Below, piece by piece: positions 1 through 64,000 of a DNA stretch of 64,000 nucleotides (its first letter is position 1; the number at the start of each line of letters is the position of its first letter). The stretch is from Ochrobactrum sp. Marseille-Q0166. GTDB taxonomy: Bacteria; Pseudomonadota; Alphaproteobacteria; Rhizobiales; Rhizobiaceae. The DNA lies in NCBI RefSeq assembly GCF_014397025.1, contig NZ_JACJUO010000003.1, positions 1 through 64,000 of the forward strand, written 5' to 3'. A program made the position numbers and the translations under genes. The notes below the pieces were generated by a model. That model was not told the DNA's origin. It made no database searches and was given only the letters and a program-made list of their open reading frames with translations.

Positions 1-135
1 CTCAAGGCCGTCTTGCGCGCCAAAGCCGAGCGAACCGTCGAGGGCTTATGGAATACTGTCGGCCAGATCGTCACGCTGTTTGAACCACAAGAATGTGCCA
101 ACTACTTCAAATCCTGCGGAGATGACCCCGAGTAA
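1..135 (+). CDS. IS630-family transposase, C-terminal fragment cut by window start
   Basis: The open frame enters from the left edge and ends with TAA at 133-135. Its 44 residues end in a stretch containing AERTVEGLW and LFEPQECANYF, which I recognise as the usual C-terminus of IS630-family transposases. Only the tail is visible, so activity cannot be judged. A GC-rich end, about 137-150, follows and may be the terminal inverted repeat, but the partner end is outside the window. It marks a mobile element at the left boundary of the T3SS island. Confidence 0.75.
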   Translation, partial: LKAVLRAKAERTVEGLWNTVGQIVTLFEPQECANYFKSCGDDPE

Positions 136-511
136 AGTGGACGCGCTCTAGCTTAGATTGTTAAGCTGTGAGGCCATCGAGAAGCGCGACTTTGGCGGCT
201 TGGGTTTATGCATAACGATGCCTGTCTGCGATGATTTTTTGTTGGATGACAGCGGATCACAGATCCATCTTTGTGATCCAATAACTGCCTGCAGACAAGC
301 CGCTTCTGTAACCCTGGCACCGCGATATGGGATCCAACGACGCTATTTTGCGCACGGGTAGGGGCTGGAGCATATTAATTGTACCAACCGTCACCCAAAG
401 TGACTGACGATCATTGTGGCGCAACGCCACTCTAAACAGCTTACCAGATCGACTATGCCACTTTCACCTGCAATTCAATTTACGAGAGCAAAATTAAGAT
501 TCAAGTCAATA
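136..511. other. Intergenic stretch after the IS630 end, no gene seen
   Basis: A short open frame at 158-361 has no recognisable domain, no convincing ribosome binding site and does not resemble a known family. I see no RNA gene or clear terminator. Confidence 0.5.
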
Positions 512-1165
512 TTAAGATTCCATAATGTTGCTCAACGGTGAACCCATACTCCCTGAAAAACCTCGATAACGCTGATGGTTGCGAGTGAGATGACTCTGCA
601 TGGCTTCGCGGGCTTGCACTGCATCGCGTGCGCTGATCGCTTCACAAATAGCGCGGTGCTCTACAACTGTGTTTTGTATATATTCCGGCGTGATCAGAGC
701 CAGGTTGAAATTGCGTGAGAAAGCGGGCTGCGGCAGCATTTTCATGCTCATTACGCTGAAAAACTCGATAAAAGCGAGGTTGTTCGTTGCTTCCGCTATG
801 CAGCGATGGAAAACAAAATCGAGTTCATCCAGCGCCGCTTCGTCATCCTGCGAGGTTTCGAATTGTTTGAGAGCTTCCCACATTTTGGCTTCCTGCGCCC
901 AGGATCTGCGCTGTGCGGCCAGTCCTGCCGCATGAACCTCAAATGCCATTCGCAATTCAAGTAGGTCCATAAAGGGTAGGGATAAAAGACCGAGCGGCTC
1001 CAGAATGGTAGATGCTTCACTCTTTGCGTCATTGGTTTTGCCCTGATCGCGAACAAAGATGCCCACTCCATGTTTGGTCTCTAGCAGTCTGTCTGAGCGT
1101 AAGGCTGCTATTGCTTCGCGAATAACAGTTCGACTGACGCCAAGTGTGTCGCCGAGCTCTGCCAA
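512..1165 (-). CDS. GntR/FadR-family regulator, N-terminally shortened
   Basis: The protein carries the second half of a GntR winged helix (LGDTLGVSRTVIREAIAAL, then LLETKHGVGIFV) followed by an all-helical FCD ligand-binding domain from about residue 55, so it is a FadR-type metabolite-responsive repressor. The first usable start is a TTG at 1165, inside the DNA-binding domain. Upstream in the same frame are codons for SKALITDGTLQNGHKLPT, the expected first part of the winged helix, but a TAG at 1220-1222 interrupts them, and beyond it the frame stays open with LAKIR. The gene is therefore probably inactivated, or makes a regulator with a clipped DNA-binding domain. It lies between an IS630 end and a SyrB-like gene. 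Family assignment is firm; functionality is doubtful. Confidence 0.75.
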   Translation of the reverse strand: MAELGDTLGVSRTVIREAIAALRSDRLLETKHGVGIFVRDQGKTNDAKSEASTILEPLGLLSLPFMDLLELRMAFEVHAAGLAAQRRSWAQEAKMWEALKQFETSQDDEAALDELDFVFHRCIAEATNNLAFIEFFSVMSMKMLPQPAFSRNFNLALITPEYIQNTVVEHRAICEAISARDAVQAREAMQSHLTRNHQRYRGFSGSMGSPLSNIMES

Positions 1166-1313
1166 AGTGGGGAGCTTGTGTCCATTTTGGAGTGTTCCAT
1201 CGGTGATTAGCGCTTTACTCTACCGTATTTTTGCAAGGGTGAAGCAGATGACTAACTTATGGAAATTCACCCGCTTCGATGTTGCATTATTGTTGATTGT
1301 AAGTGAGACAGTT

Positions 1314-1832
1314 TTAGATTTTACCGAGACGCTTACGTAATTCCGCATTCTCAGCACGCAGCTTCTCGGCAAGCTCTTTGCGCAGCTTAATGTTTTCTGC
1401 TTCAAGAGCTACCAGCGTCGTGAGATCGTCACTTGGAGACTTGGTTGAGGGCGCAGGGGATGTTTTAGCGGCGGCATTTTTCCAGTTATAATAGGTTTGC
1501 TCACTCACTTCAGCTTGCTGCAATGCAGTCTTAAGCGTTATTGTCCCGCCTTTTGTTGCTTTTTCAATAGAGGCAAGGATAGATGCACGCTGGGCGGGTG
1601 TGTATTTGTTACGTTTGTTTTTTGCAGGCTTTGTTTCAACCGCTGCACTCTTTTCAGGTACTTTAGCGGGTTTGGCCGCACCCTTGGCTGCTGTCGAAGC
1701 AGAAGCAGGTTCTGTTACTTTTGTTTTTGACGCTGGCTTTTTCTGCTTTGGGCGTGCCTTTGATGTATCGTTGACAAGCTCAGCACTCTGAGCTTCAGTT
1801 ACGTTTGTATCGGTGGTTGTGTCATTGGCCAT
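1314..1832 (-). CDS. SyrB-like transcriptional regulator
   Basis: 172 aa. After a low-complexity Ala/Lys/Pro-rich region (residues 1-70) comes a transposase-like helix-turn-helix: KRNKYTPAQRASILASIE, then LKTALQQAEVSEQTYYNWK. The C-terminus is a leucine-heptad coiled coil (LEAENIKLRKELAEKL, RAENAELRKRL). This layout is that of SyrB of Sinorhizobium, a repressor acting on syrM in nodulation control, and of IS3 OrfA-like proteins. ATG at 1832 has a good GGAGAA site upstream. It is divergent from a second protein with the same tail, sharing a 232-bp intergenic region. Its proximity to a T3SS suggests, without proof, a role in regulating it. Confidence 0.7.
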   Translation of the reverse strand: MANDTTTDTNVTEAQSAELVNDTSKARPKQKKPASKTKVTEPASASTAAKGAAKPAKVPEKSAAVETKPAKNKRNKYTPAQRASILASIEKATKGGTITLKTALQQAEVSEQTYYNWKNAAAKTSPAPSTKSPSDDLTTLVALEAENIKLRKELAEKLRAENAELRKRLGKI

Positions 1833-2064
1833 GTAGTGTTTCTCCGTTGTTTAAATCGGGAATTGTTCTGTGGAATAATATACGGGTCTGTGTTAATTGT
1901 AAGAACAACATCAATCGCATAACTATCATAAAAATCAATCTGATTGACAAGTTATAGTCGCAAATTGAACCAATTATCAGAATTTGTAAAACGAGGCGCA
2001 GAACCTATAATTAGTCGCAAAAACTTGTGAACTCCTTTTATCTTTATTAGGATTGTATATCATA

Positions 2065-2643
2065 GTGAAAAAACCACTCCGAAATGTTGTTGTCGAATAT
2101 AAGAATAAACGCTCTCGCAAGGCAAGTGTATCCATTTGGGGAGAGCTAGATTTAAATACTATCATTCGTGACGTCGAGACTAGTATGCAGCAATCCTCTA
2201 CTAATGTCCGCGCAGGCTCGGATGCTGCTGAGGCGTTTGTAAACGTAGTAGAAGACACAGCTTCAGGCGAGTTGTCACCAATTGCATCTCCCGAGAGGTT
2301 GGAGATTGTTCAAGCGGAACCTGCTGCATCTGCCGCCGTCGCCGTGAAGTTTAAGAAGCCGGTAACTACTTCTGATGCGGTCCAAAAACCGCAGGTCGCC
2401 GAAGACGTTGTCGGAAGACAGAATAGGCGGCCTGTCCGGCGAAAGGCACAAGCAACTCTATCACCGCAACACGAGGCGGCAACATTTCCTACCAGAGATG
2501 CGGATATCATAAATGAATTGTCTGCTCTCGAAATTGAGAATGCTTCTTTAAAGCGCGAACTGATAGTATGGCTGGTTTCGGAAAATAGACATTTGGCGGT
2601 GATGCTCAAGCAGGTTGAGAAACGTACGGGACAGAAAAAGTGA
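2065..2643 (+). CDS. SyrB-tail protein without the helix-turn-helix (192 aa)
   Basis: The start is taken as GTG 2065 (VKKPLRNVVVEYKNKRSRK); an in-frame TTG at 2053 sits directly against the AGGA at 2049 and is less likely. The basic N-terminus includes SIWGELDLNTIIRDVE, a type of opening I associate with SyrB-like proteins of rhizobia (from memory). A disordered middle follows, then a basic patch RRPVRRKA and a C-terminal heptad tail LSALEIENASLKREL...LVSENRHLAVML that aligns with the tail of the divergent 1314-1832 protein. The DNA-binding helices of that protein are absent, so it may act by forming mixed coiled coils. Function unknown. Confidence 0.6.
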   Translation: MKKPLRNVVVEYKNKRSRKASVSIWGELDLNTIIRDVETSMQQSSTNVRAGSDAAEAFVNVVEDTASGELSPIASPERLEIVQAEPAASAAVAVKFKKPVTTSDAVQKPQVAEDVVGRQNRRPVRRKAQATLSPQHEAATFPTRDADIINELSALEIENASLKRELIVWLVSENRHLAVMLKQVEKRTGQKK

Positions 2644-2795
2644 CATTGCCGTAACAACTCACGGTTCGCGCAGACTGCCGTTGATCTTTCGATTATGTAT
2701 CAAAATAGTTTTGATTTCTGATCATGAATGTTATCAGCTTAATATCATTTAGTCCGCGCTGGTGTTGTGAAACAGCTCTATATTAAACTTTTCTT

Positions 2796-3551
2796 GTGCG
2801 CACACGGAGGTTGGTTAGCGATGAAATCATGGGGACTCGTATCGTTGAACGTCTGTTTAAGTCGGAGTCGTACAAAGAAGATGTGTTGGAAGATGAAACG
2901 CCCGCTGCTGTAAAAACCTTGCAAACCAATTCTCTGCAGCGTGATAATCTGCCAGATGAAGGCCTGCCGATAAAGGATGTTGGCAGAAATTTCTATCAGA
3001 CAGGCATGGTTGCGCCTAAAAAAGCCGAGCCGATAACAGGCGCCACAAATGTCGCAATGAATGGTGACCAACCACATAGGTTTGACAGTCCGCCACCCGT
3101 AGTGCAGCCAGCGAATGAAACTACAGATAAACCTGAGACGAAGTTGTCTGTTCGTGAGGCAGCGCAAATGCTGTTCGATGAAAAGCCTGCCGGACAGGGT
3201 ACAGCCCTCAATAATGAGAGGAAGCCTAATAAAGGCGGCCCGAAGCGGAGTAGTAGTAAGGTTCAAAAGAAAAAGCGTACCGATGCTCAAAGCGAGGAGC
3301 TCGTTCAAACTGAGCAAAAAAGTCGTTCAGAAGAGTTGGTGGTTCAGACACCTTCAGATGCCACGTCGCTATTGAAGCTTGAGCAGGCAACAGCTAAGCA
3401 TTCGACAATTTATGATGCTAACACGCTGCCTCTGAAGCGCTCCCGCAAACAAAAGCCGAAAGCTGTGGATGAACCGGTTACAGATGAAGAACTGGCTGAA
3501 CTCGAAGCAGAAAACGCTGGCCTTAAGCTTCTCCTTTATAACAGGACGTAG
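2796..3551 (+). CDS. Hypothetical protein with truncated SyrB-like heptad tail (up to 251 aa)
   Basis: Mostly charged, low-complexity sequence with no signal peptide or membrane segment. A basic patch lies at residues 145-170 (GGPKRSSSKVQKKKR). The C-terminus DEELAELEAENAGLKLLL repeats the ELEAENxxLK signature seen at the ends of the two preceding genes, but stops after one heptad pair. The start is uncertain: GTG 2796 gives 251 aa without a ribosome site, ATG 2829 gives 240 aa, with GGAGG rather far upstream. It could be a regulator, or a disordered T3SS substrate; I do not recognise the family outside the tail. Confidence 0.5.
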   Translation: MRTRRLVSDEIMGTRIVERLFKSESYKEDVLEDETPAAVKTLQTNSLQRDNLPDEGLPIKDVGRNFYQTGMVAPKKAEPITGATNVAMNGDQPHRFDSPPPVVQPANETTDKPETKLSVREAAQMLFDEKPAGQGTALNNERKPNKGGPKRSSSKVQKKKRTDAQSEELVQTEQKSRSEELVVQTPSDATSLLKLEQATAKHSTIYDANTLPLKRSRKQKPKAVDEPVTDEELAELEAENAGLKLLLYNRT

Positions 3552-4330
3552 CCGTTTCATTGAGGCGCATTCACTCGTTCTTTAGCCGAGCGATCGCCAT
3601 TATGACGAGTTTACCCATGAGTGTGGTGAAGGCTACGGTGCAGATTTCCTAGCTGTTTTCACAGCTATTCAGATGGTTAAAGCAATCTAATGTTAGGACT
3701 TATTATGCTGCGAGATCAGTAAGCGAATCGTATGCGAACCATTGTAATTTACGAAATGGTTTTAAGTATTATGTGAACCAATCTAATGCCCGCAATTGTG
3801 GTTGGAGTTAAATTAGATGTGTTAGCACCCAATGTATGTTTGGGATCGACCTAATGAAACTATGATCTTGTTGTGCAAACTATTTTAAAAATGTTTTGAG
3901 CCTTTACTCCACGCCGATTGAATGTGCTTTTATCAATGATAATATTTTCAGAGACGCCGTTGTTTTTAATAACTTTTTGGAAAAATAGTTGCTAGATAAT
4001 GAGCCAAGTGTTCACAGCTTAAGCGTCTGTAACCCGCTTTGACAGCTGCTGCGCATGAAGTACAGTTCAGCGAAACCACGTTGCTTGATAATTATTTATA
4101 ATACATTAAGTCATGATTTCCCAGAGCAGACGGAAAAATGAAATACTTTGAAGCCAATCGCCATGCTATTTTTGTCTATTACGCAAGGTTCTATCAGTTT
4201 GTGTAGTCCTCATCGGACGAAAAGAAGAGCTATAAAATATCTCCCTTAGCGTCATGTCCCTCGCTGTCATGGACTGCTCTTTGCCTGAACTGAGCGTCGT
4301 ACATGGCCCGGACATCGCTGCCAGATGTAA
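3552..4330. other. AT-rich gap without a gene; alternating GAACCA/TGGTT elements
   Basis: No open frame here is credible. At 3736-3803 the words GAACCA and TGGTT alternate (GAACCA at about 3736, TGGTT at 3757, GAACCA at 3775, TGGTT at 3799), forming two successive imperfect dyads. This might be a regulatory array or chance in AT-rich DNA. Otherwise I see nothing. Confidence 0.4.
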
Positions 4331-4807
4331 GTGGCTCGACCACTGATTACGCGAATGATTAGGCCACTGGCTAATCTAATTTCAAAAAAAGCCGCAGGGA
4401 GACCAGTATGTATCTTTCTAGTAAATCCGTCACCAACAGTTGTAGCAACGGATGCTTCCCGCACTGCGCATAGTGGGGGAGTGAAATTAGTGCCTTTCTT
4501 CACAGCGATAGTTTAATTCCTCCCATCTACGTTAAGCTCTTTTCTAAAAGACACAAGAATGGTGCTGCTGGTGCAGGAGCTATTGTTGAAGATGTAATCC
4601 GACCGAAGATATGGTTTGTTCGGTTTAAGTTTGCTGGAGAAAAAAGGCGTTGGCCGGGCAGTGACACGGCTATCAAAGTCGCCGAGACACATGAACAGTT
4701 TCCGCAACTACCATTATTTTTCCGCGCCGCTATGTCTTTTATTTTTGCAACAAACGACCGACTGCGAACAAAAAATCGGCTGTACTGCTATAAATTGAAC
4801 CGGGCCT
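4331..4807 (+). pseudogene. IS110-family transposase remnant, frameshifted
   Basis: Two frames together resemble the N-terminal part of IS110-type transposases. The first (4331-4516) contains SPTVVATDASRTAHSGG followed by VKLVPFF, like the acidic-residue-containing region of the family. The second runs without a start codon from about 4471 to the TAA at 4807 and contains IPPIYVKLFSKRHKNGAAG, then GAIVEDVIRPKIWFVRFK, matching the family pattern PPxYVKxxxKRxKNDAADAEAI...RPxMRFV with the key Asp residues lost (NDAADA is now NGAAGA). A frameshift joins them near 4500. The later part (after 4620) is not recognisable. It is an old mobile-element scar just before the T3SS genes. Confidence 0.6.
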
Positions 4808-4959
4808 AAAGGCTTCAAGAGCGTTTGTTAGCTTCTCATAATGATGCAATAGCCTAATGAGTCTCTTATTAATAAAAACTATTTTCATATAATAAAATAA
4901 TAGATCAAAAAATGCATTACGGTGCCGTATTAAACTCAATGATAATAGAAGGATACAGA

Positions 4960-5364
4960 ATGTTCCCACTTATGATTTTGTCAGGCCTTGTTCAGCAGAT
5001 TGTATCTTTAACTCAGAATATTTCCGCACTTAGCATGATGAAACAGTCAGAGAAGCAGGCTGCGGAACGTCATGAGAAGTTCATGCAGGAATTTGAAAAG
5101 CAGCAGAAGAAAAATGCTCAAGACAATAAAAGTCTTTTGGATGCGTTGAAAAGCGATTCTAAGTTAGGCTTAAACGCTGCGCAAATAGTAAATTTTGGCC
5201 AGAGACAGGCCGAAATTTTTCAGCAAAACTGCTCTCATAACAACATGAAGTCAGCCGTTTCGAGTGATGGTCGTCAAACTGAGGTCCGTCGCCCGCTAGA
5301 ACTGATTGCGCAGAGCTTGAACTGGAACTGTGGCGGCTCTAACCGTACTCCTTACGCCGCGTAA
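4960..5364 (+). CDS. Small T3SS-locus protein with coiled coil (134 aa), function unknown
   Basis: ATG 4960 is chosen because AGAAGGA lies just upstream; longer versions from 4912 have no such site. Residues 1-20 (MFPLMILSGLVQQIVSLTQ) are hydrophobic, followed by a Gln/Lys/Glu-rich helix (residues 24-55, EKQAAERHEKFMQEFEKQQ) predicted to be a coiled coil, and a polar tail with two Cys. It is the first of three small genes leading into the secretin operon. Composition resembles small secreted T3SS components, but there is no motif that names it. A secreted substrate, tip or translocon-associated role is speculation from context. Confidence 0.55.
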   Translation: MFPLMILSGLVQQIVSLTQNISALSMMKQSEKQAAERHEKFMQEFEKQQKKNAQDNKSLLDALKSDSKLGLNAAQIVNFGQRQAEIFQQNCSHNNMKSAVSSDGRQTEVRRPLELIAQSLNWNCGGSNRTPYAA

Positions 5365-5419
5365 TCACATGGTTCTTCAAAACGCTCCATTTTGCATTTA
5401 ATCTTTGAAAGGAAGAACG

Positions 5420-5668
5420 ATGGACCCCGCAATTATCACGATGATGAATCAGCAAAAGCAACAGCATTTAGAACAGATGATGCAAAGCCACATGATGTCG
5501 TCGCAAAATAGCGCGCAAGAGCATCAACAAAAAATGCTAGGCATGAGCTATGAGAGCCAGCGTGCTATTACGAATGATCACACGAAACGCTCTAATGAGA
5601 TGCAGGCTGACTCCATGTCACTGCTTAAAGAAGCTACACAAAAGCTTGATAGTGGTGCATCTGCGTGA
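5420..5668 (+). CDS. Small Met/Gln-rich T3SS-locus protein (82 aa)
   Basis: ATG 5420 follows AAAGGAAG at good spacing; the in-frame start at 5405 does not. The N-terminal half is rich in Met, Gln and His (MMNQQKQQHLEQMMQSHMM) and helical. Residues 44-60 contain YESQRAITNDHTKR, almost the same as YEVERAIANDHSKR in the next gene, so the two are likely paralogues. The size is that of needle subunits (about 80 aa), but the usual needle signature is not seen. Together they are candidates for needle or needle-associated components. No firm function. Confidence 0.55.
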   Translation: MDPAIITMMNQQKQQHLEQMMQSHMMSSQNSAQEHQQKMLGMSYESQRAITNDHTKRSNEMQADSMSLLKEATQKLDSGASA

Positions 5669-5743
5669 CGTTATATTCCGCACTGCTTTGACCTAAACAC
5701 CAGGTAAAATTCCAGCAAGATACCAGTCTGTGACGAGGTAAGT

Positions 5744-6013
5744 ATGATAATAGAAGCGTTGCAGGGTGGTATGCCGACTACCCCCGGAGTAGATCTTGGA
5801 CTGCAGCATCAGGCCAGAGCTTTTACTTTAGCTCAGTTGCAAAAAACTCGCGCATTGGACCGTCAACTAAGTGCTCGACTAACTACGCATCGCATGAATG
5901 TTGCGGGCTACGAAGTCGAGCGCGCCATTGCCAATGATCATTCAAAACGTCTGATGAGCGCGCTCGCTGGAAAATTTAATCTGATATCGAGAATTCAGCA
6001 GTCGATGGGTTGA
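5744..6013 (+). CDS. Small T3SS-locus protein, paralogue of the preceding gene; candidate needle subunit (89 aa)
   Basis: A short helical protein with no signal peptide. Residues 54-69 (GYEVERAIANDHSKR) match the motif of the 5420-5668 product at 10 of 14 positions. The C-terminus LAGKFNLISRIQQSMG is helical and ends close to the motif, as in small polymerising T3SS subunits. It is followed 57 nt later by a TPR protein of chaperone size, the arrangement seen for needle protein and its chaperone in other systems. Assignment as SctF is therefore a hypothesis from size, position and partner, not from sequence similarity. Confidence 0.55.
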   Translation: MIIEALQGGMPTTPGVDLGLQHQARAFTLAQLQKTRALDRQLSARLTTHRMNVAGYEVERAIANDHSKRLMSALAGKFNLISRIQQSMG

Positions 6014-6070
6014 ACAGTTACTTTAATATATACGGTCTGGTGATCGCGTTCGTACCTTGGGGATTAATTC

Positions 6071-6382
6071 ATGACCGGATTATTACCAGATATTTTTTAT
6101 TTGCTTAGCTCTCTCAGTTTGCGGGCTAATTTTCACCGGAAGGCTCTTTCTTATGGGGCGGCATCCGTCGCCTTGTTTCCCGAAGAGACTCGTCATTACG
6201 AGAATTACGCTTACGCTTTGCTTTTAACAGGTCAAATACAAGAAGCATCTAGCGTTGTTGCTAAAGCACCTGCGTTATCCGCTAACCTACATTATTTAAA
6301 AAGTCGTATTGCAATTGTTCTCAGTGACAAATCTGATGGACAGAAAAATCTACAAAAATATCTGACCTTTGGGATTGTCTAA
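6071..6382 (+). CDS. TPR-type T3SS chaperone-like protein (103 aa)
   Basis: The protein consists of about two and a half TPR-like helical hairpins (ALSYGAASVALFPEETRHYENYAYALLLTGQIQEA is one, broken here only by description limits to residues 25-59), like the small TPR chaperones of needle subunits (SctG group). It is cytoplasmic. ATG 6071 follows a TGGGGAT site. Its TAA overlaps by one base the ATG of the next gene, and that gene in turn overlaps the secretin gene, so it begins or belongs to a translationally coupled block reaching sctV. Its client is most likely one of the small proteins immediately upstream (inference). Confidence 0.6.
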   Translation: MTGLLPDIFYLLSSLSLRANFHRKALSYGAASVALFPEETRHYENYAYALLLTGQIQEASSVVAKAPALSANLHYLKSRIAIVLSDKSDGQKNLQKYLTFGIV

Positions 6383-6951
6383 TGAGTGAAGCTGTCAATA
6401 AAGTTTCCGTCCAGTCACGTCAGACGGATTATGATAACTATCATGAGAAGATCGCAAGAGCCGCTTCCCCCGGAGCGACTGTTTCGCCATTGTCAAATGA
6501 TGTGGATGTGACATCCTATTCCGCGTTGCTGGATGAAGCTTATGACGGCGATCTATCGGAGTATATTGCAGTTGGACAAAGCGACCGACGCGCAGCTGAT
6601 GTTTCGGACGTGCGCCGACCTGATATTGCGGAAGAGTTTGAACAGCAGGACGAAAAAGGTCCTGCGTTTATGCGAAAAGGTCATCTTGAGAAACTAAGCC
6701 AAAACAAACAGGTCCAACATATAGAAACGTCAAACGATGGTGCGTCAGAACATCGGCCCCGTATAAGTATTAAAAATGCACATGATCGTTTTATGCTTAC
6801 ATCGTCTCAACTCAACTGCACCGAAGCCGGTTCGCGAGCCTGCCTCAAGGCGTTTTTAACCGTCGTTACTGTTTTGCACCACCCCTCTTGGGAGCGCATG
6901 GATTATCTTGAAAGACATCTCGTTCAGAATCAGATGGCGGTTGTTTTGTAA
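6382..6951 (+). CDS. Unknown 189-aa protein inside the secretin operon
   Basis: The start overlaps the previous stop and its stop overlaps the sctC2 ATG, so it is certainly translated with the apparatus genes. Residues 1-125 are polar and probably disordered (Ser/Asp/Glu/Gln rich, no signal peptide). Residues 130-189 look folded and helical (DRFMLTSSQLNCTEAGSR, then a hydrophobic helix around AFLTVVTVLHH). A disordered N-terminus with a small folded C-terminus is also the layout of SctP needle-length regulators, but I cannot see the T3S4 signature. It may be a secreted regulator or an accessory protein particular to this T3SS lineage. Confidence 0.55.
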   Translation: MSEAVNKVSVQSRQTDYDNYHEKIARAASPGATVSPLSNDVDVTSYSALLDEAYDGDLSEYIAVGQSDRRAADVSDVRRPDIAEEFEQQDEKGPAFMRKGHLEKLSQNKQVQHIETSNDGASEHRPRISIKNAHDRFMLTSSQLNCTEAGSRACLKAFLTVVTVLHHPSWERMDYLERHLVQNQMAVVL

Positions 6952-8237
6952 TGGCCTTTCACATTAAGTACATTCCATTTCTTAGGTTACTGACTGCAAT
7001 TATAATGCTCAGCTTCGCAGCATTGCCCAGCATAGCAGATGCTGCGGACCGCATGGCAATTGAAGTCGGCAAAGGTATCTATGTGGAGGGTTTCCAAAAT
7101 GTAGAAGCTGTTTTTGTCGCTGACACAACAATCGCGGATGTGACAAAATCCCCAGAAAATGCCATTTTTGTTCTCGGAAAGTCAGTCGGCGAAACAACGC
7201 TTATCGGTGTTGACGTGGCTGGAAGAAAATTGTTCAGCTACAATCTAATTGTAAGTGAGAACCTTGCCGGCGTGAGAGCAGCACTTTCAAGCCGGTTGCC
7301 GAATGCGCGGATTACAGTAGATGCCGCGAAGGGAAGTGTGCTGTTACGGGGGCAAGTCGCAAGCGAACCTGATCATCAGGCTGCTGTGGTAACCGTCCAG
7401 TCCATGCTTCCGAACGTTCGTATTATCGACGAACTCAAACCGTTGGATGGTAGGGCCGTGACACTGAAAGTGCAATTCATCGAGGTGGCACAGGACCGCC
7501 TTGCGAATTATGGAATTGATTGGAGTGCACTTTCTGCTTCTGATGACACAAAGTCGACGGGCATCTCCGGTTCGGAGGGTAAACGTCTTACGCAGATATT
7601 GAACCTTCTTCTTGATCAAGGCGTAGCAACTGTTGCATCTCAATCTGACTTATCGGCGCTCAACGGCTCAAAGGCCACTTTGACTATCGGCAACGAGATT
7701 GCACTCCCTAAAATGATGCTTTCCGAGACAGGCGGTCGCCAGACAGTGGGAACCGACTATAAAGCTGTTGGGCTTTCGTTGGACTTCCAACCGACGCTAA
7801 TGGATAATGAGCGCGTCTCTCTCGTAATAAACTCGGTCATTTCCAGTATTATTCCAGCTGCAAGTGGCAAAAATAACGAAGTGCCTCCCACTTTGTCGAC
7901 GAGGCGGCTGGGAACTACTATTGAACTCGAAAGTGGCCAGGCATATGCCATTGCCTCGCTATCCCGCATCGATACAATGGCCGAGGTAGATCAGCCAGCA
8001 GCCCTGTTCGGGGCAAAGCTTGCTCGCCTTCTGTTTGGCTCGGACAGGACATTAATAACACAGCGTGATCTTATTGTGGTTGTTACACCGCATTTCGGCG
8101 AGGCAGTTGTTCCTGCAAAAGTTTTAGCTAAAGGTAAAAGCCAACTCGAAGAGCTTTTAACTCTGAAGGCATCGCGTTGCTGTAAAGGAGATGTATCGCA
8201 AATTCGCTTATATGGGCAGCCCGGCTTTTTGTATTAA
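6951..8237 (+). CDS. sctC2: T3SS secretin, C-terminal part (RhcC2/CpaC-like)
   Basis: 428 aa with a Sec signal peptide ending near residue 31 (SIADA-ADR). Residues 35-110 form the pilus-formation N-terminal domain also found in the Tad secretin CpaC (GKGIYVEGFQNVEAVFVAD, DVTKSPENAIFVLGKSVGETTL). A BON/KH-like segment follows (residues 118-165), then the secretin domain (VTLKVQFIEVAQDRLANYGI to ITQRDLIVVVTPHF). It should form the outer-membrane ring. In rhizobial T3SSs the secretin is split into RhcC1 and RhcC2; this is the C2 half, placed here before C1. The N-terminal domain is Tad-like rather than classic T3SS N0/N1. Its likely pilotin is the TadD-like lipoprotein at 24331. Confidence 0.9.
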   Translation: MAFHIKYIPFLRLLTAIIMLSFAALPSIADAADRMAIEVGKGIYVEGFQNVEAVFVADTTIADVTKSPENAIFVLGKSVGETTLIGVDVAGRKLFSYNLIVSENLAGVRAALSSRLPNARITVDAAKGSVLLRGQVASEPDHQAAVVTVQSMLPNVRIIDELKPLDGRAVTLKVQFIEVAQDRLANYGIDWSALSASDDTKSTGISGSEGKRLTQILNLLLDQGVATVASQSDLSALNGSKATLTIGNEIALPKMMLSETGGRQTVGTDYKAVGLSLDFQPTLMDNERVSLVINSVISSIIPAASGKNNEVPPTLSTRRLGTTIELESGQAYAIASLSRIDTMAEVDQPAALFGAKLARLLFGSDRTLITQRDLIVVVTPHFGEAVVPAKVLAKGKSQLEELLTLKASRCCKGDVSQIRLYGQPGFLY

Positions 8238-8246
8238 ACCGAATAT

Positions 8247-8879
8247 ATGATAAAAATTCAATTGCGCTCCTGCATTTTAGCCGTAAGTGTATTTTTTTGT
8301 TCTTTTGCTTTTTGTGACGCTCATTTGTACGCGAGGCCGCTTCCGCAGGCCACGAGTCCATATGAATATACAAGCCATGATCAAAGCCTCGCAGATGTTT
8401 TGAGATACTTTGGAAAAAACATTGGCATGTCAGTTAAAATTTCCGGAAAACTCGACACCCCTGTCTCTTTGCCTAAAGATGTGCGCTGGACACGGCAATC
8501 TTTTCTGAATTACCTTTCCGCATGGTACCGCCTTGTTTGGTATCTCGATGATTCTTCACTATTTTTTTCATTGTCGGATGATCAAGCAACGGAGCTATTT
8601 TCGTTTAAACAGCCAAATACCGGCAATGTTCTCAGCGCGCTTTCTCACATAGGTCTGCTAGAAGGCAAATTTATCCACCGCTATGACCCCAGCAGTAAAA
8701 TGCTGCTCGTTAAAGGTCCTCTCAGCTATGTCGAGAAAATCAAAAAGGCTTTGATTGTTTTCGAGAAAGCTGACCGGGTAACAACCACGATTTTACGTGG
8801 ACAGGCAGAGCCAGATGGACAAATCCAAATGCCTCCTCTCCAGGCGACTGAAGACAAAAGGCTTCTCCCATCCTTATAG
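8247..8879 (+). CDS. sctC1: T3SS secretin, N-terminal part (RhcC1-like)
   Basis: 210 aa with a signal peptide (hydrophobic residues 8-25, cleavage near DAHLYA). The mature protein has an N0-like domain (SLADVLRYFGKNIGMSVKIS, residues 48-67) and an N1-like domain (LSALSHIGLLEGKFIHRYD then LLVKGPLSYVEKIKKAL), the periplasmic domains that join the secretin to SctD. It lacks the membrane-spanning barrel, which sits in the separate upstream gene. It begins nine bases after the sctC2 stop and is followed 12 bases later by sctV, so all three are co-transcribed. The split is typical of the rhizobial lineage and not a recent mutation. Confidence 0.85.
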   Translation: MIKIQLRSCILAVSVFFCSFAFCDAHLYARPLPQATSPYEYTSHDQSLADVLRYFGKNIGMSVKISGKLDTPVSLPKDVRWTRQSFLNYLSAWYRLVWYLDDSSLFFSLSDDQATELFSFKQPNTGNVLSALSHIGLLEGKFIHRYDPSSKMLLVKGPLSYVEKIKKALIVFEKADRVTTTILRGQAEPDGQIQMPPLQATEDKRLLPSL

Positions 8880-8891
8880 ATAAGTGGCATC

Positions 8892-10943
8892 GTGAAACTC
8901 TCATTCCATATTGAAAATTTCAGGAAAAGTCGCGGTATTGGGCTTGTATTGGCTTTTGCAGTGATCATCTTGATGATGATCCTACCACTGCCTGACATTC
9001 TGATGGACTTTTTCATTACCATAAATATAAGTCTATCAATCGTAATCTTAGTAGTCTCATTGCAGCTATCTGCACCTGTGCACTTTTCGACCTTTCCGTC
9101 ATTGCTTCTGCTTACGACATTGTTTCGTCTCTCAATTTCCATCTCCACGACGAGATTGATTTTGACACAGGGCAGTGCTGGCCAGATTGTTGAAACTTTT
9201 GGTGATGTGGTCATCAGCGGCAATTTGATTGTAGGGCTGGTAATCTTTCTCATAATAACAATTGTTCAGTTTCTTGTAATTACCAAAGGTGCGGACCGCG
9301 TTGCGGAGGTAGGTGCTCGTTTCACCTTAGACGGAATGCCCGGGAAGCAGATGAGTGTCGATGCTGATGTGCGCGCGGGGAGCCTTGACTATCTTGATGC
9401 TTTAGAAGCACGACGCAGGTTAGAAAAGGAGGCTAAACTCTTTGGCTCTATGGATGGTGCACTCAAATTCGTAAAAGGAGACGCGATTGCTGGCCTTGTT
9501 ATAACCATCATCAACCTAGTCGGCGGTATTGCCATTGGTATGCTTCAACGCGATATGCCTTTTAGCGAAGCATTGAAACTCTATTCGCTGATGACAGTTG
9601 GTGACGGTCTCGTTGCGCAAATCCCTGCGCTGCTAATTTCGGTTGCTGCCGGTAACATGGTGACCCGCGTTGCGGACCATCGTGGCGTAGATCTAGGGTT
9701 TGAAATAAGCGAACAAATCACACAAAACCCTCGTACGTTATCGGTAGCCGCGCTTACTATTATTGCATTTGGATTTATTCCTGGTTTTCCTTTCCTGCTA
9801 TTTGCCATTGTTGGCGGAGCAATTCTAGCGGGAAGTCAATGGCATTTACGTTCGAGCAATCAATTGGCTAATCTTGCGTCTACGGATTGGCTTAAAATCC
9901 AGAAAGTAAACGCAAAGACGTGTGATGAAATCCAACAGCGCACAGGCCGACTGGAAACCCTTATGCTTACTTTGCCGCCGACCATAAAATCTACTGATGC
10001 TATAGCGTTTGCGGCGACGTTCGACAGCATACGAACATCTGTGGCTCAAGAGCTTGGGCTTCCAACAGGTTTCTGGCGATTCGAGATCGACGAGTCTGCT
10101 CAAAATGACTACAAAATATCGATTAACCAAGAGTTTCTCGTTCGAGGTGAATTCATCGGTAGCTCAGTGTTTGTCAAAGCTAATCCGAGTTATCTTCAAA
10201 CACTTGATATAGTTTGTAAATCTCATTACGGCGCACGCGAAGGCGCAGTCGTCGCTGATTCCTTCGTACCTATATTGAAACATGAGGGCATTCCTTATTG
10301 GAATGCCACTGAACTCATGCTGCGCCATATCAAAGTAGCAATTGCTGAGAACGCCGTTCGATTCGCATCATTGGAGAATGTCAGTGATCTCCTAAACCGA
10401 ACAAGGCCTAATCATAAAGTTTTAGTGACAGATGTCACAGAGGCCTTATCTCTAAACACGATTTGCGTGATTATAAAAAACTTCTGCCGTGAAAGATTGC
10501 CTTTGACCAGTCTGGTACGTATTCTGGAAGAGGCACTTGCCTGGGCTTCCCACAATCCGGAACCATCTTTTCTCACACAGAAAATCCGGATTGCTCTTGC
10601 AGATTTTCTCACCAACAGATTTGCGCCGGATGGTTTCTTACCAGTCATTCTGACATCTCCGACGATTGAAGGTTATCTTCGCGATGGTGTACGAAAAACC
10701 GATGAGGGGAATTTTTTACTTTTGGAGCCTTCGATTGCAGAGCTTTTGAAAACGGGAATTAAGTCAATAATTGGTGAAAGTTATCAACGAAATAAACATC
10801 CAGTGATTATAACGCAGCAAGACGTACGTCCTCTGCTGTTCAGCGTTCTGCATGAAAATGGTATATTCATCCCTGTATTAGCCTACCAAGAAATTCTTCC
10901 AGGCACAGTGATATATCCTGTGAGCGTATTGATGGATGAGTGA
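8892..10943 (+). CDS. sctV: T3SS export gate protein SctV (FHIPEP/LcrD family)
   Basis: 683 aa, full length for the family, from a GTG at 8892. Eight membrane helices fill residues 1-320, including the conserved stretch SLQLSAPVHFSTFPSLLLL and TLFRLSISISTTRLIL, then the FHIPEP-type loop with KGADRVAEVGARFTLDGMPG and GKQMSVDADVRAG. The cytosolic domain (residues 340-683) forms the nonameric ring that selects substrates and engages chaperones. It is physically separate from the main apparatus operon and sits downstream of the split secretin. I see no truncation or missing conserved region. Confidence 0.95.
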   Translation: MKLSFHIENFRKSRGIGLVLAFAVIILMMILPLPDILMDFFITINISLSIVILVVSLQLSAPVHFSTFPSLLLLTTLFRLSISISTTRLILTQGSAGQIVETFGDVVISGNLIVGLVIFLIITIVQFLVITKGADRVAEVGARFTLDGMPGKQMSVDADVRAGSLDYLDALEARRRLEKEAKLFGSMDGALKFVKGDAIAGLVITIINLVGGIAIGMLQRDMPFSEALKLYSLMTVGDGLVAQIPALLISVAAGNMVTRVADHRGVDLGFEISEQITQNPRTLSVAALTIIAFGFIPGFPFLLFAIVGGAILAGSQWHLRSSNQLANLASTDWLKIQKVNAKTCDEIQQRTGRLETLMLTLPPTIKSTDAIAFAATFDSIRTSVAQELGLPTGFWRFEIDESAQNDYKISINQEFLVRGEFIGSSVFVKANPSYLQTLDIVCKSHYGAREGAVVADSFVPILKHEGIPYWNATELMLRHIKVAIAENAVRFASLENVSDLLNRTRPNHKVLVTDVTEALSLNTICVIIKNFCRERLPLTSLVRILEEALAWASHNPEPSFLTQKIRIALADFLTNRFAPDGFLPVILTSPTIEGYLRDGVRKTDEGNFLLLEPSIAELLKTGIKSIIGESYQRNKHPVIITQQDVRPLLFSVLHENGIFIPVLAYQEILPGTVIYPVSVLMDE

Positions 10944-11485
10944 GGTGAATGATTGTCATGATCCGCATGGGATGTTTGTCGATTATTAAAATGCCCTATG
11001 ATCGATTTTGCGAATAGATGAGCCTCAATCTGGGCCAAAAGCAAGCTGAAATATTGCCTATATATATCATTGATTTATAATATCTATTCCCCTTAGACCA
11101 GCTGTTAAATAGAAATAGTCGACTTTGATAGAGAAGAGCATATTTAGCTGGCGAAGATGGCTTGGACTGATCAATAAATCAGATCAACATTGTTGGCTTA
11201 TAGAAATCTGATAGATTCACTATCTTAAAACTATCACTGAGCAGGGCCGCGACTTTATCTGCGTACCAATAACTGAAACGAGGTGCTTTTGAGTATTTAT
11301 TTCAGCTTAAATACTCTTGCAGAAATTAACGCGGCTTAGATCATTCGCTGGAGCCGTTCAGCGAGCGCGAGGCATTTGCGTTTTCAATCCTTTGCGTAAA
11401 TTGCAACATAATTGTATCCACGTATAAGTACGATTTTAAACTACTAAAATTTTTTAAGACATAACCTATTCAGAAAGTATTTTAA
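10944..11485. other. AT-rich intergenic gap after sctV
   Basis: About 540 bp with no credible open frame. It must hold the end of the secretin/sctV unit and the promoter of the LytTR gene, but I see no strong rho-independent terminator or consensus promoter. Confidence 0.5.
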
Positions 11486-12415
11486 GTGGACGTTTATGAA
11501 TTTGAAAAAAGCAAGATTATAATTGAACATCTGTCAATGAAACGAGCTAAGGCGTGGGCGTGCTATCAGGCAGTCTATAAGATAGCTGCATCTGGAAAAC
11601 TGGATACTTTTCATGTGCGGGCGCGCTTAGTGTTTCAAATTATGCGGCTGTTCTCCTATTCTATACTCACACCGGTTCTCTTGATATTGGCATCGGGAGG
11701 AATGATGGCTATGGAATATTTTGCAGACAGCCATGCATTACTCTACGGTGGCTATAATCCTACCAATTGGCCCACAATTTTTACGTTGTTCGGATTTATC
11801 GTTTATTGCTTCTGTAGTGTGATAGCTTGGTTCGTGGTGGCGTGTGGGTTTTTGCTCGCAGCCATGCGAAGAATGACTGTTCGGTTATCTATTGGTTTCG
11901 TAGTGGGTATCTTGATAATCACATTCGGGATGATTAATTTTTTTGATCTTACCTCTTCGGCATTGTGCTGGTTGCCTTTGCAACTGTGGCGGTTTTGCAT
12001 AATGCAACATACAGCGATTACGGCAATTTGCTATTGGGTTTTCTACCACAAACAATTTGTATGTATCTTTAAACTTACTAAACCTACATCTGGGGAAGCC
12101 GGCTATGACGAGCGCATTTCCTCTGCCTTGTTTGATCGAGTGGTTATTGCACGCGCTTTAGGAAACTATGTTGGACTAACTCTTTCGAATGGAACCCAGA
12201 TGGAAATCCGACAACGCTTTTCTGAGGTGATTAAACAGCTCAGGGGGCGCGGTGGAATTCAAGTGCATCGCTCCTATTGGGTCAAAGGTGAGGAAATGAT
12301 ATCCTTAAAAAAAACAGAACATCGTTTTGTTGCAATCACCCGGTTTGGTGAGGTTCCAATTTCCAAAAATTATCTCGAACGTGTGAGTGTACTATGTGGC
12401 GCGAGGAATAACTAA
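11486..12415 (+). CDS. Membrane-anchored LytTR-domain transcription regulator
   Basis: 309 aa from GTG 11486. Residues 55-195 contain four or more hydrophobic helices (for example SILTPVLLILASGGMMAM and IGFVVGILIITFGMINFF). The C-terminal ~95 residues match a LytTR DNA-binding domain: VIARALGNYVGLTLSNG, IEVHRSYWV-type core seen here as IQVHRSYWVKGEEM, and FVAITRFGEVPISKNYLERV, the last being the typical SRxYxxxv-like end. A membrane-tethered LytTR regulator may sense an envelope or host signal. It lies between the two T3SS blocks, with no TtsI/HrpL-type activator visible, making it a candidate T3SS regulator. No histidine kinase is adjacent. Confidence 0.8.
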   Translation: MDVYEFEKSKIIIEHLSMKRAKAWACYQAVYKIAASGKLDTFHVRARLVFQIMRLFSYSILTPVLLILASGGMMAMEYFADSHALLYGGYNPTNWPTIFTLFGFIVYCFCSVIAWFVVACGFLLAAMRRMTVRLSIGFVVGILIITFGMINFFDLTSSALCWLPLQLWRFCIMQHTAITAICYWVFYHKQFVCIFKLTKPTSGEAGYDERISSALFDRVVIARALGNYVGLTLSNGTQMEIRQRFSEVIKQLRGRGGIQVHRSYWVKGEEMISLKKTEHRFVAITRFGEVPISKNYLERVSVLCGARNN

Positions 12416-12502
12416 GAGCTCTTAGTCCGCCATCAATGCGCAGCTGGGGCTTCTGGCGACGGATGTTCATGGACGTCTCTTCCAGCAAGACCAGCCCAAG
12501 TT

Positions 12503-12835
12503 TCAAATTTTTATCACACTGCTTTTAGCGACCTGTGAAAATGAAAGCATGTTCTGTTCGTCATGGAGCAGCTGCAGAACTTCTGTCTTCGTCTGCTCAG
12601 GCAAATCGGAATTTGTAATGGTTTGCCCAGCTTGGTCGAGCGCCGCGCGGAGGCTTGAGCTGTCGCAAAATCTGGTGATAATCGTCTTTAAAGGAGGATG
12701 TTCGAACGAGAATACATCTGCAATTAGGTTCATGTAATCAGGAAATCTTCCAAAACTGTCATCGAGCACTTGCTGGGGCGCGAGGGTTCGTTCAAACATA
12801 GATTTGGTGTATCTGTAGTTATGTTCTTCGTTCAT
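12503..12835 (-). CDS. Hypothetical protein co-transcribed with LysR regulator (110 aa)
   Basis: ATG 12835 is preceded by GGGAGGAAATC, an excellent ribosome site, so longer frames from 12970 are not used. The product is soluble and helical (LRAALDQAGQTITNSDL, TKTEVLQLLHDEQNMLSF). No family recognised. It starts 57 nt after the stop of the LysR gene on the same strand, so the two are probably one operon, and the protein may modulate or be the product controlled by that regulator. It sits between the two T3SS blocks and could be a small chaperone or anti-regulator (speculation). Confidence 0.55.
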   Translation of the reverse strand: MNEEHNYRYTKSMFERTLAPQQVLDDSFGRFPDYMNLIADVFSFEHPPLKTIITRFCDSSSLRAALDQAGQTITNSDLPEQTKTEVLQLLHDEQNMLSFSQVAKSSVIKI

Positions 12836-12891
12836 GATTTCCTCCCGATCATTAGGACATTTGGTGATGCACGTCTTGTATTTTGCTTCGC

Positions 12892-13785
12892 TTAATGTCG
12901 TGTGTTGAGCAATTGTCCAATACTTTCGAACTTTTTCCTGTACCCATGCGGCGCTGCCAATCCTAAACAAAGGTGTACTTTACCGCTCGAAAAAGGAATA
13001 ATCTGTATAGATGGTGTCTTTTTTTGCATATTATCCGCAATCAAACGGGGCAAAAGCAGTGGAACACGGAACTCTTTACATAGGCGTGCAGCTATACCAA
13101 CAGAGTTGGTTTTTCTGAATTGACTCGATTTTTTTCCCACAGCTTCGAGATTCTGTTTAATTTGATACTGGATATTCGGGCTAGTAGCGGAATATACGAT
13201 TGTATCCATCGGCAGAGCACTCCACTCCATTTCAGAATTACTGAGGCTTTCCGTGTTGTAGTTAACGAGCACCATTTCGCTGGCACATATGGATATATAA
13301 TCGAGGTTATTCGGCCGATTAGTTCCCTCTATCAGTGCAATGCAGCTTCTTTGGCTTTGTAACTCGTTGTGGATCTCTTGCCACTGCGCTTCACGAATTG
13401 ATAAATCTATATCGGGAAAAGTTTCGTTAAAAGCTCGTATCCATTTGGTTGAGATAAGCTCTGAATAAGGTGGCTGTATGAGAAACTGCTGTTCTTTGCA
13501 GCCATTACTCAAGCCACATATACAGTCTAAGGTGTCATTATAGAGAGCCAATGCCCGTACAAGCTTATCGTATACCTCTTGCCCGTTAGTGTTGAGTTTT
13601 ACTGATCGAACCTTGCCATTTCGAATAAACAATTCAGTTCCGGCAACATTTTCGATTTCGTTGATTATACTGACTGCCGCAGGTTGTGAAACATGACAAT
13701 TTTTTGCCCCAATGGAAAAACTCCCACTTTCTACTGCGGCCACAAAGACGCGCATTTTTTTGATGCTGATGTGTCTCAAACTCAT
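12892..13785 (-). CDS. LysR-family transcriptional regulator
   Basis: 297 aa. The N-terminal winged helix is clear: KMRVFVAAVESGSFSIGAKN, then VSQPAAVSIINEIENVAGTELFIR. The substrate-binding domain (residues 90-297) is divergent and contains several Cys. The gene is divergent from the big T3SS operon that begins at 14390, with about 600 bp between, and is followed by a 110-aa protein. LysR regulators commonly control a divergent target, so control of the T3SS operon is plausible. The effector is unknown. Codon use and AT content match the surrounding island. Confidence 0.85.
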   Translation of the reverse strand: MSLRHISIKKMRVFVAAVESGSFSIGAKNCHVSQPAAVSIINEIENVAGTELFIRNGKVRSVKLNTNGQEVYDKLVRALALYNDTLDCICGLSNGCKEQQFLIQPPYSELISTKWIRAFNETFPDIDLSIREAQWQEIHNELQSQRSCIALIEGTNRPNNLDYISICASEMVLVNYNTESLSNSEMEWSALPMDTIVYSATSPNIQYQIKQNLEAVGKKSSQFRKTNSVGIAARLCKEFRVPLLLPRLIADNMQKKTPSIQIIPFSSGKVHLCLGLAAPHGYRKKFESIGQLLNTRH

Positions 13786-14389
13786 TTGGCTTTCCGGTTA
13801 CATGTTGAAGTTGATTTTCGCCAACAGCCATGCTGCGACTGGGAAGTCGGCGGCCAATACAATGTGAGGATATAAAATGCCTAGCGTCGGTAAACAAAGA
13901 AGGGACGATTTTTTTATTTTTGTCACCAATTTTTAGACCTTGTATAACAATTACAACGCTTTATTGTTAAGCGCGCTGTTCGAGAGTGTGAGGAAAATTT
14001 CGTCTAATTGATAAGTATTTCATCCCTGAGTATTGTCATCAGCTAGCCCCATCGAACATCCACCGAGTCACGCCAGAATTGTACTCATCTTCTAAATTTT
14101 AGATCGGACGGCACTTCGTTCGTTCAAACCGTAAAAAAGTGCTGATTAAAGTGTTTATCGAAACTCCAACAGTTTATGATGGACGTAGGTGGATCGATGA
14201 ATAGCCATGTCCTCCCCGCATGCCACCATTTTAACTATTGACCATTTAAGGCCTCGGTAAGGTGTTGTCTTGAATGAAAGGGGTTAAGTAGTTGCTCCGG
14301 GTTGATACCCATCATAGCCCAAAATAACTTTTTTCTATTAGAGTATATATATCTGCCGCTCTAGGTTTGCCCCAACGAGGGAATTGTTT
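13786..14389. promoter_or_regulatory. Divergent regulatory region between lysR and the main T3SS operon
   Basis: About 600 bp of AT-rich, gene-free DNA between two divergent transcription units. A 13-bp dyad (TCTAAA-T-TTTAGA, near 14093-14105) and an AGGG-type ribosome site at 14377 for the 14390 gene can be seen. I cannot name a promoter or a tts/hrp box with confidence. It is the obvious place for T3SS control. Confidence 0.45.
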
Positions 14390-14680
14390 ATGACTGATAA
14401 GGGTTTCGACTCGCTTCTTTTTGCGGGTAGCGGCTTTTCGTTCGACGAGATTGTTAGGACGGTCGCCTGTGGAGGAAAGGTGGCGGTCATCAAATATCTT
14501 GAATGTCGCCGTCGTATTTTTATTCGCGAAATGAATAACGATCCTACAGACGATCCGAATGGTCAAGGTTATTTGAGTGTTTTGGCCGCTTTAGATACGG
14601 CGCTCTCATTGTTTGATCAGTTTATCGTTGATAGCTCAAATGATGGCGTAGCGCAGGACAGTGATGAGAGTGCATCGTGA
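14390..14680 (+). CDS. First gene of the main T3SS operon, unknown 96-aa protein
   Basis: ATG 14390 follows CGAGGG. The protein is small, soluble and helical (FDEIVRTVACGGKVAVIKYLE; LSVLAALDTALSLFDQFIV), acidic at the C-terminus, with no signal peptide. Its stop overlaps the GTG of sctD (GTGA), so it is coupled to apparatus synthesis. In other systems genes next to sctD encode needle co-chaperones (SctE) or small exported proteins; the size and helical character would fit, but the sequence gives no match I can defend. Confidence 0.55.
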   Translation: MTDKGFDSLLFAGSGFSFDEIVRTVACGGKVAVIKYLECRRRIFIREMNNDPTDDPNGQGYLSVLAALDTALSLFDQFIVDSSNDGVAQDSDESAS

Positions 14681-15756
14681 TATCGGCGTGGTTTTCCTTA
14701 CCCAATTTTCCACGGCGACACGTATATCTGGCGAATGGCATATCGACAGTCGGCAGTGATCTCACATGTTCAATCGTTTTGTTAGATCCGATGGTAGCGG
14801 CCCATCATTTCACATTCAATGTGAACGGCAGCGAGGTCGTTGTAGAAGTAGCACCAGAGGCGTCGATAAGAGTGGAATCTGCGGGTGGTGCAAAAGATTT
14901 TGTCCTCAAGGGCGGTGAACATCGGGTCTTATGTGTTGGTGATCGACTATGGATAGGTCAGATGATAGTCGATGTAACAGGTCTATCCGTACGACAGGAT
15001 GCGGGCGTAAGTTTCGCACGCCGTGATCCGGCCAAAACGAGGATATGGCCAACACTTATGTGCTGCTCAGGGCTGACTCTCTTGGGTGTCTGGCTATTGT
15101 CGTCGATATCGGAAAGTTCCGGTGGGGTGAATTCATCTGGGGAGAACTATGCCACACCTACTATCCCCACGGCCATTGAGGCATCAGATGTTATAGGAAT
15201 CTCATCTCGCCAGAATGTTTTAGATGAGTTCAGTTATGTATCCCTCTCGCCATTCGAGCTCCAATGGCGCAAGGGAAAATGGAGAGCTAAACTCTATGTA
15301 ACGCATCAGAGTGAACGTGCTGACGTTATTTACAAGATTAGTAACTTTCCATTTGCAATCGATGCACTGGTATATTCTGATCAAGAATTGAAGCGTGTCG
15401 CAGAGACTGTGCTTTCGAGTTTAGGGTTCTCACTGGATGTGTGTGTTGAGAAAGGAATAATCAAACTTTCCGGCATTAATCGACAGTACAGAGACAAACT
15501 CCGGCGTGACCTAATCGCCGATATACCTGGCCTTAGAGAAGTGACTTTCAAGAATAGTGCAGGAAGAGAGTTGACTTCAGCTGAGTTTGGCGTTGTCGCA
15601 TTGTGGAATGGAGAGCGCCCCTATGTCGTAACAGCAGACAATCGAATTGTTAGAGTGGGGGAAATCATTACAACTGGAGTAAAACTCGCGCAGGTTAGGT
15701 CTGACTACGTGGTGATTGATTTTCACGGCGAGTTTAAAAAAGTGAGTATTTTATGA
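14677..15756 (+). CDS. sctD: T3SS inner-membrane ring protein SctD
   Basis: 359 aa from a GTG overlapping the preceding stop. Residues 1-105 form a cytoplasmic FHA-like domain (VYLANGISTVGSDLTCSIVL, AAHHFTFNV). One transmembrane helix lies at about residues 126-145 (TLMCCSGLTLLGVWLLSSI). The periplasmic part contains a ring-building BON-like repeat (LKRVAETVLSSLGFSLDVCV to DIPGLREVTF) and a C-terminal beta segment. It makes the outer of the two inner-membrane rings with SctJ and contacts SctC1. Length and layout are normal for the family. It overlaps the following gene by ATGA. Confidence 0.85.
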   Translation: MISAWFSLPNFPRRHVYLANGISTVGSDLTCSIVLLDPMVAAHHFTFNVNGSEVVVEVAPEASIRVESAGGAKDFVLKGGEHRVLCVGDRLWIGQMIVDVTGLSVRQDAGVSFARRDPAKTRIWPTLMCCSGLTLLGVWLLSSISESSGGVNSSGENYATPTIPTAIEASDVIGISSRQNVLDEFSYVSLSPFELQWRKGKWRAKLYVTHQSERADVIYKISNFPFAIDALVYSDQELKRVAETVLSSLGFSLDVCVEKGIIKLSGINRQYRDKLRRDLIADIPGLREVTFKNSAGRELTSAEFGVVALWNGERPYVVTADNRIVRVGEIITTGVKLAQVRSDYVVIDFHGEFKKVSIL

Positions 15757-16208
15757 ACTTTGCAACGGCACAGTTAAATGATGATGATATTTTCCTACTG
15801 GGTAATATTGCAACCTATGGTGTCTGCGCTGGCTATGGAGAAGAAGCTATCAAAATTCTCCGCCTCATTCAGATGGCACGTCCGGACAATGCTGGTGTTC
15901 TGGTGCTGGAGGCAATGTATATGCATTCCATAGGGAAGACGCGCGCTGCTATCGAATTCTTGGAGAACGGATCAGCGTTAGACGCACGTGTTAATCGCGA
16001 TGAAGCCGTGGCGTTTTACCTATACCTTTTGCAACAAGATAAGCAGTTACACCGTGTAGAGAGCATAGCTCGCACTTATTTTGAACAAGGTTTGATTTCA
16101 TCGCCTGAAGCCAAGCGTGCAATTGAGTTGATACTTGCAGAAATATCTGATCAGCTATCCCCTATAAGTCAACATAGGACTGCTCCAGAAGAGGGAGCTT
16201 TCATTTGA
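15753..16208 (+). CDS. HrpB1-like TPR protein of the T3SS
   Basis: 151 aa, all-helical with TPR-like repeats (AGYGEEAIKILRLIQMARPD, LVLEAMYMHSIGKTRAAIEFL). Both the fold and the position, directly before sctI-sctJ-sctK-sctL-sctN-sctO, correspond to HrpB1 of Xanthomonas and Ralstonia, a small protein needed for secretion; SctG-type needle chaperones are the other possibility. No signal peptide is present. It overlaps sctD and sctI by four bases each, in a run of coupled genes. The similarity rests on pattern and synteny more than on identity. Confidence 0.7.
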   Translation: MNFATAQLNDDDIFLLGNIATYGVCAGYGEEAIKILRLIQMARPDNAGVLVLEAMYMHSIGKTRAAIEFLENGSALDARVNRDEAVAFYLYLLQQDKQLHRVESIARTYFEQGLISSPEAKRAIELILAEISDQLSPISQHRTAPEEGAFI

Positions 16209-16597
16209 GTTTGATTCAAGTATCTCTCAACGATATTCCGCAAGCCGCTACACAGGGATGGGAAAACGTTCGTAATAAGCTTATATCGAGCCTCAAGGAG
16301 CAAGAGACTTCTATCAGCGGGAGCATCCGTAATAGTGTGGATGATTCAAGTGCGCTTATGAGCCTTCCCGAGCACCTTCGCAGCGAGTTCAGGAGACTGG
16401 ATGCAATGGCTCAGTCACCTGAGCAGCAGAAGTATGTGGCTGAAGTAAAACGCAACGTCTTAGCGCTTCATGAAGCACGCGCAGCCAACATACGTGAAAA
16501 AGTTTCGATGAACATAAGTAAGATGAATTTTGAGTTTGCCATGAAAGCAATCTCGAAATCGGTTTCTGCAATACAGCAAGTTCTTTCGTCACAATGA
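16205..16597 (+). CDS. sctI: T3SS inner rod protein SctI (HrpB2/YscI position)
   Basis: 130 aa from a TTG that overlaps the preceding TGA. The C-terminal 45 residues are the informative part: IREKVSMNISKMNFEFAMKA then SKSVSAIQQVLSSQ, an amphipathic helix ending in a short polar tail as in inner rod and HrpB2 proteins, which join the export gate to the needle. The N-terminal half is variable, as usual. It lies immediately before sctJ, the near-universal place of sctI. It overlaps sctJ by ATGA. Early secretion substrate by analogy. Confidence 0.75.
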   Translation: MSLIQVSLNDIPQAATQGWENVRNKLISSLKEQETSISGSIRNSVDDSSALMSLPEHLRSEFRRLDAMAQSPEQQKYVAEVKRNVLALHEARAANIREKVSMNISKMNFEFAMKAISKSVSAIQQVLSSQ

Positions 16598-17352
16598 TGC
16601 GTCCATTGCGCTCCAAGCTATTTTTTTTAATGGCAGTACTGGTGATTTTGGCCGGCTGTGAAGATGAACTCAATCGTGGCCTTGATGAAAGGGAAGCGAA
16701 TTTAATGATGAGCAACTTGCTGAAGCATAATATTGGCTCATCTAAGCAGTCACAGAAGGATGGTACTGTTAAACTATTTGTTGAGCGATCAAAATTCGCG
16801 AAGGCAGTGGAATTGCTTGAAAGTCTCAAACTGCCTCGTCCTAAGTATGTCAATGTTGGCGAGCTTTTTAAAGATACTGGTTTGATTTCCAACCCGCTTC
16901 AGGAATGGGCACGTTTCGTTTATGCGCGTTCACAGGAATTAGCTAAGTCGATATCCGAGATGCCAGGAGTAGTATCGGCAGAAGTCCATATAGCAAGTCC
17001 TAGAAAAGTAGACCCATTCACCGAGGTGACGCCTCCCAGCGCATCAGTTTTGGTGGTTATCGAGCCTGAGTTGACCGATCCAGCAATTATACCTCAGATT
17101 AAATCCCTCATATCTTACAGTATTGAGAATATGAGTTATGACAGAGTGGCTGTTGTCGTATCACGCGTTGAACCAGCTTCTTTTCCAGTTGAGCGTGTCG
17201 TCACGGTTGCTGGGTTTTCTGTTCCAGAAGCACAACTTTCAAAGGTGTTTACGTTAATACTCGTGGCGGGACTGGCAATCAGTGTTGCCGCCGGCGTAGC
17301 ATTTTCGGTTCTATGGCGTATCTTTTTGCGACGCAGAACAATCGACAGATAA
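16594..17352 (+). CDS. sctJ: T3SS inner-membrane ring lipoprotein SctJ
   Basis: 252 aa. A lipoprotein signal with lipobox VILAGC places the acylated Cys at about residue 22. The two ring-building domains follow (LDEREANLMMSNLLKHNIGS; then PLQEWARFVYARSQELAKSI, MPGVVSAEVHIASP, and SASVLVVIEP), with the Pro-rich motif typical of YscJ/HrcJ. A C-terminal membrane helix (residues 219-243, LILVAGLAISVAAGVAFSVLW) and a basic tail are present. Everything expected of a functional SctJ is intact. A 63-base gap separates it from sctK. Confidence 0.95.
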   Translation: MMRPLRSKLFFLMAVLVILAGCEDELNRGLDEREANLMMSNLLKHNIGSSKQSQKDGTVKLFVERSKFAKAVELLESLKLPRPKYVNVGELFKDTGLISNPLQEWARFVYARSQELAKSISEMPGVVSAEVHIASPRKVDPFTEVTPPSASVLVVIEPELTDPAIIPQIKSLISYSIENMSYDRVAVVVSRVEPASFPVERVVTVAGFSVPEAQLSKVFTLILVAGLAISVAAGVAFSVLWRIFLRRRTIDR

Positions 17353-17415
17353 TTTCTATTCTTAATGGCGGATCACAATGATCTCGTTAGCTTCTTTTAA
17401 TGAGGAGAAACTGTC

Positions 17416-18024
17416 TTGTTTCATCAGTCAAATTATATAGTTCCTGACCGGTTTGCCTGTTTGCTAAGCCTTACAGATATAACACTCGCAGATATGCTCC
17501 TGAATTGTCGGTTCCTTCAATCAAGTATAGACGATGTGATAAATAGTCTTTTGAGCGATCTTCCAGATACGAAAGATACAACGACAAGTAAGCTATGCAA
17601 ATATGTAATTTGTTCTTCAATAGAAGACTTAAAAAAAGTATCCCGTATTACAACATTACTTATCAACCAGCAGGCTGTTAGAGCGTCGATAAATGGAGAA
17701 GAGCTTCTCGCTTTTGCACAATGGTGTGGAACTGCTGCGCCATTCAGACTGATTAGAGAATGCAAGCTCCCCAGCTTACCTCGTACTTTCACGTTATCAG
17801 AAGTGTCGATAGAGACACTCGGTCTGTTCGCTGACCATGTTTTTAATCTCATTCTTGGACTCCTTCCGTCAGGGATATTTGAACGCTTTCAGTTGAATTG
17901 CTCGGCAGATCTAAATCCAACTCCGTTCCCTGATAACCAAGAACATCGATTAGCATTCGAAGCACATTGTCTCCATGGTATCGATATATCCCTTTCCGTT
18001 CGGGGTGAGCATGCAGCAGATTAG
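17416..18024 (+). CDS. sctK: T3SS sorting-platform protein SctK
   Basis: 202 aa from TTG 17416, with GAGGAG ten bases upstream; no ATG fits. The family (YscK/HrpB4) is very divergent, and I assign it by position between sctJ and sctL, by length and by helical content. SctK proteins connect SctQ pods to the SctD ring in the cytoplasm. The last residues overlap the start of sctL. The alternative, an unrelated accessory protein, is unlikely given the conserved J-K-L-N-O order. Confidence 0.7.
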   Translation: MFHQSNYIVPDRFACLLSLTDITLADMLLNCRFLQSSIDDVINSLLSDLPDTKDTTTSKLCKYVICSSIEDLKKVSRITTLLINQQAVRASINGEELLAFAQWCGTAAPFRLIRECKLPSLPRTFTLSEVSIETLGLFADHVFNLILGLLPSGIFERFQLNCSADLNPTPFPDNQEHRLAFEAHCLHGIDISLSVRGEHAAD

Positions 18025-18619
18025 GGGACTACCAACATTACAACGAGGGCAGATCATTGATTGTTGTACCATTCATAAGCTTCTCTCCGCCGAAAATATT
18101 ATTGAGACAGCGCATCGCACTGCTAACGAAATCATCGAGCAAGCAGAAAAAGATGCTAATGACTTAAGACGGCATGCTCAGCAGCAAGGACTATTAGAGG
18201 GAAGAGCTGTCTTTGATGATGTCAGTCGTTATTTTAATGGAATGCGTGACTCACTAAAGTCCCAGGTTCTTGGATTGCTGCAACAGTGCCTTGGTCGACT
18301 GCTGAGCGAAATCCCAAGACAAGTGATATTGGAACTAACCTTGGAAACGGCGATGCGGACAGTCCGCGCAATCAATCCGAGGTTGACGTTGCATGTTGCG
18401 CCAGAAAATTTTGAACCTGCCAGACGTGCGATCTGTAGCTGGCGCGAGAAGTCCAATGCCTCCACAAAAATCGATGTAGAGATTGGTACAGATCTTCAGC
18501 CAAGTGAATGTCGCCTTTACGCGGGAGACGAGGTTATAGAGTCAAGCCTAGATATTATTGCCGATGGGCTGATCTGTGCATTCTACGACGATTCAACGTC
18601 GCGTTTTTCCAATGACTGA
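18011..18619 (+). CDS. sctL: T3SS ATPase stator SctL
   Basis: 202 aa using ATG 18011, which has GGGGTGAGC in front; GTG 18005 or ATG 17975 in the same frame are alternatives. Residues 25-60 make a long Ala/Glu-rich helix ([33 protein letters not shown]), as in FliH/YscL stators. The C-terminal half resembles the V-ATPase subunit E-like domain ([31 protein letters not shown]). It links SctN to SctQ. It overlaps both sctK and sctN by a few bases. Confidence 0.85.
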
Positions 18620-19934
18620 CAATTTTTCCATCGAAACCACAGTTGATAGCGGTCAGTGCAACATTAATATCCCTTTGAGAAGCAAGGGTCGTGTTAGCAG
18701 TTGTACCGGCGTGCTCGTCAAAGCCGCGGGCAGCTTTTCGATTGGTCAAGTTTGTCGTATTTCTCGTTCGTCACGTGAATCCATACTAGCTGAAGTTGTG
18801 GGATTTGATGGGGGGCAAGCGCTGCTTAGTCCATATGACCGTGTGATCGGTGTTTCTCATAATTCAACGATTGAACCTGTTTCTCAGGCGTTCGATGTCG
18901 CCGTTGGTACCGCGCTTACAGGAAGGGTCATTGATGCTTTCGGGAACGTGATTGATGGCCGTAGTCCACTGCAGCTGGTACAACGCTATCCATGCTACCA
19001 GGCTCCACCTCATCCCCTTTTACGACCGGCGATCACGCGGCCATTCCCACTCGGAGTGAGGGCTCTCGACGGTGTATTAACATGCGGTGAGGGCCAGAGA
19101 ATGGGGATTTTTGCTGCTGCAGGCGGTGGAAAATCCACCCTCGTATCGCTGTTAGTGCGCAATGCGCTTTATGATCGATGCGTTATTGCTTTGATCGGTG
19201 AGCGGGGCAGAGAGGTGCGGGAGTTCGTAGAGACCCAACTTGGAATCCAAGGCTTGGCCAAATCGGTCGTAATCGTTGCCACGTCCGATCGGCCCGCGAT
19301 GGAGCAGATTAAAGCAGCTTACACCGCAACAGCGATTGCTGAATATTTCAGGGATCGTGGAGAAAAGGTACTGCTTATTATGGACAGCCTGACACGCTTT
19401 GCTCGTGCGCAGAGACAAATCGGACTTGCTGCTGGTGAGCCACCAGCGCGGCGCGGTTTTCCTCCTTCTATTTTTGAACAGCTTCCGATTTTGCTAGAAC
19501 GAGCAGGAACAAGTCAGGTAGGCTCCATTACGGCATTCTATACAGTTTTGGTCGAGGGCGACGACATGGATGAGCCAATCGCCGATGAAGTAAGATCGCT
19601 ACTGGACGGTCATATTATTTTGTCTCGTAAACTCGCGAGCACAGGCCACTATCCAGCAATTGATATTGTTGCGAGCGCAAGTCGTCTTGTCACGCAAATT
19701 CTCCCTAAACCACATGTGCTTGCCATCAATGCGCTACGTGGTCTGTTAGCAAAGTATGATGCAATTGAGTTACTCATACGTATCGGTGAATATGAAAGCG
19801 GTCACGATAGAGTTGCCGACGAGGCGATTGAACGTAAGCCTGAGATTGATAATTTCCTCCGCCAAAGCAATGCCGAATACGACAACTTTGAAGATACAGC
19901 GACACGCCTAATGCAAGTGGTCGGCCGTGGTTGA
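18612..19934 (+). CDS. sctN: T3SS ATPase SctN
   Basis: 440 aa from ATG 18612 inside the sctL 3' end. Walker A is AAAGGGKST at about residues 167-175, Walker B lies in [15 protein letters not shown], followed by the F1-type catalytic region [18 protein letters not shown]. The N-terminal beta-barrel domain and the C-terminal helical domain are complete. It is the hexameric ATPase that strips chaperones and unfolds substrates at the base of the export gate. All key residues of the FliI/YscN family are present. Confidence 0.97.
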
Positions 19935-20412
19935 TTTTAGTCATATTGTATATCTCCGCGAACAACGAGCGACCAGAGCAAGAAGTCGTGTCGCAATGGC
20001 GGCGGAGAACTTGCGCGCACAGCGTGAAGAGCATCAACAACTGGAGACGCAAAGGAAGGCCTTTCTGATCGATATCCATGAGCTCGAAATAGGGCTTGTG
20101 AATGCATTACTGGACAAGACAGTAACCATTAATGATGTGTTGCGGGTAGACGAAATAATGAGGGTAGCGACACAGCGCGGGAAAAATTTAGCCGATAAAG
20201 TGAATGCAGCACTCCGCAGTGTGGAAGACGCGACTACGCTGTATCAGCAACACAAAGATGCATTGTTACGATTTGAAAGAAAACGCGAGAAGAGCCTAGA
20301 GGTATTAGCTAGCATACTTGAGGGTGAACGACTGCGTTTTCTGCGTCAGGATGAGGAAAAGATGGACGAATATGTAGGTTTCACCGTTGCAAAGCGAGCA
20401 ATGCATGAATGA
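19927..20412 (+). CDS. sctO: T3SS ATPase stalk protein SctO
   Basis: 161 aa from GTG 19927, overlapping the end of sctN. It is one long antiparallel coiled coil rich in Arg, Glu and Gln ([40 protein letters not shown]), the shape of FliJ/YscO/HrpB7. It inserts into the SctN hexamer and touches SctV. Sequence conservation in this family is low; position between sctN and sctQ and the coiled-coil form make the call. It is directly followed by sctQ, with no sctP gene between, unlike Yersinia. Confidence 0.8.
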
Positions 20413-21484
20413 CCTGCTTTCGATGACTCCTGTTTGTAATGCGGGAGTGCAGATACTGGATTTTTTTAGCCGCTATTACTGGAAATATACAATCAACCAA
20501 TCGTTGTTGCCTGGGCCAGAAGTTCAAATCTCCATCGAGACAACGCATGAGGCTAAATTTACCACTCGTGATGCAATGATCTTTGCTTTGATTGTTGGAG
20601 TGCCAGTGTTGGTGCATATAAGCGGGAATATAACTGATGCGCTCAGTGATGCTCTAATTCCCGCATGGCGGGAGCAGTCATCTGCGGCTTTGCCAGAACA
20701 TTGGCGTATCGTGCTCACGATCACGCGCTTTTGTGAGATCGTATTCCCGAACATGGCGATTGAGAAGTTGCAGCTCAGGTCCGCCCCGCTGGTACGATCA
20801 TTTAGCACATCTACAGATTGTGTGTGTGCAGAGATTGGTGTCGGCAAACACGAGGGTAGAATTGCAGTCATTTGTGATTTCGTCGCATTGGCAAGCCAAC
20901 AGATTGATTTCTCGGCGTTACTTCGCCTTCGAAGATCTGCACCATTGCCTCCCTGTCGCATGGATATTGGCTTTTTGCCAACGCGTTTCACAAACGCCGA
21001 GTTTAGCGCACTTGCCGTTGGCGATGTTGTTATTATTGGGGAAATTGTCAACGGCGATATGCCCGTGACAGGAAAGATTTTTGGCTTTGGTAAATTTCAT
21101 CTGCTGATAGCTTCCAGCGGCGGAGCCAAGATAAAGGAGTTGCAAGTGAACATGGAGAATGAGGAGCAAATTGCAATGTCTAGCTTAATAGAGCATGAAA
21201 CTGCTGGTTCTATGCATCAGATGGCTCAGAACCAACAAGCAGAGCTCGCCGACACCTTTGCAATGCTGCCAGTGACACTTGAAGTGCGCCTGGCCACAAT
21301 AGCCGTTTCTCTCGAGCACCTTCGCGACTTAGGTCCGGGAGCGGCGCTCAAACATTCTTTTGATCTCTCTGATCCCGTTATAATTTTTGCTAACGGCGTT
21401 CGCTTCGGGACGGGAAAGCTTATTCGTATGGACGATATGGTCGGCGTACAAATTAGCCAATGGCCTGTGCAAGCAGTCGGGTAG
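20405..21484 (+). CDS. sctQ: T3SS cytoplasmic C-ring component SctQ
   Basis: 359 aa from ATG 20405, overlapping sctO by eight bases. A poorly conserved N-terminal half is followed by two surface-presentation-of-antigens (SpoA) domains: one around residues 185-250 (FTNAEFSALAVGDVVIIGEI) and one at the C-terminus (LPVTLEVRLATIAVSLEHLR, LGPGAALKHSFDLSDPVIIF). It forms the pods of the sorting platform with SctK and SctL. An internal start producing a short SctQ-C product, common in this family, could exist near the ATG at 21151 (MENEEQIAMS...). Confidence 0.85.
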   Translation: MNDLLSMTPVCNAGVQILDFFSRYYWKYTINQSLLPGPEVQISIETTHEAKFTTRDAMIFALIVGVPVLVHISGNITDALSDALIPAWREQSSAALPEHWRIVLTITRFCEIVFPNMAIEKLQLRSAPLVRSFSTSTDCVCAEIGVGKHEGRIAVICDFVALASQQIDFSALLRLRRSAPLPPCRMDIGFLPTRFTNAEFSALAVGDVVIIGEIVNGDMPVTGKIFGFGKFHLLIASSGGAKIKELQVNMENEEQIAMSSLIEHETAGSMHQMAQNQQAELADTFAMLPVTLEVRLATIAVSLEHLRDLGPGAALKHSFDLSDPVIIFANGVRFGTGKLIRMDDMVGVQISQWPVQAVG

Positions 21485-21488
21485 CGTT

Positions 21489-22148
21489 ATGTTAAACGGA
21501 TTGGTTCCCGTCGTTCCGACAACGCTTGCAATTATGGCATTGACTTTTCTGCCTCTCGTCATCGTAATGGGAACTGCATTCACGAAAATCTCAATTGTTC
21601 TTCTACTTGTGCGTAACGCGATGGGCGTCCAGCAGGCTCCTTCGGGTCTCGTTATTAATTCGATAGCGCTTGTTCTGGCGGCGTTTATCATGGCGCCCAT
21701 TGCTGTTGGAATTACATTGAAAATATCTGAACTCGATCCCGTGCTTAACGAGTGGCAGAGTGCGGTAGATGTATATTCCATAATCGAGAAGGATTATGGA
21801 GAATACCTTACAAAATTTTCGGAAAAGAAAGAGCTTGCGTTTTTTATGGATGCCGCAAAAAAAATGTGGCCTCATGATCTACATGATTATGTTACCGAAA
21901 AAAATATTCTTATACTTCTACCAGCACACGTGGTATCCGAAATAACAAAAGCATTTGAAATCGCTTTTCTTCTTTTTCTTCCTTTTGTAATTATTGATTT
22001 GATCGTATCAAACATTCTTTTAGCGATGGGCGCAATGATGGTTCCACCCATGCTCATCTCTCTTCCGATTAAAATCCTCTTGTTTGTTGCAGTCGATGGG
22101 TGGGCACGCCTTCTGCACAATCTTGTGCTCAGTTATGCGCCAGGGTAA
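21489..22148 (+). CDS. sctR: T3SS export apparatus protein SctR
   Basis: 219 aa from ATG 21489, five bases after the sctQ stop. It is a multi-pass membrane protein with family signatures TAFTKISIVLLLVRNAMGVQ and FVIIDLIVSNILLAMGAMMV followed by PPMLISLPIKILLF. SctR forms a pentamer that, with SctS and SctT, builds the export gate. Full length, no missing conserved residue seen. Confidence 0.97.
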   Translation: MLNGLVPVVPTTLAIMALTFLPLVIVMGTAFTKISIVLLLVRNAMGVQQAPSGLVINSIALVLAAFIMAPIAVGITLKISELDPVLNEWQSAVDVYSIIEKDYGEYLTKFSEKKELAFFMDAAKKMWPHDLHDYVTEKNILILLPAHVVSEITKAFEIAFLLFLPFVIIDLIVSNILLAMGAMMVPPMLISLPIKILLFVAVDGWARLLHNLVLSYAPG

Positions 22149-22156
22149 AAAAGAAA

Positions 22157-22420
22157 ATGACATCAGATGAAGTGCTTTTTACTGCAAGTACCGCTGTTCA
22201 GCTTATATTTTTATTATCAATGCCAATCATTGTAGTTGTCACTATAGTTGGAATTATAGTTGCGCTGTTACAAACGGTAATCCAGTTGCAGGAACAGACG
22301 CTATCATTCGGTGTAAAACTAACCACCGTCGTGATCATGCTATTCGTGATGGGCCCGTCTATGGCGCACCAATTATTGGTTCTCATGGAAAAGATGCTTG
22401 ATCGTGTAATATTGCTATAA
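22157..22420 (+). CDS. sctS: T3SS export apparatus protein SctS
   Basis: 87 aa with two membrane helices, the standard FliQ/YscS size. The conserved loop VALLQTVIQLQEQTLSFGVK carries the Gln-rich core. It follows sctR at nine bases. ATG 22157 is the natural start; the frame is open further upstream but without purpose. It packs around the SctR5-SctT core in the gate. Confidence 0.95.
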   Translation: MTSDEVLFTASTAVQLIFLLSMPIIVVVTIVGIIVALLQTVIQLQEQTLSFGVKLTTVVIMLFVMGPSMAHQLLVLMEKMLDRVILL

Positions 22421-22518
22421 TTGGAATGGTTTAAGCGTGCTTGAAAAGAAAAATCCTTAGACAATGTGATCCGATGATGGAGTTTGTGGTGACTTGATCT
22501 ACAACTGGTTCTTTGCTG

Positions 22519-23310
22519 ATGTTTGACTTTTCTGATAATAATCAGATCTTTGCCGTAAGCCTCGCCACAATTCTAATTGTAGCACGCTTCTGCGCATTTT
22601 TTGTGGCGTCTCCCTTATTGTCTAGACGCACCATCCCGCGGTTGCTCGCTCTGGGGTTAGCTCTCGCCATCAGCTTAGTCTGTCTGCCGGCGGCAATCCC
22701 AACGCTCACGTCGAATGATCTGCATCCGACCAAACGGGTTATCCTTCTCATCATTAAAGAAGCCGCGACAGGATACCTGATGGGAATTGTACTCTGGCTC
22801 CCGGTACGCGGGCTTGAAATGGCTGGTGCTATTCTTGATTCTCAGCGAGGCAGCACACAGGCTCAAGATTTTGACGTAGTTTTTGTTAACCAGACCACAC
22901 CAACGGCCATTCTTTTGTCCCAAGTGTTCAACGGATTTTTCTTTTCCTCCGGCGGCTTTTTGATAATTGTAAAACTGCTTTATGAGAGCTTACTCCTCTG
23001 GCCACCATCAGATTTCTGGCCTGAGATTAGTGAAAAAACACTACAGCTCCTTTTAAAATTTTCAGGTGAGATGCTTCTATCAGGACTCATTATTGTGCTG
23101 CCGATATCAGTTTTTATGTTGCTCGCTGATATTGTCATTAGCTTTATCGCAAGGAGCGCACCCAATCTGAATGCACTCACATTTGGTATGCCTGTAAAAT
23201 CTGCGATCCTTATAATTATGCTTTTTTCGTATTTTCATATTCTGTTTCCAGAGCTTATGAAAACTTTTAGCAACGGTTCGCGCATGATGCTGGAAGTGTT
23301 GAAACCATGA
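22519..23310 (+). CDS. sctT: T3SS export apparatus protein SctT
   Basis: 263 aa from ATG 22519, though TTG 22513 is in frame. At least six membrane helices. Family features are the early ARFCAFFVASPLLSRRTIPR, the EAATGYLMGIVLWLPVRGLE stretch and GAILDSQRGS. SctT caps the SctR ring and forms the entrance of the gate. A 98-bp gap, the longest within this operon, separates it from sctS. It overlaps sctU by ATGA. Confidence 0.93.
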   Translation: MFDFSDNNQIFAVSLATILIVARFCAFFVASPLLSRRTIPRLLALGLALAISLVCLPAAIPTLTSNDLHPTKRVILLIIKEAATGYLMGIVLWLPVRGLEMAGAILDSQRGSTQAQDFDVVFVNQTTPTAILLSQVFNGFFFSSGGFLIIVKLLYESLLLWPPSDFWPEISEKTLQLLLKFSGEMLLSGLIIVLPISVFMLLADIVISFIARSAPNLNALTFGMPVKSAILIIMLFSYFHILFPELMKTFSNGSRMMLEVLKP

Positions 23311-24344
23311 GTGATGATAAGACAGAAAGCCCTACACAATTTCGACTGCGAGAACAGCGTAAGAAAGGCAATATCCCACAACGAAAGAATGCTACAGAAG
23401 CGATCTGTTTGCTTTCATCAGTTGCTATTTTAGCTGCTCTTGCACCGCACTACAGCGCGGCAACTTTTGTTTTATTTGACATCGCTATGACGAGTCCAAC
23501 ACAATCGTTCACTCAAGGGATTATACAATCGTGTCGGTATGTCTATCCGCTTGCTTACTTTACCCTCGCATTTAGCGTGGGATCGGCGGGCGTAACTCTC
23601 CTAAGTACCCTACTTTTCAATAAGTTCAACGTTGCGCCGTCAGCACTTTCACCAAAGTTTGACAAACTCAACCCAGTGAATGGGTTAAAACGTATAATAT
23701 CAAAAGCGACCCTTTACAACGCACTTCGGCTCACGATTTATTTTGGCGCCATAGCTTGCCTATTATATTTATTTGTTGTGTCAAATATCCATAATGCTCA
23801 TTATGCGATGTTATATGATGTAGATGCTATCTTTTTATATTTTCTTCGACTATTCCGACATATCGTTATTGGAATTCTATCTATCTTGTGCACACTCGCT
23901 GTTTTGGATTGGTGGATACAAAGCCGATTGTTTTTGTCTCAAAGCAAAATGTCCAAAGATGAAGTTAGGCGCGAATACAAGTCCCAAGAAGGCGATCCTC
24001 AGATTAAATCAGCGCGCAAAGCAATTGCGCAGCAGGACAGTCATATCCCTCTCGCCAAAGAAGCTACTCATGTAATTTACAGCAATGAACTTTTGGTGGC
24101 TATCATTTTTAATGAAACGTCTGGTATGCCGCCGTTTATGGTAGCTCGGGTTAAAGGTTCTGCTGTTGGGGCGGTTAAGCATCTTTATAGGAATCTCCGG
24201 ATACCAACATTATATATGCCGCGCGTTGCGAATGACTTTTTTAACATGGCTCAACCCGGAAAATTCCTTTTGGCCCGATCAGCCGAAGGAATGTCGGAGA
24301 TACTTAATTCATTAGAAAGAAAAGTCCAGAATGAGACCTATTAG
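23307..24344 (+). CDS. sctU: T3SS export switch protein SctU with NPTH motif replaced by NELL
   Basis: 345 aa. The N-terminus (SDDKTESPTQFRLREQRKKG) and the four-helix membrane domain are typical of FlhB/YscU, as is KMSKDEVRREYKSQEGDPQI leading into the cytoplasmic domain. At the autocleavage site, where the family has NPTH, this protein reads YSNELLVAIIF: Asn260 is kept, but Pro, Thr and His are all replaced (codons 24084-24095). Asn cyclisation next to Pro needs that context, so self-cleavage and the substrate switch that depends on it are probably absent. The rest of the domain (ARVKGSAVGAVKHLYRNLRI, then PTLYMPRVAN) is recognisable and uninterrupted, so the gene is not decaying. Confidence 0.93.
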   Translation: MSDDKTESPTQFRLREQRKKGNIPQRKNATEAICLLSSVAILAALAPHYSAATFVLFDIAMTSPTQSFTQGIIQSCRYVYPLAYFTLAFSVGSAGVTLLSTLLFNKFNVAPSALSPKFDKLNPVNGLKRIISKATLYNALRLTIYFGAIACLLYLFVVSNIHNAHYAMLYDVDAIFLYFLRLFRHIVIGILSILCTLAVLDWWIQSRLFLSQSKMSKDEVRREYKSQEGDPQIKSARKAIAQQDSHIPLAKEATHVIYSNELLVAIIFNETSGMPPFMVARVKGSAVGAVKHLYRNLRIPTLYMPRVANDFFNMAQPGKFLLARSAEGMSEILNSLERKVQNETY

Positions 24345-25146
24345 ACGTCATGATGTAGGTTACAACAAAAAGAAACGTAATTGGCACATCGTTGCGCGCA
24401 TATGTATAGTGATTTGTGCCGTGGATTGTCTGGCATCAATAGCTGGATGTGCGGGGCCTAACTCCAATGCTGATAGCGTGACACGTCAAGTCGCAGCGGG
24501 CGAGAGGTTTTTATCTGCTGGAAATTATGCTAAAGGTTATCAGATTCTCGACAATATCGGTGAAAATAATCCAGCTTCTGCCGAAGCAGCATTGAAGGTT
24601 GCTGACACCTATTTTGTGCATCACGCCTATCTTCGAGCAAAAGCTCACTACAAAAATGCCATTGCGCGGGGTAACCGCACCGCTGGTGAGCTGGGACTTG
24701 GGCGTGTTATGTTAGCGACTAATGAAGCAGTTTTAGCCGAACAACAATTCCTTACCATATTAAATGTCCGCCCGCAGTCTGCGGAAGCGTTGAATGGCCT
24801 TGGTGTAGCGCTCGATCTCCAAGGGCGCCACCAAGAAGCTCAGCATCAGTATACCAAATTACTAGAAAGCCTGCCTACCGACAGGAATGGGAATAATAAC
24901 CTTGCAGTTTCTTATATACTGGCGGGGCGACAGGGAGAGGCATCCAATCATTTGGGGGAGCTTGCACGCTCCTATCTGGATGATCCTGTTATTCGTCAGA
25001 ATCTCGCGATGGCGCAGGTCTTGACAGGTGATCGTTACGCAGCAGAAAAGACATTCGCTCTAGATATGAGCCGGACAGAAGCGATGCATAATGTCCGTAC
25101 ACTCGAACAGCTATCGCGCCGAGGAGTTCTGACTGCTGTCAGATAA
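24331..25146 (+). CDS. TadD-like TPR lipoprotein, candidate secretin pilotin
   Basis: 271 aa. A basic N-terminus and hydrophobic helix end in lipobox SIAGC (Cys near residue 40), so it is probably an outer-membrane lipoprotein. Residues 60-265 are TPR repeats with the TadD-like sayings AEALNGLGVALDLQGRHQEA, NNNLAVSYILAGRQGEA and VIRQNLAMAQVLTGDRYAAE. TadD is the pilotin of the Tad secretin CpaC. Since sctC2 is CpaC-like, the pair may have been recruited together. It overlaps the sctU stop by 14 bases and is the last gene of the main operon. A comparable TPR protein accompanies rhizobial T3SSs. Confidence 0.75.
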   Translation: MRPIRRHDVGYNKKKRNWHIVARICIVICAVDCLASIAGCAGPNSNADSVTRQVAAGERFLSAGNYAKGYQILDNIGENNPASAEAALKVADTYFVHHAYLRAKAHYKNAIARGNRTAGELGLGRVMLATNEAVLAEQQFLTILNVRPQSAEALNGLGVALDLQGRHQEAQHQYTKLLESLPTDRNGNNNLAVSYILAGRQGEASNHLGELARSYLDDPVIRQNLAMAQVLTGDRYAAEKTFALDMSRTEAMHNVRTLEQLSRRGVLTAVR

Positions 25147-25790
25147 TATTGATATTGAGATTCTTGGCGTCCACAAAGATGATCCTACTCAATCGTATTG
25201 TTTATATATTTGCTGGAGCGAATGGCGATGGGTTTTCCAGCCGGTCTAAGCCGGCCCGCTGCATCACATGGTAGCATAGCTTCTCTGTTGGTCTGGCTAT
25301 CACCAATGATACTGTTCACTGGCCTGCCGCGGTGGGCTGGTACGCTGCTTATAAAGCTTTTGGCAGCTCACAAATCACCATCTTTGCAGAAATAGAACTT
25401 AACCATATCGCCATATTTACTCAAAAGTTTACACAACGAATTAAATATTAGCGGTAATTCTCTTCTTCCAGTAAAGCAGGAAGTATCCTCACTTTTACCT
25501 GTGAAACAGCTGAAACGAAAATGGGTGAAATTCATTTCAATATTAAAGATTATACTGAATTGCGGGGGATATAGCTACGATACAAGAGTAAACATCGGTT
25601 ATACCGATGTTTACTCTTGTTAGCTCATCCATATGGGATAGCCAAGCGCAAGGCATCCGCGGTTTCAGCCCATTAAAGGGTAGCAGTCTCTTAAAATTCG
25701 CAATTGGTTCGAATTTGTAAGGGGATATCCAGAGTTTGAATTCTGTCTTGGATTTTCTAGTAACAGGTATTTCAATTAAGGGAAGTGTCA
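25147..25790. other. Gap after the T3SS operon, no credible gene
   Basis: Short open frames at 25198-25395 (+) and 25543-25791 (-) have no recognised domain or good ribosome site. The stretch holds one striking element, an 18-bp perfect inverted repeat at 25582-25620, and otherwise nothing that I can name. Confidence 0.5.
25582..25620. repeat. Perfect 18-bp inverted repeat with 3-nt loop
   Basis: The arms at 25582-25599 and 25603-25620 are exact reverse complements, separated by TAT. No T-run follows on the plus strand (TAGCTC), and none precedes in the minus reading, so it is not a textbook rho-independent terminator, although it could still end the T3SS transcript 440 bp after the last gene. 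A regulator binding site or the trace of a mobile element are alternatives. Confidence 0.7.
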
Positions 25791-25829
25791 TGGTTGATGC
25801 AACATCAAATCAGCGTGGTAGTGGGCAGT

Positions 25830-26531
25830 TGTTGAAGATCTTGAAAACAATGGGCTCATTGCACCCGATAATTCTGTTGGTAAGATCACGGTTAGTGGCA
25901 ATTATATAGCCTCAGAGACATAAACCTATGAAGTTAAAATAAATGGTGCTGGGGAAGCGACTAAACCCGCATTATAGGAACCGCTTCTCTTGCAGAGAAC
26001 GTTTCTGTTTTTATCAATGGCGAAGACAGTGCTTTGGCGGTTAATCATCGTTATACAATATTGTCCGCTATCAGCGGCTTAAATAATATAAAATATAACG
26101 ATCGCGTATTATGGAGCAGTTTCCGTCCGATTTGTATGTTTGCCCTCAATTGACCTATGACGTGCAAAATGCCTATCTAGTATTAAAAGTCGACACTATG
26201 CCGATAGCTAATGCTATGTAAACGCCCAATGAGCATCACGTTTGGCCACAGTGATTGGCGCTCCTCGCTAGAAAAAGCTCTCATATTCCAGATCGATGCC
26301 CCGGCAGTAAAGGCTGCGTTGTTAGATTTATCAGGCGAGTTAAAGAGTACGCTTCCGGTCGTGCTTATTGGGGAGAGTCGCTTTCTGCGTGAAGTGATTA
26401 ACAACCGCTTGCGGGAAGCAACAAAAGCAATCTGCAGTGATACAGCATCTGGCGCATTTGGAAATACTGACGCTACTCCTAGCATAGCAGTTTGGTCGCG
26501 ACGTCAAGAAGTATTTACAGCTGTAGGGTAA
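25830..26531 (+). pseudogene. Decayed autotransporter adhesin (passenger end and barrel linker)
   Basis: Pieces in all three plus frames match the C-terminal passenger of autotransporters: ENNGLIAPDNSVGKITVSGN (about 25852-25905), then after stops and a frameshift ENVSVFINGEDSALAVNHRY and TILSAISGL (about 25999-26080), LYVCPQLTYDVQNAYLVLK (about 26133-26190, cf. family FLSPSLSYDANNVYLTL), and finally AALLDLSGELKSTLPVVLIG, ESRFLREVINNRLREATKA and AVW (26305-26500), the linker before the barrel. The signal peptide, most of the passenger and the whole barrel are missing. The end abuts and slightly overlaps the convergent oxidoreductase gene at 26504, which marks a deletion junction. Confidence 0.75.
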
Positions 26532-27685
26532 GCGTTATCAAATTCCGAAAGCAATTTATCGCTGCTTTTTATTTCGGCTTTGAAACGAGAAATGCTGTAG
26601 TGTTCGATTGAGACAGGGTTTGAACGTCCAAGTATCAGATTGGTAAGGCAAACGCCTACAGCCGGACCAATCTGAAATCCGCCGCCACTGCCACCGAATG
26701 CGTGATAGAGCCCCAGCGTCGTTTCAGACGCGCCGATTATCGGGAGCATGTCTGGCAAATAGGCCTCTACGCCTGACCATACGCGAATAATTTCTGCTTT
26801 GCTTAACGCTGGAATATATTGCCCAATTGCATGCGTTCCGTTGAGGGTTTTCGTGGGCGGAACGAATGTGTGTTTGCCATCGTCATTAGACATGGTGCGC
26901 GGGTAGCCTGCAAATATAAAATTACCACGCGAGATTTGTCTGATAATCAGATCGCCGTCGATGCTATAGACGGACGGTTTCAGAACATAGGGGAGGGGTT
27001 CTGTAACAAACTGTGGTGGGCCTGCTCGGAACAGTGGCACTGTTTCACCAAAGCTTTCAGCAATTTTATCGGCCCAGCCACCGGCTGCGTTGACGACGAC
27101 ATCAGAGAAGAACTTTCGTCCATCGACGCTGACCACTTTAAAGCCTGTAGAGCTTTTCTGAATCTGCGTAATCGGGCAGTTTTCAATTATCTTACCTCCG
27201 CGTTTTTTAAAGGCGCGGGCAATGGCGGGTGTAGCAAGGCGTGGGTTAGCTACGGCGCATGCCGCAGAATAGGATGCAACAAGCGCATCTTTGCTCAGCC
27301 AAGGCAGGTTTCTGCGTAAAGCTTCGCCTTCCCAGACTTCAATCGCAAGACCACACTGATGAGAATTGCTGGCATAATGAAAAAGCTTCTCACGGCTTTT
27401 CTCGTTGTGAGCAAAATAGATCATTCCATTGCGTTCATACTCGCAGTTTGAGCCGAACTCGTGTTCGAAGTTCTCCCAATATTGCTGCGCTAATAATGAT
27501 AGTGGATATTGTGTAAGTGCGCGCCCTTGTAAGCGTAAGCCACCAAAGTTAGCGCCGCTCGAGGCCGCGCCGATATAATTGCTTTCAAGCAGAAGGACGT
27601 TCTGGCCAGCTTTTGCAAGGAAATAGGCCGTACAGACTCCGAAAAGCCCGCCACCAACGACAATCGTGTCATGTTTGCTATCCAT
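26504..27685 (-). CDS. FAD-dependent amino-acid oxidoreductase (DAO family), beta subunit of a three-part dehydrogenase
   Basis: 393 aa from ATG 27685. The FAD-binding motif VVGGGLFGVCTAYFLAKAGQ is at the N-terminus and the DAO-family C-terminal pattern (LPIIGASETTLGLYHAFGGS, GGGFQIGPAVG) is complete. It overlaps by eight bases the end of an FAD/NAD protein with a BFD-type iron-sulfur tail, itself overlapping a small [2Fe-2S] protein. This trio is the layout of opine oxidases, HcnABC and D-hydroxyproline dehydrogenase, where the DAO subunit carries the substrate site. The substrate is likely an N-substituted or D-amino acid; which one cannot be read. Confidence 0.85.
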   Translation of the reverse strand: MDSKHDTIVVGGGLFGVCTAYFLAKAGQNVLLLESNYIGAASSGANFGGLRLQGRALTQYPLSLLAQQYWENFEHEFGSNCEYERNGMIYFAHNEKSREKLFHYASNSHQCGLAIEVWEGEALRRNLPWLSKDALVASYSAACAVANPRLATPAIARAFKKRGGKIIENCPITQIQKSSTGFKVVSVDGRKFFSDVVVNAAGGWADKIAESFGETVPLFRAGPPQFVTEPLPYVLKPSVYSIDGDLIIRQISRGNFIFAGYPRTMSNDDGKHTFVPPTKTLNGTHAIGQYIPALSKAEIIRVWSGVEAYLPDMLPIIGASETTLGLYHAFGGSGGGFQIGPAVGVCLTNLILGRSNPVSIEHYSISRFKAEIKSSDKLLSEFDNAYPTAVNTS

Positions 27686-29090
27686 TTGCCTGTTCCTGCT
27701 CACACATTTTCATGTCAGACGGACCAACCGGAATCGGGCGAAATGGAGCTTGTGCTCTTAGTCTACCAACTAACTCTGGCGATTTGCCGGAAGTGCAGAT
27801 AGCGAGCTCCTGCAAAGTCTGATTACAATAGCGGCCTTGGCATCGTCCCATGCCGCAACGTGTAATCGCTTTGATACGATTGACTTCAGTGTGGGCAATG
27901 TTGGATTTCACCGCCTGCCTGATCTCACCTACCGTCACTCTTTCGCAACGGCAGACATAAGTGTCGTCTGCCAGTGATGAGGCATTATCGTGAGGCCACT
28001 GGAACGCAGTCGTCATAGCACGTTGAAAATTTCGAAGCCGGTTAACTTTTTTCTGTAGAGCCGCTAAGGCGGCTGGCTCGGTCGATTTTTCTCGTTGTTG
28101 CAGCATAGACAGCGCGGCCAACCGACCAGAGGCTGCCGCAGCTTCTGCTCCGCCAATTGCCACACAATCGCCTGCCAGCCAAAGATCATCACGCGCCTGG
28201 CCATTTTCTGAAGTCATCGGGAACCATTGTCGGAAATGTGGGTCAAACCCGATTTTGGCTCCTGCAAGTTCGGCCAGCTGGGTTTCTGATCTCAGACCAA
28301 AACCAAACGCAGCCGCATCACATTCCAGCCGATGCTTCGTGCCATTCCTGTCTGTATAGTTGATGGCTTCAACGTGATCATTGCCTTGAAACTTATTTAG
28401 ATGAGCGCCATTTATGATGTTGACGCCACATGATTTGAGTTCTCTGATAAAACGCAATCCATCAAGCAAGGTTTTCAAAGAATAGCGCGCCATATGAAAC
28501 GCAGCTTTGTACTTGGCGCTTTGAGCGGTCGTATCCAGAATCGTAATATCATTAAAACCGAGGCGCATATATTGTGCCGCTGCAAGGTAAAGAAGTGGGG
28601 AAGAGCCGGCAAATACGATCTTTTTTCCAATCGAACTACCATGGGTCTTCAGTGCAACCTGCGCACCGCCGAGAGAGTAAATACCCCCGAGCTGCCACCC
28701 TTCAACTGCCATAATGCGGTCAGTTGCACCGATAGCAATCAATAATTGCTGATAAGGAATTTCACTCTGATAACGATCAGAGATCGTCGAAACCGTATTG
28801 TTGTAGATAGCCCATGCCATGGTGCCAGAGCGATAATCACAGCGGGAAAGAACGGCGTCTTCATCTTGCTGGCGCAGTAAGATTTTTTTGTAAGCATTCC
28901 GGCCAAATATCTCTTGGCCATGTTCTTCGATCCGCGGATGCAGTCGACGTGTACCCTGACCGCCGGGGGAATTAGTCTCTTCCAGTATGATCGGATGAAT
29001 GCCTGCCGCAACAAATGTCTTGGCGGCTTCAAGTCCTGCCGGGCCTGCTCCGATAATGACCGGCGGTAAGTTGAAATCCCTGGATGTCAT
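27678..29090 (-). CDS. FAD/NAD-type oxidoreductase with C-terminal BFD-like [2Fe-2S] domain (alpha subunit)
   Basis: 470 aa. An FAD-binding motif (PVIIGAGPAGLEAAKTFVAA) opens the protein, a second Rossmann region follows at about residue 150 (GKKIVFAGSSPLLYLAAAQY), with an altered glycine pattern. The C-terminal domain has the Cys motif CRCE near residue 405 and CGMGRCQGRYC near 440, a BFD-like [2Fe-2S] site. The combination is that of HcnB/OoxA-type subunits, which pass electrons from the DAO subunit on to the respiratory chain or another acceptor. It overlaps both neighbours by a few bases. Confidence 0.85.
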   Translation of the reverse strand: MTSRDFNLPPVIIGAGPAGLEAAKTFVAAGIHPIILEETNSPGGQGTRRLHPRIEEHGQEIFGRNAYKKILLRQQDEDAVLSRCDYRSGTMAWAIYNNTVSTISDRYQSEIPYQQLLIAIGATDRIMAVEGWQLGGIYSLGGAQVALKTHGSSIGKKIVFAGSSPLLYLAAAQYMRLGFNDITILDTTAQSAKYKAAFHMARYSLKTLLDGLRFIRELKSCGVNIINGAHLNKFQGNDHVEAINYTDRNGTKHRLECDAAAFGFGLRSETQLAELAGAKIGFDPHFRQWFPMTSENGQARDDLWLAGDCVAIGGAEAAAASGRLAALSMLQQREKSTEPAALAALQKKVNRLRNFQRAMTTAFQWPHDNASSLADDTYVCRCERVTVGEIRQAVKSNIAHTEVNRIKAITRCGMGRCQGRYCNQTLQELAICTSGKSPELVGRLRAQAPFRPIPVGPSDMKMCEQEQANG

Positions 29091-29404
29091 ACCGGAAATC
29101 CATGCATTGGCGCACGGCTGAGGAGCTTTTGCCCCTCCTCAACAGTTGCGCGGCAAGCGCGCAAGCGTTCACCATAGTGTGTCCAGACAGAACAGTCCTG
29201 ACATGCTCCCATTAGGCAAAAGCCGGCTCTCGGTGTTTTATCAAACTCTGAGAATGACAGGCTTTTCTGCTGCCGTAACAAAGCCGCTATCACGGTCTCT
29301 CCGTGATAAGCAGGAATGGAGTGGTCATCGAAATAAATAACGAAGTCCGGCTTTTTGCCTGAGCTTATAGGAAGGAATTGACCTCCGTTCATTATGTTCC
29401 CCAT
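29087..29404 (-). CDS. (2Fe-2S)-binding subunit (gamma) of the three-part dehydrogenase
   Basis: A plant-type ferredoxin fold of about 100 residues with Cys spaced C-x4-C-x2-C-x11-C (in GFCLMGACQDC and RAC). Such small proteins are the HcnA/OoxC-type subunits of opine-like dehydrogenases. Two ATGs are possible, 29404 and 29392. The second has GGGGAA before it, and the first is embedded in a dyad shared with the enoyl-CoA hydratase gene, so 29392 may be the real start. It is the first gene of the minus-strand operon. Confidence 0.8.
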   Translation of the reverse strand: MGNIMNGGQFLPISSGKKPDFVIYFDDHSIPAYHGETVIAALLRQQKSLSFSEFDKTPRAGFCLMGACQDCSVWTHYGERLRACRATVEEGQKLLSRAPMHGFPV

Positions 29405-29419
29405 TATTGTTATGCAATA
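29401..29419 (-). promoter_or_regulatory. Dyad TATTG-N5-CAATA at the start of the dehydrogenase operon
   Basis: Read on the minus strand, TATTGCATAACAATAATGG; the 15-bp core has perfect 5-bp arms. It matches 18 of 19 bases of the element at 30438-30456, on the other side of the iclR gene and in the opposite orientation. IclR-type regulators bind dyads of about this length, so this is the probable operator. A TTGACA hexamer lies 38 bp upstream (29458-29463). Confidence 0.6.
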
Positions 29420-29489
29420 ACTACTATCTTATAATGGTAAGTATAAGTTTTCCCTATTGTCAATCAAAATGCGCTGGGCAATGCGAATA

Positions 29490-30263
29490 TTAGCTCACCG
29501 ACATGGAGTGGGCAGCTGCAATGACAAGATTGGCAAACTTTGCAGGTACATCTTCCCGCTTGTAACGCGCAAGCGTCACGGCAACACTGACCGCGCCTAA
29601 AACGTCGCCATTTGGATGGGTGATCGGGGCTGCGATTGACGCATCAGCGTGATAAATTTCTTCATAAGCTGTAGCAAAACCAGCTGCGCGAGCTTCAGCG
29701 ATCATGGCCATAATGCGCTCCGGATCGGTCGTTGTGTCTCGCGTAAAGCTACGCAACTCAGAATTGTTGATTATCTCCGTTACTTTCTCACGAGGAAGGC
29801 GAGATAATATAGCTCTTCCAGGTGCCGTACAAAATGCCGGGAGCCGAGACCCAATAATAACATCAGTATTGAGTAGATGCCTGCTCAAAAACCGCGTTAC
29901 GAATACTATCTCAGATCCATCGAGAACCGTCAGATTTACGGTTTCCTCGGTCTGTTTACTCAGATGTTGCAATATAGGCATCGCTCTATCAACAAGCTTT
30001 GAGCTTCCGATAAAGTGATATGCCAGATCTAGAGCCTTAATAGAAAGCTCATACTGGCGATTCTGCGGATGTTTATTCAAATAGCCAAGCTGATGTAATG
30101 TATGGGCGAACCTTTGTGCTGTGCTAATATCTATATTGGCCTTCTGCGCGATTTGCGACAAGGTCATAGCAGGGTCATAGCGATCAAAAGCACGAAGTAT
30201 ATTAAAAGCCTTCGCCACAGATTGCACCATTAACGGATCTGTCTTTTTTGGGCTGTTTTCCAT
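29490..30263 (-). CDS. IclR-family transcriptional regulator
   Basis: 257 aa. The winged helix (AKAFNILRAFDRYDPAMTLS, QIAQKANIDISTAQRFAHTL) is followed by the IclR effector domain (residues 80-250) with TVLDGSEIVFVTRF, LPAFCTAPGRAILSRLP and ITHPNGDVLGAVSVAV. It lies between the three-subunit dehydrogenase operon and the divergent hydratase/transporter/ligase operon. Both of these start with the same dyad, so it most likely controls both. The effector is probably the substrate or an intermediate. Confidence 0.9.
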   Translation of the reverse strand: MENSPKKTDPLMVQSVAKAFNILRAFDRYDPAMTLSQIAQKANIDISTAQRFAHTLHQLGYLNKHPQNRQYELSIKALDLAYHFIGSSKLVDRAMPILQHLSKQTEETVNLTVLDGSEIVFVTRFLSRHLLNTDVIIGSRLPAFCTAPGRAILSRLPREKVTEIINNSELRSFTRDTTTDPERIMAMIAEARAAGFATAYEEIYHADASIAAPITHPNGDVLGAVSVAVTLARYKREDVPAKFANLVIAAAHSMSVS

Positions 30264-30437
30264 CGCTTTCAGCCTTTTCCCTTACTCAACAATCATATGT
30301 CGATAACTTAAATCACAATTCAGGAATTTATAGAGCAAGTTCTTGCTGCATTAAACCTCCTGTTTGCTGAAAAAATCGGGGAAGTCGCAACTTTTCCTTG
30401 ACGTCTACCACCTCTCTTGTTTCTATATAATAAATAA

Positions 30438-30456
30438 TATTGCATTACAATAATGG
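30438..30456 (+). promoter_or_regulatory. Dyad TATTG-N5-CAATA at the start of the hydratase operon
   Basis: TATTGCATTACAATAATGG, one mismatch from the element at 29401-29419. A TTGACG hexamer lies 34 bp upstream. The ATG inside it is the first possible start of the enoyl-CoA hydratase gene. Probable IclR operator. Confidence 0.6.
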
Positions 30457-31241
30457 AGGCGCAGTTGAGCAACTTTATTCTCACGGAGACGATAGGATCT
30501 GTTCGTCGCATTACCCTGAACCGGCCTGAAAAGCTCAACGCATGGAACAAGCCTATGCGCGACCAGCTTATTGCGGCACTCATCGAGGCTGAACGGGAGA
30601 ATGACGTTCGTGCAGTGATCCTTACAGGTGCAGGGGATCGCGCATTTGGCGCAGGTCAGGATCTTAGTGAGAGCAAGACGTTTGATGCGTCAAGTGCAGA
30701 AGGCTGGATGGGAGAATGGAAGGCGCTCTACTCGCTGTTCCGTGAGTCTTCCAAGCCAATCGTGGCAGCTCTGAATGGCGTTGCAGCCGGCTCTGCGTTC
30801 CAGATTGCTCTTCTATGTGATCTGCGCATCGCTCATGCGGGCGTAACAATGGGGCAGCCTGAGATTAACTCAGGCATCCCAACCGTTACCGGCAACTGGA
30901 TCATGCGTGAGATGATTGGGCTTTCCCGCACCATCGACCTCACACTCACTGGCCGCATGCTTGAGGCTGAAGAAGCCTATTCCTTTGGTCTCATTTCGCG
31001 ACTGGTTGATCAGGAGAAAGTACAGAGCGAAGCACTTGAAATTGCCAATCTTTTGGCGTCGAAGCCTCCGGTCGCTATGCGCCTCAATCGGAAGCGAATT
31101 GCCGAAGTTACTCAACAGGGATTCGATGACGCAATGCATTCTGGCGTTCTTATTCAGACAGATGCCTACGCGACCGGCGAGCCGCAAGCCATGATGGAAA
31201 AATTCTTTGCGGAACGTGCTGCTCGTAAGGTGGAGGCGTAA
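30453..31241 (+). CDS. Enoyl-CoA hydratase/isomerase family protein
   Basis: 262 aa from ATG 30453; the alternative TTG 30465 has GGAGG six bases upstream and may be the true start, because the ATG lies in the operator. Crotonase signatures are ITLNRPEKLNAWN, the oxyanion-hole segment GAGDRAFGAGQDLSE, and KPIVAALNGVAAGSAFQIAL. The second catalytic Glu region is present (MGQPEINSGIPTVTGNW). With the acyl-CoA ligase at 35419 it could work on CoA esters of the imported substrate, as CaiD and CaiC do for carnitine, but this is only an analogy. Confidence 0.85.
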   Translation: MEAQLSNFILTETIGSVRRITLNRPEKLNAWNKPMRDQLIAALIEAERENDVRAVILTGAGDRAFGAGQDLSESKTFDASSAEGWMGEWKALYSLFRESSKPIVAALNGVAAGSAFQIALLCDLRIAHAGVTMGQPEINSGIPTVTGNWIMREMIGLSRTIDLTLTGRMLEAEEAYSFGLISRLVDQEKVQSEALEIANLLASKPPVAMRLNRKRIAEVTQQGFDDAMHSGVLIQTDAYATGEPQAMMEKFFAERAARKVEA

Positions 31242-31394
31242 CACCTTCACATAAGCGACCCGTTTCGCGGTTTAACATACAGCAGACGTTGCGCTCTGTA
31301 GTTCTCCGAACCAAGCCAGTCCAATGGGTAAGCTAACCCGTTGGACAGCTTAAATGGAAAGCGAAGTGCACGTTAAACGATAAGAGGGAACAAT

Positions 31395-32450
31395 ATGAAG
31401 AAATCAACTTTTGAGGTCAGTCGCCGCGGCATGCTTCTCGGAGGGGCAGCTGCATTGACCTTGCCAATGATCAATCAGAAAGCATGGGCAAAAGACAGTC
31501 TGGTGGTGGCAGATCCCGGTGGACCATTCGCAGAAGGCTATCGCGTGGCTTTTTACGATGATTTTACCGCAGAAACCGGGATAGAAATCCAGAGTGTTGC
31601 GCGCGATGCTGAACCAACAGCTCAGTTTAAGTCAATCGTGGAAACCGGCTCTTATATCTGGGATGTTTGTACCTCGACGCTTTCTGCTCGCCTCATTCTA
31701 GAGCGGGATGGATTGCTTGAACCTCTCGACATTCCTGCGGCAGATGTCGTTGATGTGATGCCTGAGGCCGTGCATTCCAATATGCTTGGCACGGATGTTT
31801 ATTCAACGGTTCTCGCCTACAATAAGGAAACCTGTCCAAAAGCTCCGACGAGCTGGGCTGATTTCTGGAAAGTCGAGGAATTTCCGGGACGTCGTTCTTT
31901 GCGGAAGAACCCGCTCGACACGCTGGAAATTGCCCTTATGGCTGATGGGGTCGCTCCGCAGGATCTTTATCCGCTTGATCTCGACCGTGCGTTCCGCAAG
32001 CTTGATGAGATTAAGGATCATATCGACGTTTGGTGGACAGGAGGAGCTCAATCCACTCAGCTGTTGGAAAGTGGTGAAGTGGATATGATTGCGGGTTGGA
32101 ACGCTCGTTTCCAAGCTGCAATTGATAATGGAACTCCTGCTGAAATCGTTTGGAACCAAGGTCTATACTCAATTGAGGGCTGGGTGGCTCCAAAAGGTAG
32201 TCCAAAAGCCGATCTGGCGCGCAAGTTTATCGCCTTCTGTGCCCAGGCCAAACAGCAGGCAAAGTTCACTGAATATCTGGCTTATGGACCGACAAATCTG
32301 AAGGCATATGATTTCATTGCACCGGATCGTGCCGCCATCCTCCCAACAGCTCCGCAGAACCTGAGCAAGATGACACTGGCATCTGACCCGTACTGGCTGG
32401 AGCACCGCAACGCGGCGACAGAACGCTTCAATGGTTGGCTCCTGCATTAA
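31395..32450 (+). CDS. Polyamine-type ABC transporter substrate-binding protein (Tat signal)
   Basis: 351 aa. A twin-arginine signal (SRRGMLLGGAAALTLP) is cleaved near KAWA-KDS. The mature protein belongs to the PotD-like SBP_bac_8 family (VEEFPGRRSLRKNPLDTLEI, PLDLDRAFRKLDEIKDHIDV, WWTGGAQSTQLLESGEVDM). It shows the same order of motifs as the binding protein at 42735 and should be its paralogue. It supplies the importer encoded immediately downstream. Ligands of this group include polyamines, opines and small amines. Confidence 0.88.
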   Translation: MKKSTFEVSRRGMLLGGAAALTLPMINQKAWAKDSLVVADPGGPFAEGYRVAFYDDFTAETGIEIQSVARDAEPTAQFKSIVETGSYIWDVCTSTLSARLILERDGLLEPLDIPAADVVDVMPEAVHSNMLGTDVYSTVLAYNKETCPKAPTSWADFWKVEEFPGRRSLRKNPLDTLEIALMADGVAPQDLYPLDLDRAFRKLDEIKDHIDVWWTGGAQSTQLLESGEVDMIAGWNARFQAAIDNGTPAEIVWNQGLYSIEGWVAPKGSPKADLARKFIAFCAQAKQQAKFTEYLAYGPTNLKAYDFIAPDRAAILPTAPQNLSKMTLASDPYWLEHRNAATERFNGWLLH

Positions 32451-32462
32451 CGCAAGTCCTCG

Positions 32463-32486
32463 ATGGGAGAGCGTTCGCTCTCCCAT
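32463..32486. terminator. Perfect 10-bp hairpin between binding-protein and ATPase genes
   Basis: Arms ATGGGAGAGC (32463-32472) and GCTCTCCCAT (32477-32486) with loop GTTC, followed by TTTAAT rather than a T-run. It lies 12 bases after the binding-protein stop and 70 bases before the ATPase start. Such hairpins usually protect the upstream mRNA or cut read-through, giving more binding protein than membrane components. Confidence 0.7.
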
Positions 32487-32555
32487 TTAATCCCTTCCGC
32501 ACATTGCTCAAACGCTAATTTGGCTTTGGGAGAAATACCAGACTACGGAGTAGTA

Positions 32556-33638
32556 ATGACTGAGGACATCCGCTCTGAGAAGCTTTTGCTCGATGGAATC
32601 TCCAAAAATTATGGGGAATTCACAGCGCTGAAACCCACGCAGCTCTCCATTATGGATGGTGAGTTCCTCACCTTGCTTGGACCGTCCGGGTCGGGAAAAA
32701 CCACACTTCTTCAGATCATCTCGGGACTGGTGGCGCCGACAACTGGCAAGATGTTTTTTGAAGGCGAAGATTGGACGCATCGACCGGTCAATGCGCGCGG
32801 TATGGGCATGGTGTTTCAGCACTATGCGCTGTTCCCGCACATGACGGTTTCTGAGAATATCGCATTTCCGCTGAAAATGCGTGGCATGAGCCAGTCTGAG
32901 ATCAGCAAAAAAGTTACCGAAACGCTTAACAAAGTAGAGCTTGGCGCATTTGGGCATCGGTTCCCACGTGAGCTTTCCGGCGGACAACAGCAACGCGTTG
33001 CCTTAGCACGCTGCTTTGTGTATCGCCCGAAAATCATTCTTATGGATGAGCCGCTTGGTGCATTGGATAAATCGCTGCGTGAAAATATGCAGCTTGAGAT
33101 TCGCAGGTTGCATCAGGAGTTCGGCACCACAGTCATTTATGTAACCCATGATCAGGAAGAAGCGCTGGTCATGTCGGACCGTGTGTGTGTGATGAACCAT
33201 GCTCAGATCGAGCAGATTGCTCCACCACGCGAGATTTATCTCAACCCGGAAACCGTGTTCACAGCGTCTTTCATTGGCCAGTCCAATATCATTAAGGGAA
33301 AACGCATTTCAGCAAGTGCAAAGACTGCTACGATCGAAACCGCTGTTGGCAGTTTTACCGGACAGTTTACAGCGCGTGACAAACAAGCATCAGATCTGGC
33401 ACTTATTATCCGTCCCGAGCAAATTTTTGTCGGACAGCCCCAATCTACCGAACAAGACTGTTTGGAAGGCATTCTGGACGATACTGTTTATATAGGCTCT
33501 GATGTCCGCCTGCTGGTCAGGCTTTCGGATGGCAGCCAGTTCAGTGTGCGCCATGATCCACTGGCAACCAACCTTCCTTCCAAGAATGACACAGTTCGTC
33601 TTTACTGGAACCGGTCTGTCGCGAGGATCGTATCATGA
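32556..33638 (+). CDS. Polyamine-type ABC transporter ATPase (PotA-like)
   Basis: 360 aa from ATG 32556, with GGAG nearby; the frame is open to 32463 but overlaps the hairpin. Walker A GPSGSGKTT, Q-loop FQHYALFPHM, signature LSGGQQQRVALARC, Walker B IILMDEPLGALD and the switch His in YVTHDQEEAL are all present. A C-terminal TOBE-like domain (residues 270-360) is typical of PotA. It overlaps the permease gene by ATGA. Confidence 0.92.
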   Translation: MTEDIRSEKLLLDGISKNYGEFTALKPTQLSIMDGEFLTLLGPSGSGKTTLLQIISGLVAPTTGKMFFEGEDWTHRPVNARGMGMVFQHYALFPHMTVSENIAFPLKMRGMSQSEISKKVTETLNKVELGAFGHRFPRELSGGQQQRVALARCFVYRPKIILMDEPLGALDKSLRENMQLEIRRLHQEFGTTVIYVTHDQEEALVMSDRVCVMNHAQIEQIAPPREIYLNPETVFTASFIGQSNIIKGKRISASAKTATIETAVGSFTGQFTARDKQASDLALIIRPEQIFVGQPQSTEQDCLEGILDDTVYIGSDVRLLVRLSDGSQFSVRHDPLATNLPSKNDTVRLYWNRSVARIVS

Positions 33639-35371
33639 CGACAGCCTCGGCTAAAAACTGGAAACCTGATCCGATATGGCTGGCGGCTCCGGCTCTGCTT
33701 CTTCTTGCCGTTTTCTTTTTGCTCCCCATGTTTCGGCTACTCGGCCTCAGCTTTACAGATGAAGGTCAGGGAAGCATTTCGCTTATCAATTATCAGCGCC
33801 TCGGCGACAGCCTGCTCTACTGGCGAATTCTTGGCATAACGCTAGAAATTTCGGCTTTGACGGCACTGTTCTCAGTACTGTTCGGCTATCCAATCGCGAT
33901 GTGGCTCGCTGGCCTTGAAGATCGCAAGCGCGGCAATATGCTGATGCTTGTCCTGTTACCCTTCTGGACATCCTATCTGGTCAAAACCTTTGCCTGGATG
34001 ATCCTGCTCGGTAAAAACGGTGTCTTCAATTCAATACTTCTAGGGTCTGGTGCATCGGAGCGTCCTGTCAATCTCATGTATAATGAGTTGGGCGTATTGA
34101 TCGGCATGGTTCACGCCATGATACCGCTTGCCATTCTTTCCATGCTTCCGGTTATGTCCGGAATTGATGGTCGTCTCACGCTTGCCGCATCAACTATGGG
34201 TGCAAGTCGCTCAGATCGCTTCTGGCTTGTCTATTTCCCACTTTCTATGCCCGGCGTGGTGGCTGCCGGTTTGTTGACCTTCATTACGTCGCTCGGCTTC
34301 TTTATCGTTCCAGCCTTTTTGGGCGGTCGTCAGCAAACCATGCTTGCGCAGGCGATCATTACCCAGGTTCAGGAAATCGTTAACTGGCCTTTTGCAGCGG
34401 TTCTCGCCACGATGCTGGTCGTTGCAGCGCTGATTGTTATTGTCGGTTACAACAAGCTCTTTGGCTTATCGTCCCTTTCGTCAGGAAGCGGTGCGCAAGG
34501 CAAAAAAGCGATGTCGTCCAACAGTCTGTTGCGCAAACTGGGATATGGTCTTCTTGCTATCATCGCCCGCGTTTTCCTACCGCTCGATCGTGTATTCACA
34601 CCAAAGACGAACGGCAGTCCGGTCAGAACCATTTATGTGGTGCTGGTGATCGCGTTTTTGATGTTGCCGGGTCTGATCGTTATTCCACTCAGTTTTACTT
34701 CCGGCAGAAACCTGGCCTTTCCCCCTCCCGGATTTTCGCTGCGTTGGTTTGAACAATATTTCAATTCTGCAATCTGGATGAGCGCAACAATGCGTTCGTT
34801 CGGGGTTGCCTTTGCCACAGCATTTTTCGCCACAGTTCTTGGAGGGCTGGCTGCGCTCGCACTTTCGCGCAGCTCATCCCGCCTTAACGGTCTGATCTTT
34901 GGCTTGATGCTGGCTCCTATGATCGTACCGAGGATTGTAATTGCGGTTGGCCTGTTCTATCTCCTGGCTCAGATTGGCCTGGTGGCCACTGATACAGGAC
35001 TTGTGATCGGCCACACACTTCTCGCTCTTCCCTACGCATTTATAACCATTGGCTCTGTTCTCAAAAATTACGACTGGCGTCTTAATCAGGCGGCGGAAAC
35101 GATGGGAGCGGGCAAATTAACCGTGTTGCGCCTGATCACTATTCCTCTGTTACGGGGTGGCCTTTTGTCAGCCGCACTTTTTGCTTTCGTAACATCGCTG
35201 GATGAATTGACGATTGCGATCTTCGTATCGGGTGGGCTGAAAACGACCCTTCCAAAGCAGATGTGGGACGACATGTTCCTGCAATTGAATCCGACCTTGG
35301 CCGCGGTCTCTGTCATCGTTCTTCTGATCGTGACAGTGATCCTGCTGCTCGCACGTAAACTCGAACGATAA
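33635..35371 (+). CDS. Fused double permease of polyamine-type ABC importer (PotB-PotC fusion)
   Basis: 578 aa, about twice the usual permease. Residues 1-275 form a PotB-like domain, with its EAA loop around VMSGIDGRLTLAASTMGASR; a polar linker (about 280-330) follows. Residues 335-578 form a PotC-like domain with its own loop (DWRLNQAAETMGAGKLTVLR). The equivalent minus-strand importer at 40987-42658 keeps these as separate genes. The frame is continuous, without a stop or ribosome site at the join, so it is a real fusion as in some bacterial iron and polyamine importers. Confidence 0.9.
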   Translation: MTTASAKNWKPDPIWLAAPALLLLAVFFLLPMFRLLGLSFTDEGQGSISLINYQRLGDSLLYWRILGITLEISALTALFSVLFGYPIAMWLAGLEDRKRGNMLMLVLLPFWTSYLVKTFAWMILLGKNGVFNSILLGSGASERPVNLMYNELGVLIGMVHAMIPLAILSMLPVMSGIDGRLTLAASTMGASRSDRFWLVYFPLSMPGVVAAGLLTFITSLGFFIVPAFLGGRQQTMLAQAIITQVQEIVNWPFAAVLATMLVVAALIVIVGYNKLFGLSSLSSGSGAQGKKAMSSNSLLRKLGYGLLAIIARVFLPLDRVFTPKTNGSPVRTIYVVLVIAFLMLPGLIVIPLSFTSGRNLAFPPPGFSLRWFEQYFNSAIWMSATMRSFGVAFATAFFATVLGGLAALALSRSSSRLNGLIFGLMLAPMIVPRIVIAVGLFYLLAQIGLVATDTGLVIGHTLLALPYAFITIGSVLKNYDWRLNQAAETMGAGKLTVLRLITIPLLRGGLLSAALFAFVTSLDELTIAIFVSGGLKTTLPKQMWDDMFLQLNPTLAAVSVIVLLIVTVILLLARKLER

Positions 35372-35418
35372 TTCAAAGATAAACTCCCATCTTTGATAGC
35401 AAATACTAAGGATGCAAG

Positions 35419-36942
35419 ATGCATATCCATGGACTGGTGCGGTCATTTTTAGACCGCGCGCGAAACAGTGCGCACAATACCTACGCGACTTTAAACGGCC
35501 AGTTGTGCAATTTCGACGACCTCTATAAGGCGTCCGAAGCGATTGGCCACGGGCTGGCGCAAGCAGAGCTAATCCCCGGCGACCGTGTGGTCGTGATGAT
35601 GGCTAACAGCCCCTATTCGCTGGCTCTTGTATTTGCGCTTCTGCGTCGTGGCCTTGTCTGGGTGCCGGTTAATCCGGCTCTCGTAGGCAGCGCCCTAGAT
35701 AATGTGTTCCAAACGACAGAACCAAAACTCGCTTTCTGTGAGCCGGAAATTGCTGATGTTATGCGCGGCAGCGCAAAACTTACCGGCACGGCTATAGAGA
35801 TCGTCGCGGATACTTCGTTCCCGGAATATACGTCAGACGCACCCGCAGTCGATTTACCGGGTCCCCATGATCTTGCTGCCATCATGTTTACATCAGGCAC
35901 CACTGGACCAGCAAAAGGTGTCATGGTGACACATATGATGCTGGAACTTGCCTGCCATTCGGTTGCACTTTGTACCGATTTGAAGCCGGGCGATAAGTTT
36001 TTTATGTGGGAGCCATTCTATCATATTGGTGGTGCGCAGGTAATTCTACTCCCTCTGTTCCATGACATAACGCTTACCATGGCGGAGCGTTTCAGTGCGT
36101 CTCAGTTCTGGAAGCAGGTTAGCGAAACCGGCTGCACTCACATTCACCATCTGGGTGGTATTATTCAGATCCTGTTAAAGCAGCCTGAGAGCCAATTTGA
36201 CCGGGACCACAATGCCCGCGTCGCCTGGGGCGGCGGCTGTGCGCCTTCTGTTTGGCGCGCGTTCGAGGAGCGCTTCGGTGTTCAGATCCGCGAATGTTAC
36301 GGCATGACGGAGTGCTCATCTTTGACGACCTTCAATGATGAAAATGTAGTCGGCTCGGTAGGACGGGCACTACCCTATTTTGAGGTCAGGCTGGTTGATC
36401 AGAATGGTAAGGTGTTAGAGCGCGGTGAAGGCAAGGGTGAAATTGTAGTTTCTACTACTTTGCCCGGGGCCATCACCGCAGGCTACTATCGCAATGCAGA
36501 CGCAACCGCCAAAGCATTGAAATATGATGGTTTTTATACGGGTGATCTCGGTTCGTGGGATGAGGGGGGACATCTCTATTTTCATGGCAGAACTGGCGAT
36601 TCAATTCGCTGCAAGGGTGAAAATGTTTCTGCCTTTGAAGTTGAAAGTGTTGCGAACCGACACCCCGATATCGAAGAATCTGCTCTTGTCGGTGTTAAAG
36701 CAGATATTGGAGAATATGACATCCATCTCTTCATCGAGCCGAGACTATCCAGTGCGCCCGATCCGCTAGAGATATGGTCTTGGCTTTCAACGCGATTGGC
36801 TCCCCATCAGCGGCCCAAATATATTTCCATTGTGGAGCGTTTCCCAAGAACGCCTAGTCAGAGAATTCAGAAGCATCTGCTGGACGTGGATCCGGAAGAC
36901 CGATGGGTGGCACCGCAAGAAGTGAGAGGGAAAGCAATATGA
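35419..36942 (+). CDS. AMP-dependent acyl-CoA synthetase/ligase
   Basis: 507 aa. The AMP-binding signature is HDLAAIMFTSGTTGPAKGVM, followed by RECYGMTECSS, the TGDLG motif near residue 374 and the C-terminal catalytic loop around FPRTPSQRIQKHLL; the usual Lys of this loop (K in GKxxK) appears as QRIQK. It activates a carboxylic acid as its CoA thioester, probably the imported compound or its oxidation product. CaiC-like ligases are the nearest group I would suggest. It overlaps the next gene by ATGA, so the two are coupled. Confidence 0.88.
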   Translation: MHIHGLVRSFLDRARNSAHNTYATLNGQLCNFDDLYKASEAIGHGLAQAELIPGDRVVVMMANSPYSLALVFALLRRGLVWVPVNPALVGSALDNVFQTTEPKLAFCEPEIADVMRGSAKLTGTAIEIVADTSFPEYTSDAPAVDLPGPHDLAAIMFTSGTTGPAKGVMVTHMMLELACHSVALCTDLKPGDKFFMWEPFYHIGGAQVILLPLFHDITLTMAERFSASQFWKQVSETGCTHIHHLGGIIQILLKQPESQFDRDHNARVAWGGGCAPSVWRAFEERFGVQIRECYGMTECSSLTTFNDENVVGSVGRALPYFEVRLVDQNGKVLERGEGKGEIVVSTTLPGAITAGYYRNADATAKALKYDGFYTGDLGSWDEGGHLYFHGRTGDSIRCKGENVSAFEVESVANRHPDIEESALVGVKADIGEYDIHLFIEPRLSSAPDPLEIWSWLSTRLAPHQRPKYISIVERFPRTPSQRIQKHLLDVDPEDRWVAPQEVRGKAI

Positions 36943-38021
36943 GCTGTGATGTTCTGATTACTGGCACTGGCATGTTTGCAGGGCGTATTGCTCTGGACAT
37001 AGCTGCGACCGCTAAAACACCGGTCCATGTGGTGATCGCTGGCAGAAATAAGATGCGCCTCGACTGGCTGAAAACTGCTGGTAACGCACGCGCAGCAATG
37101 TTTTCGACGCCTGTTTGCTTTTCTACCATCGAAGTCAATATGGTTGCAGAAGGTGCCAGCGACCGGCTGCTGGAAGAATGCGATCCGCGTATTGTTGTAC
37201 AGGCGGCATCTATTCAAACATCGACAGTTATTTCTGACAAGGGCAATCGCTGGACTCAATTTGTTGCTGAAGGCGGATTGAGTGCCACAGCCGTATTTCA
37301 GGCACTTATCTCATCGCGTATGGCAGCAGCAATATCACGCCGTGAAAGCCGCCCAGTGCTCATCAATTGCTCATTCCCCGATGTGGTCAATGGCATCATT
37401 AAAGCGATGGGATATGACGTGCTATGTGGCACTGGCAATGTCGCAATCTTGTCGAATGTGTTTGAAGGTGCCTATCAGCATGCACCGTCTGATCCATTGC
37501 GTGTGGTCGCGCATTATCAGTGTCTCGCAGCATGGCGAAAGCCCCCGGAAGAACGGATTGGGGCGCAAGCGCCTTTGGTATATGTCGGTGAAAACCAACT
37601 GGAAAGTGTTTTCGATATATTTAAACATTGCCAACTGACACCCGAACCGGCGATCGAAATTTCCGGTGCCTCTGGTGTGACGCTTATTCTCGCGTTGGCC
37701 GCTGGAACGACATGGCGTGGCCACGCACCGGGGCCAGATGGTTTGCCTGGTGGTTATCCGGTGCAGCTCGAAAATAACAAGCTCGTTCTCGATCTTCCGG
37801 CAGCCATCACTAAAGAAGACGCGATTGCATGGAGTAGCGAATTTGAGCATAAGAATGGGCTTGTGATAGAGGGCGAAACTGCACGCTACTGCGGCAAACT
37901 TAGATCTCTGCTCGAAGACGAAAAATTCCAGTACGCGGAAGGGTTCATCGCTAAAGATTTGGAGCAGGTATGCAAGGATATGATTTCCTTACGTGACCGA
38001 TTGATGGCCCAGAGGGTTTGA
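36939..38021 (+). CDS. NAD(P)-binding Rossmann protein of unknown function (360 aa)
   Basis: The N-terminus MSCDVLITGTGMFAGRIALD carries a GxGxxxG dinucleotide-binding motif, with the acceptor segment VIAGRNKMRLDWL as in saccharopine-dehydrogenase-like or homoserine-dehydrogenase-like folds. The remaining 250 residues show no domain I can name. ATG 36939 overlaps the ligase stop, so both act in the same pathway. I would expect an NAD(P)-dependent dehydrogenase or reductase. It is the last intact gene of the plus-strand operon; a broken gnd follows 27 bases later. Confidence 0.6.
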   Translation: MSCDVLITGTGMFAGRIALDIAATAKTPVHVVIAGRNKMRLDWLKTAGNARAAMFSTPVCFSTIEVNMVAEGASDRLLEECDPRIVVQAASIQTSTVISDKGNRWTQFVAEGGLSATAVFQALISSRMAAAISRRESRPVLINCSFPDVVNGIIKAMGYDVLCGTGNVAILSNVFEGAYQHAPSDPLRVVAHYQCLAAWRKPPEERIGAQAPLVYVGENQLESVFDIFKHCQLTPEPAIEISGASGVTLILALAAGTTWRGHAPGPDGLPGGYPVQLENNKLVLDLPAAITKEDAIAWSSEFEHKNGLVIEGETARYCGKLRSLLEDEKFQYAEGFIAKDLEQVCKDMISLRDRLMAQRV

Positions 38022-38048
38022 CAGCAACTGCTTCTCTACTGACTACCT

Positions 38049-39184
38049 ATGATCGATGCGGGGAATGCAAATTTTCGCGATACGATGCGTCGTTTTGAAA
38101 GCCTCAAAGACAGTGGTCTGACCTTCATTGGCATGGGTGTTTCCGGCTGTGAAGAAGGCGCGCGGCATGGTCCTTCGATCAGGGTCGGCGGCGCAGAGGA
38201 ATCTTACAATCGCGTTCAGTCGGTTTTGAAGTCGATTGCTGCAAAATTTAAAGATGAACCATGCGTCGCGTGGCTTGGTGAAAATGGCGCGGGTCATTTT
38301 ATGAAGACCATCCATAATGGCTTTGAATATGCCGATATGCCGATGATCACTGAAATTTACGGTGTCTTGCGCGATGGTCTGGGCATGTCGGCTGCTGAAA
38401 TCGGAGAAGTTTTAGGCAAGTGGAACAAGGGATGCCTGAATTCCTATCGGATAGAAATTACAGAGAAGGTGCTGGCTGCAAGCGATCCGGCCACTGGAAA
38501 TCCGGTTGTCGATGTCATCCTTGATAAAGCAGGGCAAAAAGGCACCGGAAAGTGGTCTGTTATTGAAGCGCAGAATATGGGCGTTGCAGTAACCAGCATT
38601 GAAGCTGCCGTTGCTGCGCGGTGCATTTCCTCGCTCAATGAAGAGCGTATCGCTGCGGAAGATATTCTCGGACTGCCACCGGTTCCAGCTTTGTCAGTTG
38701 CCGATGAGGCGGCTTTCATTGATGATCTGGAAAATGCTCTTCTGGCAGCCAAGATTGACGCTTATGCGCAGGGATTTGCGACACTTTCCGCCGCCTCTCG
38801 GGAGTTTAACCGGAGCCTGCCAATGCCTACCATCGCCAAGATCTGGCGTGAGGGTTGCATTATTCGATCGCAGTTCCTTGATGAGATTGCGAGTGCATTT
38901 AAAGCTGCACCAGATGCGGCCAATCTCATTGTGACACCAGCTTTTCTGCTCTCATTAATGAAACAGATGGGGCATTGCGGCGCATTGTTTCGATTGCTGT
39001 ACTGGCTGGATTACCAGTGCCAGCGCTCGCGTTTGCACTTGGATATTTTGATAGCTATCGTCGTGCGCGTGGCACAGCCAATGTCATTCAGGCGCAGCGT
39101 GATTTCTTTGGCGCCCATGGTTTCGACCGTGTTGACGGCAAGGACATTCACCATGGCCTCTGGAGCGCCAATAATCGAGTTTGA
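38049..39184 (+). pseudogene. gnd: 6-phosphogluconate dehydrogenase, N-terminally deleted and frameshifted
   Basis: The frame starts at IDAGNANFRDTMRRFESLKD, which in intact enzymes is about residue 105-125, so the NADP-binding domain is missing. The catalytic and C-terminal domains are recognisable: FIGMGVSGCEEGARHGPSIR, GAGHFMKTIHNGFEYADM, KWNKGCLNSYRIEIT and AGQKGTGKWS. Near 38955 the frame shifts; the correct C-terminus continues in another frame (GALRRIVSIAVLAGLPVPAL, YFDSYRRARGTANVIQAQRD, FFGAH), ending at 39184. The continuous frame to 39191 is therefore partly nonsense. The enzyme cannot be active. Confidence 0.9.
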
Positions 39185-39280
39185 GGGGTAGAAAATTGTC
39201 GACAGAATTTTATAGAAAGGGGCGCATGTTCTTGATTGGCAATCAGATGATGGGCTCAGTCTATATGCTCACGTTTGTCA

Positions 39281-40990
39281 TTAATATATCTTACTTTTTA
39301 TAATGTCGGCTATTCTTTCGGCAATCATGAGCGTGGGCATATTGGTGTTTGCACAAGGGATTGTGGGCATGAGCGACGCATCGCAAACGCGAAGCCGATC
39401 AATTCCGTTAACTTTACCGCTCGCATCAGTAATGGAAAGTGGATCATCCGCCATGCCCATGCGGCATGTGCCGGAAGCGTGCCAGGTACCGCCAACATGC
39501 TGACGCACGAAACTGGTAAGGTCCCCATCATCTCCTAACAGCGATTTGATACTGACACCCGATGTAATGGCAGTATGAACGAGGGCCGTTCGCAACGGTC
39601 CCGCTGCATCCAGCATGGCTGACAGGGTGCCGCGCTGAAATGCGTTCCATGTTCCGGGTGTGGCAATTTTTGCCACGCGTGGCGTGTAGCTGGAGGGGAA
39701 AACCGTGTCAGCAAACTCGCGCATATTCGGATCAGAGAGGACTGCGGCACCTTTTCGGACAGCATCCTTTAAGCGCGATAGATCACGCTCATCGCTCAAC
39801 ATACGAAAATCAACATCCGGTTCTGCGTATGCATCGGGAGAAGAAAGCGAAACTGCCCCCCGCGAATAGGATTTATTGACCCAAAAGAACAGGCTGCCGA
39901 TGCGCTTGCCGACCGAATGCCATCCAGAACGTGCAAGAATTGCTGCATGCATATCACCGGATGGCGTGCCGGGGAGGCCAGATGAGTATCGCCAGATCGC
40001 TTGTTCATGGTGTTCAAGTGGATCGTGGTTGCGTGCCAGCGGCGGCAAATATGCAGCGACCGCGATGGAAGGATGTTCCATCAGGTTTTGACCAACACCT
40101 GCAAGCGCATGAATGACCGGGATTTCAAGGTTATTAAGGTGCTGACCGTGGCCAATACCGGAACGCATTAGCAAGGCAGGTGAGTGAATTGCGCCTGACG
40201 AAACGATGACTTCATGTGCGTCGAGTTTAATATCGTCAGTGTCTTGGTTATTGCTTCTGATAATAGCGCCGGTAGCTCTTTTTCCGTCAAACGTGATCTT
40301 TACGGCTGCAAAGCCGGTCATAATTTTCAGATTGGGTCGCTTACGAACCTTGTCAGTTAGATAAGAAACGGACGTGGGAAGTCGTTCACCGCTATCACTA
40401 ACGGCCATAGCTCCGCGATATGTCCCATCGCGCCATTCGCCATTCTGATCCTCACCAATCGGCCAACCATTTCTGTCTATTGTGTGCATCACCCGATCAA
40501 CGAATGGCGATATGCTTTTATCGTCGATTCGACGGATTGAAATTGGTCCATCATGCCCATGCAGAGGTCCAGAAAAATCACGATCCGCTTCAATTTTACG
40601 AAAATAGGGAAGGCAGTTTTCCCAACTCCACCCCTGTGCGCCGAGCTTCTCCCATTCGTCATAATCCGTAGGTGCACCGCGATTGGCCATTAGCGCATTA
40701 ATTGCTGAACCGCCGCCGAGAATTTTAGCTTGTTCATAGCGGCGTGGGGGGCGATTATCGTGGTCATTACCAAATGCTCCCATACGGGCTTTAAGTTTAG
40801 CCCAGATGTTGTTTGTGTCGAGATAAGCGCGTCCCGGATAACGGCTGCGAATGGCATCGGGCATCTCAGATGCACTGATGTCACGGCCTGCCTCGACAAG
40901 TATCACGCGCCGGTTCGGGTCTTCGGACAACCGAGCAGCCAGAACGCAACCCGCAGAACCGCCGCCGAGTATGAGGTGGTCGGCAATCAT
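39281..40990 (-). CDS. GMC-family FAD oxidoreductase (choline dehydrogenase-like)
   Basis: 569 aa. FAD motif LILGGGSAGCVLAARLSEDP at the N-terminus, the GMC signature GGGSAINALMANRG, and a second signature VIVSSGAIHSPALLMRSGIG. At the C-terminus HVGGTWHASGTCRMG holds the active-site His, and the second catalytic position is Asn in CANTNMPTLMIAE. It oxidises an alcohol group, with choline-like or polyol substrates common. It overlaps the upstream permease gene by four bases, so it is the last gene of the transporter operon and its substrate is probably imported by it. Confidence 0.88.
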   Translation of the reverse strand: MIADHLILGGGSAGCVLAARLSEDPNRRVILVEAGRDISASEMPDAIRSRYPGRAYLDTNNIWAKLKARMGAFGNDHDNRPPRRYEQAKILGGGSAINALMANRGAPTDYDEWEKLGAQGWSWENCLPYFRKIEADRDFSGPLHGHDGPISIRRIDDKSISPFVDRVMHTIDRNGWPIGEDQNGEWRDGTYRGAMAVSDSGERLPTSVSYLTDKVRKRPNLKIMTGFAAVKITFDGKRATGAIIRSNNQDTDDIKLDAHEVIVSSGAIHSPALLMRSGIGHGQHLNNLEIPVIHALAGVGQNLMEHPSIAVAAYLPPLARNHDPLEHHEQAIWRYSSGLPGTPSGDMHAAILARSGWHSVGKRIGSLFFWVNKSYSRGAVSLSSPDAYAEPDVDFRMLSDERDLSRLKDAVRKGAAVLSDPNMREFADTVFPSSYTPRVAKIATPGTWNAFQRGTLSAMLDAAGPLRTALVHTAITSGVSIKSLLGDDGDLTSFVRQHVGGTWHASGTCRMGMADDPLSITDASGKVNGIDRLRVCDASLMPTIPCANTNMPTLMIAERIADIIKSKIY

Positions 40991-41781
40991 GCTGCTGCAT
41001 GCTCCTTAGGCTGCCGACCGCTACTCAAGGCTGCGAGCATGACGACGATAAAGGATACTGCGGTCAGGAGAGAACTGATCGATGCAATGGTCGGATCAAT
41101 CTCGTCACGAAGTGCTGTGAACATGCGTTTTGTCAGCGTCTGATATTGTCCCCCGGAAATAAACAACGAAACAACAGTTTCGTCGATAGCAGAAATGAAA
41201 GCAAACAACAGGCCCGAGATAACGCTTGGTTTAATTTGTGGTAATGTGACAGCAAAGAAGGCTCGAAAGCGGTTCATACCGAGGCTACGGGCCACCATTT
41301 CTTGTGTGGGATCGAATTTGCGCAAGCCCACCAAAACTGACGTGACTACATAAGGAAGGCCGAGCATCACATTGGCAAGGATGAGGCCTGAAAGTGTTGC
41401 TAGTAATCCGACCTTTGCAAAGACAAAGAACACGCCCACGGCAGTGATGACGATGGGCACAACCAGTGGCAGAAGCAAAACCACCTGCATACTGCGGACA
41501 AGCCTGGAGGATGTCAGGTTGAGCGCGTAGGCGGCAGCAGTGCCGATGATCGTGGAAAGAATTGCACTTGCTATCGCAACGATCAGACTAACTTTTGTTG
41601 CCTGCATCCATGCGCTGCTGGCGAGATACGCTTCATACCAGCGAAACGACCAGCTTGGCGGCGGAAAGGTTAAAAATCGCGTTCCTGAAAAAGACATGGG
41701 AACAATTATCAGGATCGGGATGATGAGCCAGACCAGAATAAGCGAAACGACTGTGATAAGGATTGCGCGGGAAATTGACAT
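40987..41781 (-). CDS. Polyamine-type ABC importer permease (PotC-like)
   Basis: 264 aa from ATG 41781. Six membrane helices, and the EAA loop MVARSLGMNRFRAFFAVTLP for contact with the ATPase. The N-terminal periplasmic segment SFSGTRFLTFPPPSWSFRWY is shared almost word for word with the second half of the fused permease at 33635, showing that the two importers are related. It follows the PotB-like gene with four bases between. Confidence 0.9.
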   Translation of the reverse strand: MSISRAILITVVSLILVWLIIPILIIVPMSFSGTRFLTFPPPSWSFRWYEAYLASSAWMQATKVSLIVAIASAILSTIIGTAAAYALNLTSSRLVRSMQVVLLLPLVVPIVITAVGVFFVFAKVGLLATLSGLILANVMLGLPYVVTSVLVGLRKFDPTQEMVARSLGMNRFRAFFAVTLPQIKPSVISGLLFAFISAIDETVVSLFISGGQYQTLTKRMFTALRDEIDPTIASISSLLTAVSFIVVMLAALSSGRQPKEHAAA

Positions 41782-41785
41782 GATC

Positions 41786-42658
41786 TTACTTCGTCCCCAT
41801 AATCCGTTCAAACGGGATGACCATGCTGGTTAACCGGAAGATCAGGAACACACAGATCAATAGCACAACGCTGATTGACGACGCAGCGCCCCATTCATGG
41901 TAAACTTCGATATTGCGGGAAACGAGCATGGAAACCATATAGGTTCGCCCGCCGCCAAGCAGCTCCGGTGTGATGTAGAAGCCGAGTGTAAGCACAAACA
42001 CCAGCACCATACCCGCAATCATTCCCGGTAGGGATAAAGGCAGAAAAACTCGCGTGAAGACATAAAACGGCGTGCCGCCAAGGCTTGATCCGGCCATCGA
42101 AAGTTCACGCGGTATTTTCTGCATTGTTGCGTAAAGTGGCAAGACCATAAACGGTAGCAGAATATGGATTGTTGCTACGACAGTTCCAAATTCATTGTTT
42201 ACGAGAAGCAGCGGTGCATCGATTAGGCCAAGCGACTTTAGTGCCGAGTTGACCAGACCTGTTCGTTGCAAAAGGATAAGCCATGCATAAGCACGCACGA
42301 GCACGCTGGTCCAGAACGGTAAAATGACCATCGCGAGAATAACGATGCTCCATTTGTGCGGGACGGTTGCAGCGAGATAAGCAATCGGATAGCCAAGCAA
42401 AAGGGCCGCTATTGTGACGATAAATGCAATCTTGAAGGTTTGCAGAAATGTCATCCAATAGACGTTTTCGGTCAGAAAACGCTGATAGTGAACGGCGGTG
42501 AAACCACCGTCTTGCCAGATGGATTGCCATGCAAGCCAGCCAAGTGGCACAATCAGAAGAGCAGTGACGACTGCCAATGCGGGCGCCAGAAGAAACAGCA
42601 TCAGCCGCATTTCTTTGCGTCGATAGAGTTCACTTGGATTTAAGGCCAGACTGCTCAT
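41786..42658 (-). CDS. Polyamine-type ABC importer permease (PotB-like)
   Basis: 290 aa from ATG 42658 (frame open to 42667). Six membrane helices with PFWTSVLVRAYAWLILLQRT and EAA loop ELSMAGSSLGGTPFYVFTRV. It pairs with the PotC-like protein encoded next to it; binding protein, ATPase and catabolic enzymes are in the same minus-strand operon. Confidence 0.9.
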   Translation of the reverse strand: MSSLALNPSELYRRKEMRLMLFLLAPALAVVTALLIVPLGWLAWQSIWQDGGFTAVHYQRFLTENVYWMTFLQTFKIAFIVTIAALLLGYPIAYLAATVPHKWSIVILAMVILPFWTSVLVRAYAWLILLQRTGLVNSALKSLGLIDAPLLLVNNEFGTVVATIHILLPFMVLPLYATMQKIPRELSMAGSSLGGTPFYVFTRVFLPLSLPGMIAGMVLVFVLTLGFYITPELLGGGRTYMVSMLVSRNIEVYHEWGAASSISVVLLICVFLIFRLTSMVIPFERIMGTK

Positions 42659-42734
42659 CAATATCACCGTGAAATGCTGAATCGCTCAACTGCGAAAAGC
42701 GCGCACACCATAACGGCATGCGCGTTTACTGATG

Positions 42735-43775
42735 TTACTTCTGAATAAATTCGGCCCAGCGCTTCTGAGCGTCTTCACCCGCTGGCGAACTCCACCATTC
42801 ATCTGAAATGAGAACCTGTTTGGCTGCGTTATCCGGTGAGCTTGGCATCTCGGTCGCGCGTTCAGGCGAGATCTTACCTGTCTTATAGGCAGCAGGGTTT
42901 GCCGGGCCATAATCGATGTAAGCGGGGAAGTTCGCCTGAACCTCTGGGTCTAAGGCTGCATTAATGAACTTCACGCCAGTTTCGAGATTGGGCGCGCCTT
43001 TTAGAATGCAAAGCGACGTATATTGCAGGAAGCCCTGATTGAAGGTGTAGCCAATCGGCAGACCTTCTTTCACTACGGCTGAAACACGACCGTTCCATGC
43101 CATTGTCATATCGACTTCGCCATCGGCAAGAAGCTGTGCCGATTGTGCACCGGATGTCCACCAGACGGTGACGAACGGTTTGATTTCCTCAAGCTTTTTA
43201 AAAGCGCGATCGACATCAAGCGGGTAAAGCTTATCCATTGGAACGCCATCCGCAATCAGAGCGGCTTCAAGTGTTGCCAGCGGATGATTGCGCAAGGCGC
43301 GGGTTCCGGGGAATTTTTTCACGTCCCAGAAGTCAACCCATGTCTTTGGTGCATTATCGCCAAACTTATCTTTGTTATATGCGAGCACACTCGAGTAAAA
43401 TTCATAAGCGACCGAATAAGGGGACTTATATTCTGCTGGCATGTCTTTGACATTCGGCAGCTTGGAGAAATCGAGCTTTTCGATCATGCCTTGCTCGCCG
43501 CCGCGAATGCAGTCTTTTGCTGGCGTATCAATAACATCCCAAACCGGCTTTCCGGTCTCAGTCTGCGTTTTGATCACAGGCCATGCATCTGGCGAACTAT
43601 CTTGATTGATCGTGATGCCGAGCTTTTCCGCAACTGGATCCAGAATGGCTTTGGTCTGTGCTTCCTGATAAGCGCCGCCCTGTGAAACGAAGGTGATCTG
43701 TTCAGCAGATGCTTGACTGATACCTGTGGCAAACGCCGCTGAGGACAGGAGGAATGCGAGAGTTCGTATGCGCAT
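42735..43775 (-). CDS. Polyamine-type ABC importer substrate-binding protein
   Basis: 346 aa with a Sec signal peptide (hydrophobic residues 6-20, cleavage near QASA-EQI), unlike the Tat signal of its paralogue at 31395. The mature part has the shared PotD-like segments WDVKKFPGTRALRNHPLATL, PLDVDRAFKKLEEIKPFVTV and WWTSGAQSAQLLADGEVDMT. A good GGAGAA ribosome site lies before the ATG at 43775. It should bind an amine or a small charged compound in the periplasm. Confidence 0.9.
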   Translation of the reverse strand: MRIRTLAFLLSSAAFATGISQASAEQITFVSQGGAYQEAQTKAILDPVAEKLGITINQDSSPDAWPVIKTQTETGKPVWDVIDTPAKDCIRGGEQGMIEKLDFSKLPNVKDMPAEYKSPYSVAYEFYSSVLAYNKDKFGDNAPKTWVDFWDVKKFPGTRALRNHPLATLEAALIADGVPMDKLYPLDVDRAFKKLEEIKPFVTVWWTSGAQSAQLLADGEVDMTMAWNGRVSAVVKEGLPIGYTFNQGFLQYTSLCILKGAPNLETGVKFINAALDPEVQANFPAYIDYGPANPAAYKTGKISPERATEMPSSPDNAAKQVLISDEWWSSPAGEDAQKRWAEFIQK

Positions 43776-43865
43776 GTTCGTTCTCCTCTATGTGGACTTT
43801 CCGGGTCCATTCTTGTCTACCGGCTTGATTAAAACAGCTGCTCCGGCGCACAGCTTCGATCTCCC

Positions 43866-45170
43866 TCAACGACCGATGGCGTCGAGAAACTGATACCAGC
43901 CTGCAACAACACGAACGGCTGGTGCGCGCAGACCATAAAAAGGTATTTGTTTGAGCGGGAGTTGCGTGAGCAGACCTAGATCAACTCGGTTGCCAGTGAC
44001 AAGTTCAGCCACATGCTTGCCAATATATGACGACATAGCGACACCTGTTCCGTTATAACCGACCGCGTAAACAATCCTGTCATCGAGACGTCCGACATGG
44101 GGAAGACTATCGAGTGTCATAGCAACAAGGCCTGACCAGCGATGCGTGACCTGAACGGATTGAAGTTCAGGAAACTGTTTCACCATCGCTTTCTGCAAGG
44201 CCGTAAATGCTGCTTCGGAATCCGATTTTCCAAACGCGCCGCGGCCGCCATAAATAAGCCGATCGCCAGACTTGCGGAACCAGCGCATCATGCGCCGGGT
44301 TTCGGTATAGCTTCGCCCGTTTTTAAGAAGGCTTTCACCCGCTGTGCCAGTGAGTGGTTGCGTTGCGATCATTGCCGAGCGGAATGGGATGATTGCCTTT
44401 CGTACAGGTGCGGTAGCTTTGGTCAGGTCAGAATAAGAGTTGGTTGCGATAACAACCGTCTGTGCACGAATGGCAGCGTTTTGTGTTTCGACAATGACAC
44501 CGTTTGTTTCCCGTTTGATGCCTGTCACAGATGTATTTTCGCAGATTGTGATACCTTCAGCCTGCACGCCGTGTGCTAATCCTAAGACAAAATTGAGCGG
44601 ATGAATAATGCCGCCGTGGGTGTTGAGCATGCCGCCGACGAAATCATTCGTACCCGTCTCTTCTGCTAGTTGTGTAGCAGATTGTATCGAACAAGCCGTG
44701 TCGCCGAGTGCTTCATTTAGCCATGTGCATTCCGCTTTGATTGCATCAAGCGAGACCTGATTATGCGCGCACCGGAGAGAGCCTGTGGCGTGATAATTTG
44801 CATCTTTGATAGCGTAATTGCGGACCAGTTCGCCGACATGTTCTACGGCTTCAATGCTGATGTCGTGCATACGCCGTGCGACATCAATGCCGAAGCGGCT
44901 GGCAATATCACGATATGCCAGCCGGAATTTAGCAGAGACGACCCCACCATTGCGCCCACTTGCGCCCCATCCGATACGGCTTGATTCCAGCACGATCGCT
45001 GACAGGCCTTTGCGTGCTAGATATCGCGCTGTTGACAGGCCGGTATAGCCACCTCCGATGATTGCGACATCATATTGGCTTCCGCCTGCAATCGCTGAAA
45101 ATTGCGGGCGTTCAACGGCTGTTGCCTGCCATAGGGATTTGATGTCATTGAAGGGAGGGCGTGTCGTCAT
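43866..45170 (-). CDS. FAD-dependent amine/amino-acid oxidoreductase (PuuB/OrdL-like)
   Basis: 434 aa from ATG 45170; the frame continues to 45245 without a better site. The FAD motif VAIIGGGYTGLSTARYLARK comes after a 40-residue N-terminal extension with LWQATA, as in gamma-glutamylputrescine oxidase-type enzymes. The DAO-family C-terminus (YAVGYNGTGVAMSSYIGKHV) is complete. It resembles the 55987 product in layout, and both sit directly beside an HAD hydrolase gene. The substrate is probably an amine, N-methylated or glutamylated compound taken up by the operon's importer. Confidence 0.87.
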   Translation of the reverse strand: MTTRPPFNDIKSLWQATAVERPQFSAIAGGSQYDVAIIGGGYTGLSTARYLARKGLSAIVLESSRIGWGASGRNGGVVSAKFRLAYRDIASRFGIDVARRMHDISIEAVEHVGELVRNYAIKDANYHATGSLRCAHNQVSLDAIKAECTWLNEALGDTACSIQSATQLAEETGTNDFVGGMLNTHGGIIHPLNFVLGLAHGVQAEGITICENTSVTGIKRETNGVIVETQNAAIRAQTVVIATNSYSDLTKATAPVRKAIIPFRSAMIATQPLTGTAGESLLKNGRSYTETRRMMRWFRKSGDRLIYGGRGAFGKSDSEAAFTALQKAMVKQFPELQSVQVTHRWSGLVAMTLDSLPHVGRLDDRIVYAVGYNGTGVAMSSYIGKHVAELVTGNRVDLGLLTQLPLKQIPFYGLRAPAVRVVAGWYQFLDAIGR

Positions 45171-45189
45171 GGCGGGGTGACGCTCCGAT

Positions 45190-45918
45190 CTATGCTGCGT
45201 TTGCGACTGACGCTGAAAGGAGCTCAGCGTCAATTGCGTCGGCAAGCTGCTTCAGTGTCGAAAAGTGGAAGTCAGGCTTTGTTACGCTCTTGGGTGTCGG
45301 CGTGCCACCAAAGCCATTTTGTCCCTGACGACGTTCGATCCAGCATGTTGTGTAGCCTAGCTCTTTGGCAATACCGATATCGTGGTATTGGCTCTGAGCT
45401 ACATGCAGGATTTCAGACGGTTTGAAGCCGAAGGCAGACTGACGACCTTTGTTGTAAGCAAAGAAATTTGGATTTGGCTTTGCATATCCAGTTTCATCGC
45501 AGGTCACACTGTCATGGAACGGATTTTCGAGTGTTTCCGAATAAGCCGAGAACGTTGTACGGTCGGCGTTGGTCATGGCGACGAGGCGGAAGTTTTTACG
45601 CAAACGCTTGAGTGCTTCAATGGAATCGTCAAAAGCGGGATGATGCAGAATGGCGAACTGAAACAAGTCTGCCGAAGCTTGATCGTTGTTGATGCCGAGT
45701 TCTGTTGCCATATGAAGGTATACATCCTTCATTGCCGACGACGAGCGACCGTAAAACTTATCGCGCCCACGAATATAAGGGCCGAATATTTCATCGTCGG
45801 TCAGCTTGGCAGCCTTTTCGCCGCCAACTTTGCGGGTTGCGTTCAGAACGCCGCTTTCAAAGTCGATCAAAGTGCCCACGACGTCAAAGGTCATCACTTT
45901 AAAATCTGTGATCTTCAT
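45190..45918 (-). CDS. HAD-superfamily hydrolase, haloacid dehalogenase type II-like
   Basis: 242 aa. HAD motif I is MTFDVVGTLID with Asp nucleophile at residue 11, motif II is in LVAMTNADR, and the later Lys is in ETGYAKPNPNFFAYNKGR with the acidic motif weakly kept in HVAQSQYHDIGIAKELG. Members in amine-catabolic operons usually are not true dehalogenases; they may remove phosphate or other groups. It lies between the ATPase and oxidase genes. A second member of the same group is at 57280. Confidence 0.82.
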   Translation of the reverse strand: MKITDFKVMTFDVVGTLIDFESGVLNATRKVGGEKAAKLTDDEIFGPYIRGRDKFYGRSSSAMKDVYLHMATELGINNDQASADLFQFAILHHPAFDDSIEALKRLRKNFRLVAMTNADRTTFSAYSETLENPFHDSVTCDETGYAKPNPNFFAYNKGRQSAFGFKPSEILHVAQSQYHDIGIAKELGYTTCWIERRQGQNGFGGTPTPKSVTKPDFHFSTLKQLADAIDAELLSASVANAA

Positions 45919-45951
45919 TGCTGTTTTCCTCGTAATACTGATGCTTGATCG

Positions 45952-47043
45952 TTAGTTGGCTTGCGGCACAATCACCGTATCTTCCGGGTGAAGTGCAATT
46001 TCGATTTCTTCGCCGGGAGCGCGCAACTGTGCACGGCCTGCATGATTGGTTGGCAGGCGGAAACTTAGTTTTTCACCAGACGGCAACTGCATGAAAACGC
46101 GGATGCTTTCGCCTTGATAAAGCGCATCAATGACCATTCCGCGCAGACGATTTACATGATCGCTTCCGGGATTATCGTTGACAGTTAGTTTTTCGGAATG
46201 GAGGGCGAGATAGAGTTTTTCGCCTTGCGGTATTGGGTAGGCTGAACGGAGCGTTGTGCCTGCGAGGCTGACACTATTGTCGCCATTTCTCATGACGGGC
46301 AGAAGCGTGGCTTCACCGATGAAGCTTGCGACGAAAGAGTTTATTGGTCGGTCGTGCAGCATTTCCGGCATGTCGATCTGCTCGATCTTGCCTTTATTCA
46401 TGATCGCAACACGATCACTCATGGTGAGAGCTTCCCGCTGGTCATGCGTTACATAAACTATCGTCGCACCGAGTTTGCGATGCAGTTGTTTGAGTTCAAT
46501 TTGCATGTTCTCACGAAGTTGCTTATCGAGCGCTGAAAGCGGCTCATCCATCAGGATAAGGCGTGGCTCGAAGATCATTGCACGGGCAAGCGCAACACGT
46601 TGCCTTTGGCCACCTGACAATTCGTCAATCTTGCGGCCTTCAAGTCCTGTTAGTTCTACCATCGCCAACGCATCGCGCAGTTTTTCTGGCCAGTCCGATT
46701 TTGGCATCCGGCGCGCGCGCAATGGAAATGTGATATTGTCGGCAACGTTCATGTGTGGAAACAGGGCATAGTTCTGAAAGACAATGCCAATGTCGCGTTT
46801 GTGCGGTGGCTCCAATGTAATATCGCGGTTACCCAACCATATGGAACCAGACGTCGGCTGAACGAATCCGCCAAGAATGCCAAGAAATGTTGTTTTACCG
46901 GAACCAGATGGTCCCAGAATTGAGACGAATTCACCGGGCGCTACATCAAGACTGACTGAATCAAGTGCACAGAAAGCTCCATAGGTTTTTGTCGCTGAAC
47001 GGATGGACACTCCAACACTTGACGATTTTTTAGTTTCAGTCAT
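45952..47043 (-). CDS. Polyamine-type ABC importer ATPase (PotA-like)
   Basis: 363 aa. Walker A GPSGSGKTT, Q-loop FQNYALFPHM, signature LSGGQRQRVALARA, Walker B LILMDEPLSALD, switch His in YVTHDQREAL, then a TOBE-like C-terminal domain. It is the first gene of the minus-strand operon that runs through HAD hydrolase, oxidase, binding protein and two permeases to the GMC oxidoreductase. A divergent LysR gene starts 220 bp away. Confidence 0.92.
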   Translation of the reverse strand: MTETKKSSSVGVSIRSATKTYGAFCALDSVSLDVAPGEFVSILGPSGSGKTTFLGILGGFVQPTSGSIWLGNRDITLEPPHKRDIGIVFQNYALFPHMNVADNITFPLRARRMPKSDWPEKLRDALAMVELTGLEGRKIDELSGGQRQRVALARAMIFEPRLILMDEPLSALDKQLRENMQIELKQLHRKLGATIVYVTHDQREALTMSDRVAIMNKGKIEQIDMPEMLHDRPINSFVASFIGEATLLPVMRNGDNSVSLAGTTLRSAYPIPQGEKLYLALHSEKLTVNDNPGSDHVNRLRGMVIDALYQGESIRVFMQLPSGEKLSFRLPTNHAGRAQLRAPGEEIEIALHPEDTVIVPQAN

Positions 47044-47263
47044 TTGATTCCACTAAATTATTTTATCGACTGATCAAATAATGGTCAGGATCGATCTGTT
47101 GCATTCAATGGAAGAGCTAAACATTGTTTGTGCGCTTGGCTGCTTTAGTCCTGAGCGCTTACAAATGCTTTGTTCCCCTGACGACAATGAAGGATTTTCT
47201 CCTTTCTTGATTAGTAGGAGAACAAATAACTGCGAAAGGCGCAATTGAAAAAAGCTTGAGGCG

Positions 47264-48244
47264 ATGTTACAAAATGTAATGATGATTTTGCGACGCGCTC
47301 TTCCTTCGATGAATGGCCTTTTCACATTAGAGGCAGCAGCGCGGCATGGAAATTTTTCCAAAGCGGCACAGGAGCTGAATGTGACGCCTGCCGCTATCAG
47401 TCGTATGATCGGGCGACTTGAAGAGCATCTGGACGTGCAGATTTTCATTCGTACGACGAGTGGTGTCACGCTGACCGAGTACGGTAAGATTTTACATGAT
47501 GCGATTGACCGAGGCTTCGCTGGTATTGAACAGGCATTAAGAGAAATCAGCGACCGCAAACAGGGTGTTCAGACGGTAACGCTCTCGCTTTCAACGGGCT
47601 TCACAACGCATTGGGTGATGCCGCGTATGGCAGCTTTTAAGAAGACTTTTCCTGGCGTTGATCTAAGGTTCGAGCTGATCATGGGACCGTTGGCTGGCCC
47701 AGTGAACGACGTAGATCTCGGTATGAGATTTGTAGAAGGTGGCGATGATAATCACGAAGCCACTTTCGTTATGCCCGAAATTCTTGTTCCGATTTGTAGC
47801 TCGACTTATCAAAGAGAGCATGATGAGGCGGCTTCGGTTCTTGATCAGCCTGTGACAACGCTTATCAATCTCAGTGAAGCGCAGCCGAACTGGCCGGATT
47901 TTTTTCTGCCCGCGCGGGGTCATGCAGCTCACGCTGAAATGCTTTTCTCTGACTATGCCATAGTTGTGCAGGCCGCATTGCTGGGGCAAGGCGTGGCGAT
48001 TGGCTGGTTAAATGTCGTTGCGCACTGGCTGCGGACAAACGCATTAATCCCAGCCCAAAATCGGCTACTACCAACACATCGCAAATGTCATCTTGTGCGT
48101 CTGCGTGACAAGCCTGTTCGCCCCATCGTGGCGCAGGTTCGGGACTGGCTTATCACAGAGTTGATGGATGATATTAGTGCTATTATAGCGATGTATCCAT
48201 CACTTGGGCTTCAAGAGGCCTTAAAGTCTGGTGAGTCTAGCTGA
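47264..48244 (+). CDS. LysR-family regulator, GcvA-like
   Basis: 326 aa. The winged helix starts with LPSMNGLFTLEAAARHGNFS and continues KAAQELNVTPAAISRMIGRL, the GcvA-like subgroup. GAGGCG precedes ATG 47264. It is divergent from the importer operon beginning at 47043, so the 220-bp intergenic region very likely holds its binding sites and it probably controls that operon. It converges with the GNAT gene over a strong hairpin. Confidence 0.88.
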   Translation: MLQNVMMILRRALPSMNGLFTLEAAARHGNFSKAAQELNVTPAAISRMIGRLEEHLDVQIFIRTTSGVTLTEYGKILHDAIDRGFAGIEQALREISDRKQGVQTVTLSLSTGFTTHWVMPRMAAFKKTFPGVDLRFELIMGPLAGPVNDVDLGMRFVEGGDDNHEATFVMPEILVPICSSTYQREHDEAASVLDQPVTTLINLSEAQPNWPDFFLPARGHAAHAEMLFSDYAIVVQAALLGQGVAIGWLNVVAHWLRTNALIPAQNRLLPTHRKCHLVRLRDKPVRPIVAQVRDWLITELMDDISAIIAMYPSLGLQEALKSGESS

Positions 48245-48246
48245 AT

Positions 48247-48279
48247 GGGCTATCAGCCCCAGCCATGGGCTGATAGCCC
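48247..48279. terminator. Perfect 13-bp hairpin between convergent genes
   Basis: Arms GGGCTATCAGCCC (48247-48259) and GGGCTGATAGCCC (48267-48279), seven-base loop. It lies two bases after the LysR stop and covers the last nine codons of the convergent GNAT gene. There is no long T-run, but it should end or stabilise both transcripts. Confidence 0.7.
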
Positions 48280-49131
48280 GTAAATCCAAGGCTTGTTCGC
48301 CCCTCTGTTCAAAAACAGTTTGCCCTTCGACATGGTTGTTACCGTGCTGTACACACCGAGGCGGCATTGCTCTAAGAAGTCGGCGAATGGGCCAGTTTTT
48401 TCACGCGTATCAACGCGCGCAAATTTGCCTTTAAGATTTTTCAGGTGGACTGCGGTCAATTGAATGGCATCTTCGTCGTTGCTTGCAACGATGGGGCCAA
48501 TAACTTTCCCGCGACCAAATTCGCGACAAAAGGAATAGCCGATAATCTCATCGTTTCTCTTTAAGCCGTAAATATCAGCCGTGTCGGAGATGAGCTTAAG
48601 CAAGTGCATACGGTTTGTGCCAAAGGCTTTGCAGTCGATCTTGGAGACCTTTTCGATTTCCTCTGCTGAAAGGGCTATAAGTTCTCCATTGGGCGCTGGT
48701 ATGGCCGGAAGTTCGAGCCCGACTTCTCCCTGATGCTGATAAACTGTCGCCTCATCGGTAAAGCCAAGCGACAGGTAAAGGTTATACGCGGCTTGGGTTG
48801 CATTTAGGCTGAGATTGCGACCTTTGCATCGCTCCAGCACCTGTTCCATTAACCAGCGACCATTGCCTTGCGCTTGTGTGCGAGGGGAGGTGATGACCAT
48901 GCCAATAGTTGCGAAATCGTCACCGTAAGGAAACCACATAGCGCTACCGAATACCCGACCGATCCCGTCAATGGCGACCAGCCCTTGCCCGGTTTTCAAC
49001 ATGAGATCCCAATCATTCGGGCGATGTGGCCAGCGAACACCCATCGAAAGACCATGAAGTAGGCTCTTGTCCACATCTGCTATGTCATGTGCGATCAATT
49101 CAAACGATTTCAGCCGTACTGATTTTTGCAT
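48253..49131 (-). CDS. GNAT acetyltransferase, two-domain YitH-like
   Basis: 292 aa from ATG 49131; the frame to 49224 lacks a site. The N-terminal GNAT domain has the acetyl-CoA loop TQAQGNGRWLMEQVLERC, and the C-terminal second domain contains GRGKVIGPIVASNDEDAI. The same two-domain plan and wording (GRGRVIGPVVAKNGDDAR) occurs in the 58278 product, so these are paralogues. Each is near an FAD oxidase and HAD hydrolase gene. It likely acetylates an amine; the substrate is unknown. Confidence 0.82.
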   Translation of the reverse strand: MQKSVRLKSFELIAHDIADVDKSLLHGLSMGVRWPHRPNDWDLMLKTGQGLVAIDGIGRVFGSAMWFPYGDDFATIGMVITSPRTQAQGNGRWLMEQVLERCKGRNLSLNATQAAYNLYLSLGFTDEATVYQHQGEVGLELPAIPAPNGELIALSAEEIEKVSKIDCKAFGTNRMHLLKLISDTADIYGLKRNDEIIGYSFCREFGRGKVIGPIVASNDEDAIQLTAVHLKNLKGKFARVDTREKTGPFADFLEQCRLGVYSTVTTMSKGKLFLNRGANKPWIYGLSAHGWG

Positions 49132-49399
49132 ATCAGCCAATCCGATCCTTACCCGCTGCCCAAGCTCGACTTGCGGACATTCAGCTCTCAAGACACAGTG
49201 TTTTGATCCTGCCGCGCAATGCAATGCTTTGGGCAGGGGTATTTTGCCGCATTATTCCATAAATACCTCCGCATAATTAGCTGCTTGATCGCCGCTATTC
49301 ACAATCTTTGTTTGAACCTGCAGCATATTCGGCACGGAACACTGCCCCAACAACATATTCTGATAGAAATCCGAAGGTCTGACTTTGAATGTGGTATTT

Positions 49400-50524
49400 A
49401 TGAACGTCGAAGAAATCCTTGCAGCTTTGATCGGCTTTCCATCGGTTGTTGGCACTCCCAATAATGCGATTGTTGGCTGGATCAGTTCTTACGCTAAGTC
49501 TGCGGGTGCTGACGTATCGATTTTGCTCGGACCTGAAGGTGACAGGGCAAATCTTTTTATCACTATCGGCCCCCGTGATGTGCCGGGTTACATTCTTTCT
49601 GGTCATACGGATGTGGTTCCCGCGGGAGAGTCTGAATGGACGACTGATCCGTTTGAGCTGCATACAGATGGCAACAGACTGTACGGGCGCGGGACGTCAG
49701 ACATGAAGGGCTTTCTGGCTTGTGCGCTTGTTGCTCTGCCGATGCTCGCCTCTCGTTCGTTGCAAAAACCCTTGCACCTGGCTTTTTCTTATGACGAAGA
49801 AGCGGGCTGTCGTGGTGTGCCGCATTTGCTTGCAGCGCTTCCTGATCTTTGTGCCAAGCCGCTGGGTGCCATTATCGGTGAGCCAAGCCGCATGCAGGCT
49901 GTGCGTGCGCATAAAGGAAAGGCTGCAGCTCGGTTGGAAGTCATTGGGCGCTCGGGCCATTCATCGCGTCCCGATCTTGGGTTGAATGCCGTTCACGCCA
50001 TGGCTGGCGTGATTGCAAAAGCAACTGCTTACGGTCAAACGCTGGAAAGCGGGCCTTTCGATAAGAGTTTTGAGCCGCCTTATTCATCGTTGCAGTTTGG
50101 CGTCATCTCTGGCGGACAGGCGGTTAATATCATTCCTGATCGTTGCACAGCCGATATCGAGGTGCGTGCCATTTCCGGCATATCGCCAACCGAATTGCTG
50201 GAGCCAGTTAAAGCAGAACTATTTGCCCTGCGGGATTGCGGGTTTAAGGTACTTTGTCATGAATTAAGCGCTTATCCTGCACTCTCTCTTTCAGATGATA
50301 GCGCGCTTTCTCAGTTGATGGTTGAGCTTACGGGGCAGGATACACTTGCCGCCGTGAGCTATGGTACGGAGGCGGGATTGTTCCAGCAAGCAGGCATTGA
50401 CGCAATCATCTGCGGTCCCGGTGATATCAGCCGCGCCCATCGCCCCAATGAATATATCGAAATCAACGAGCTGCATGCGTGCCAGAAGATGATTGAGAAT
50501 CTTGCCACGCGCCTTACCTCTTAA
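49400..50524 (+). CDS. M20 metallopeptidase, acetylornithine deacetylase-like
   Basis: 374 aa from ATG 49400. Metal-binding motifs are YILSGHTDVVPAGESEW (His and Asp), YGRGTSDMKGFLACAL, and the catalytic Glu pair in SYDEEAGCRGVP. The dimerisation domain follows (RSGHSSRPDLGLNAVHAMAG). It would hydrolyse an N-acyl amino acid or amide. Because no other arginine-biosynthesis gene is here, an N-acylated catabolic intermediate is more likely than acetylornithine. It leads a plus-strand run of short-spaced genes. Confidence 0.85.
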   Translation: MNVEEILAALIGFPSVVGTPNNAIVGWISSYAKSAGADVSILLGPEGDRANLFITIGPRDVPGYILSGHTDVVPAGESEWTTDPFELHTDGNRLYGRGTSDMKGFLACALVALPMLASRSLQKPLHLAFSYDEEAGCRGVPHLLAALPDLCAKPLGAIIGEPSRMQAVRAHKGKAAARLEVIGRSGHSSRPDLGLNAVHAMAGVIAKATAYGQTLESGPFDKSFEPPYSSLQFGVISGGQAVNIIPDRCTADIEVRAISGISPTELLEPVKAELFALRDCGFKVLCHELSAYPALSLSDDSALSQLMVELTGQDTLAAVSYGTEAGLFQQAGIDAIICGPGDISRAHRPNEYIEINELHACQKMIENLATRLTS

Positions 50525-50536
50525 TCGGAAGCAATC

Positions 50537-51460
50537 ATGGCGTTTCTTTTCAATTCCGATGTAGTCCGTGGTGCTGTTTTTCGTGAAGCGTTTTCAAAAG
50601 CGCTGCCGGACATCGAGTTTTTTCAGGCTGGCGATGAGGTTGATCCTGATAAAATTCGCTTTCTGATTAGCTGGGTCGCCCCTGATGATATTGCGCGCTA
50701 TCGTAATCTCGAAATTCTGTTTTCGATTGGAGCTGGCGTTGATCAGTTCAAGCCCGGCAGCGTGCCTGAGCATGTGAAGCTCGTTCGCATGGTTGAAGAC
50801 GGCATCATTCGCATGATGCAGGAATATGTGGCGCTAGGTGTGCTGACATTGCATCGTGAAGCAATTGCCTATCGCCAACAACAGCAGGCGCAAACATGGC
50901 ACGCCATTGCGACACCGCAAGCATCAGAACGACGAATTGGCTTTTTAGGACTTGGTATGCTGGCGCAAGCCGCAATCGAACGGCTCAAGCCATTTCAGTT
51001 TCCGCTTTCCGGTTGGAGCCGCAGCCAGAAACACATTGAAGGCGTTGTTTGTTTTTGCGGCGAAGACCAGTTTGCGAGCTTTCTGCGCCAAACAGATATT
51101 CTGATTTGCTTGCTGCCGCTGACCGATGAAACACGCGGCATTCTGAATGCAGACTTGTTTGCTTCGCTGCCAAATGGTGCACGATTATTGCATACCGGGC
51201 GCGGGCCACAGCTTGATCAAAATGCACTGATTGAGGCACTCGATAGCGGTCATCTTGCGGCGGCTATGCTTGATGTGACTTATCCCGAACCGCTTCCATC
51301 TGGGCACCCGCTTTGGTCGCATCCGAAAGTGCTGATCACGCCGCACGTTGCATCTGTCACGCAACCGCATACGGCTGCGAAATCCGTCATTGAAAACATT
51401 CAGCGCCATCTAGTTGGAAAAGAACTGATCGGTCTGATCGATCGCAAACTTGGCTATTAA
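50537..51460 (+). CDS. D-2-hydroxyacid dehydrogenase (glyoxylate/hydroxypyruvate reductase A type)
   Basis: 307 aa. The NAD(P)-binding motif [20 protein letters not shown] lies near residue 134, and the catalytic residues are in [20 protein letters not shown], with Glu in [15 protein letters not shown] and His in [10 protein letters not shown]. It begins 12 bases after the deacylase stop. In such a cluster it may handle glyoxylate or another 2-oxoacid released by oxidase action (inference). Confidence 0.85.
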
Positions 51461-51475
51461 ATGAAGGGAACCATC

Positions 51476-51832
51476 ATGTCACTTTTGATTACCATCGATC
51501 CAAATCCAGATTTCGCACCGAAAGAGGCGCTGCCTACTGAAGACCGCCTGATCTCTGGCACGCCATCGTTTAAGACATGGGCGCAGGATGCGTCGAAAAG
51601 CGATAAGGTTCTAACAGGCGTTTGGGAGGCAACACCGGGCGAAACGCATTCTATCAAGGGCACAACATTAGAGTTTTGCCACATTCTGTCCGGCCTTGTC
51701 GAAATTGAAGAGAAGGATGGCGAAACTAAGACCTATCGTGCAGGCGACAGCTTTGTCATGAAGCCGGGCTTTGTTGGTGTATGGCGCACGATTGAAACCG
51801 TACGTAAAATTTATCTTTGCGTTTACGAATAA
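51476..51832 (+). CDS. Cupin-domain protein (DUF861 type)
   Basis: 118 aa from ATG 51476, after an AAGGGAACC site that recurs before other genes of this run; ATG 51461 is in frame but lies before that site. A single cupin fold is visible: GVWEATPGETHS, EFCHILSGLVEIEEKDGETK, AGDSFVMKPGFVGVW. DUF861 cupins often accompany amine and amino acid catabolic genes and may be enzymes or sensors. No specific function can be given. Confidence 0.8.
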   Translation: MSLLITIDPNPDFAPKEALPTEDRLISGTPSFKTWAQDASKSDKVLTGVWEATPGETHSIKGTTLEFCHILSGLVEIEEKDGETKTYRAGDSFVMKPGFVGVWRTIETVRKIYLCVYE

Positions 51833-51864
51833 GCATTTCGTATCCAGAATAATCCGCCGCTTTA

Positions 51865-51901
51865 AACCCGTCTGACGCGATTCAAAGCCGTCAGGCGGGT
51901 T
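51865..51901 (+). terminator. 13-bp hairpin between cupin and aldehyde dehydrogenase genes
   Basis: Arms AACCCGTCTGACG (51865-51877) and CGTCAGGCGGGTT (51889-51901) pair with one G-T wobble; loop of 11 bases. Only a weak T-rich tail follows, so it may be a partial terminator or attenuator inside the run. Confidence 0.6.
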
Positions 51902-51966
51902 ATTCTCAATCAAAAATGCGGCGCGTGTGGCTCTAATCTTTCATCATAGAAAGTGCGAGGTGCGCC

Positions 51967-53430
51967 ATGACATTAAGCTTTGATCCTGAAACGATTAAAC
52001 TGCCATTTTATCATTATATTGGCGGGGAGCGCGTGGAAGCTACCGGCGCGATGGAAATGCACCGGCCATCGGACGGTAAAGCCTATGGCGATTGTCCGAT
52101 TGCGGATGATGCATTGGTCGATCGCGCCGTCGAGAATGCCAAGGCCACTTTGAAAACCAGTGGCTGGGCTGACAGCCGTCCGCGTGAACGGCTCAATGCC
52201 ATGCATCGTTGGGCCGATCTGATCGAGCAGGAAGCGATGACGCTGGCGCGCATGGAAGCTGTTTCATCAACACGCCCAATCGCCCATCTCATCGAAGGCG
52301 ATATAGCCGTCACTGCCGAGCAAATCCGCTTCTTTGCAGAATTTGCCGACAAGGAAGGCAGCGAAGTTGTGCCAACCAGCACCAGCACGTTCGGCATGAC
52401 CTTGAGCGAGCCTTATGGTGTGATTGGTGCGATTACACCGTGGAATTTCCCGATCTCGATGGCTGGCTGGAAGCTGGGACCGGCGCTTGCTGCAGGCAAT
52501 GCTGTTGTCCTCAAGCCATCTGAAATAACGCCGTTTACCACGCTTTATATAGCGGAACTCGCAGTAAAAGCCGGCATTCCAGCAGGGCTCATCAACATCG
52601 TTCTCGGGGATGGGCCAACCACCGGCAATGCGATTACCGGGCATCACGATATTTCCAAGGTGAGTTTTACTGGGTCGACGGCAGCAGGTGCGGCGATCAT
52701 GGAGAATATTGCGCGCACCGGCATCAAGCCTATGACGCTGGAACTTGGCGGTAAAAGTCCGCAGGTAGTCTTTGCTGATGCTGATCTTGAACTAGCCGCA
52801 GCTGCTATCACGCGAGGTGTCATCTCCAATGCCGGACAGGCCTGTGTCGCGGGTTCGCGTCTGATCGTTGCGGAAGAAATTGCGGATGCATTGAGCGAGG
52901 CGATTGCGCGTCATATGGCGTATATCAAGCCGGGCGTGACGTGGGACGAGAATACCCAATATTCTCCAATCATCTCCGAACGCCAGATTTGTCGTATTGA
53001 TAAGATTGTGCAGAAGGCTGTCAGCCTTGGCGCAGAAAGCGTTGTCGGTGGCAAGCGAATGGATTGTGAGGGCTATTTTTACGAGCCAACGCTACTTCGT
53101 GGTGTCGATAAAAACTCCCCAGCTGTGACCGAAGAAATATTCGGTCCTGTGCTGACACTTCAGACATTCAAAGACGAAGATGAGGCATTAGCGCTTGCCG
53201 ACCATCCGACTTATGGATTGGCAGCAGGTCTTTTCACCCGAGATTTGTCTCGTGCGTTGCGTGTCACCAAGGCTTTGCAAGCAGGAACGATCTGGGTCAA
53301 TCGCTATGGCCGTTCGCGGGATCATATCCTGCCGACTGGCGGCTATAAAAGCTCTGGCATTGGCAAAGATCTTGGCCGTGACGCCTATCTTGCGAACCGC
53401 AAAACGAAAAGCGTACTCATAGATTTATAA
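51967..53430 (+). CDS. NAD(P)-dependent aldehyde dehydrogenase
   Basis: 487 aa. ALDH signatures: PWNFPISMAGWKLGPALAAG, catalytic Glu in LELGGKSPQVVF, and the active-site Cys in NAGQACVAGSRL (about residue 293). The C-terminal FKDEDEALALADHPTYGLAA is typical. It oxidises an aldehyde, likely the aminoaldehyde produced by the FAD oxidases or aminotransferase of the cluster. ATG 51967 follows GAGGTGCGCC. Confidence 0.92.
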   Translation: MTLSFDPETIKLPFYHYIGGERVEATGAMEMHRPSDGKAYGDCPIADDALVDRAVENAKATLKTSGWADSRPRERLNAMHRWADLIEQEAMTLARMEAVSSTRPIAHLIEGDIAVTAEQIRFFAEFADKEGSEVVPTSTSTFGMTLSEPYGVIGAITPWNFPISMAGWKLGPALAAGNAVVLKPSEITPFTTLYIAELAVKAGIPAGLINIVLGDGPTTGNAITGHHDISKVSFTGSTAAGAAIMENIARTGIKPMTLELGGKSPQVVFADADLELAAAAITRGVISNAGQACVAGSRLIVAEEIADALSEAIARHMAYIKPGVTWDENTQYSPIISERQICRIDKIVQKAVSLGAESVVGGKRMDCEGYFYEPTLLRGVDKNSPAVTEEIFGPVLTLQTFKDEDEALALADHPTYGLAAGLFTRDLSRALRVTKALQAGTIWVNRYGRSRDHILPTGGYKSSGIGKDLGRDAYLANRKTKSVLIDL

Positions 53431-53441
53431 GGGAACGACGA

Positions 53442-54485
53442 ATGGCAACCTATTCGATTGCACTCATTCCGGGCGATGGCATCGGCAAAAGCGTAACCGA
53501 TGCGACATGGCAAGTTTTGCAGCAGGCGGCAAAGCGCAATAGATTTGCATTGGAAGGCACCAGCTTCCCGTGGTCCTGCGAATATTATCATGAGACCGGC
53601 GCAATGATGCCAGCAGACGGTATCGAGACGTTGCGCAAGTTCGATGCGATTTATCTTGGTGCGGTTGGCTGGCCAGCCGAAGTGCCAGATTCGGTGTCGC
53701 TACACGGATTGTTGCTGCCGATCCGCAAAGCCTTTGTGCAATATGCCAATATTCGCCCCCATCGACTGTTGCCGGGTGTAACCGGCCCGCTTCGTTCGGA
53801 AGGCTTTGATATTCTTTGCATTCGTGAAAATACGGAGGGTGAATATTCGGGGGCTGGTGGGCGTGTGCATTCCGGGACCAAGGATGAAGTTGCGGTCGAA
53901 ACTGCGATTTTCACACGCACAGGTGTTGAGCGTATTATCCGCTTTGGTTTTGAGCAGGCACGTTTACGCCGCAAGAAGCTGGCCTCGGTGACAAAATCCA
54001 ATGCGCAGAAATATTCGATGGTTTTTTGGGACGAAGTGACAAAGGATGTTGCCAAAGAATATCCCGATGTTGAGGTCTCCCACTATCATATTGATGCCAT
54101 GGCGGCACGCATGGTCATGGCGCCGGAAAGCCTTGATGTGGTCGTTGCCTCCAATCTCTTTGGCGATATTTTGACTGATCTGGGTGCTGCTATTCAAGGC
54201 GGTCTTGGCTATGCGGCGTCTGCCAATATCAATCCGAATCGTTCAGCACCTTCGATGTTCGAGCCGGTTCATGGCTCTGCGCCCGACATTGCGCATCTTG
54301 GCATTGCCAATCCAATTGCAGCGATATGGTCGGGTGCGATGATGCTTGAGCATCTTGGAGAGCACCAGGCTGCAAAAGATGTGATGGCAGCAATTGAAGA
54401 AGCGACGGGTAAGGGTATCGGAACGGTTTCGGGCAAAGACAAGACGGATGCGATTACGCAGGCCGTGCTCGGCGCGCTGGCATAA
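53442..54485 (+). CDS. Tartrate/D-malate-type dehydrogenase (isocitrate/isopropylmalate family)
   Basis: 347 aa. Opens with IALIPGDGIGKSVTDATW, has the substrate-binding CIRENTEGEYSGAGGRVH and VTKSNAQKYSMVFWDEV, and the metal-binding NLFGDILTDLGAAIQGGLG. The spacing fits tartrate dehydrogenase and D-malate dehydrogenase more than isocitrate dehydrogenase. It would oxidatively decarboxylate a beta-hydroxyacid. It follows the aldehyde dehydrogenase at 11 bases, preceded by AAGGGAACG. Confidence 0.87.
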   Translation: MATYSIALIPGDGIGKSVTDATWQVLQQAAKRNRFALEGTSFPWSCEYYHETGAMMPADGIETLRKFDAIYLGAVGWPAEVPDSVSLHGLLLPIRKAFVQYANIRPHRLLPGVTGPLRSEGFDILCIRENTEGEYSGAGGRVHSGTKDEVAVETAIFTRTGVERIIRFGFEQARLRRKKLASVTKSNAQKYSMVFWDEVTKDVAKEYPDVEVSHYHIDAMAARMVMAPESLDVVVASNLFGDILTDLGAAIQGGLGYAASANINPNRSAPSMFEPVHGSAPDIAHLGIANPIAAIWSGAMMLEHLGEHQAAKDVMAAIEEATGKGIGTVSGKDKTDAITQAVLGALA

Positions 54486-54500
54486 TAAGGGAACATATAA

Positions 54501-55949
54501 ATGTTAAAAGAACAGAGTCTTTTCCGCCAACAGGGTCTTATTGGTGGCATTTGGCAAGATGCAGCCTCCGGCGCAACTGTCGATGTTACCAATCCTGCAA
54601 GCCTCAGCACTTTGGGTACGATCCCCGATATGGGGGCCAAGGAAACGCGCGCGGCAATCGACGCTGCTGCGGAAGCTTTCAAGCCATGGAAAAAGAAAAC
54701 CCATGCTGAGCGTGCAGCTCTACTTGAACGCTGGTTTGCGTTGATGGTCGAGCATGAGCAGGATCTTGCTCTTCTGCTGACATTGGAGCAGGGTAAGCCG
54801 CTCAATGAAGCACTGGGCGAAATCCGCTACGGCGCATCCTTTGTTAAATGGTTCGCTGAAGAAGCGCGTCGCATTGATGGCGGCAGCATTCCTTCGCCAA
54901 CTGCAGATCGCCGTATTCTTGTATTGAAAGAAGCCGTAGGTGTTTGTGCGATCATCACACCGTGGAATTTCCCGAATGCGATGATCACCCGCAAGGTAGC
55001 ACCTGCTTTGGCTGCTGGTTGTACCGTTGTCATCAAGCCTTCGGAGTTCACGCCATTTTCTGCACTCGCACTTGGCGTTCTTGCTGAGCGGGCAGGGATA
55101 CCTGCTGGTGTCATCAATATCGTTACCGGCATGCCAACGGAAATTGGCAATGAACTGATGGCCAATGAAACCGTGCGCAAAATTTCGTTTACGGGTTCAA
55201 CGCGTGTGGGTTCGCTGCTGATGAAAGGTGCTGCCGACAGCATCAAGCGCTTGAGCTTAGAGCTTGGTGGCAATGCGCCATTCATCGTGTTTGACGATGC
55301 TGATCTGGATCAGGCGGTTGAAGGCGCTATCGCCTCTAAATTCCGTAACGGTGGACAGACATGCGTTTGCTCAAACCGCATTCTCGTCCAGACTGGCATT
55401 TATGATGCCTTCGCAGCCAAACTTTCAAGCCGTGTTGCGCAGATGAAAGTTGGCGTTGGCACCGAAGAAGGCGTTGTGATTGGTCCGATGATCAATCATT
55501 CAGCGATTGAAAAGATCGAGCGTCATGTGAGCGATGCTTTGGGACGCGGTGCAAAAATTCTTGGACAAAGCGAAATAATGCCGGAAGGTCGTCAATATGC
55601 ACGTCCGATTGTTCTGGGTGACGCTACAATCGACATGCTGCTTGCATCGGAGGAAACCTTTGGCCCGGTCGCACCACTTTTCCGTTTTGAAACGGAAGAA
55701 GAGGCTATTGAAATTGCGAACGGAACGCCTTTTGGTCTGGCGGCATATTTCTTTACTGAGAACCTCAAGCGCTCTTGGCGTGTCGCGGAAGCGCTGGAAT
55801 TCGGGATGGTTGGTTTGAATACGGGGCTGATTTCAACCGAAGTCGCGCCTTTTGGCGGCATCAAACAGTCCGGGCTTGGCCGTGAAGGATCGAAGCTCGG
55901 TATTGATGAGTATCTGGAAATCAAAACGCTGCACGTTGGTGGGCTTTAA
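54501..55949 (+). CDS. gabD: Succinate-semialdehyde dehydrogenase family (GabD-like)
   Basis: 482 aa. PWNFPNAMITRKVAPALAAG, catalytic Glu in LELGGNAPFIVFDDADLD, active-site Cys in NGGQTCVCSNR, and the C-terminal GLISTEVAPFGGIKQSGLGR, which is characteristic for GabD. It should convert succinate semialdehyde to succinate, the last step of GABA and putrescine breakdown. An aminotransferase and a PuuB-like oxidase nearby fit that route. It ends at a strong terminator facing the convergent oxidase gene. Confidence 0.88.
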   Translation: MLKEQSLFRQQGLIGGIWQDAASGATVDVTNPASLSTLGTIPDMGAKETRAAIDAAAEAFKPWKKKTHAERAALLERWFALMVEHEQDLALLLTLEQGKPLNEALGEIRYGASFVKWFAEEARRIDGGSIPSPTADRRILVLKEAVGVCAIITPWNFPNAMITRKVAPALAAGCTVVIKPSEFTPFSALALGVLAERAGIPAGVINIVTGMPTEIGNELMANETVRKISFTGSTRVGSLLMKGAADSIKRLSLELGGNAPFIVFDDADLDQAVEGAIASKFRNGGQTCVCSNRILVQTGIYDAFAAKLSSRVAQMKVGVGTEEGVVIGPMINHSAIEKIERHVSDALGRGAKILGQSEIMPEGRQYARPIVLGDATIDMLLASEETFGPVAPLFRFETEEEAIEIANGTPFGLAAYFFTENLKRSWRVAEALEFGMVGLNTGLISTEVAPFGGIKQSGLGREGSKLGIDEYLEIKTLHVGGL

Positions 55950-55957
55950 GACAAAAG

Positions 55958-55985
55958 AAAAGGGCGGTTAATCCGCCCTTTTTTG
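55958..55985. terminator. Bidirectional rho-independent terminator
   Basis: Stem AAGGGCGG (55960-55967) with CCGCCCTT (55973-55980), loop TTAAT, A-rich before and T-rich after. It separates the convergent gabD and FAD oxidase genes and can work both ways. Confidence 0.85.
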
Positions 55986-55986
55986 A

Positions 55987-57264
55987 TTACTGAAACTTGT
56001 CGAGCATTTTATAATAAAAGCCCACCATCGGCAAAAACCATGGTTTGCCGGAATAGCCCGGAATGGTTGGCCAATCGAGACCGGAAATTGGATTTTTGTC
56101 GCCGCGTCCGAGGATCGCATCGGCAAGATAGATGCCCATCTGGGTGGACATCTGTGCGCCATGGCCCGAATAGCCCATGGCATACCACACGCCATCGGCA
56201 AAGCCTGCGCGCGGATAGCGATCCTGCGTCATGTCAACGAGCCCACCCCAGCAATAATCGATTTCAATATTGGCAAGATGTGGGAAAATCTTGACGAGGC
56301 TGTCGCGTAAAATTGCACCGCTTTTGTTGTCGGATTGCTGGTCTGAGGTCGTCGAGAAGCGTGCGCGACCGCCAAAAATCATCCGGTTATCGGGTGCCAG
56401 CCGGAAGTAATTGCCGATATTCATCGACGTCACATAAGTGCGGTTGCCGGGCATAGTGGCGGCAATTTCGCTTTGTGTCATTTGTCGGGTTGCGATGATG
56501 AAACTGCCGACCGGAATGATACGTTTGCGGAAATAGGAGAAACTGTCGGTCGTATAGGCACCGGTTGCCAGAATGACGTTATCAGCGCTTACAGTGCCGC
56601 GCGACGTGACGATCTGCTGCTTGCTGCCCGTTTTTTTGCGCTCTTGGACCGTGGTGTTTTCAAAAATGAAAGCACCGTGACGTGCTGCTGCCGCAGCCAA
56701 GCCAGTCACATAGCGCCCCATATGCATCATGGCGCTTTTCTTGGAAAGCATGGCACCATGAAAATCATTGGATCCGACTTCGCCTGAAAGCTGATCGGCG
56801 CGCAGCAAAGCTGTGTCGGGATCAACTTCTGTATGAATAGCTTCAAAATTGCGCGCAAGTGCATCAAAATGGGCTGGCTTTGAAGCCAGTTTCAGCTTGC
56901 CTGCGCGTCGGAAGGAACAATCGATATTTTCCTCTGCAACGATGCGTTCAATCGTGTCAACGGAAGCGTCAAAGGCTTTGTAGAGAGCCTTGGCGCGTTC
57001 TGCGCCAAGGTGTTGTTTTGCCGCGATAAAGCTATGCGCGAGGCCATTGTTGAGATGCCCGCCATTGCGCCCTGAAGCGCCGGAGCCAACAAGCCCTGTT
57101 TCAAAGACAGCAACGCGGCTGCCCGCTTTGGCGAGATGCAATGCAGCCGAAAGGCCGGTAAAACCTCCGCCGATGATGGCGACATCATAATGCCCTTCCG
57201 GCGGGTTCTTTTCCGCATCGGTGAAAGGCGGTGTGGTATCGTGCCAGTAGGGTTTAAATTGCAT
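55987..57264 (-). CDS. FAD-dependent amine oxidoreductase (gamma-glutamylputrescine oxidase-like)
   Basis: 425 aa. The FAD motif is VAIIGGGFTGLSAALHLAKA after a short N-terminal segment (YWHDTTPPF), and a GASGRNGGHLNNGLAHSF stretch typical of PuuB/OrdL follows. The C-terminal WYAMGYSGHGAQMSTQMGIY closes the DAO fold. It is a second copy of the type seen at 43866, again next to an HAD gene and near a GNAT gene. With the aminotransferase and GabD it suggests diamine breakdown; the substrate is inferred. Confidence 0.87.
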   Translation of the reverse strand: MQFKPYWHDTTPPFTDAEKNPPEGHYDVAIIGGGFTGLSAALHLAKAGSRVAVFETGLVGSGASGRNGGHLNNGLAHSFIAAKQHLGAERAKALYKAFDASVDTIERIVAEENIDCSFRRAGKLKLASKPAHFDALARNFEAIHTEVDPDTALLRADQLSGEVGSNDFHGAMLSKKSAMMHMGRYVTGLAAAAARHGAFIFENTTVQERKKTGSKQQIVTSRGTVSADNVILATGAYTTDSFSYFRKRIIPVGSFIIATRQMTQSEIAATMPGNRTYVTSMNIGNYFRLAPDNRMIFGGRARFSTTSDQQSDNKSGAILRDSLVKIFPHLANIEIDYCWGGLVDMTQDRYPRAGFADGVWYAMGYSGHGAQMSTQMGIYLADAILGRGDKNPISGLDWPTIPGYSGKPWFLPMVGFYYKMLDKFQ

Positions 57265-57279
57265 CTTGCTATGCCTTAT

Positions 57280-57948
57280 TTACAGTCCAACGACACCGGC
57301 GAGACCGGAAATATCTTTGATTTCGGCATAGCCGTAATAAGGATTTGCTGGCTCGTGACCGCGATTGACCCAGACCTTGTTTTTGATACCAAGATCATGT
57401 GCCGACATCAGGTCATAGCGGAATGATGACGAGACATGCAGAATGTCTTCCGGGTTGGCGTTGAGCTGGTCGAGCATATATTCAAATGCCTTGAAGCGCG
57501 GCTTGTATGCCTGTGCCTGCTGTGCTGTATAAACGGCATGAAATGGTGCACCGAGCTTGTCGACATTGTGGTGAATCTGCTCGTTCATGGCGTTTGAAAG
57601 AATGACGAGCGGTATTTCCTTTGCAACCTTGGAAAGACCGGCTGGCACATCCGCATGTGGTCCCCAAGTTGGAACGCGCTCATAAACTGTGCGTGCGTCT
57701 TCGGTCTTAAACGTTACATTGTTCTTCTTACAGGTGCGTTCAATCGCATTATGCACGACTTCATTATAAGGCTTCCAGTCGCCGAGGATTTCATCAAGAC
57801 GATAGGCAGCAAAATTCTTGATGAATTGGTGCATCTGTTCTTTATTAAGCTGTTCGCCATAAAGATCGCGTGCGGCTTCCGCCATCTGGAAATTGGTCAG
57901 TGTGCCGTAGCAATCGAAGGTGATGTATTTTGGTCTAAACTGGGCCAT
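57280..57948 (-). CDS. HAD-superfamily hydrolase, haloacid dehalogenase type II-like
   Basis: 222 aa. Motif I is ITFDCYGTLTNF with the Asp nucleophile at residue 11, motif II is in PLVILSNAMNEQI, and the Lys is in AQAYKPRFKAFEYML, with VSSSFRYDLMSAHDLG as the last motif. It forms an operon with the FAD oxidase (15-base gap). The same oxidase plus HAD pairing is seen at 43866-45918, so the two proteins probably act together. Confidence 0.82.
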   Translation of the reverse strand: MAQFRPKYITFDCYGTLTNFQMAEAARDLYGEQLNKEQMHQFIKNFAAYRLDEILGDWKPYNEVVHNAIERTCKKNNVTFKTEDARTVYERVPTWGPHADVPAGLSKVAKEIPLVILSNAMNEQIHHNVDKLGAPFHAVYTAQQAQAYKPRFKAFEYMLDQLNANPEDILHVSSSFRYDLMSAHDLGIKNKVWVNRGHEPANPYYGYAEIKDISGLAGVVGL

Positions 57949-58277
57949 GATTTGATCCTTCCAAGCCTTGCGGGCACTGCTGTGCCGTTCTCATACATCA
58001 TAATGAGCGGTGAATGGACTAATCACTGCTTTCATATCCGTGCAAAGCAGATTGTTTCGTATCTCGATCACGCTTTGGCAGAGAGTTTCGTCTGGGCGAC
58101 GTTGATGTGGGCGAGAGTGATTGGTTTTAGCCGTTATTTGATATGGGGCACGGCATAAGATGCGGCGGCGCTATCAAAGGACAGTGAAAACCATCAGGAT
58201 ATCGATGCTGGTCAGGATGAACTGCTGCAAACCTCATTCTAATCTGAGTCTATGAAGAACCATGCTCGGAAACCGTC
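57949..58277. promoter_or_regulatory. Divergent intergenic region between HAD and GNAT genes
   Basis: 329 bp separating two divergent units. It must contain both promoters, but I see no clear consensus promoter, dyad or RNA gene. Short frames across it are shadows. Confidence 0.5.
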
Positions 58278-59120
58278 ATGACCGCATCGCCAATCACTCT
58301 TGAAACAATGACACAGGATCATCTTGATGGCGCAGTTGTTTTGTCTCAACAGGCAGGCTGGCCGCATCGCCGCGAAGACTGGGCCTTCGTGCTAGCACTC
58401 AGCAATGGTGTTGTTGCACTTGAAGACGGAACCGTCGTTGGTACCGCAATGTCGACGCCGTTGGGCGCTGATGTTGCAACCGTCAATATGGTTATTGTCG
58501 ATGAAGCGATGCGCGGACGTGGGCTTGGTCGCAAGCTGATGCAAGCGGCACTGGATGCTGCAAGCGGGCGCACTTGTTTGCTGGTCGCAACGCAGGATGG
58601 CTTGCCGCTTTATGAAAAGCTCGGTTTTGTGGCGATTGGCGAAATTATTCAGCATCAGGGTCTGGCTGCAAAGGTCGATGCGCCAGACAATGTTTTCTGG
58701 ACTAAAAGCGATGACTTTGCGCGTCTGATCGAGATGGATCGTGTCGCAACCGGCCATAATCGCTCGAACATCATGCAATTGTTGAATGAAAGCGCGCAGT
58801 TCGCTGTCATCCGCAAGGGTGATGAGGTTGAGGCATTTGCTGGGATTCGCCCCTTTGGTCGAGGTCGTGTTATCGGCCCGGTTGTTGCGAAGAACGGCGA
58901 CGATGCGCGTGCGTTGATCGATTTTCTACTTTCAAAACATATGGGTGAATTCGTCCGCGTGGATACGAATATTGCGACGGGCCTCGCCGATTGGCTGACT
59001 GAACGCGGGCTGGTTCATGTTGGCGGCGGAATACCGATGCGCCGCGCCGTTGGGCCAGTCGAAGAACAAAGCGGTACTGAATACCGCACATATGCGCTTG
59101 TAAATCAGGCACTAGGTTGA
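58278..59120 (+). CDS. GNAT acetyltransferase, two-domain YitH-like
   Basis: 280 aa. The acetyl-CoA binding loop is VDEAMRGRGLGRKLMQAAL; the second domain contains FGRGRVIGPVVAKNGDDARA and FVRVDTNIATGLADWLTERG. It is the paralogue of the product at 48253, with the same domain plan. It precedes the aminotransferase gene by 13 bases, so the pair is co-transcribed. It could acetylate the polyamine or amino acid being degraded, or protect the cell against excess (inference). Confidence 0.83.
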   Translation: MTASPITLETMTQDHLDGAVVLSQQAGWPHRREDWAFVLALSNGVVALEDGTVVGTAMSTPLGADVATVNMVIVDEAMRGRGLGRKLMQAALDAASGRTCLLVATQDGLPLYEKLGFVAIGEIIQHQGLAAKVDAPDNVFWTKSDDFARLIEMDRVATGHNRSNIMQLLNESAQFAVIRKGDEVEAFAGIRPFGRGRVIGPVVAKNGDDARALIDFLLSKHMGEFVRVDTNIATGLADWLTERGLVHVGGGIPMRRAVGPVEEQSGTEYRTYALVNQALG

Positions 59121-59133
59121 TTTGGAGAATATT

Positions 59134-60510
59134 ATGCTGAGCAATTCGCTGATCGAACTTGATCGCGCCCATCTGGTGCATCCGGTATCATCATTCCGCA
59201 GTCACGAAGCCGCTGGCGTCCGTGTTCTGAAGTCGGGCAAGGGTGCTACTGTGACCGATGCATCGGGCCATAAGCTGCTTGATGGTTTTGCCGGTCTTTG
59301 GTGCGTGAATCTTGGCTATGGTCAGGATAGCATCGTTGAAGCGGCGACAAAGCAGTTGCAAGAGCTTCCCTATGCAACTGGCTATTTCAGTCTTGGTTCA
59401 GAGCCTGCCATTCGTTTGGCTGCTGAACTGGCAGACCGCGCGCCGGGTGATCTCAACCACGTCTATTTTACGCTTGGCGGGTCGGACGCGATTGACAGCA
59501 CAATCCGCTTTATTCGCTATTATTACCATGCGAAGGGTACGCCGCAGAAAGACCAATTCATTTCGGTTGAATATGGCTATCATGGCTCCTCAACGGCTGG
59601 TTCTGGCCTGACCGCACTTCCGGCATTTCATGCGGGCTTTGGTGTGCCATATGACTGGCAGCACAAAATTCCATCGCATTACGCTTATCGCAATCCGGTT
59701 GGCGCTGATCCGCAGGCAATCATCGACGCATCGGTTGGAGCGTTTCGTGCAAAAATTGAAGAGCTTGGTGCAGAGCGTGTTGCAGCATTTTATGTTGAGC
59801 CTATTCAGGGTTCGGGCGGTGTGCTGGTACCACCGACTGGCTGGCTCAAGGCAATGCATGCGCTTTGCAAGGAATATGATGTTCTGTTCATCGCCGATGA
59901 AGTGATCACCGGCTTTGGCCGTACGGGTCCGCTGTTTGCGTGTTCTGAAGATGATGTTGTGCCGGATTTCATCACCACGGCCAAGGGACTGACCTCGGGC
60001 TATGTGCCGATGGGGGCCGTGTTCATGTCCGAGCATGTTTACAATACGATAGCTGATGGTGCAGGCAAATCGGCAGTCGGTCACGGCTATACCTATTCGG
60101 CACACCCAGTCAGTGCGGCAGTCGGCCTAGAATGTCTGCGCCTTTATGAAGCTGGGTTGCTAGAAAATGGCCGTAAGGCTGGTGAGCGCCTCATGGCTGG
60201 TTTGCATGGTTTGGCAGATCATCCGCTGGTTGGTGATGTTCGTGGTCGCGGTATGCTGGCAGCAATCGAGCTTGTTACGGACAAGGAAAAAAAGACGCCA
60301 CTTCCGGCTGCGGCTGATCCGGCACGCCGTATTTTTGATCGTGCATGGGATAATGGCCTCGTCATCCGTGCTTTTGCGAATGGTGTTCTTGGCTATGCGC
60401 CGCCGCTTTGTTGCACTGACGAAGATATCGACGCAATCATCGAACGCACGCGCATAACGCTTGATCAGACACTTGCTGATGAAGACGTGCGTGCAGCAAT
60501 GAAGGGATGA
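59134..60510 (+). CDS. Class III aminotransferase, omega-amino acid/putrescine--pyruvate type
   Basis: 458 aa from ATG 59134, after TTGGAGAAT. PLP enzyme signatures: GGSDAIDSTIRFIRYYYHAK, ADEVITGFGRTGPLFACSE, and the PLP Lys in FITTAKGLTSGYVPMGAVFM. The family includes SpuC (putrescine--pyruvate), beta-alanine and GABA transaminases. Its product, an aldehyde, would be a substrate for the aldehyde dehydrogenases at 51967 or 54501. Exact amine unknown. Confidence 0.88.
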   Translation: MLSNSLIELDRAHLVHPVSSFRSHEAAGVRVLKSGKGATVTDASGHKLLDGFAGLWCVNLGYGQDSIVEAATKQLQELPYATGYFSLGSEPAIRLAAELADRAPGDLNHVYFTLGGSDAIDSTIRFIRYYYHAKGTPQKDQFISVEYGYHGSSTAGSGLTALPAFHAGFGVPYDWQHKIPSHYAYRNPVGADPQAIIDASVGAFRAKIEELGAERVAAFYVEPIQGSGGVLVPPTGWLKAMHALCKEYDVLFIADEVITGFGRTGPLFACSEDDVVPDFITTAKGLTSGYVPMGAVFMSEHVYNTIADGAGKSAVGHGYTYSAHPVSAAVGLECLRLYEAGLLENGRKAGERLMAGLHGLADHPLVGDVRGRGMLAAIELVTDKEKKTPLPAAADPARRIFDRAWDNGLVIRAFANGVLGYAPPLCCTDEDIDAIIERTRITLDQTLADEDVRAAMKG

Positions 60511-60835
60511 GTTTGACGAGCAGCAGCTTAGTTGCGAGCAAGAATTTCGTAAGTCTATGAGATTCGCAATATTATGCTGTTGCTCTTCACCAATTCAGCG
60601 CAATTTACGCGCATCTCTGTAACACACTGTCAGAGCTGCCAAAGGTGAGGATAAAAGGCGAAGCCTTGGATTATACCGGCCAAATGCCGGGTCAACCCGA
60701 TCCAAAAAGCCTCTCGAACTCACATTGCAACGAGGTGTAGTTAACGACCGTATTTCTGAAACCGCAATGAGCCCAAGGTGAAGCCGGTGACTATAAACCG
60801 GAGCACCGGATGCAACTTTAACAAGGGGAACTGCC
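60511..60835 (+). promoter_or_regulatory. Intergenic region upstream of the Dpp-type importer
   Basis: 325 bp without a gene. It contains a small hairpin (CCGGC-CAAAT-GCCGG near 60678-60692) and an AAGGGGAAC ribosome site just before 60836. I do not see a riboswitch or a clear terminator. Confidence 0.45.
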
Positions 60836-62446
60836 ATGAGCGAGAAGATAACCAACTGGACTTCTTCCGACGACCGGATGATTGAAAATGCAATTCGTCG
60901 CGGGGCAACCCGGCGTGAATTGTTGCAGATGATGCTTATGGGTGGCGTAGCAGTTGCAGCTGGGTCGACGATCCTTGGTCGTGCAACATCTGCATATGCT
61001 GCGACCCCGGTTAAGGGTGGCTTCATCAAGGCTGCTGGTTTTAGCGCCTCCACCGCCGATACGCTTGATCCCGCCAAGGCTTCCAATGCGACCGATTATG
61101 TTCGCTGCTGCGCGTTCTATAACCGCCTGACATTCCTCAATGGTCAGGGCGAAACTGAGATGGAACTGGCCGAAAGCGTTGAAAGTTCGGATGCGAAGGT
61201 CTGGACCGTCAAGCTGCGCAAGGGTGTTACGTTCCATGACGGCAAGTCACTGACTGCGGATGATGTCGTTTTCTCGATTACTCGCCACCTTGATCCCGCC
61301 GTGGGCTCCAAGGTCAATGCGATTGCCAAGCAGATCACGGGTGTAAAGAAGGTTGATGACACAACCGTTGAGATCACGCTTCAAGATGCGAATGCCGATT
61401 TGCCAACAATTCTGGCACTGCATCATTTCATGATCGTTGCTGACGGTACGACTGATTTCTCTAAGGGCAATGGCACCGGTCCATTTGTTTGTAAGGAATT
61501 CCAACCGGGCGTGCGCTCAATGGCTGCGCGTAATGAGAACTATTGGAAGAACAACGGTCCACATCTCGACTCGTTTGAGTTCTTTGCAATCTCCGACGAA
61601 AGCGCACGTATGAACGCCGTGCTTTCTGGCGATATTCACCTTGGCGCGAACCTCAATCCACGCTCGCTACGCGTGCTTGAAAATAACCCAGCTGCCAAGC
61701 TCTTTATCTCGAAGCTCGGCACTTATACCAACCTGAATGTCCGTCTTGATTTGACGCCGGGCGATAAGGCTGGCGTTGCTGAAGCACTGAAATATCTGAC
61801 TAATCGCGAAGTTATTCAGAAATCCGTACTGCGCGGCCTTGCTGAAATCGCGAATGATCATCCGGTTCCCGCGACCAGTAAATATTACAATGCAGAGCTT
61901 AAGCAGCGCGAGTTTGATCCAGAACGCGCAAAGTCGCTCCTTGAAAAAGCTGGCATGCTTAATCAGGAAATGCGGATCTCTGCTGCGGAAGCTGCATCGT
62001 CATCGCTCGATTATGCAATGGTTCTCCAGCAGGCAGCTTCGACAATCGGTCAGAAGATCACCATTGATCGTGTGCCGTCGGATGGCTACTGGTCAAACCA
62101 TTGGCTGAAAGATCCGGTACATTACGGCAATATCAATGCTCGTCCGACACCGGATATTCTGTTCTCACTGCTCTATAAGACCGATGCGCCATGGAATGAG
62201 AGCCAGTACAAGTCCGAGAAATTTGACTCCATGCTGCTTGAAGCCCGCGGCTCGCTTGATGAAGCGAAGCGCAAGGCAATCTATGGCGATATGCAGGCCA
62301 TGGTCTCCAACGAAGCTGGAACGGTCATCCCGGTATTCATGTCCAATGTTGATGCGATTTCGCCGAAGTTGAATGGCCTTGAGCCAAATCCGCTTGGCGG
62401 CATGATGGGTTATACATTTGCCGAACATGCATGGCTGGAAGCCTGA
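60836..62446 (+). CDS. Dipeptide/oligopeptide-type ABC substrate-binding protein (SBP family 5)
   Basis: 536 aa. A long N-terminal segment ends in a Tat-like signal (GATRRELLQMMLMGGVAVAA) with cleavage near SAYA-ATP. The mature protein shows the family 5 features TVKLRKGVTFHDGKSLTADD, VVFSITRHLDP and GTGPFVCKEFQPG. It delivers a peptide, opine-like or amine compound to the permeases encoded downstream. The 87-bp gap before the permease gene fits higher expression of the binding protein. Confidence 0.9.
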   Translation: MSEKITNWTSSDDRMIENAIRRGATRRELLQMMLMGGVAVAAGSTILGRATSAYAATPVKGGFIKAAGFSASTADTLDPAKASNATDYVRCCAFYNRLTFLNGQGETEMELAESVESSDAKVWTVKLRKGVTFHDGKSLTADDVVFSITRHLDPAVGSKVNAIAKQITGVKKVDDTTVEITLQDANADLPTILALHHFMIVADGTTDFSKGNGTGPFVCKEFQPGVRSMAARNENYWKNNGPHLDSFEFFAISDESARMNAVLSGDIHLGANLNPRSLRVLENNPAAKLFISKLGTYTNLNVRLDLTPGDKAGVAEALKYLTNREVIQKSVLRGLAEIANDHPVPATSKYYNAELKQREFDPERAKSLLEKAGMLNQEMRISAAEAASSSLDYAMVLQQAASTIGQKITIDRVPSDGYWSNHWLKDPVHYGNINARPTPDILFSLLYKTDAPWNESQYKSEKFDSMLLEARGSLDEAKRKAIYGDMQAMVSNEAGTVIPVFMSNVDAISPKLNGLEPNPLGGMMGYTFAEHAWLEA

Positions 62447-62532
62447 CATTTCGTTAGGTATCCTTGCTTCGGGTTCGGGCAAAACGCCGTCTTTGCCCGA
62501 ACTGATCGTTTTCCCCAACTATTGGGCTGCGC

Positions 62533-63489
62533 ATGACCATGAAGTCGCCTCTGCTGAATCTCATCGCCAAACGTCTTGTCGTTGCTTTTGTTACGCTTCT
62601 GATTGTTGCGTTTACGATTTTCTTTGCAACAGCGATGCTTCCTGGTGATGTGGCTGAAATTCTTCTGGGGCAGGCGGCGACACCTGAAGCCGTTGCCGGA
62701 CTTCGTCATGCGATGAACCTCGATCAGCCCGCTTTCCTGCGCTTTCTTTATTGGCTGGTTAATTTGCTGCGCGGTGACCTTGGTGTTTCTTACGTCAACA
62801 ATGTACCGATTTCTGACCTCATCGGCAACCGGCTAGTCAATTCGCTGAAGCTTGCCGGTGTGACGGCTGCAATCTCAGTACCAATTGCATTGTTTCTTGG
62901 CATTACCGCCGCAATTATGCGTGGCACGATCTATGACCGTGTTGTTTCGATCATCACGATTTCGGTTATCTCCGTGCCAGAATTCATGGTTGCTACCATC
63001 GCAGTGATTGTGTTTGCGGTTTATCTTGGCTGGTTGCCAGCGCTTTCGATGGCCAATGAAGTTACATCGTTCTGGGGGCTTCTCAAGGTTTTTGCGATGC
63101 CAGTCATTACGCTGAGCTTTGTGATATCAGCACAGATGATCCGCATGACACGTGCAGCAGTCCTTGAGACGCTCAACACGCCCTATGTGGAAATGGCATT
63201 GTTCAAAGGTGCTTCACGCAGCCGAATGGTAGTTGTTCATGCGCTCCCCAATGCGCTCGGCCCTATCGTTAACGCTGTTGCACTTTCACTGTCTTATCTG
63301 CTGGGTGGCGTCATCATCGTGGAAACTATCTTCAATTATCCCGGCATAGCCAAGCTGATGCTTGATGCGGTTGCAACGCGAGATCTGCCTCTGATTCAGA
63401 CCTGCGCGATGATCTTCTGCTTTGGCTATCTTCTGCTCATCACGATAGCCGATTTGATTGCTATCGTTTCCAACCCGAGGCTGCGATAA
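62533..63489 (+). CDS. Dpp-type ABC importer permease (DppB-like)
   Basis: 318 aa with six membrane helices. ATG 62533 or ATG 62539 may be used. The first helix and following periplasmic loop (AVAGLRHAMNLDQPAFLRFL, LRGDLGVSYVN) and the EAA loop (VEMALFKGASRSRMVVVHAL) are those of DppB/OppB. It is followed after two bases by the DppC-like gene. Confidence 0.92.
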   Translation: MTMKSPLLNLIAKRLVVAFVTLLIVAFTIFFATAMLPGDVAEILLGQAATPEAVAGLRHAMNLDQPAFLRFLYWLVNLLRGDLGVSYVNNVPISDLIGNRLVNSLKLAGVTAAISVPIALFLGITAAIMRGTIYDRVVSIITISVISVPEFMVATIAVIVFAVYLGWLPALSMANEVTSFWGLLKVFAMPVITLSFVISAQMIRMTRAAVLETLNTPYVEMALFKGASRSRMVVVHALPNALGPIVNAVALSLSYLLGGVIIVETIFNYPGIAKLMLDAVATRDLPLIQTCAMIFCFGYLLLITIADLIAIVSNPRLR

Positions 63490-63491
63490 TC

Positions 63492-64000
63492 ATGACTGCT
63501 TCCGTCTCAAATCAGCGAAAAGCAAAGTCCCCGCGTTTCGGCTATCGAGTTAATCTGGTCGGCGCAGTTTCCTTTCTGATTATCTTTGGCTGGGCAGTGG
63601 TAGCAATCTTCGCTCCTTGGATTGCGCCCCATCCAATTGGCGAGATTGTTGATTTCGACTTTTTCGGCCCGATGAGCGCGCAATTCCCCCTGGGGACAGA
63701 TTATCTTGGCCGCGATATGCTTTCGCGCATTATCTATGGCGCGCGGTTCACTGTCGGTATCTCGCTTGCTGCCGTGTTTTTAGCCTGCTTTTTTGGCGTT
63801 ACACTTGGCATGACTGCAGCCGTGATTGGCGGTTGGTTCGATTCAACACTCAGCCGTTTTCTTGATGCCTTAACATCCATCCCAAGCAAAATTCTGGCAC
63901 TTGTGATCGTCGCAGGTGTTGGAACATCCATCGCGATCCTGATTATTACAATGGCCGTGATCTATACGCCGGGCAGCTATCGCTTTGCGCGCGCATTGGC
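63492..64000 (+). CDS. Dpp-type ABC importer permease (DppC-like), cut by window end
   Basis: ATG 63492; about 170 residues are visible and the frame is open at 64000. The N-terminal cytoplasmic stretch, first helix, and the signature FPLGTDYLGRDMLSRIIYGA identify the DppC/OppC group. The ATPase genes are expected to the right. Confidence 0.9.
   Translation, partial: MTASVSNQRKAKSPRFGYRVNLVGAVSFLIIFGWAVVAIFAPWIAPHPIGEIVDFDFFGPMSAQFPLGTDYLGRDMLSRIIYGARFTVGISLAAVFLACFFGVTLGMTAAVIGGWFDSTLSRFLDALTSIPSKILALVIVAGVGTSIAILIITMAVIYTPGSYRFARAL

What the first reader, a model, noticed from the sequence alone, without database searches (positions are those of the whole stretch)
24084..24095. SctU has lost the NPTH self-cleavage motif (NELL instead)
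Seen directly: the four codons at the autocleavage site read Asn-Glu-Leu-Leu, while the rest of the gene is intact and in a tightly coupled operon. Known: in FlhB/YscU/SctU the Asn-Pro bond is cut by Asn cyclisation, and cleavage is tied to switching from early to late substrates. Inference: this apparatus runs with an uncleaved SctU, either fixed in one export mode or switching by another mechanism. An intact gene with all three of Pro, Thr and His replaced points to a lineage change rather than decay.
Basis: partly seen in the sequence, partly recalled or inferred. Interest (0 to 1): 0.85.

Follow-up and report, generated by a model that had tools for sequence, protein, structure and literature searches.

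The report
Type III secretion without self-cleaving switch
A protein that normally cuts itself to tell a bacterial injection machine to change its cargo has lost the cut site here and in related machines, including those of root-nodule bacteria, and where checked those machines also lack the place of the gene for the switch's partner protein.

Summary
In detail: sctU (23307-24344) reads NELL at 24084-24095 where FlhB/SctU proteins carry the self-cleavage motif NPTH. It is not an error or decay: an independent 81% relative has the same letters, its other near relatives lack NPTH too, and sctU of three clade members is under purifying selection. NELL itself is not a conserved motif; the site is one residue shorter and its letters vary while flanking strand residues stay conserved. 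The loss reaches far beyond this genome: the window's clade (17 tree rows), 101 of 101 relatives of NGR234 RhcU at 34% identity or more, and the 120 listed (of 318 found) Rhc-II/T3SS-2-type relatives. Elsewhere 143 of 144 SctU/FlhB keep Asn-Pro. These systems also lack room for sctP: SctN-to-SctR distance is 1453-1817 bp in 13 of 13 measured NPTH-less loci, 2111-4210 bp in 24 colinear NPTH loci. In the four NPTH-less loci where both secretin parts were found, the secretin is split and Tad-type. Best reading: a group of T3SSs, including the working NGR234 system, dispensed with the SctP/SctU cleavage switch. One loss or two is unresolved. That these SctU are uncut, and what orders export instead, is inferred. 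I found no report of it in the open-licence papers searched.

The parts
23307..24344 (+). sctU (FlhB/YscU family), 345 aa, without NPTH
   Evidence: PF01312 E 4.9e-54; TIGR01404 194.3 bits, under its cut-off of 358
24084..24095 (+). codons N260-E261-L262-L263 at the place of the NPTH autocleavage motif
24069..24107 (+). predicted beta hairpin holding the lost site: strand 255-258 (HVIY), turn 259-261 (SNE), strand 262-267 (LLVAII)
   Evidence: AlphaFold2 model, mean pLDDT 88.6, 94 over residues 251-270
22513..23310 (+). sctT
   Evidence: PF01311 E 1.1e-45
22100..22420 (+). sctS
   Evidence: PF01313 E 2.6e-17
21387..22148 (+). sctR (ORF as listed from first TTG; true start probably later)
   Evidence: PF00813 E 6.2e-58, profile match from residue 49
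20387..21484 (+). sctQ
   Evidence: TIGR02551 E 4.4e-18
19927..20412 (+). sctO-like gene between sctN and sctQ; overlaps both, so there is no sctP slot
   Evidence: position and phmmer matches in 7 of 9 clade loci, L032-L037 and L112; no NCBIfam match of its own
18576..19934 (+). sctN ATPase
   Evidence: PF00006 E 5.9e-85
17975..18619 (+). sctL
   Evidence: TIGR02499 E 2e-13, under cut-off
16594..17352 (+). sctJ
   Evidence: TIGR02544 189 bits, over cut-off
14677..15756 (+). sctD-like (FHA, Y4YQ_C)
8892..10943 (+). sctV
   Evidence: TIGR01399 E 6e-192, 640 bits, under its cut-off of 692
8247..8879 (+). RhcC1-like secretin N-domain remnant
   Evidence: weak PF03958 E 0.03; phmmer match to the NGR234 NolW/RhcC1 ORF E 2.5e-12
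6951..8237 (+). RhcC2-like (Tad-type) secretin: pilus N-domain + BON + secretin
   Evidence: PF13629, PF04972, PF00263
24331..25146 (+). TPR lipoprotein after sctU; probably a TadD/pilotin-like secretin partner (inference)
   Evidence: TPR matches, weak PilW/Tgl/GltE hits; a TPR protein gene adjoins sctU in L112, L121 and L130 too

Best explanation
The window encodes a type III secretion system of a rare alphaproteobacterial clade that is similar in kind to, and possibly a sister of, the rhizobial Rhc-I/II systems. In these systems the classical export switch is absent as a unit. SctU has no Asn-Pro bond at its hairpin turn and so is expected to stay in one piece, and there is no sctP ruler/switch gene in the operon. 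SctU would then act as a fixed part: its membrane helices close the SctRST gate, and its uncut cytoplasmic domain is held by a short plain turn. Order of export, if any, must come from something else, such as timed expression, chaperones or SctV. Shown: absence of the motif, co-absence of the sctP slot, purifying selection in part of the clade, distribution. Inferred: the protein is uncut, and how export is ordered.
For: Motif missing in the window's protein and its 9 nearest relatives, in 8 of 8 genome-contig loci L032-L039, 101 of 101 RhcU-like proteins and the 120 listed (of 318 found) Rhc-II-like proteins. Asn-Pro kept in 60 of 61, 11 of 11 and 72 of 72 others (the 61st, P0013, has a one-residue gap at Pro). 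At the four motif columns NPTH rows have 0-0.44 bits; NPTH-less rows have 0.9-3.0 bits (the Pro column is a gap in the window's clade), while flanking columns +6 and +7 stay at 0-0.7 bits. SctN-to-SctR distance 1453-1817 bp in 13 of 13 measured NPTH-less loci, 2111-4210 bp in 24 colinear NPTH loci. A SctP profile from 20 NPTH loci finds R. etli IE4803 (NPTH kept; E 6e-6) and nothing under E 1 in 16 NPTH-less loci. Hidden slot ORFs come back at E under 1e-3 in 18 of 20 leave-group-out runs. In the window's own genome Flg_hook passes its cut-off once, on the contig with the NPTH-type flhB. Pairwise dN/dS of sctU 0.043, 0.046 and 0.10 among three Leisingera-type loci. NGR234, whose RhcU lacks NPTH, assembles pili and secretes by T3S (passage in PMC2427183). 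Precedent: Xanthomonas HrcU Y318D, with reduced cleavage, secretes late substrates without HpaC, its SctP (PMC3040844, passages).
Against: No protein was looked at: cleavage elsewhere or by a host protease is open, and Shigella Spa40 N257A gives an alternative 15-kDa fragment (PMC3542141, passages). SctP evolves fast, so one lying far from the operon could escape the profile (2 of 20 leave-out tests failed at E 1e-3). Two further Flg_hook matches in the window's genome lie below cut-off (E 0.27 and 0.43) and were not examined. Trees do not settle one loss or two: the SctU tree needs 2 changes, one clade not rejected (AU p 0.372). In the SctN+R+S+T tree the three Rhc rows stand beside four Oxalobacteraceae NPTH rows (82/87), with a long-branch warning, which speaks for two losses if true.
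Confidence: 0.72

Rival explanations
1. The switch survives in another form: a lineage-specific protein replaces SctP and acts on the uncut SctU or on SctV, so export is still ordered.
For: Flagellar FliK binds cleaved and uncleaved FlhB with similar strength (PMC3542141 citing Morris 2010, passage). The clade keeps parts of the SctU cytoplasmic domain conserved and carries uncharacterised genes in the cluster (6382-6951, 15753-16208).
Against: No ORF with a SctP-like match in the window or the other 15 NPTH-less loci tested. Conservation of the domain is also explained by a structural role.
Confidence: 0.3
2. SctU is still cleaved, by Asn chemistry at Asn260-Glu261, at another bond, or by a host protease.
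For: Asn is present at the turn in about half of the clade (8 of 17 tree rows). The uncleavable Shigella Spa40 mutant gives another fragment.
Against: Asn is not conserved in the clade and is not among the common letters at these columns in the other NPTH-less rows. Xanthomonas HrcU with Pro changed to Gly is not detectably cleaved.
Confidence: 0.12
3. The system is decaying and SctU is no longer functional.
For: The clade as a whole, and the pair window/P0002 in it, lie on long branches (1.17 and 0.99).
Against: Intact overlapping operon, an 81% relative with the same site, low dN/dS in three clade members (the pair with the window was saturated), and the same loss in working rhizobial systems.
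Confidence: 0.04
4. A SctP lies elsewhere in these genomes, too diverged to see, and only the NPTH motif is lost.
For: SctP proteins are poorly conserved (PMC3459982, passage). The profile missed 2 of 20 known slot ORFs at E 1e-3. Only the window's own genome was searched whole, with Flg_hook alone.
Against: The slot is missing in 13 of 13 measured loci. Gazi et al. 2012 report no hrpP/yscP-like gene in Rhc systems (PMC3574062, passage).
Confidence: 0.15

Closest known systems
Rhc-I type III secretion system, SctU = RhcU/y4yO (Sinorhizobium fredii NGR234, pNGR234a)
   Same: No NPTH, one-residue shorter turn, one gene only between sctN and sctQ, RhcC1 remnant, same N-O-Q-R-S-T-U order; AlphaFold2 of the 90% identical P0072 gives strands 261-264 and 268-273
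   Different: About 20% identity in SctU; the window's clade is a separate 100/100 branch; nop genes lie beside the NGR234 cluster and were not searched for in the window
Rhc-II / P. syringae T3SS-2 (NGR234 pNGR234b, S. meliloti, Pseudomonas)
   Same: No NPTH in the 120 listed relatives; split Tad-type secretin and no sctP slot in S. meliloti L130
   Different: No shortening of the turn in the ten RhcII rows aligned; sctU lies apart from sctRST in L130; other tree branch
Rhizobium etli IE4803 system (Rhc-III by species, after the table in PMC3574062; strain not checked)
   Same: Rhizobial plasmid T3SS
   Different: Keeps NPTH, has a SctP-like ORF just before sctQ, and a full-length secretin
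Canonical FlhB/YscU/SpaS/HrcU autocleaving switch proteins
   Same: Fold and membrane topology; best structural matches of the model include YscU N263A/N263D and EscU mutants
   Different: Asn-Pro absent; no SctP gene in the operon

Membership tests
FlhB/YscU/SctU family (PF01312) | Full-length family profile, membrane helices plus cytoplasmic domain | tested here: met
   PF01312 residues 3-325; model helices and cytoplasmic fold match FlhB/YscU structures
Canonical autocleaving SctU (switch protein) | NPTH motif with Asn-Pro bond in the cytoplasmic domain | tested here: not met
   NELL; no Asn-Pro in the cytoplasmic part
Canonical autocleaving SctU (switch protein) | NCBIfam SctU equivalog TIGR01404 score over cut-off | tested here: not met
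   194.3 bits against 358
Canonical autocleaving SctU (switch protein) | Self-cleavage of the protein | not testable with these tools
   needs blot or mass spectrometry
Non-flagellar T3SS | Core set SctJ, L, N, Q, R, S, T, U, V with a secretin and without flagellar genes | tested here: met
   absence of flagellar genes in the cluster judged from the ORF lists and these family matches only
Rhc-type T3SS | Split secretin: RhcC1 remnant plus Tad-type RhcC2 with BON domain (definition from PMC3459982) | tested here: met
   6951-8237 and 8247-8879
Rhc-type T3SS | No hrpP/yscP-like gene between O and Q (PMC3574062) | tested here: met
Rhc-type T3SS | Grouping with Rhc systems in core-protein trees | tested here: inconclusive
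   own clade 100/100; union with Rhc neither shown nor rejected for SctU; not joined, but unresolved, for SctN+R+S+T

The most novel reading that the evidence does not exclude
Autoproteolysis of the export switch and the SctP ruler form one evolutionary module that a whole group of T3SSs, including working symbiotic injection systems, shed together, probably when it took up a Tad-type secretin. Either ordered early-to-late switching is dispensable for a T3SS, or a second, unknown ordering mechanism exists.
Probability: 0.6. Interest if true: 0.86.

Novelty: new variant of a known kind. Interest (0 to 1): 0.74.

Why it matters
Papers I read in passages call the NPTH motif conserved (PMC10333785, PMC7064499, PMC3542141), and the last two call its cleavage required for switching. 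A large natural group without the motif and, where measured, without sctP, among them tractable rhizobia, turns the old question of what the cleavage is for into a direct test. It also gives a trait set (NPTH, sctP, secretin type) for sorting T3SSs.

Tried and rejected
Sequencing error: rejected (P0002 carries the same residues). Pseudogene/decay: rejected as unlikely. NELL as a new conserved motif: rejected. Exact homology of Asn260 with the cleavage Asn: left open, alignments disagree by one column. Viral contigs: no relative. A quick first SctU tree used rows that my trimming had cut badly (P0002 dropped out, twelve rows under half filled). It showed one change of state; I discarded it for the corrected careful tree, which needs two. 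Motif tallies are shifted by one column for the window's clade, which does not affect presence or absence of Asn-Pro. In the SctN-SctR test, of the 72 NPTH loci L040-L111, 3 (L059, L082, L086) had the genes over 10 kb apart and 45 lacked one gene or had them on opposite strands; these 48 were left out. L128 could not be measured (no SctN found). Four of the 24 measured NPTH loci (L066, L085, L093, L100) were not used in the SctP profile; its six seeds were picked by eye, and the near kin left out together were named by hand. dN/dS: three of six pairs were saturated, the one with the window among them. Secretin homologues were not found in the Leisingera locus L112 despite 18-kb flanks.

Full report
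Observation. The window (start of contig C3 of a 4.44-Mb, three-contig genome) holds an intact sctU at 23307-24344. It overlaps sctT by 4 bases and the next gene by 14 bases. Residues 260-263, codons 24084-24095, read N-E-L-L where the family carries NPTH. Pfam PF01312 covers residues 3-325; the NCBIfam SctU equivalog scores 194 bits, under its 358-bit cut-off. The other FlhB-family gene of the genome keeps NPTH. The organism is most likely an environmental Ochrobactrum, a genus now merged into Brucella (recalled): window 40000-63900 matches an Ochrobactrum quorumnocens replicon at 83% identity. The name is inferred.

The letters are not the point. The nine near relatives found by protein search (81%, then 36-42% identity) lack NPTH and read NELL, EQFM, EQYM, SNHL, NALL, NSVL, SNHL, NSLL, NSRL. 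Eight named-genome loci (two Chelativorans, Leisingera, Martelella, Epibacterium, Roseibium, two Rhodobacteraceae) lack it as well; at least one of them, L035, repeats a protein of the first set. So do a Leisingera plasmid and L003 and L131. In the alignment of 87 SctU/FlhB, the N and P columns are invariant in 42 of 42 NPTH-type rows. In the 17 clade rows the P column is a gap and the other motif columns vary (0.9-2.1 bits), while neighbouring strand columns stay conserved. The clade has its own conserved letters beside the site: Pro248 in 17 of 17 rows, His255 in 16 of 17, Ala265 in 17 of 17. The site is a freed turn, one residue shorter.

The loss is group-wide. Searching with RhcU of NGR234 gave 112 proteins: the 101 with at least 34% identity all lack NPTH; the other 11 keep Asn-Pro. 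Searching with the Rhc-II protein gave 318, of which 120 were listed and saved; all 120 lack it, many of them Pseudomonas. Both searches scored only the best-sharing candidates, about 8,000 each. Of 11 plasmid loci fetched besides the Leisingera one, 10 lack it (NGR234 both systems, R. johnstonii, R. etli Mim1, Bradyrhizobium, Mesorhizobium, Phyllobacterium, S. meliloti, Paracoccus, Klebsiella aerogenes) and R. etli IE4803 keeps it. The subgroup names follow the table in PMC3574062. Outside, Asn-Pro is kept in 60 of 61 proteins (the exception, P0013, has a one-residue gap at Pro), in 72 of 72 loci L040-L111 and in 18 of 22 loci; the four others there, L131, L003, L133 and L143, are NPTH-less. 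The window's clade is rare: 3 of 397 genomes drawn from its order, its own included, match at E 1e-30.

Tree. With the motif columns left out, the window's clade (17 rows) and the other NPTH-less rows (28 rows) are each 100/100 supported. The free tree needs two changes of state. Holding all NPTH-less rows together is not rejected (AU p 0.372). A tree of SctN+R+S+T (43 loci) gives the window's clade again at 100/100 and the three Rhc loci together at 99/99. There the Rhc rows stand beside four Oxalobacteraceae NPTH rows (82/87), under a warning that long branches meet. One loss or two therefore stays open.

The partner gene is missing too. SctP is the protein thought to act on cleaved SctU (PMC10333785, passages). 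From the end of sctN to the start of sctR, 13 of 13 measured NPTH-less loci span 1453-1817 bp, room for sctO-like and sctQ genes only (in L130 the ORF in that place is annotated on the other strand). The 24 colinear NPTH loci span 2111-4210 bp (exclusions in Tried and rejected). In 20 of these 24 I took the extra ORF into a profile. Because the profile was iterated on slot ORFs, membership of the 20 is partly by construction. Curated models support some: of the six profile members I scanned, TIGR02514 or HpaP matches L064, L048 and L109; L097, L107 and L040 match neither. With the locus and its near kin left out, the slot ORF is found at E under 1e-3 in 18 of 20 and ranks first in 16; in the other four it ranks second behind the R. 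etli ORF. Against 3833 ORFs of 17 other loci the only significant hit is in R. etli IE4803 (E 6e-6; TIGR02514 E 5.9e-4, below its cut-off). That is the one NPTH-keeping system there; the best hit in the 16 NPTH-less loci has E 1.2 (three of those loci, L003, L015 and L017, are short). Gazi et al. 2012 wrote that hrpP/yscP-like genes are absent from all three Rhc subgroups (PMC3574062, passage). My result agrees for the group I and II loci measured and suggests an exception in R. etli IE4803.

Secretin. The window has the split arrangement described for rhizobia by Abby and Rocha 2012 (PMC3459982, passages): a Tad-type secretin with pilus N-domain and BON domain, and a separate N-domain remnant. 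Homologues of both were found in L034, L036 and L130; the remnant also in L127 and L129. The other clade loci gave no hit; several are short or end near the operon. The remnant query also hits long ORFs in 16 NPTH loci, as expected if it shares origin with full secretins, and the Tad-type query hits an ORF of about 770 codons in NPTH locus L097 at E 1.5e-7, which I did not examine. R. etli IE4803 has a full-length secretin. NPTH loss, sctP loss and the split secretin thus go together in the four loci where I could see all three (window, L034, L036, L130).

Structure. An AlphaFold2 model on 44 sequences (mean pLDDT 88.6, 94 around the site) gives strand 255-258, turn 259-261, strand 262-267. 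P0072, 90% identical to NGR234 RhcU, gives strands 261-264 and 268-273 (mean pLDDT 80.7). Foldseek's best matches are cytoplasmic domains of YscU, FlhB, EscU and a Chlamydia homologue, among them uncleavable mutants. The models cannot say whether the chain is cut. No NPTH protein was modelled for comparison.

Function. Among three Leisingera-type loci dN/dS of sctU is 0.043, 0.046 (dS near saturation) and 0.10. Rhizobial systems of this kind work: T3S and pilus assembly in NGR234 are mentioned in PMC2427183 (passage), and effectors of NGR234 in starts of abstracts seen in listings (PMC3355095, PMC11970910). In NPTH systems, blocking cleavage stops translocator and effector export in Xanthomonas N264A and reduces it in P265A (PMC3040844, passages), prevents substrate switching in Shigella (PMC3542141), but in Yersinia stops translocators and not effectors (as cited in PMC3040844). 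HrcU Y318D exports late substrates without the SctP protein HpaC and with reduced cleavage, so a SctU can be set towards the late state without HpaC. The simplest reading is that the NPTH-less machines run with an uncut SctU and without SctP, and that export order is either not needed or set otherwise.

Print. Of nine full-text searches, seven used NPTH or autocleavage as a term and two asked about T3SSs of these organisms; long result lists were seen in part only. None of what I saw states that RhcU or any SctU group lacks NPTH. No held paper has both 'RhcU' and 'NPTH'. The four papers with both 'NPTH' and 'rhizobi' do not say it in the passages I read. Subscription papers are not held, so prior mention is possible.

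Noticed in passing
L128:10485-11201: R. etli IE4803 T3SS has a SctP-like ORF before sctQ, against the published statement that all Rhc subgroups lack it.
   Followed up: partly
L015, L016, L018; L017, L025: At least five other genomes of the window's genus carry T3SS SctU of two further types, also without NPTH (APDG/VPDG and AGNR/TGNR at the site).
   Followed up: partly
window 24331-25146; L130:14725-16016: A TPR lipoprotein gene adjoins sctU; in S. meliloti a CpaD-like and a TPR gene lie between the Tad-type secretin and sctU, suggesting that Tad accessory genes travelled with the secretin.
   Followed up: partly
window 1314-1832 (-), 2053-2643, 2796-3551: Three otherwise unlike proteins end in a similar zipper-like stretch (ALEAENIKLRKEL / ALEIENASLKREL / ELEAENAGLKLLL), seen by eye; unknown, next to the T3SS.
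   Followed up: no
window 5405-5668 and 5744-6013: Two small proteins that share a similar stretch (AITNDHTKR / AIANDHSKR), by eye, without a meaningful family match: candidate needle or rod subunits.
   Followed up: no
window 11486-12415 and 12892-13785 (-): A LytTR-domain membrane protein and a gene that reads like a LysR-type regulator (by eye) between the two T3SS gene blocks; annotated LysR genes also flank the Leisingera cluster.
   Followed up: no
L120 (Klebsiella aerogenes plasmid): Rhc-II-like, NPTH-less sctU on an enterobacterial plasmid; similar rows for K. pneumoniae were not read.
   Followed up: no
L133 (G640): A further distant NPTH-less SctU (site reads FGGGAVVAL) in another family of the class.
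   Followed up: no
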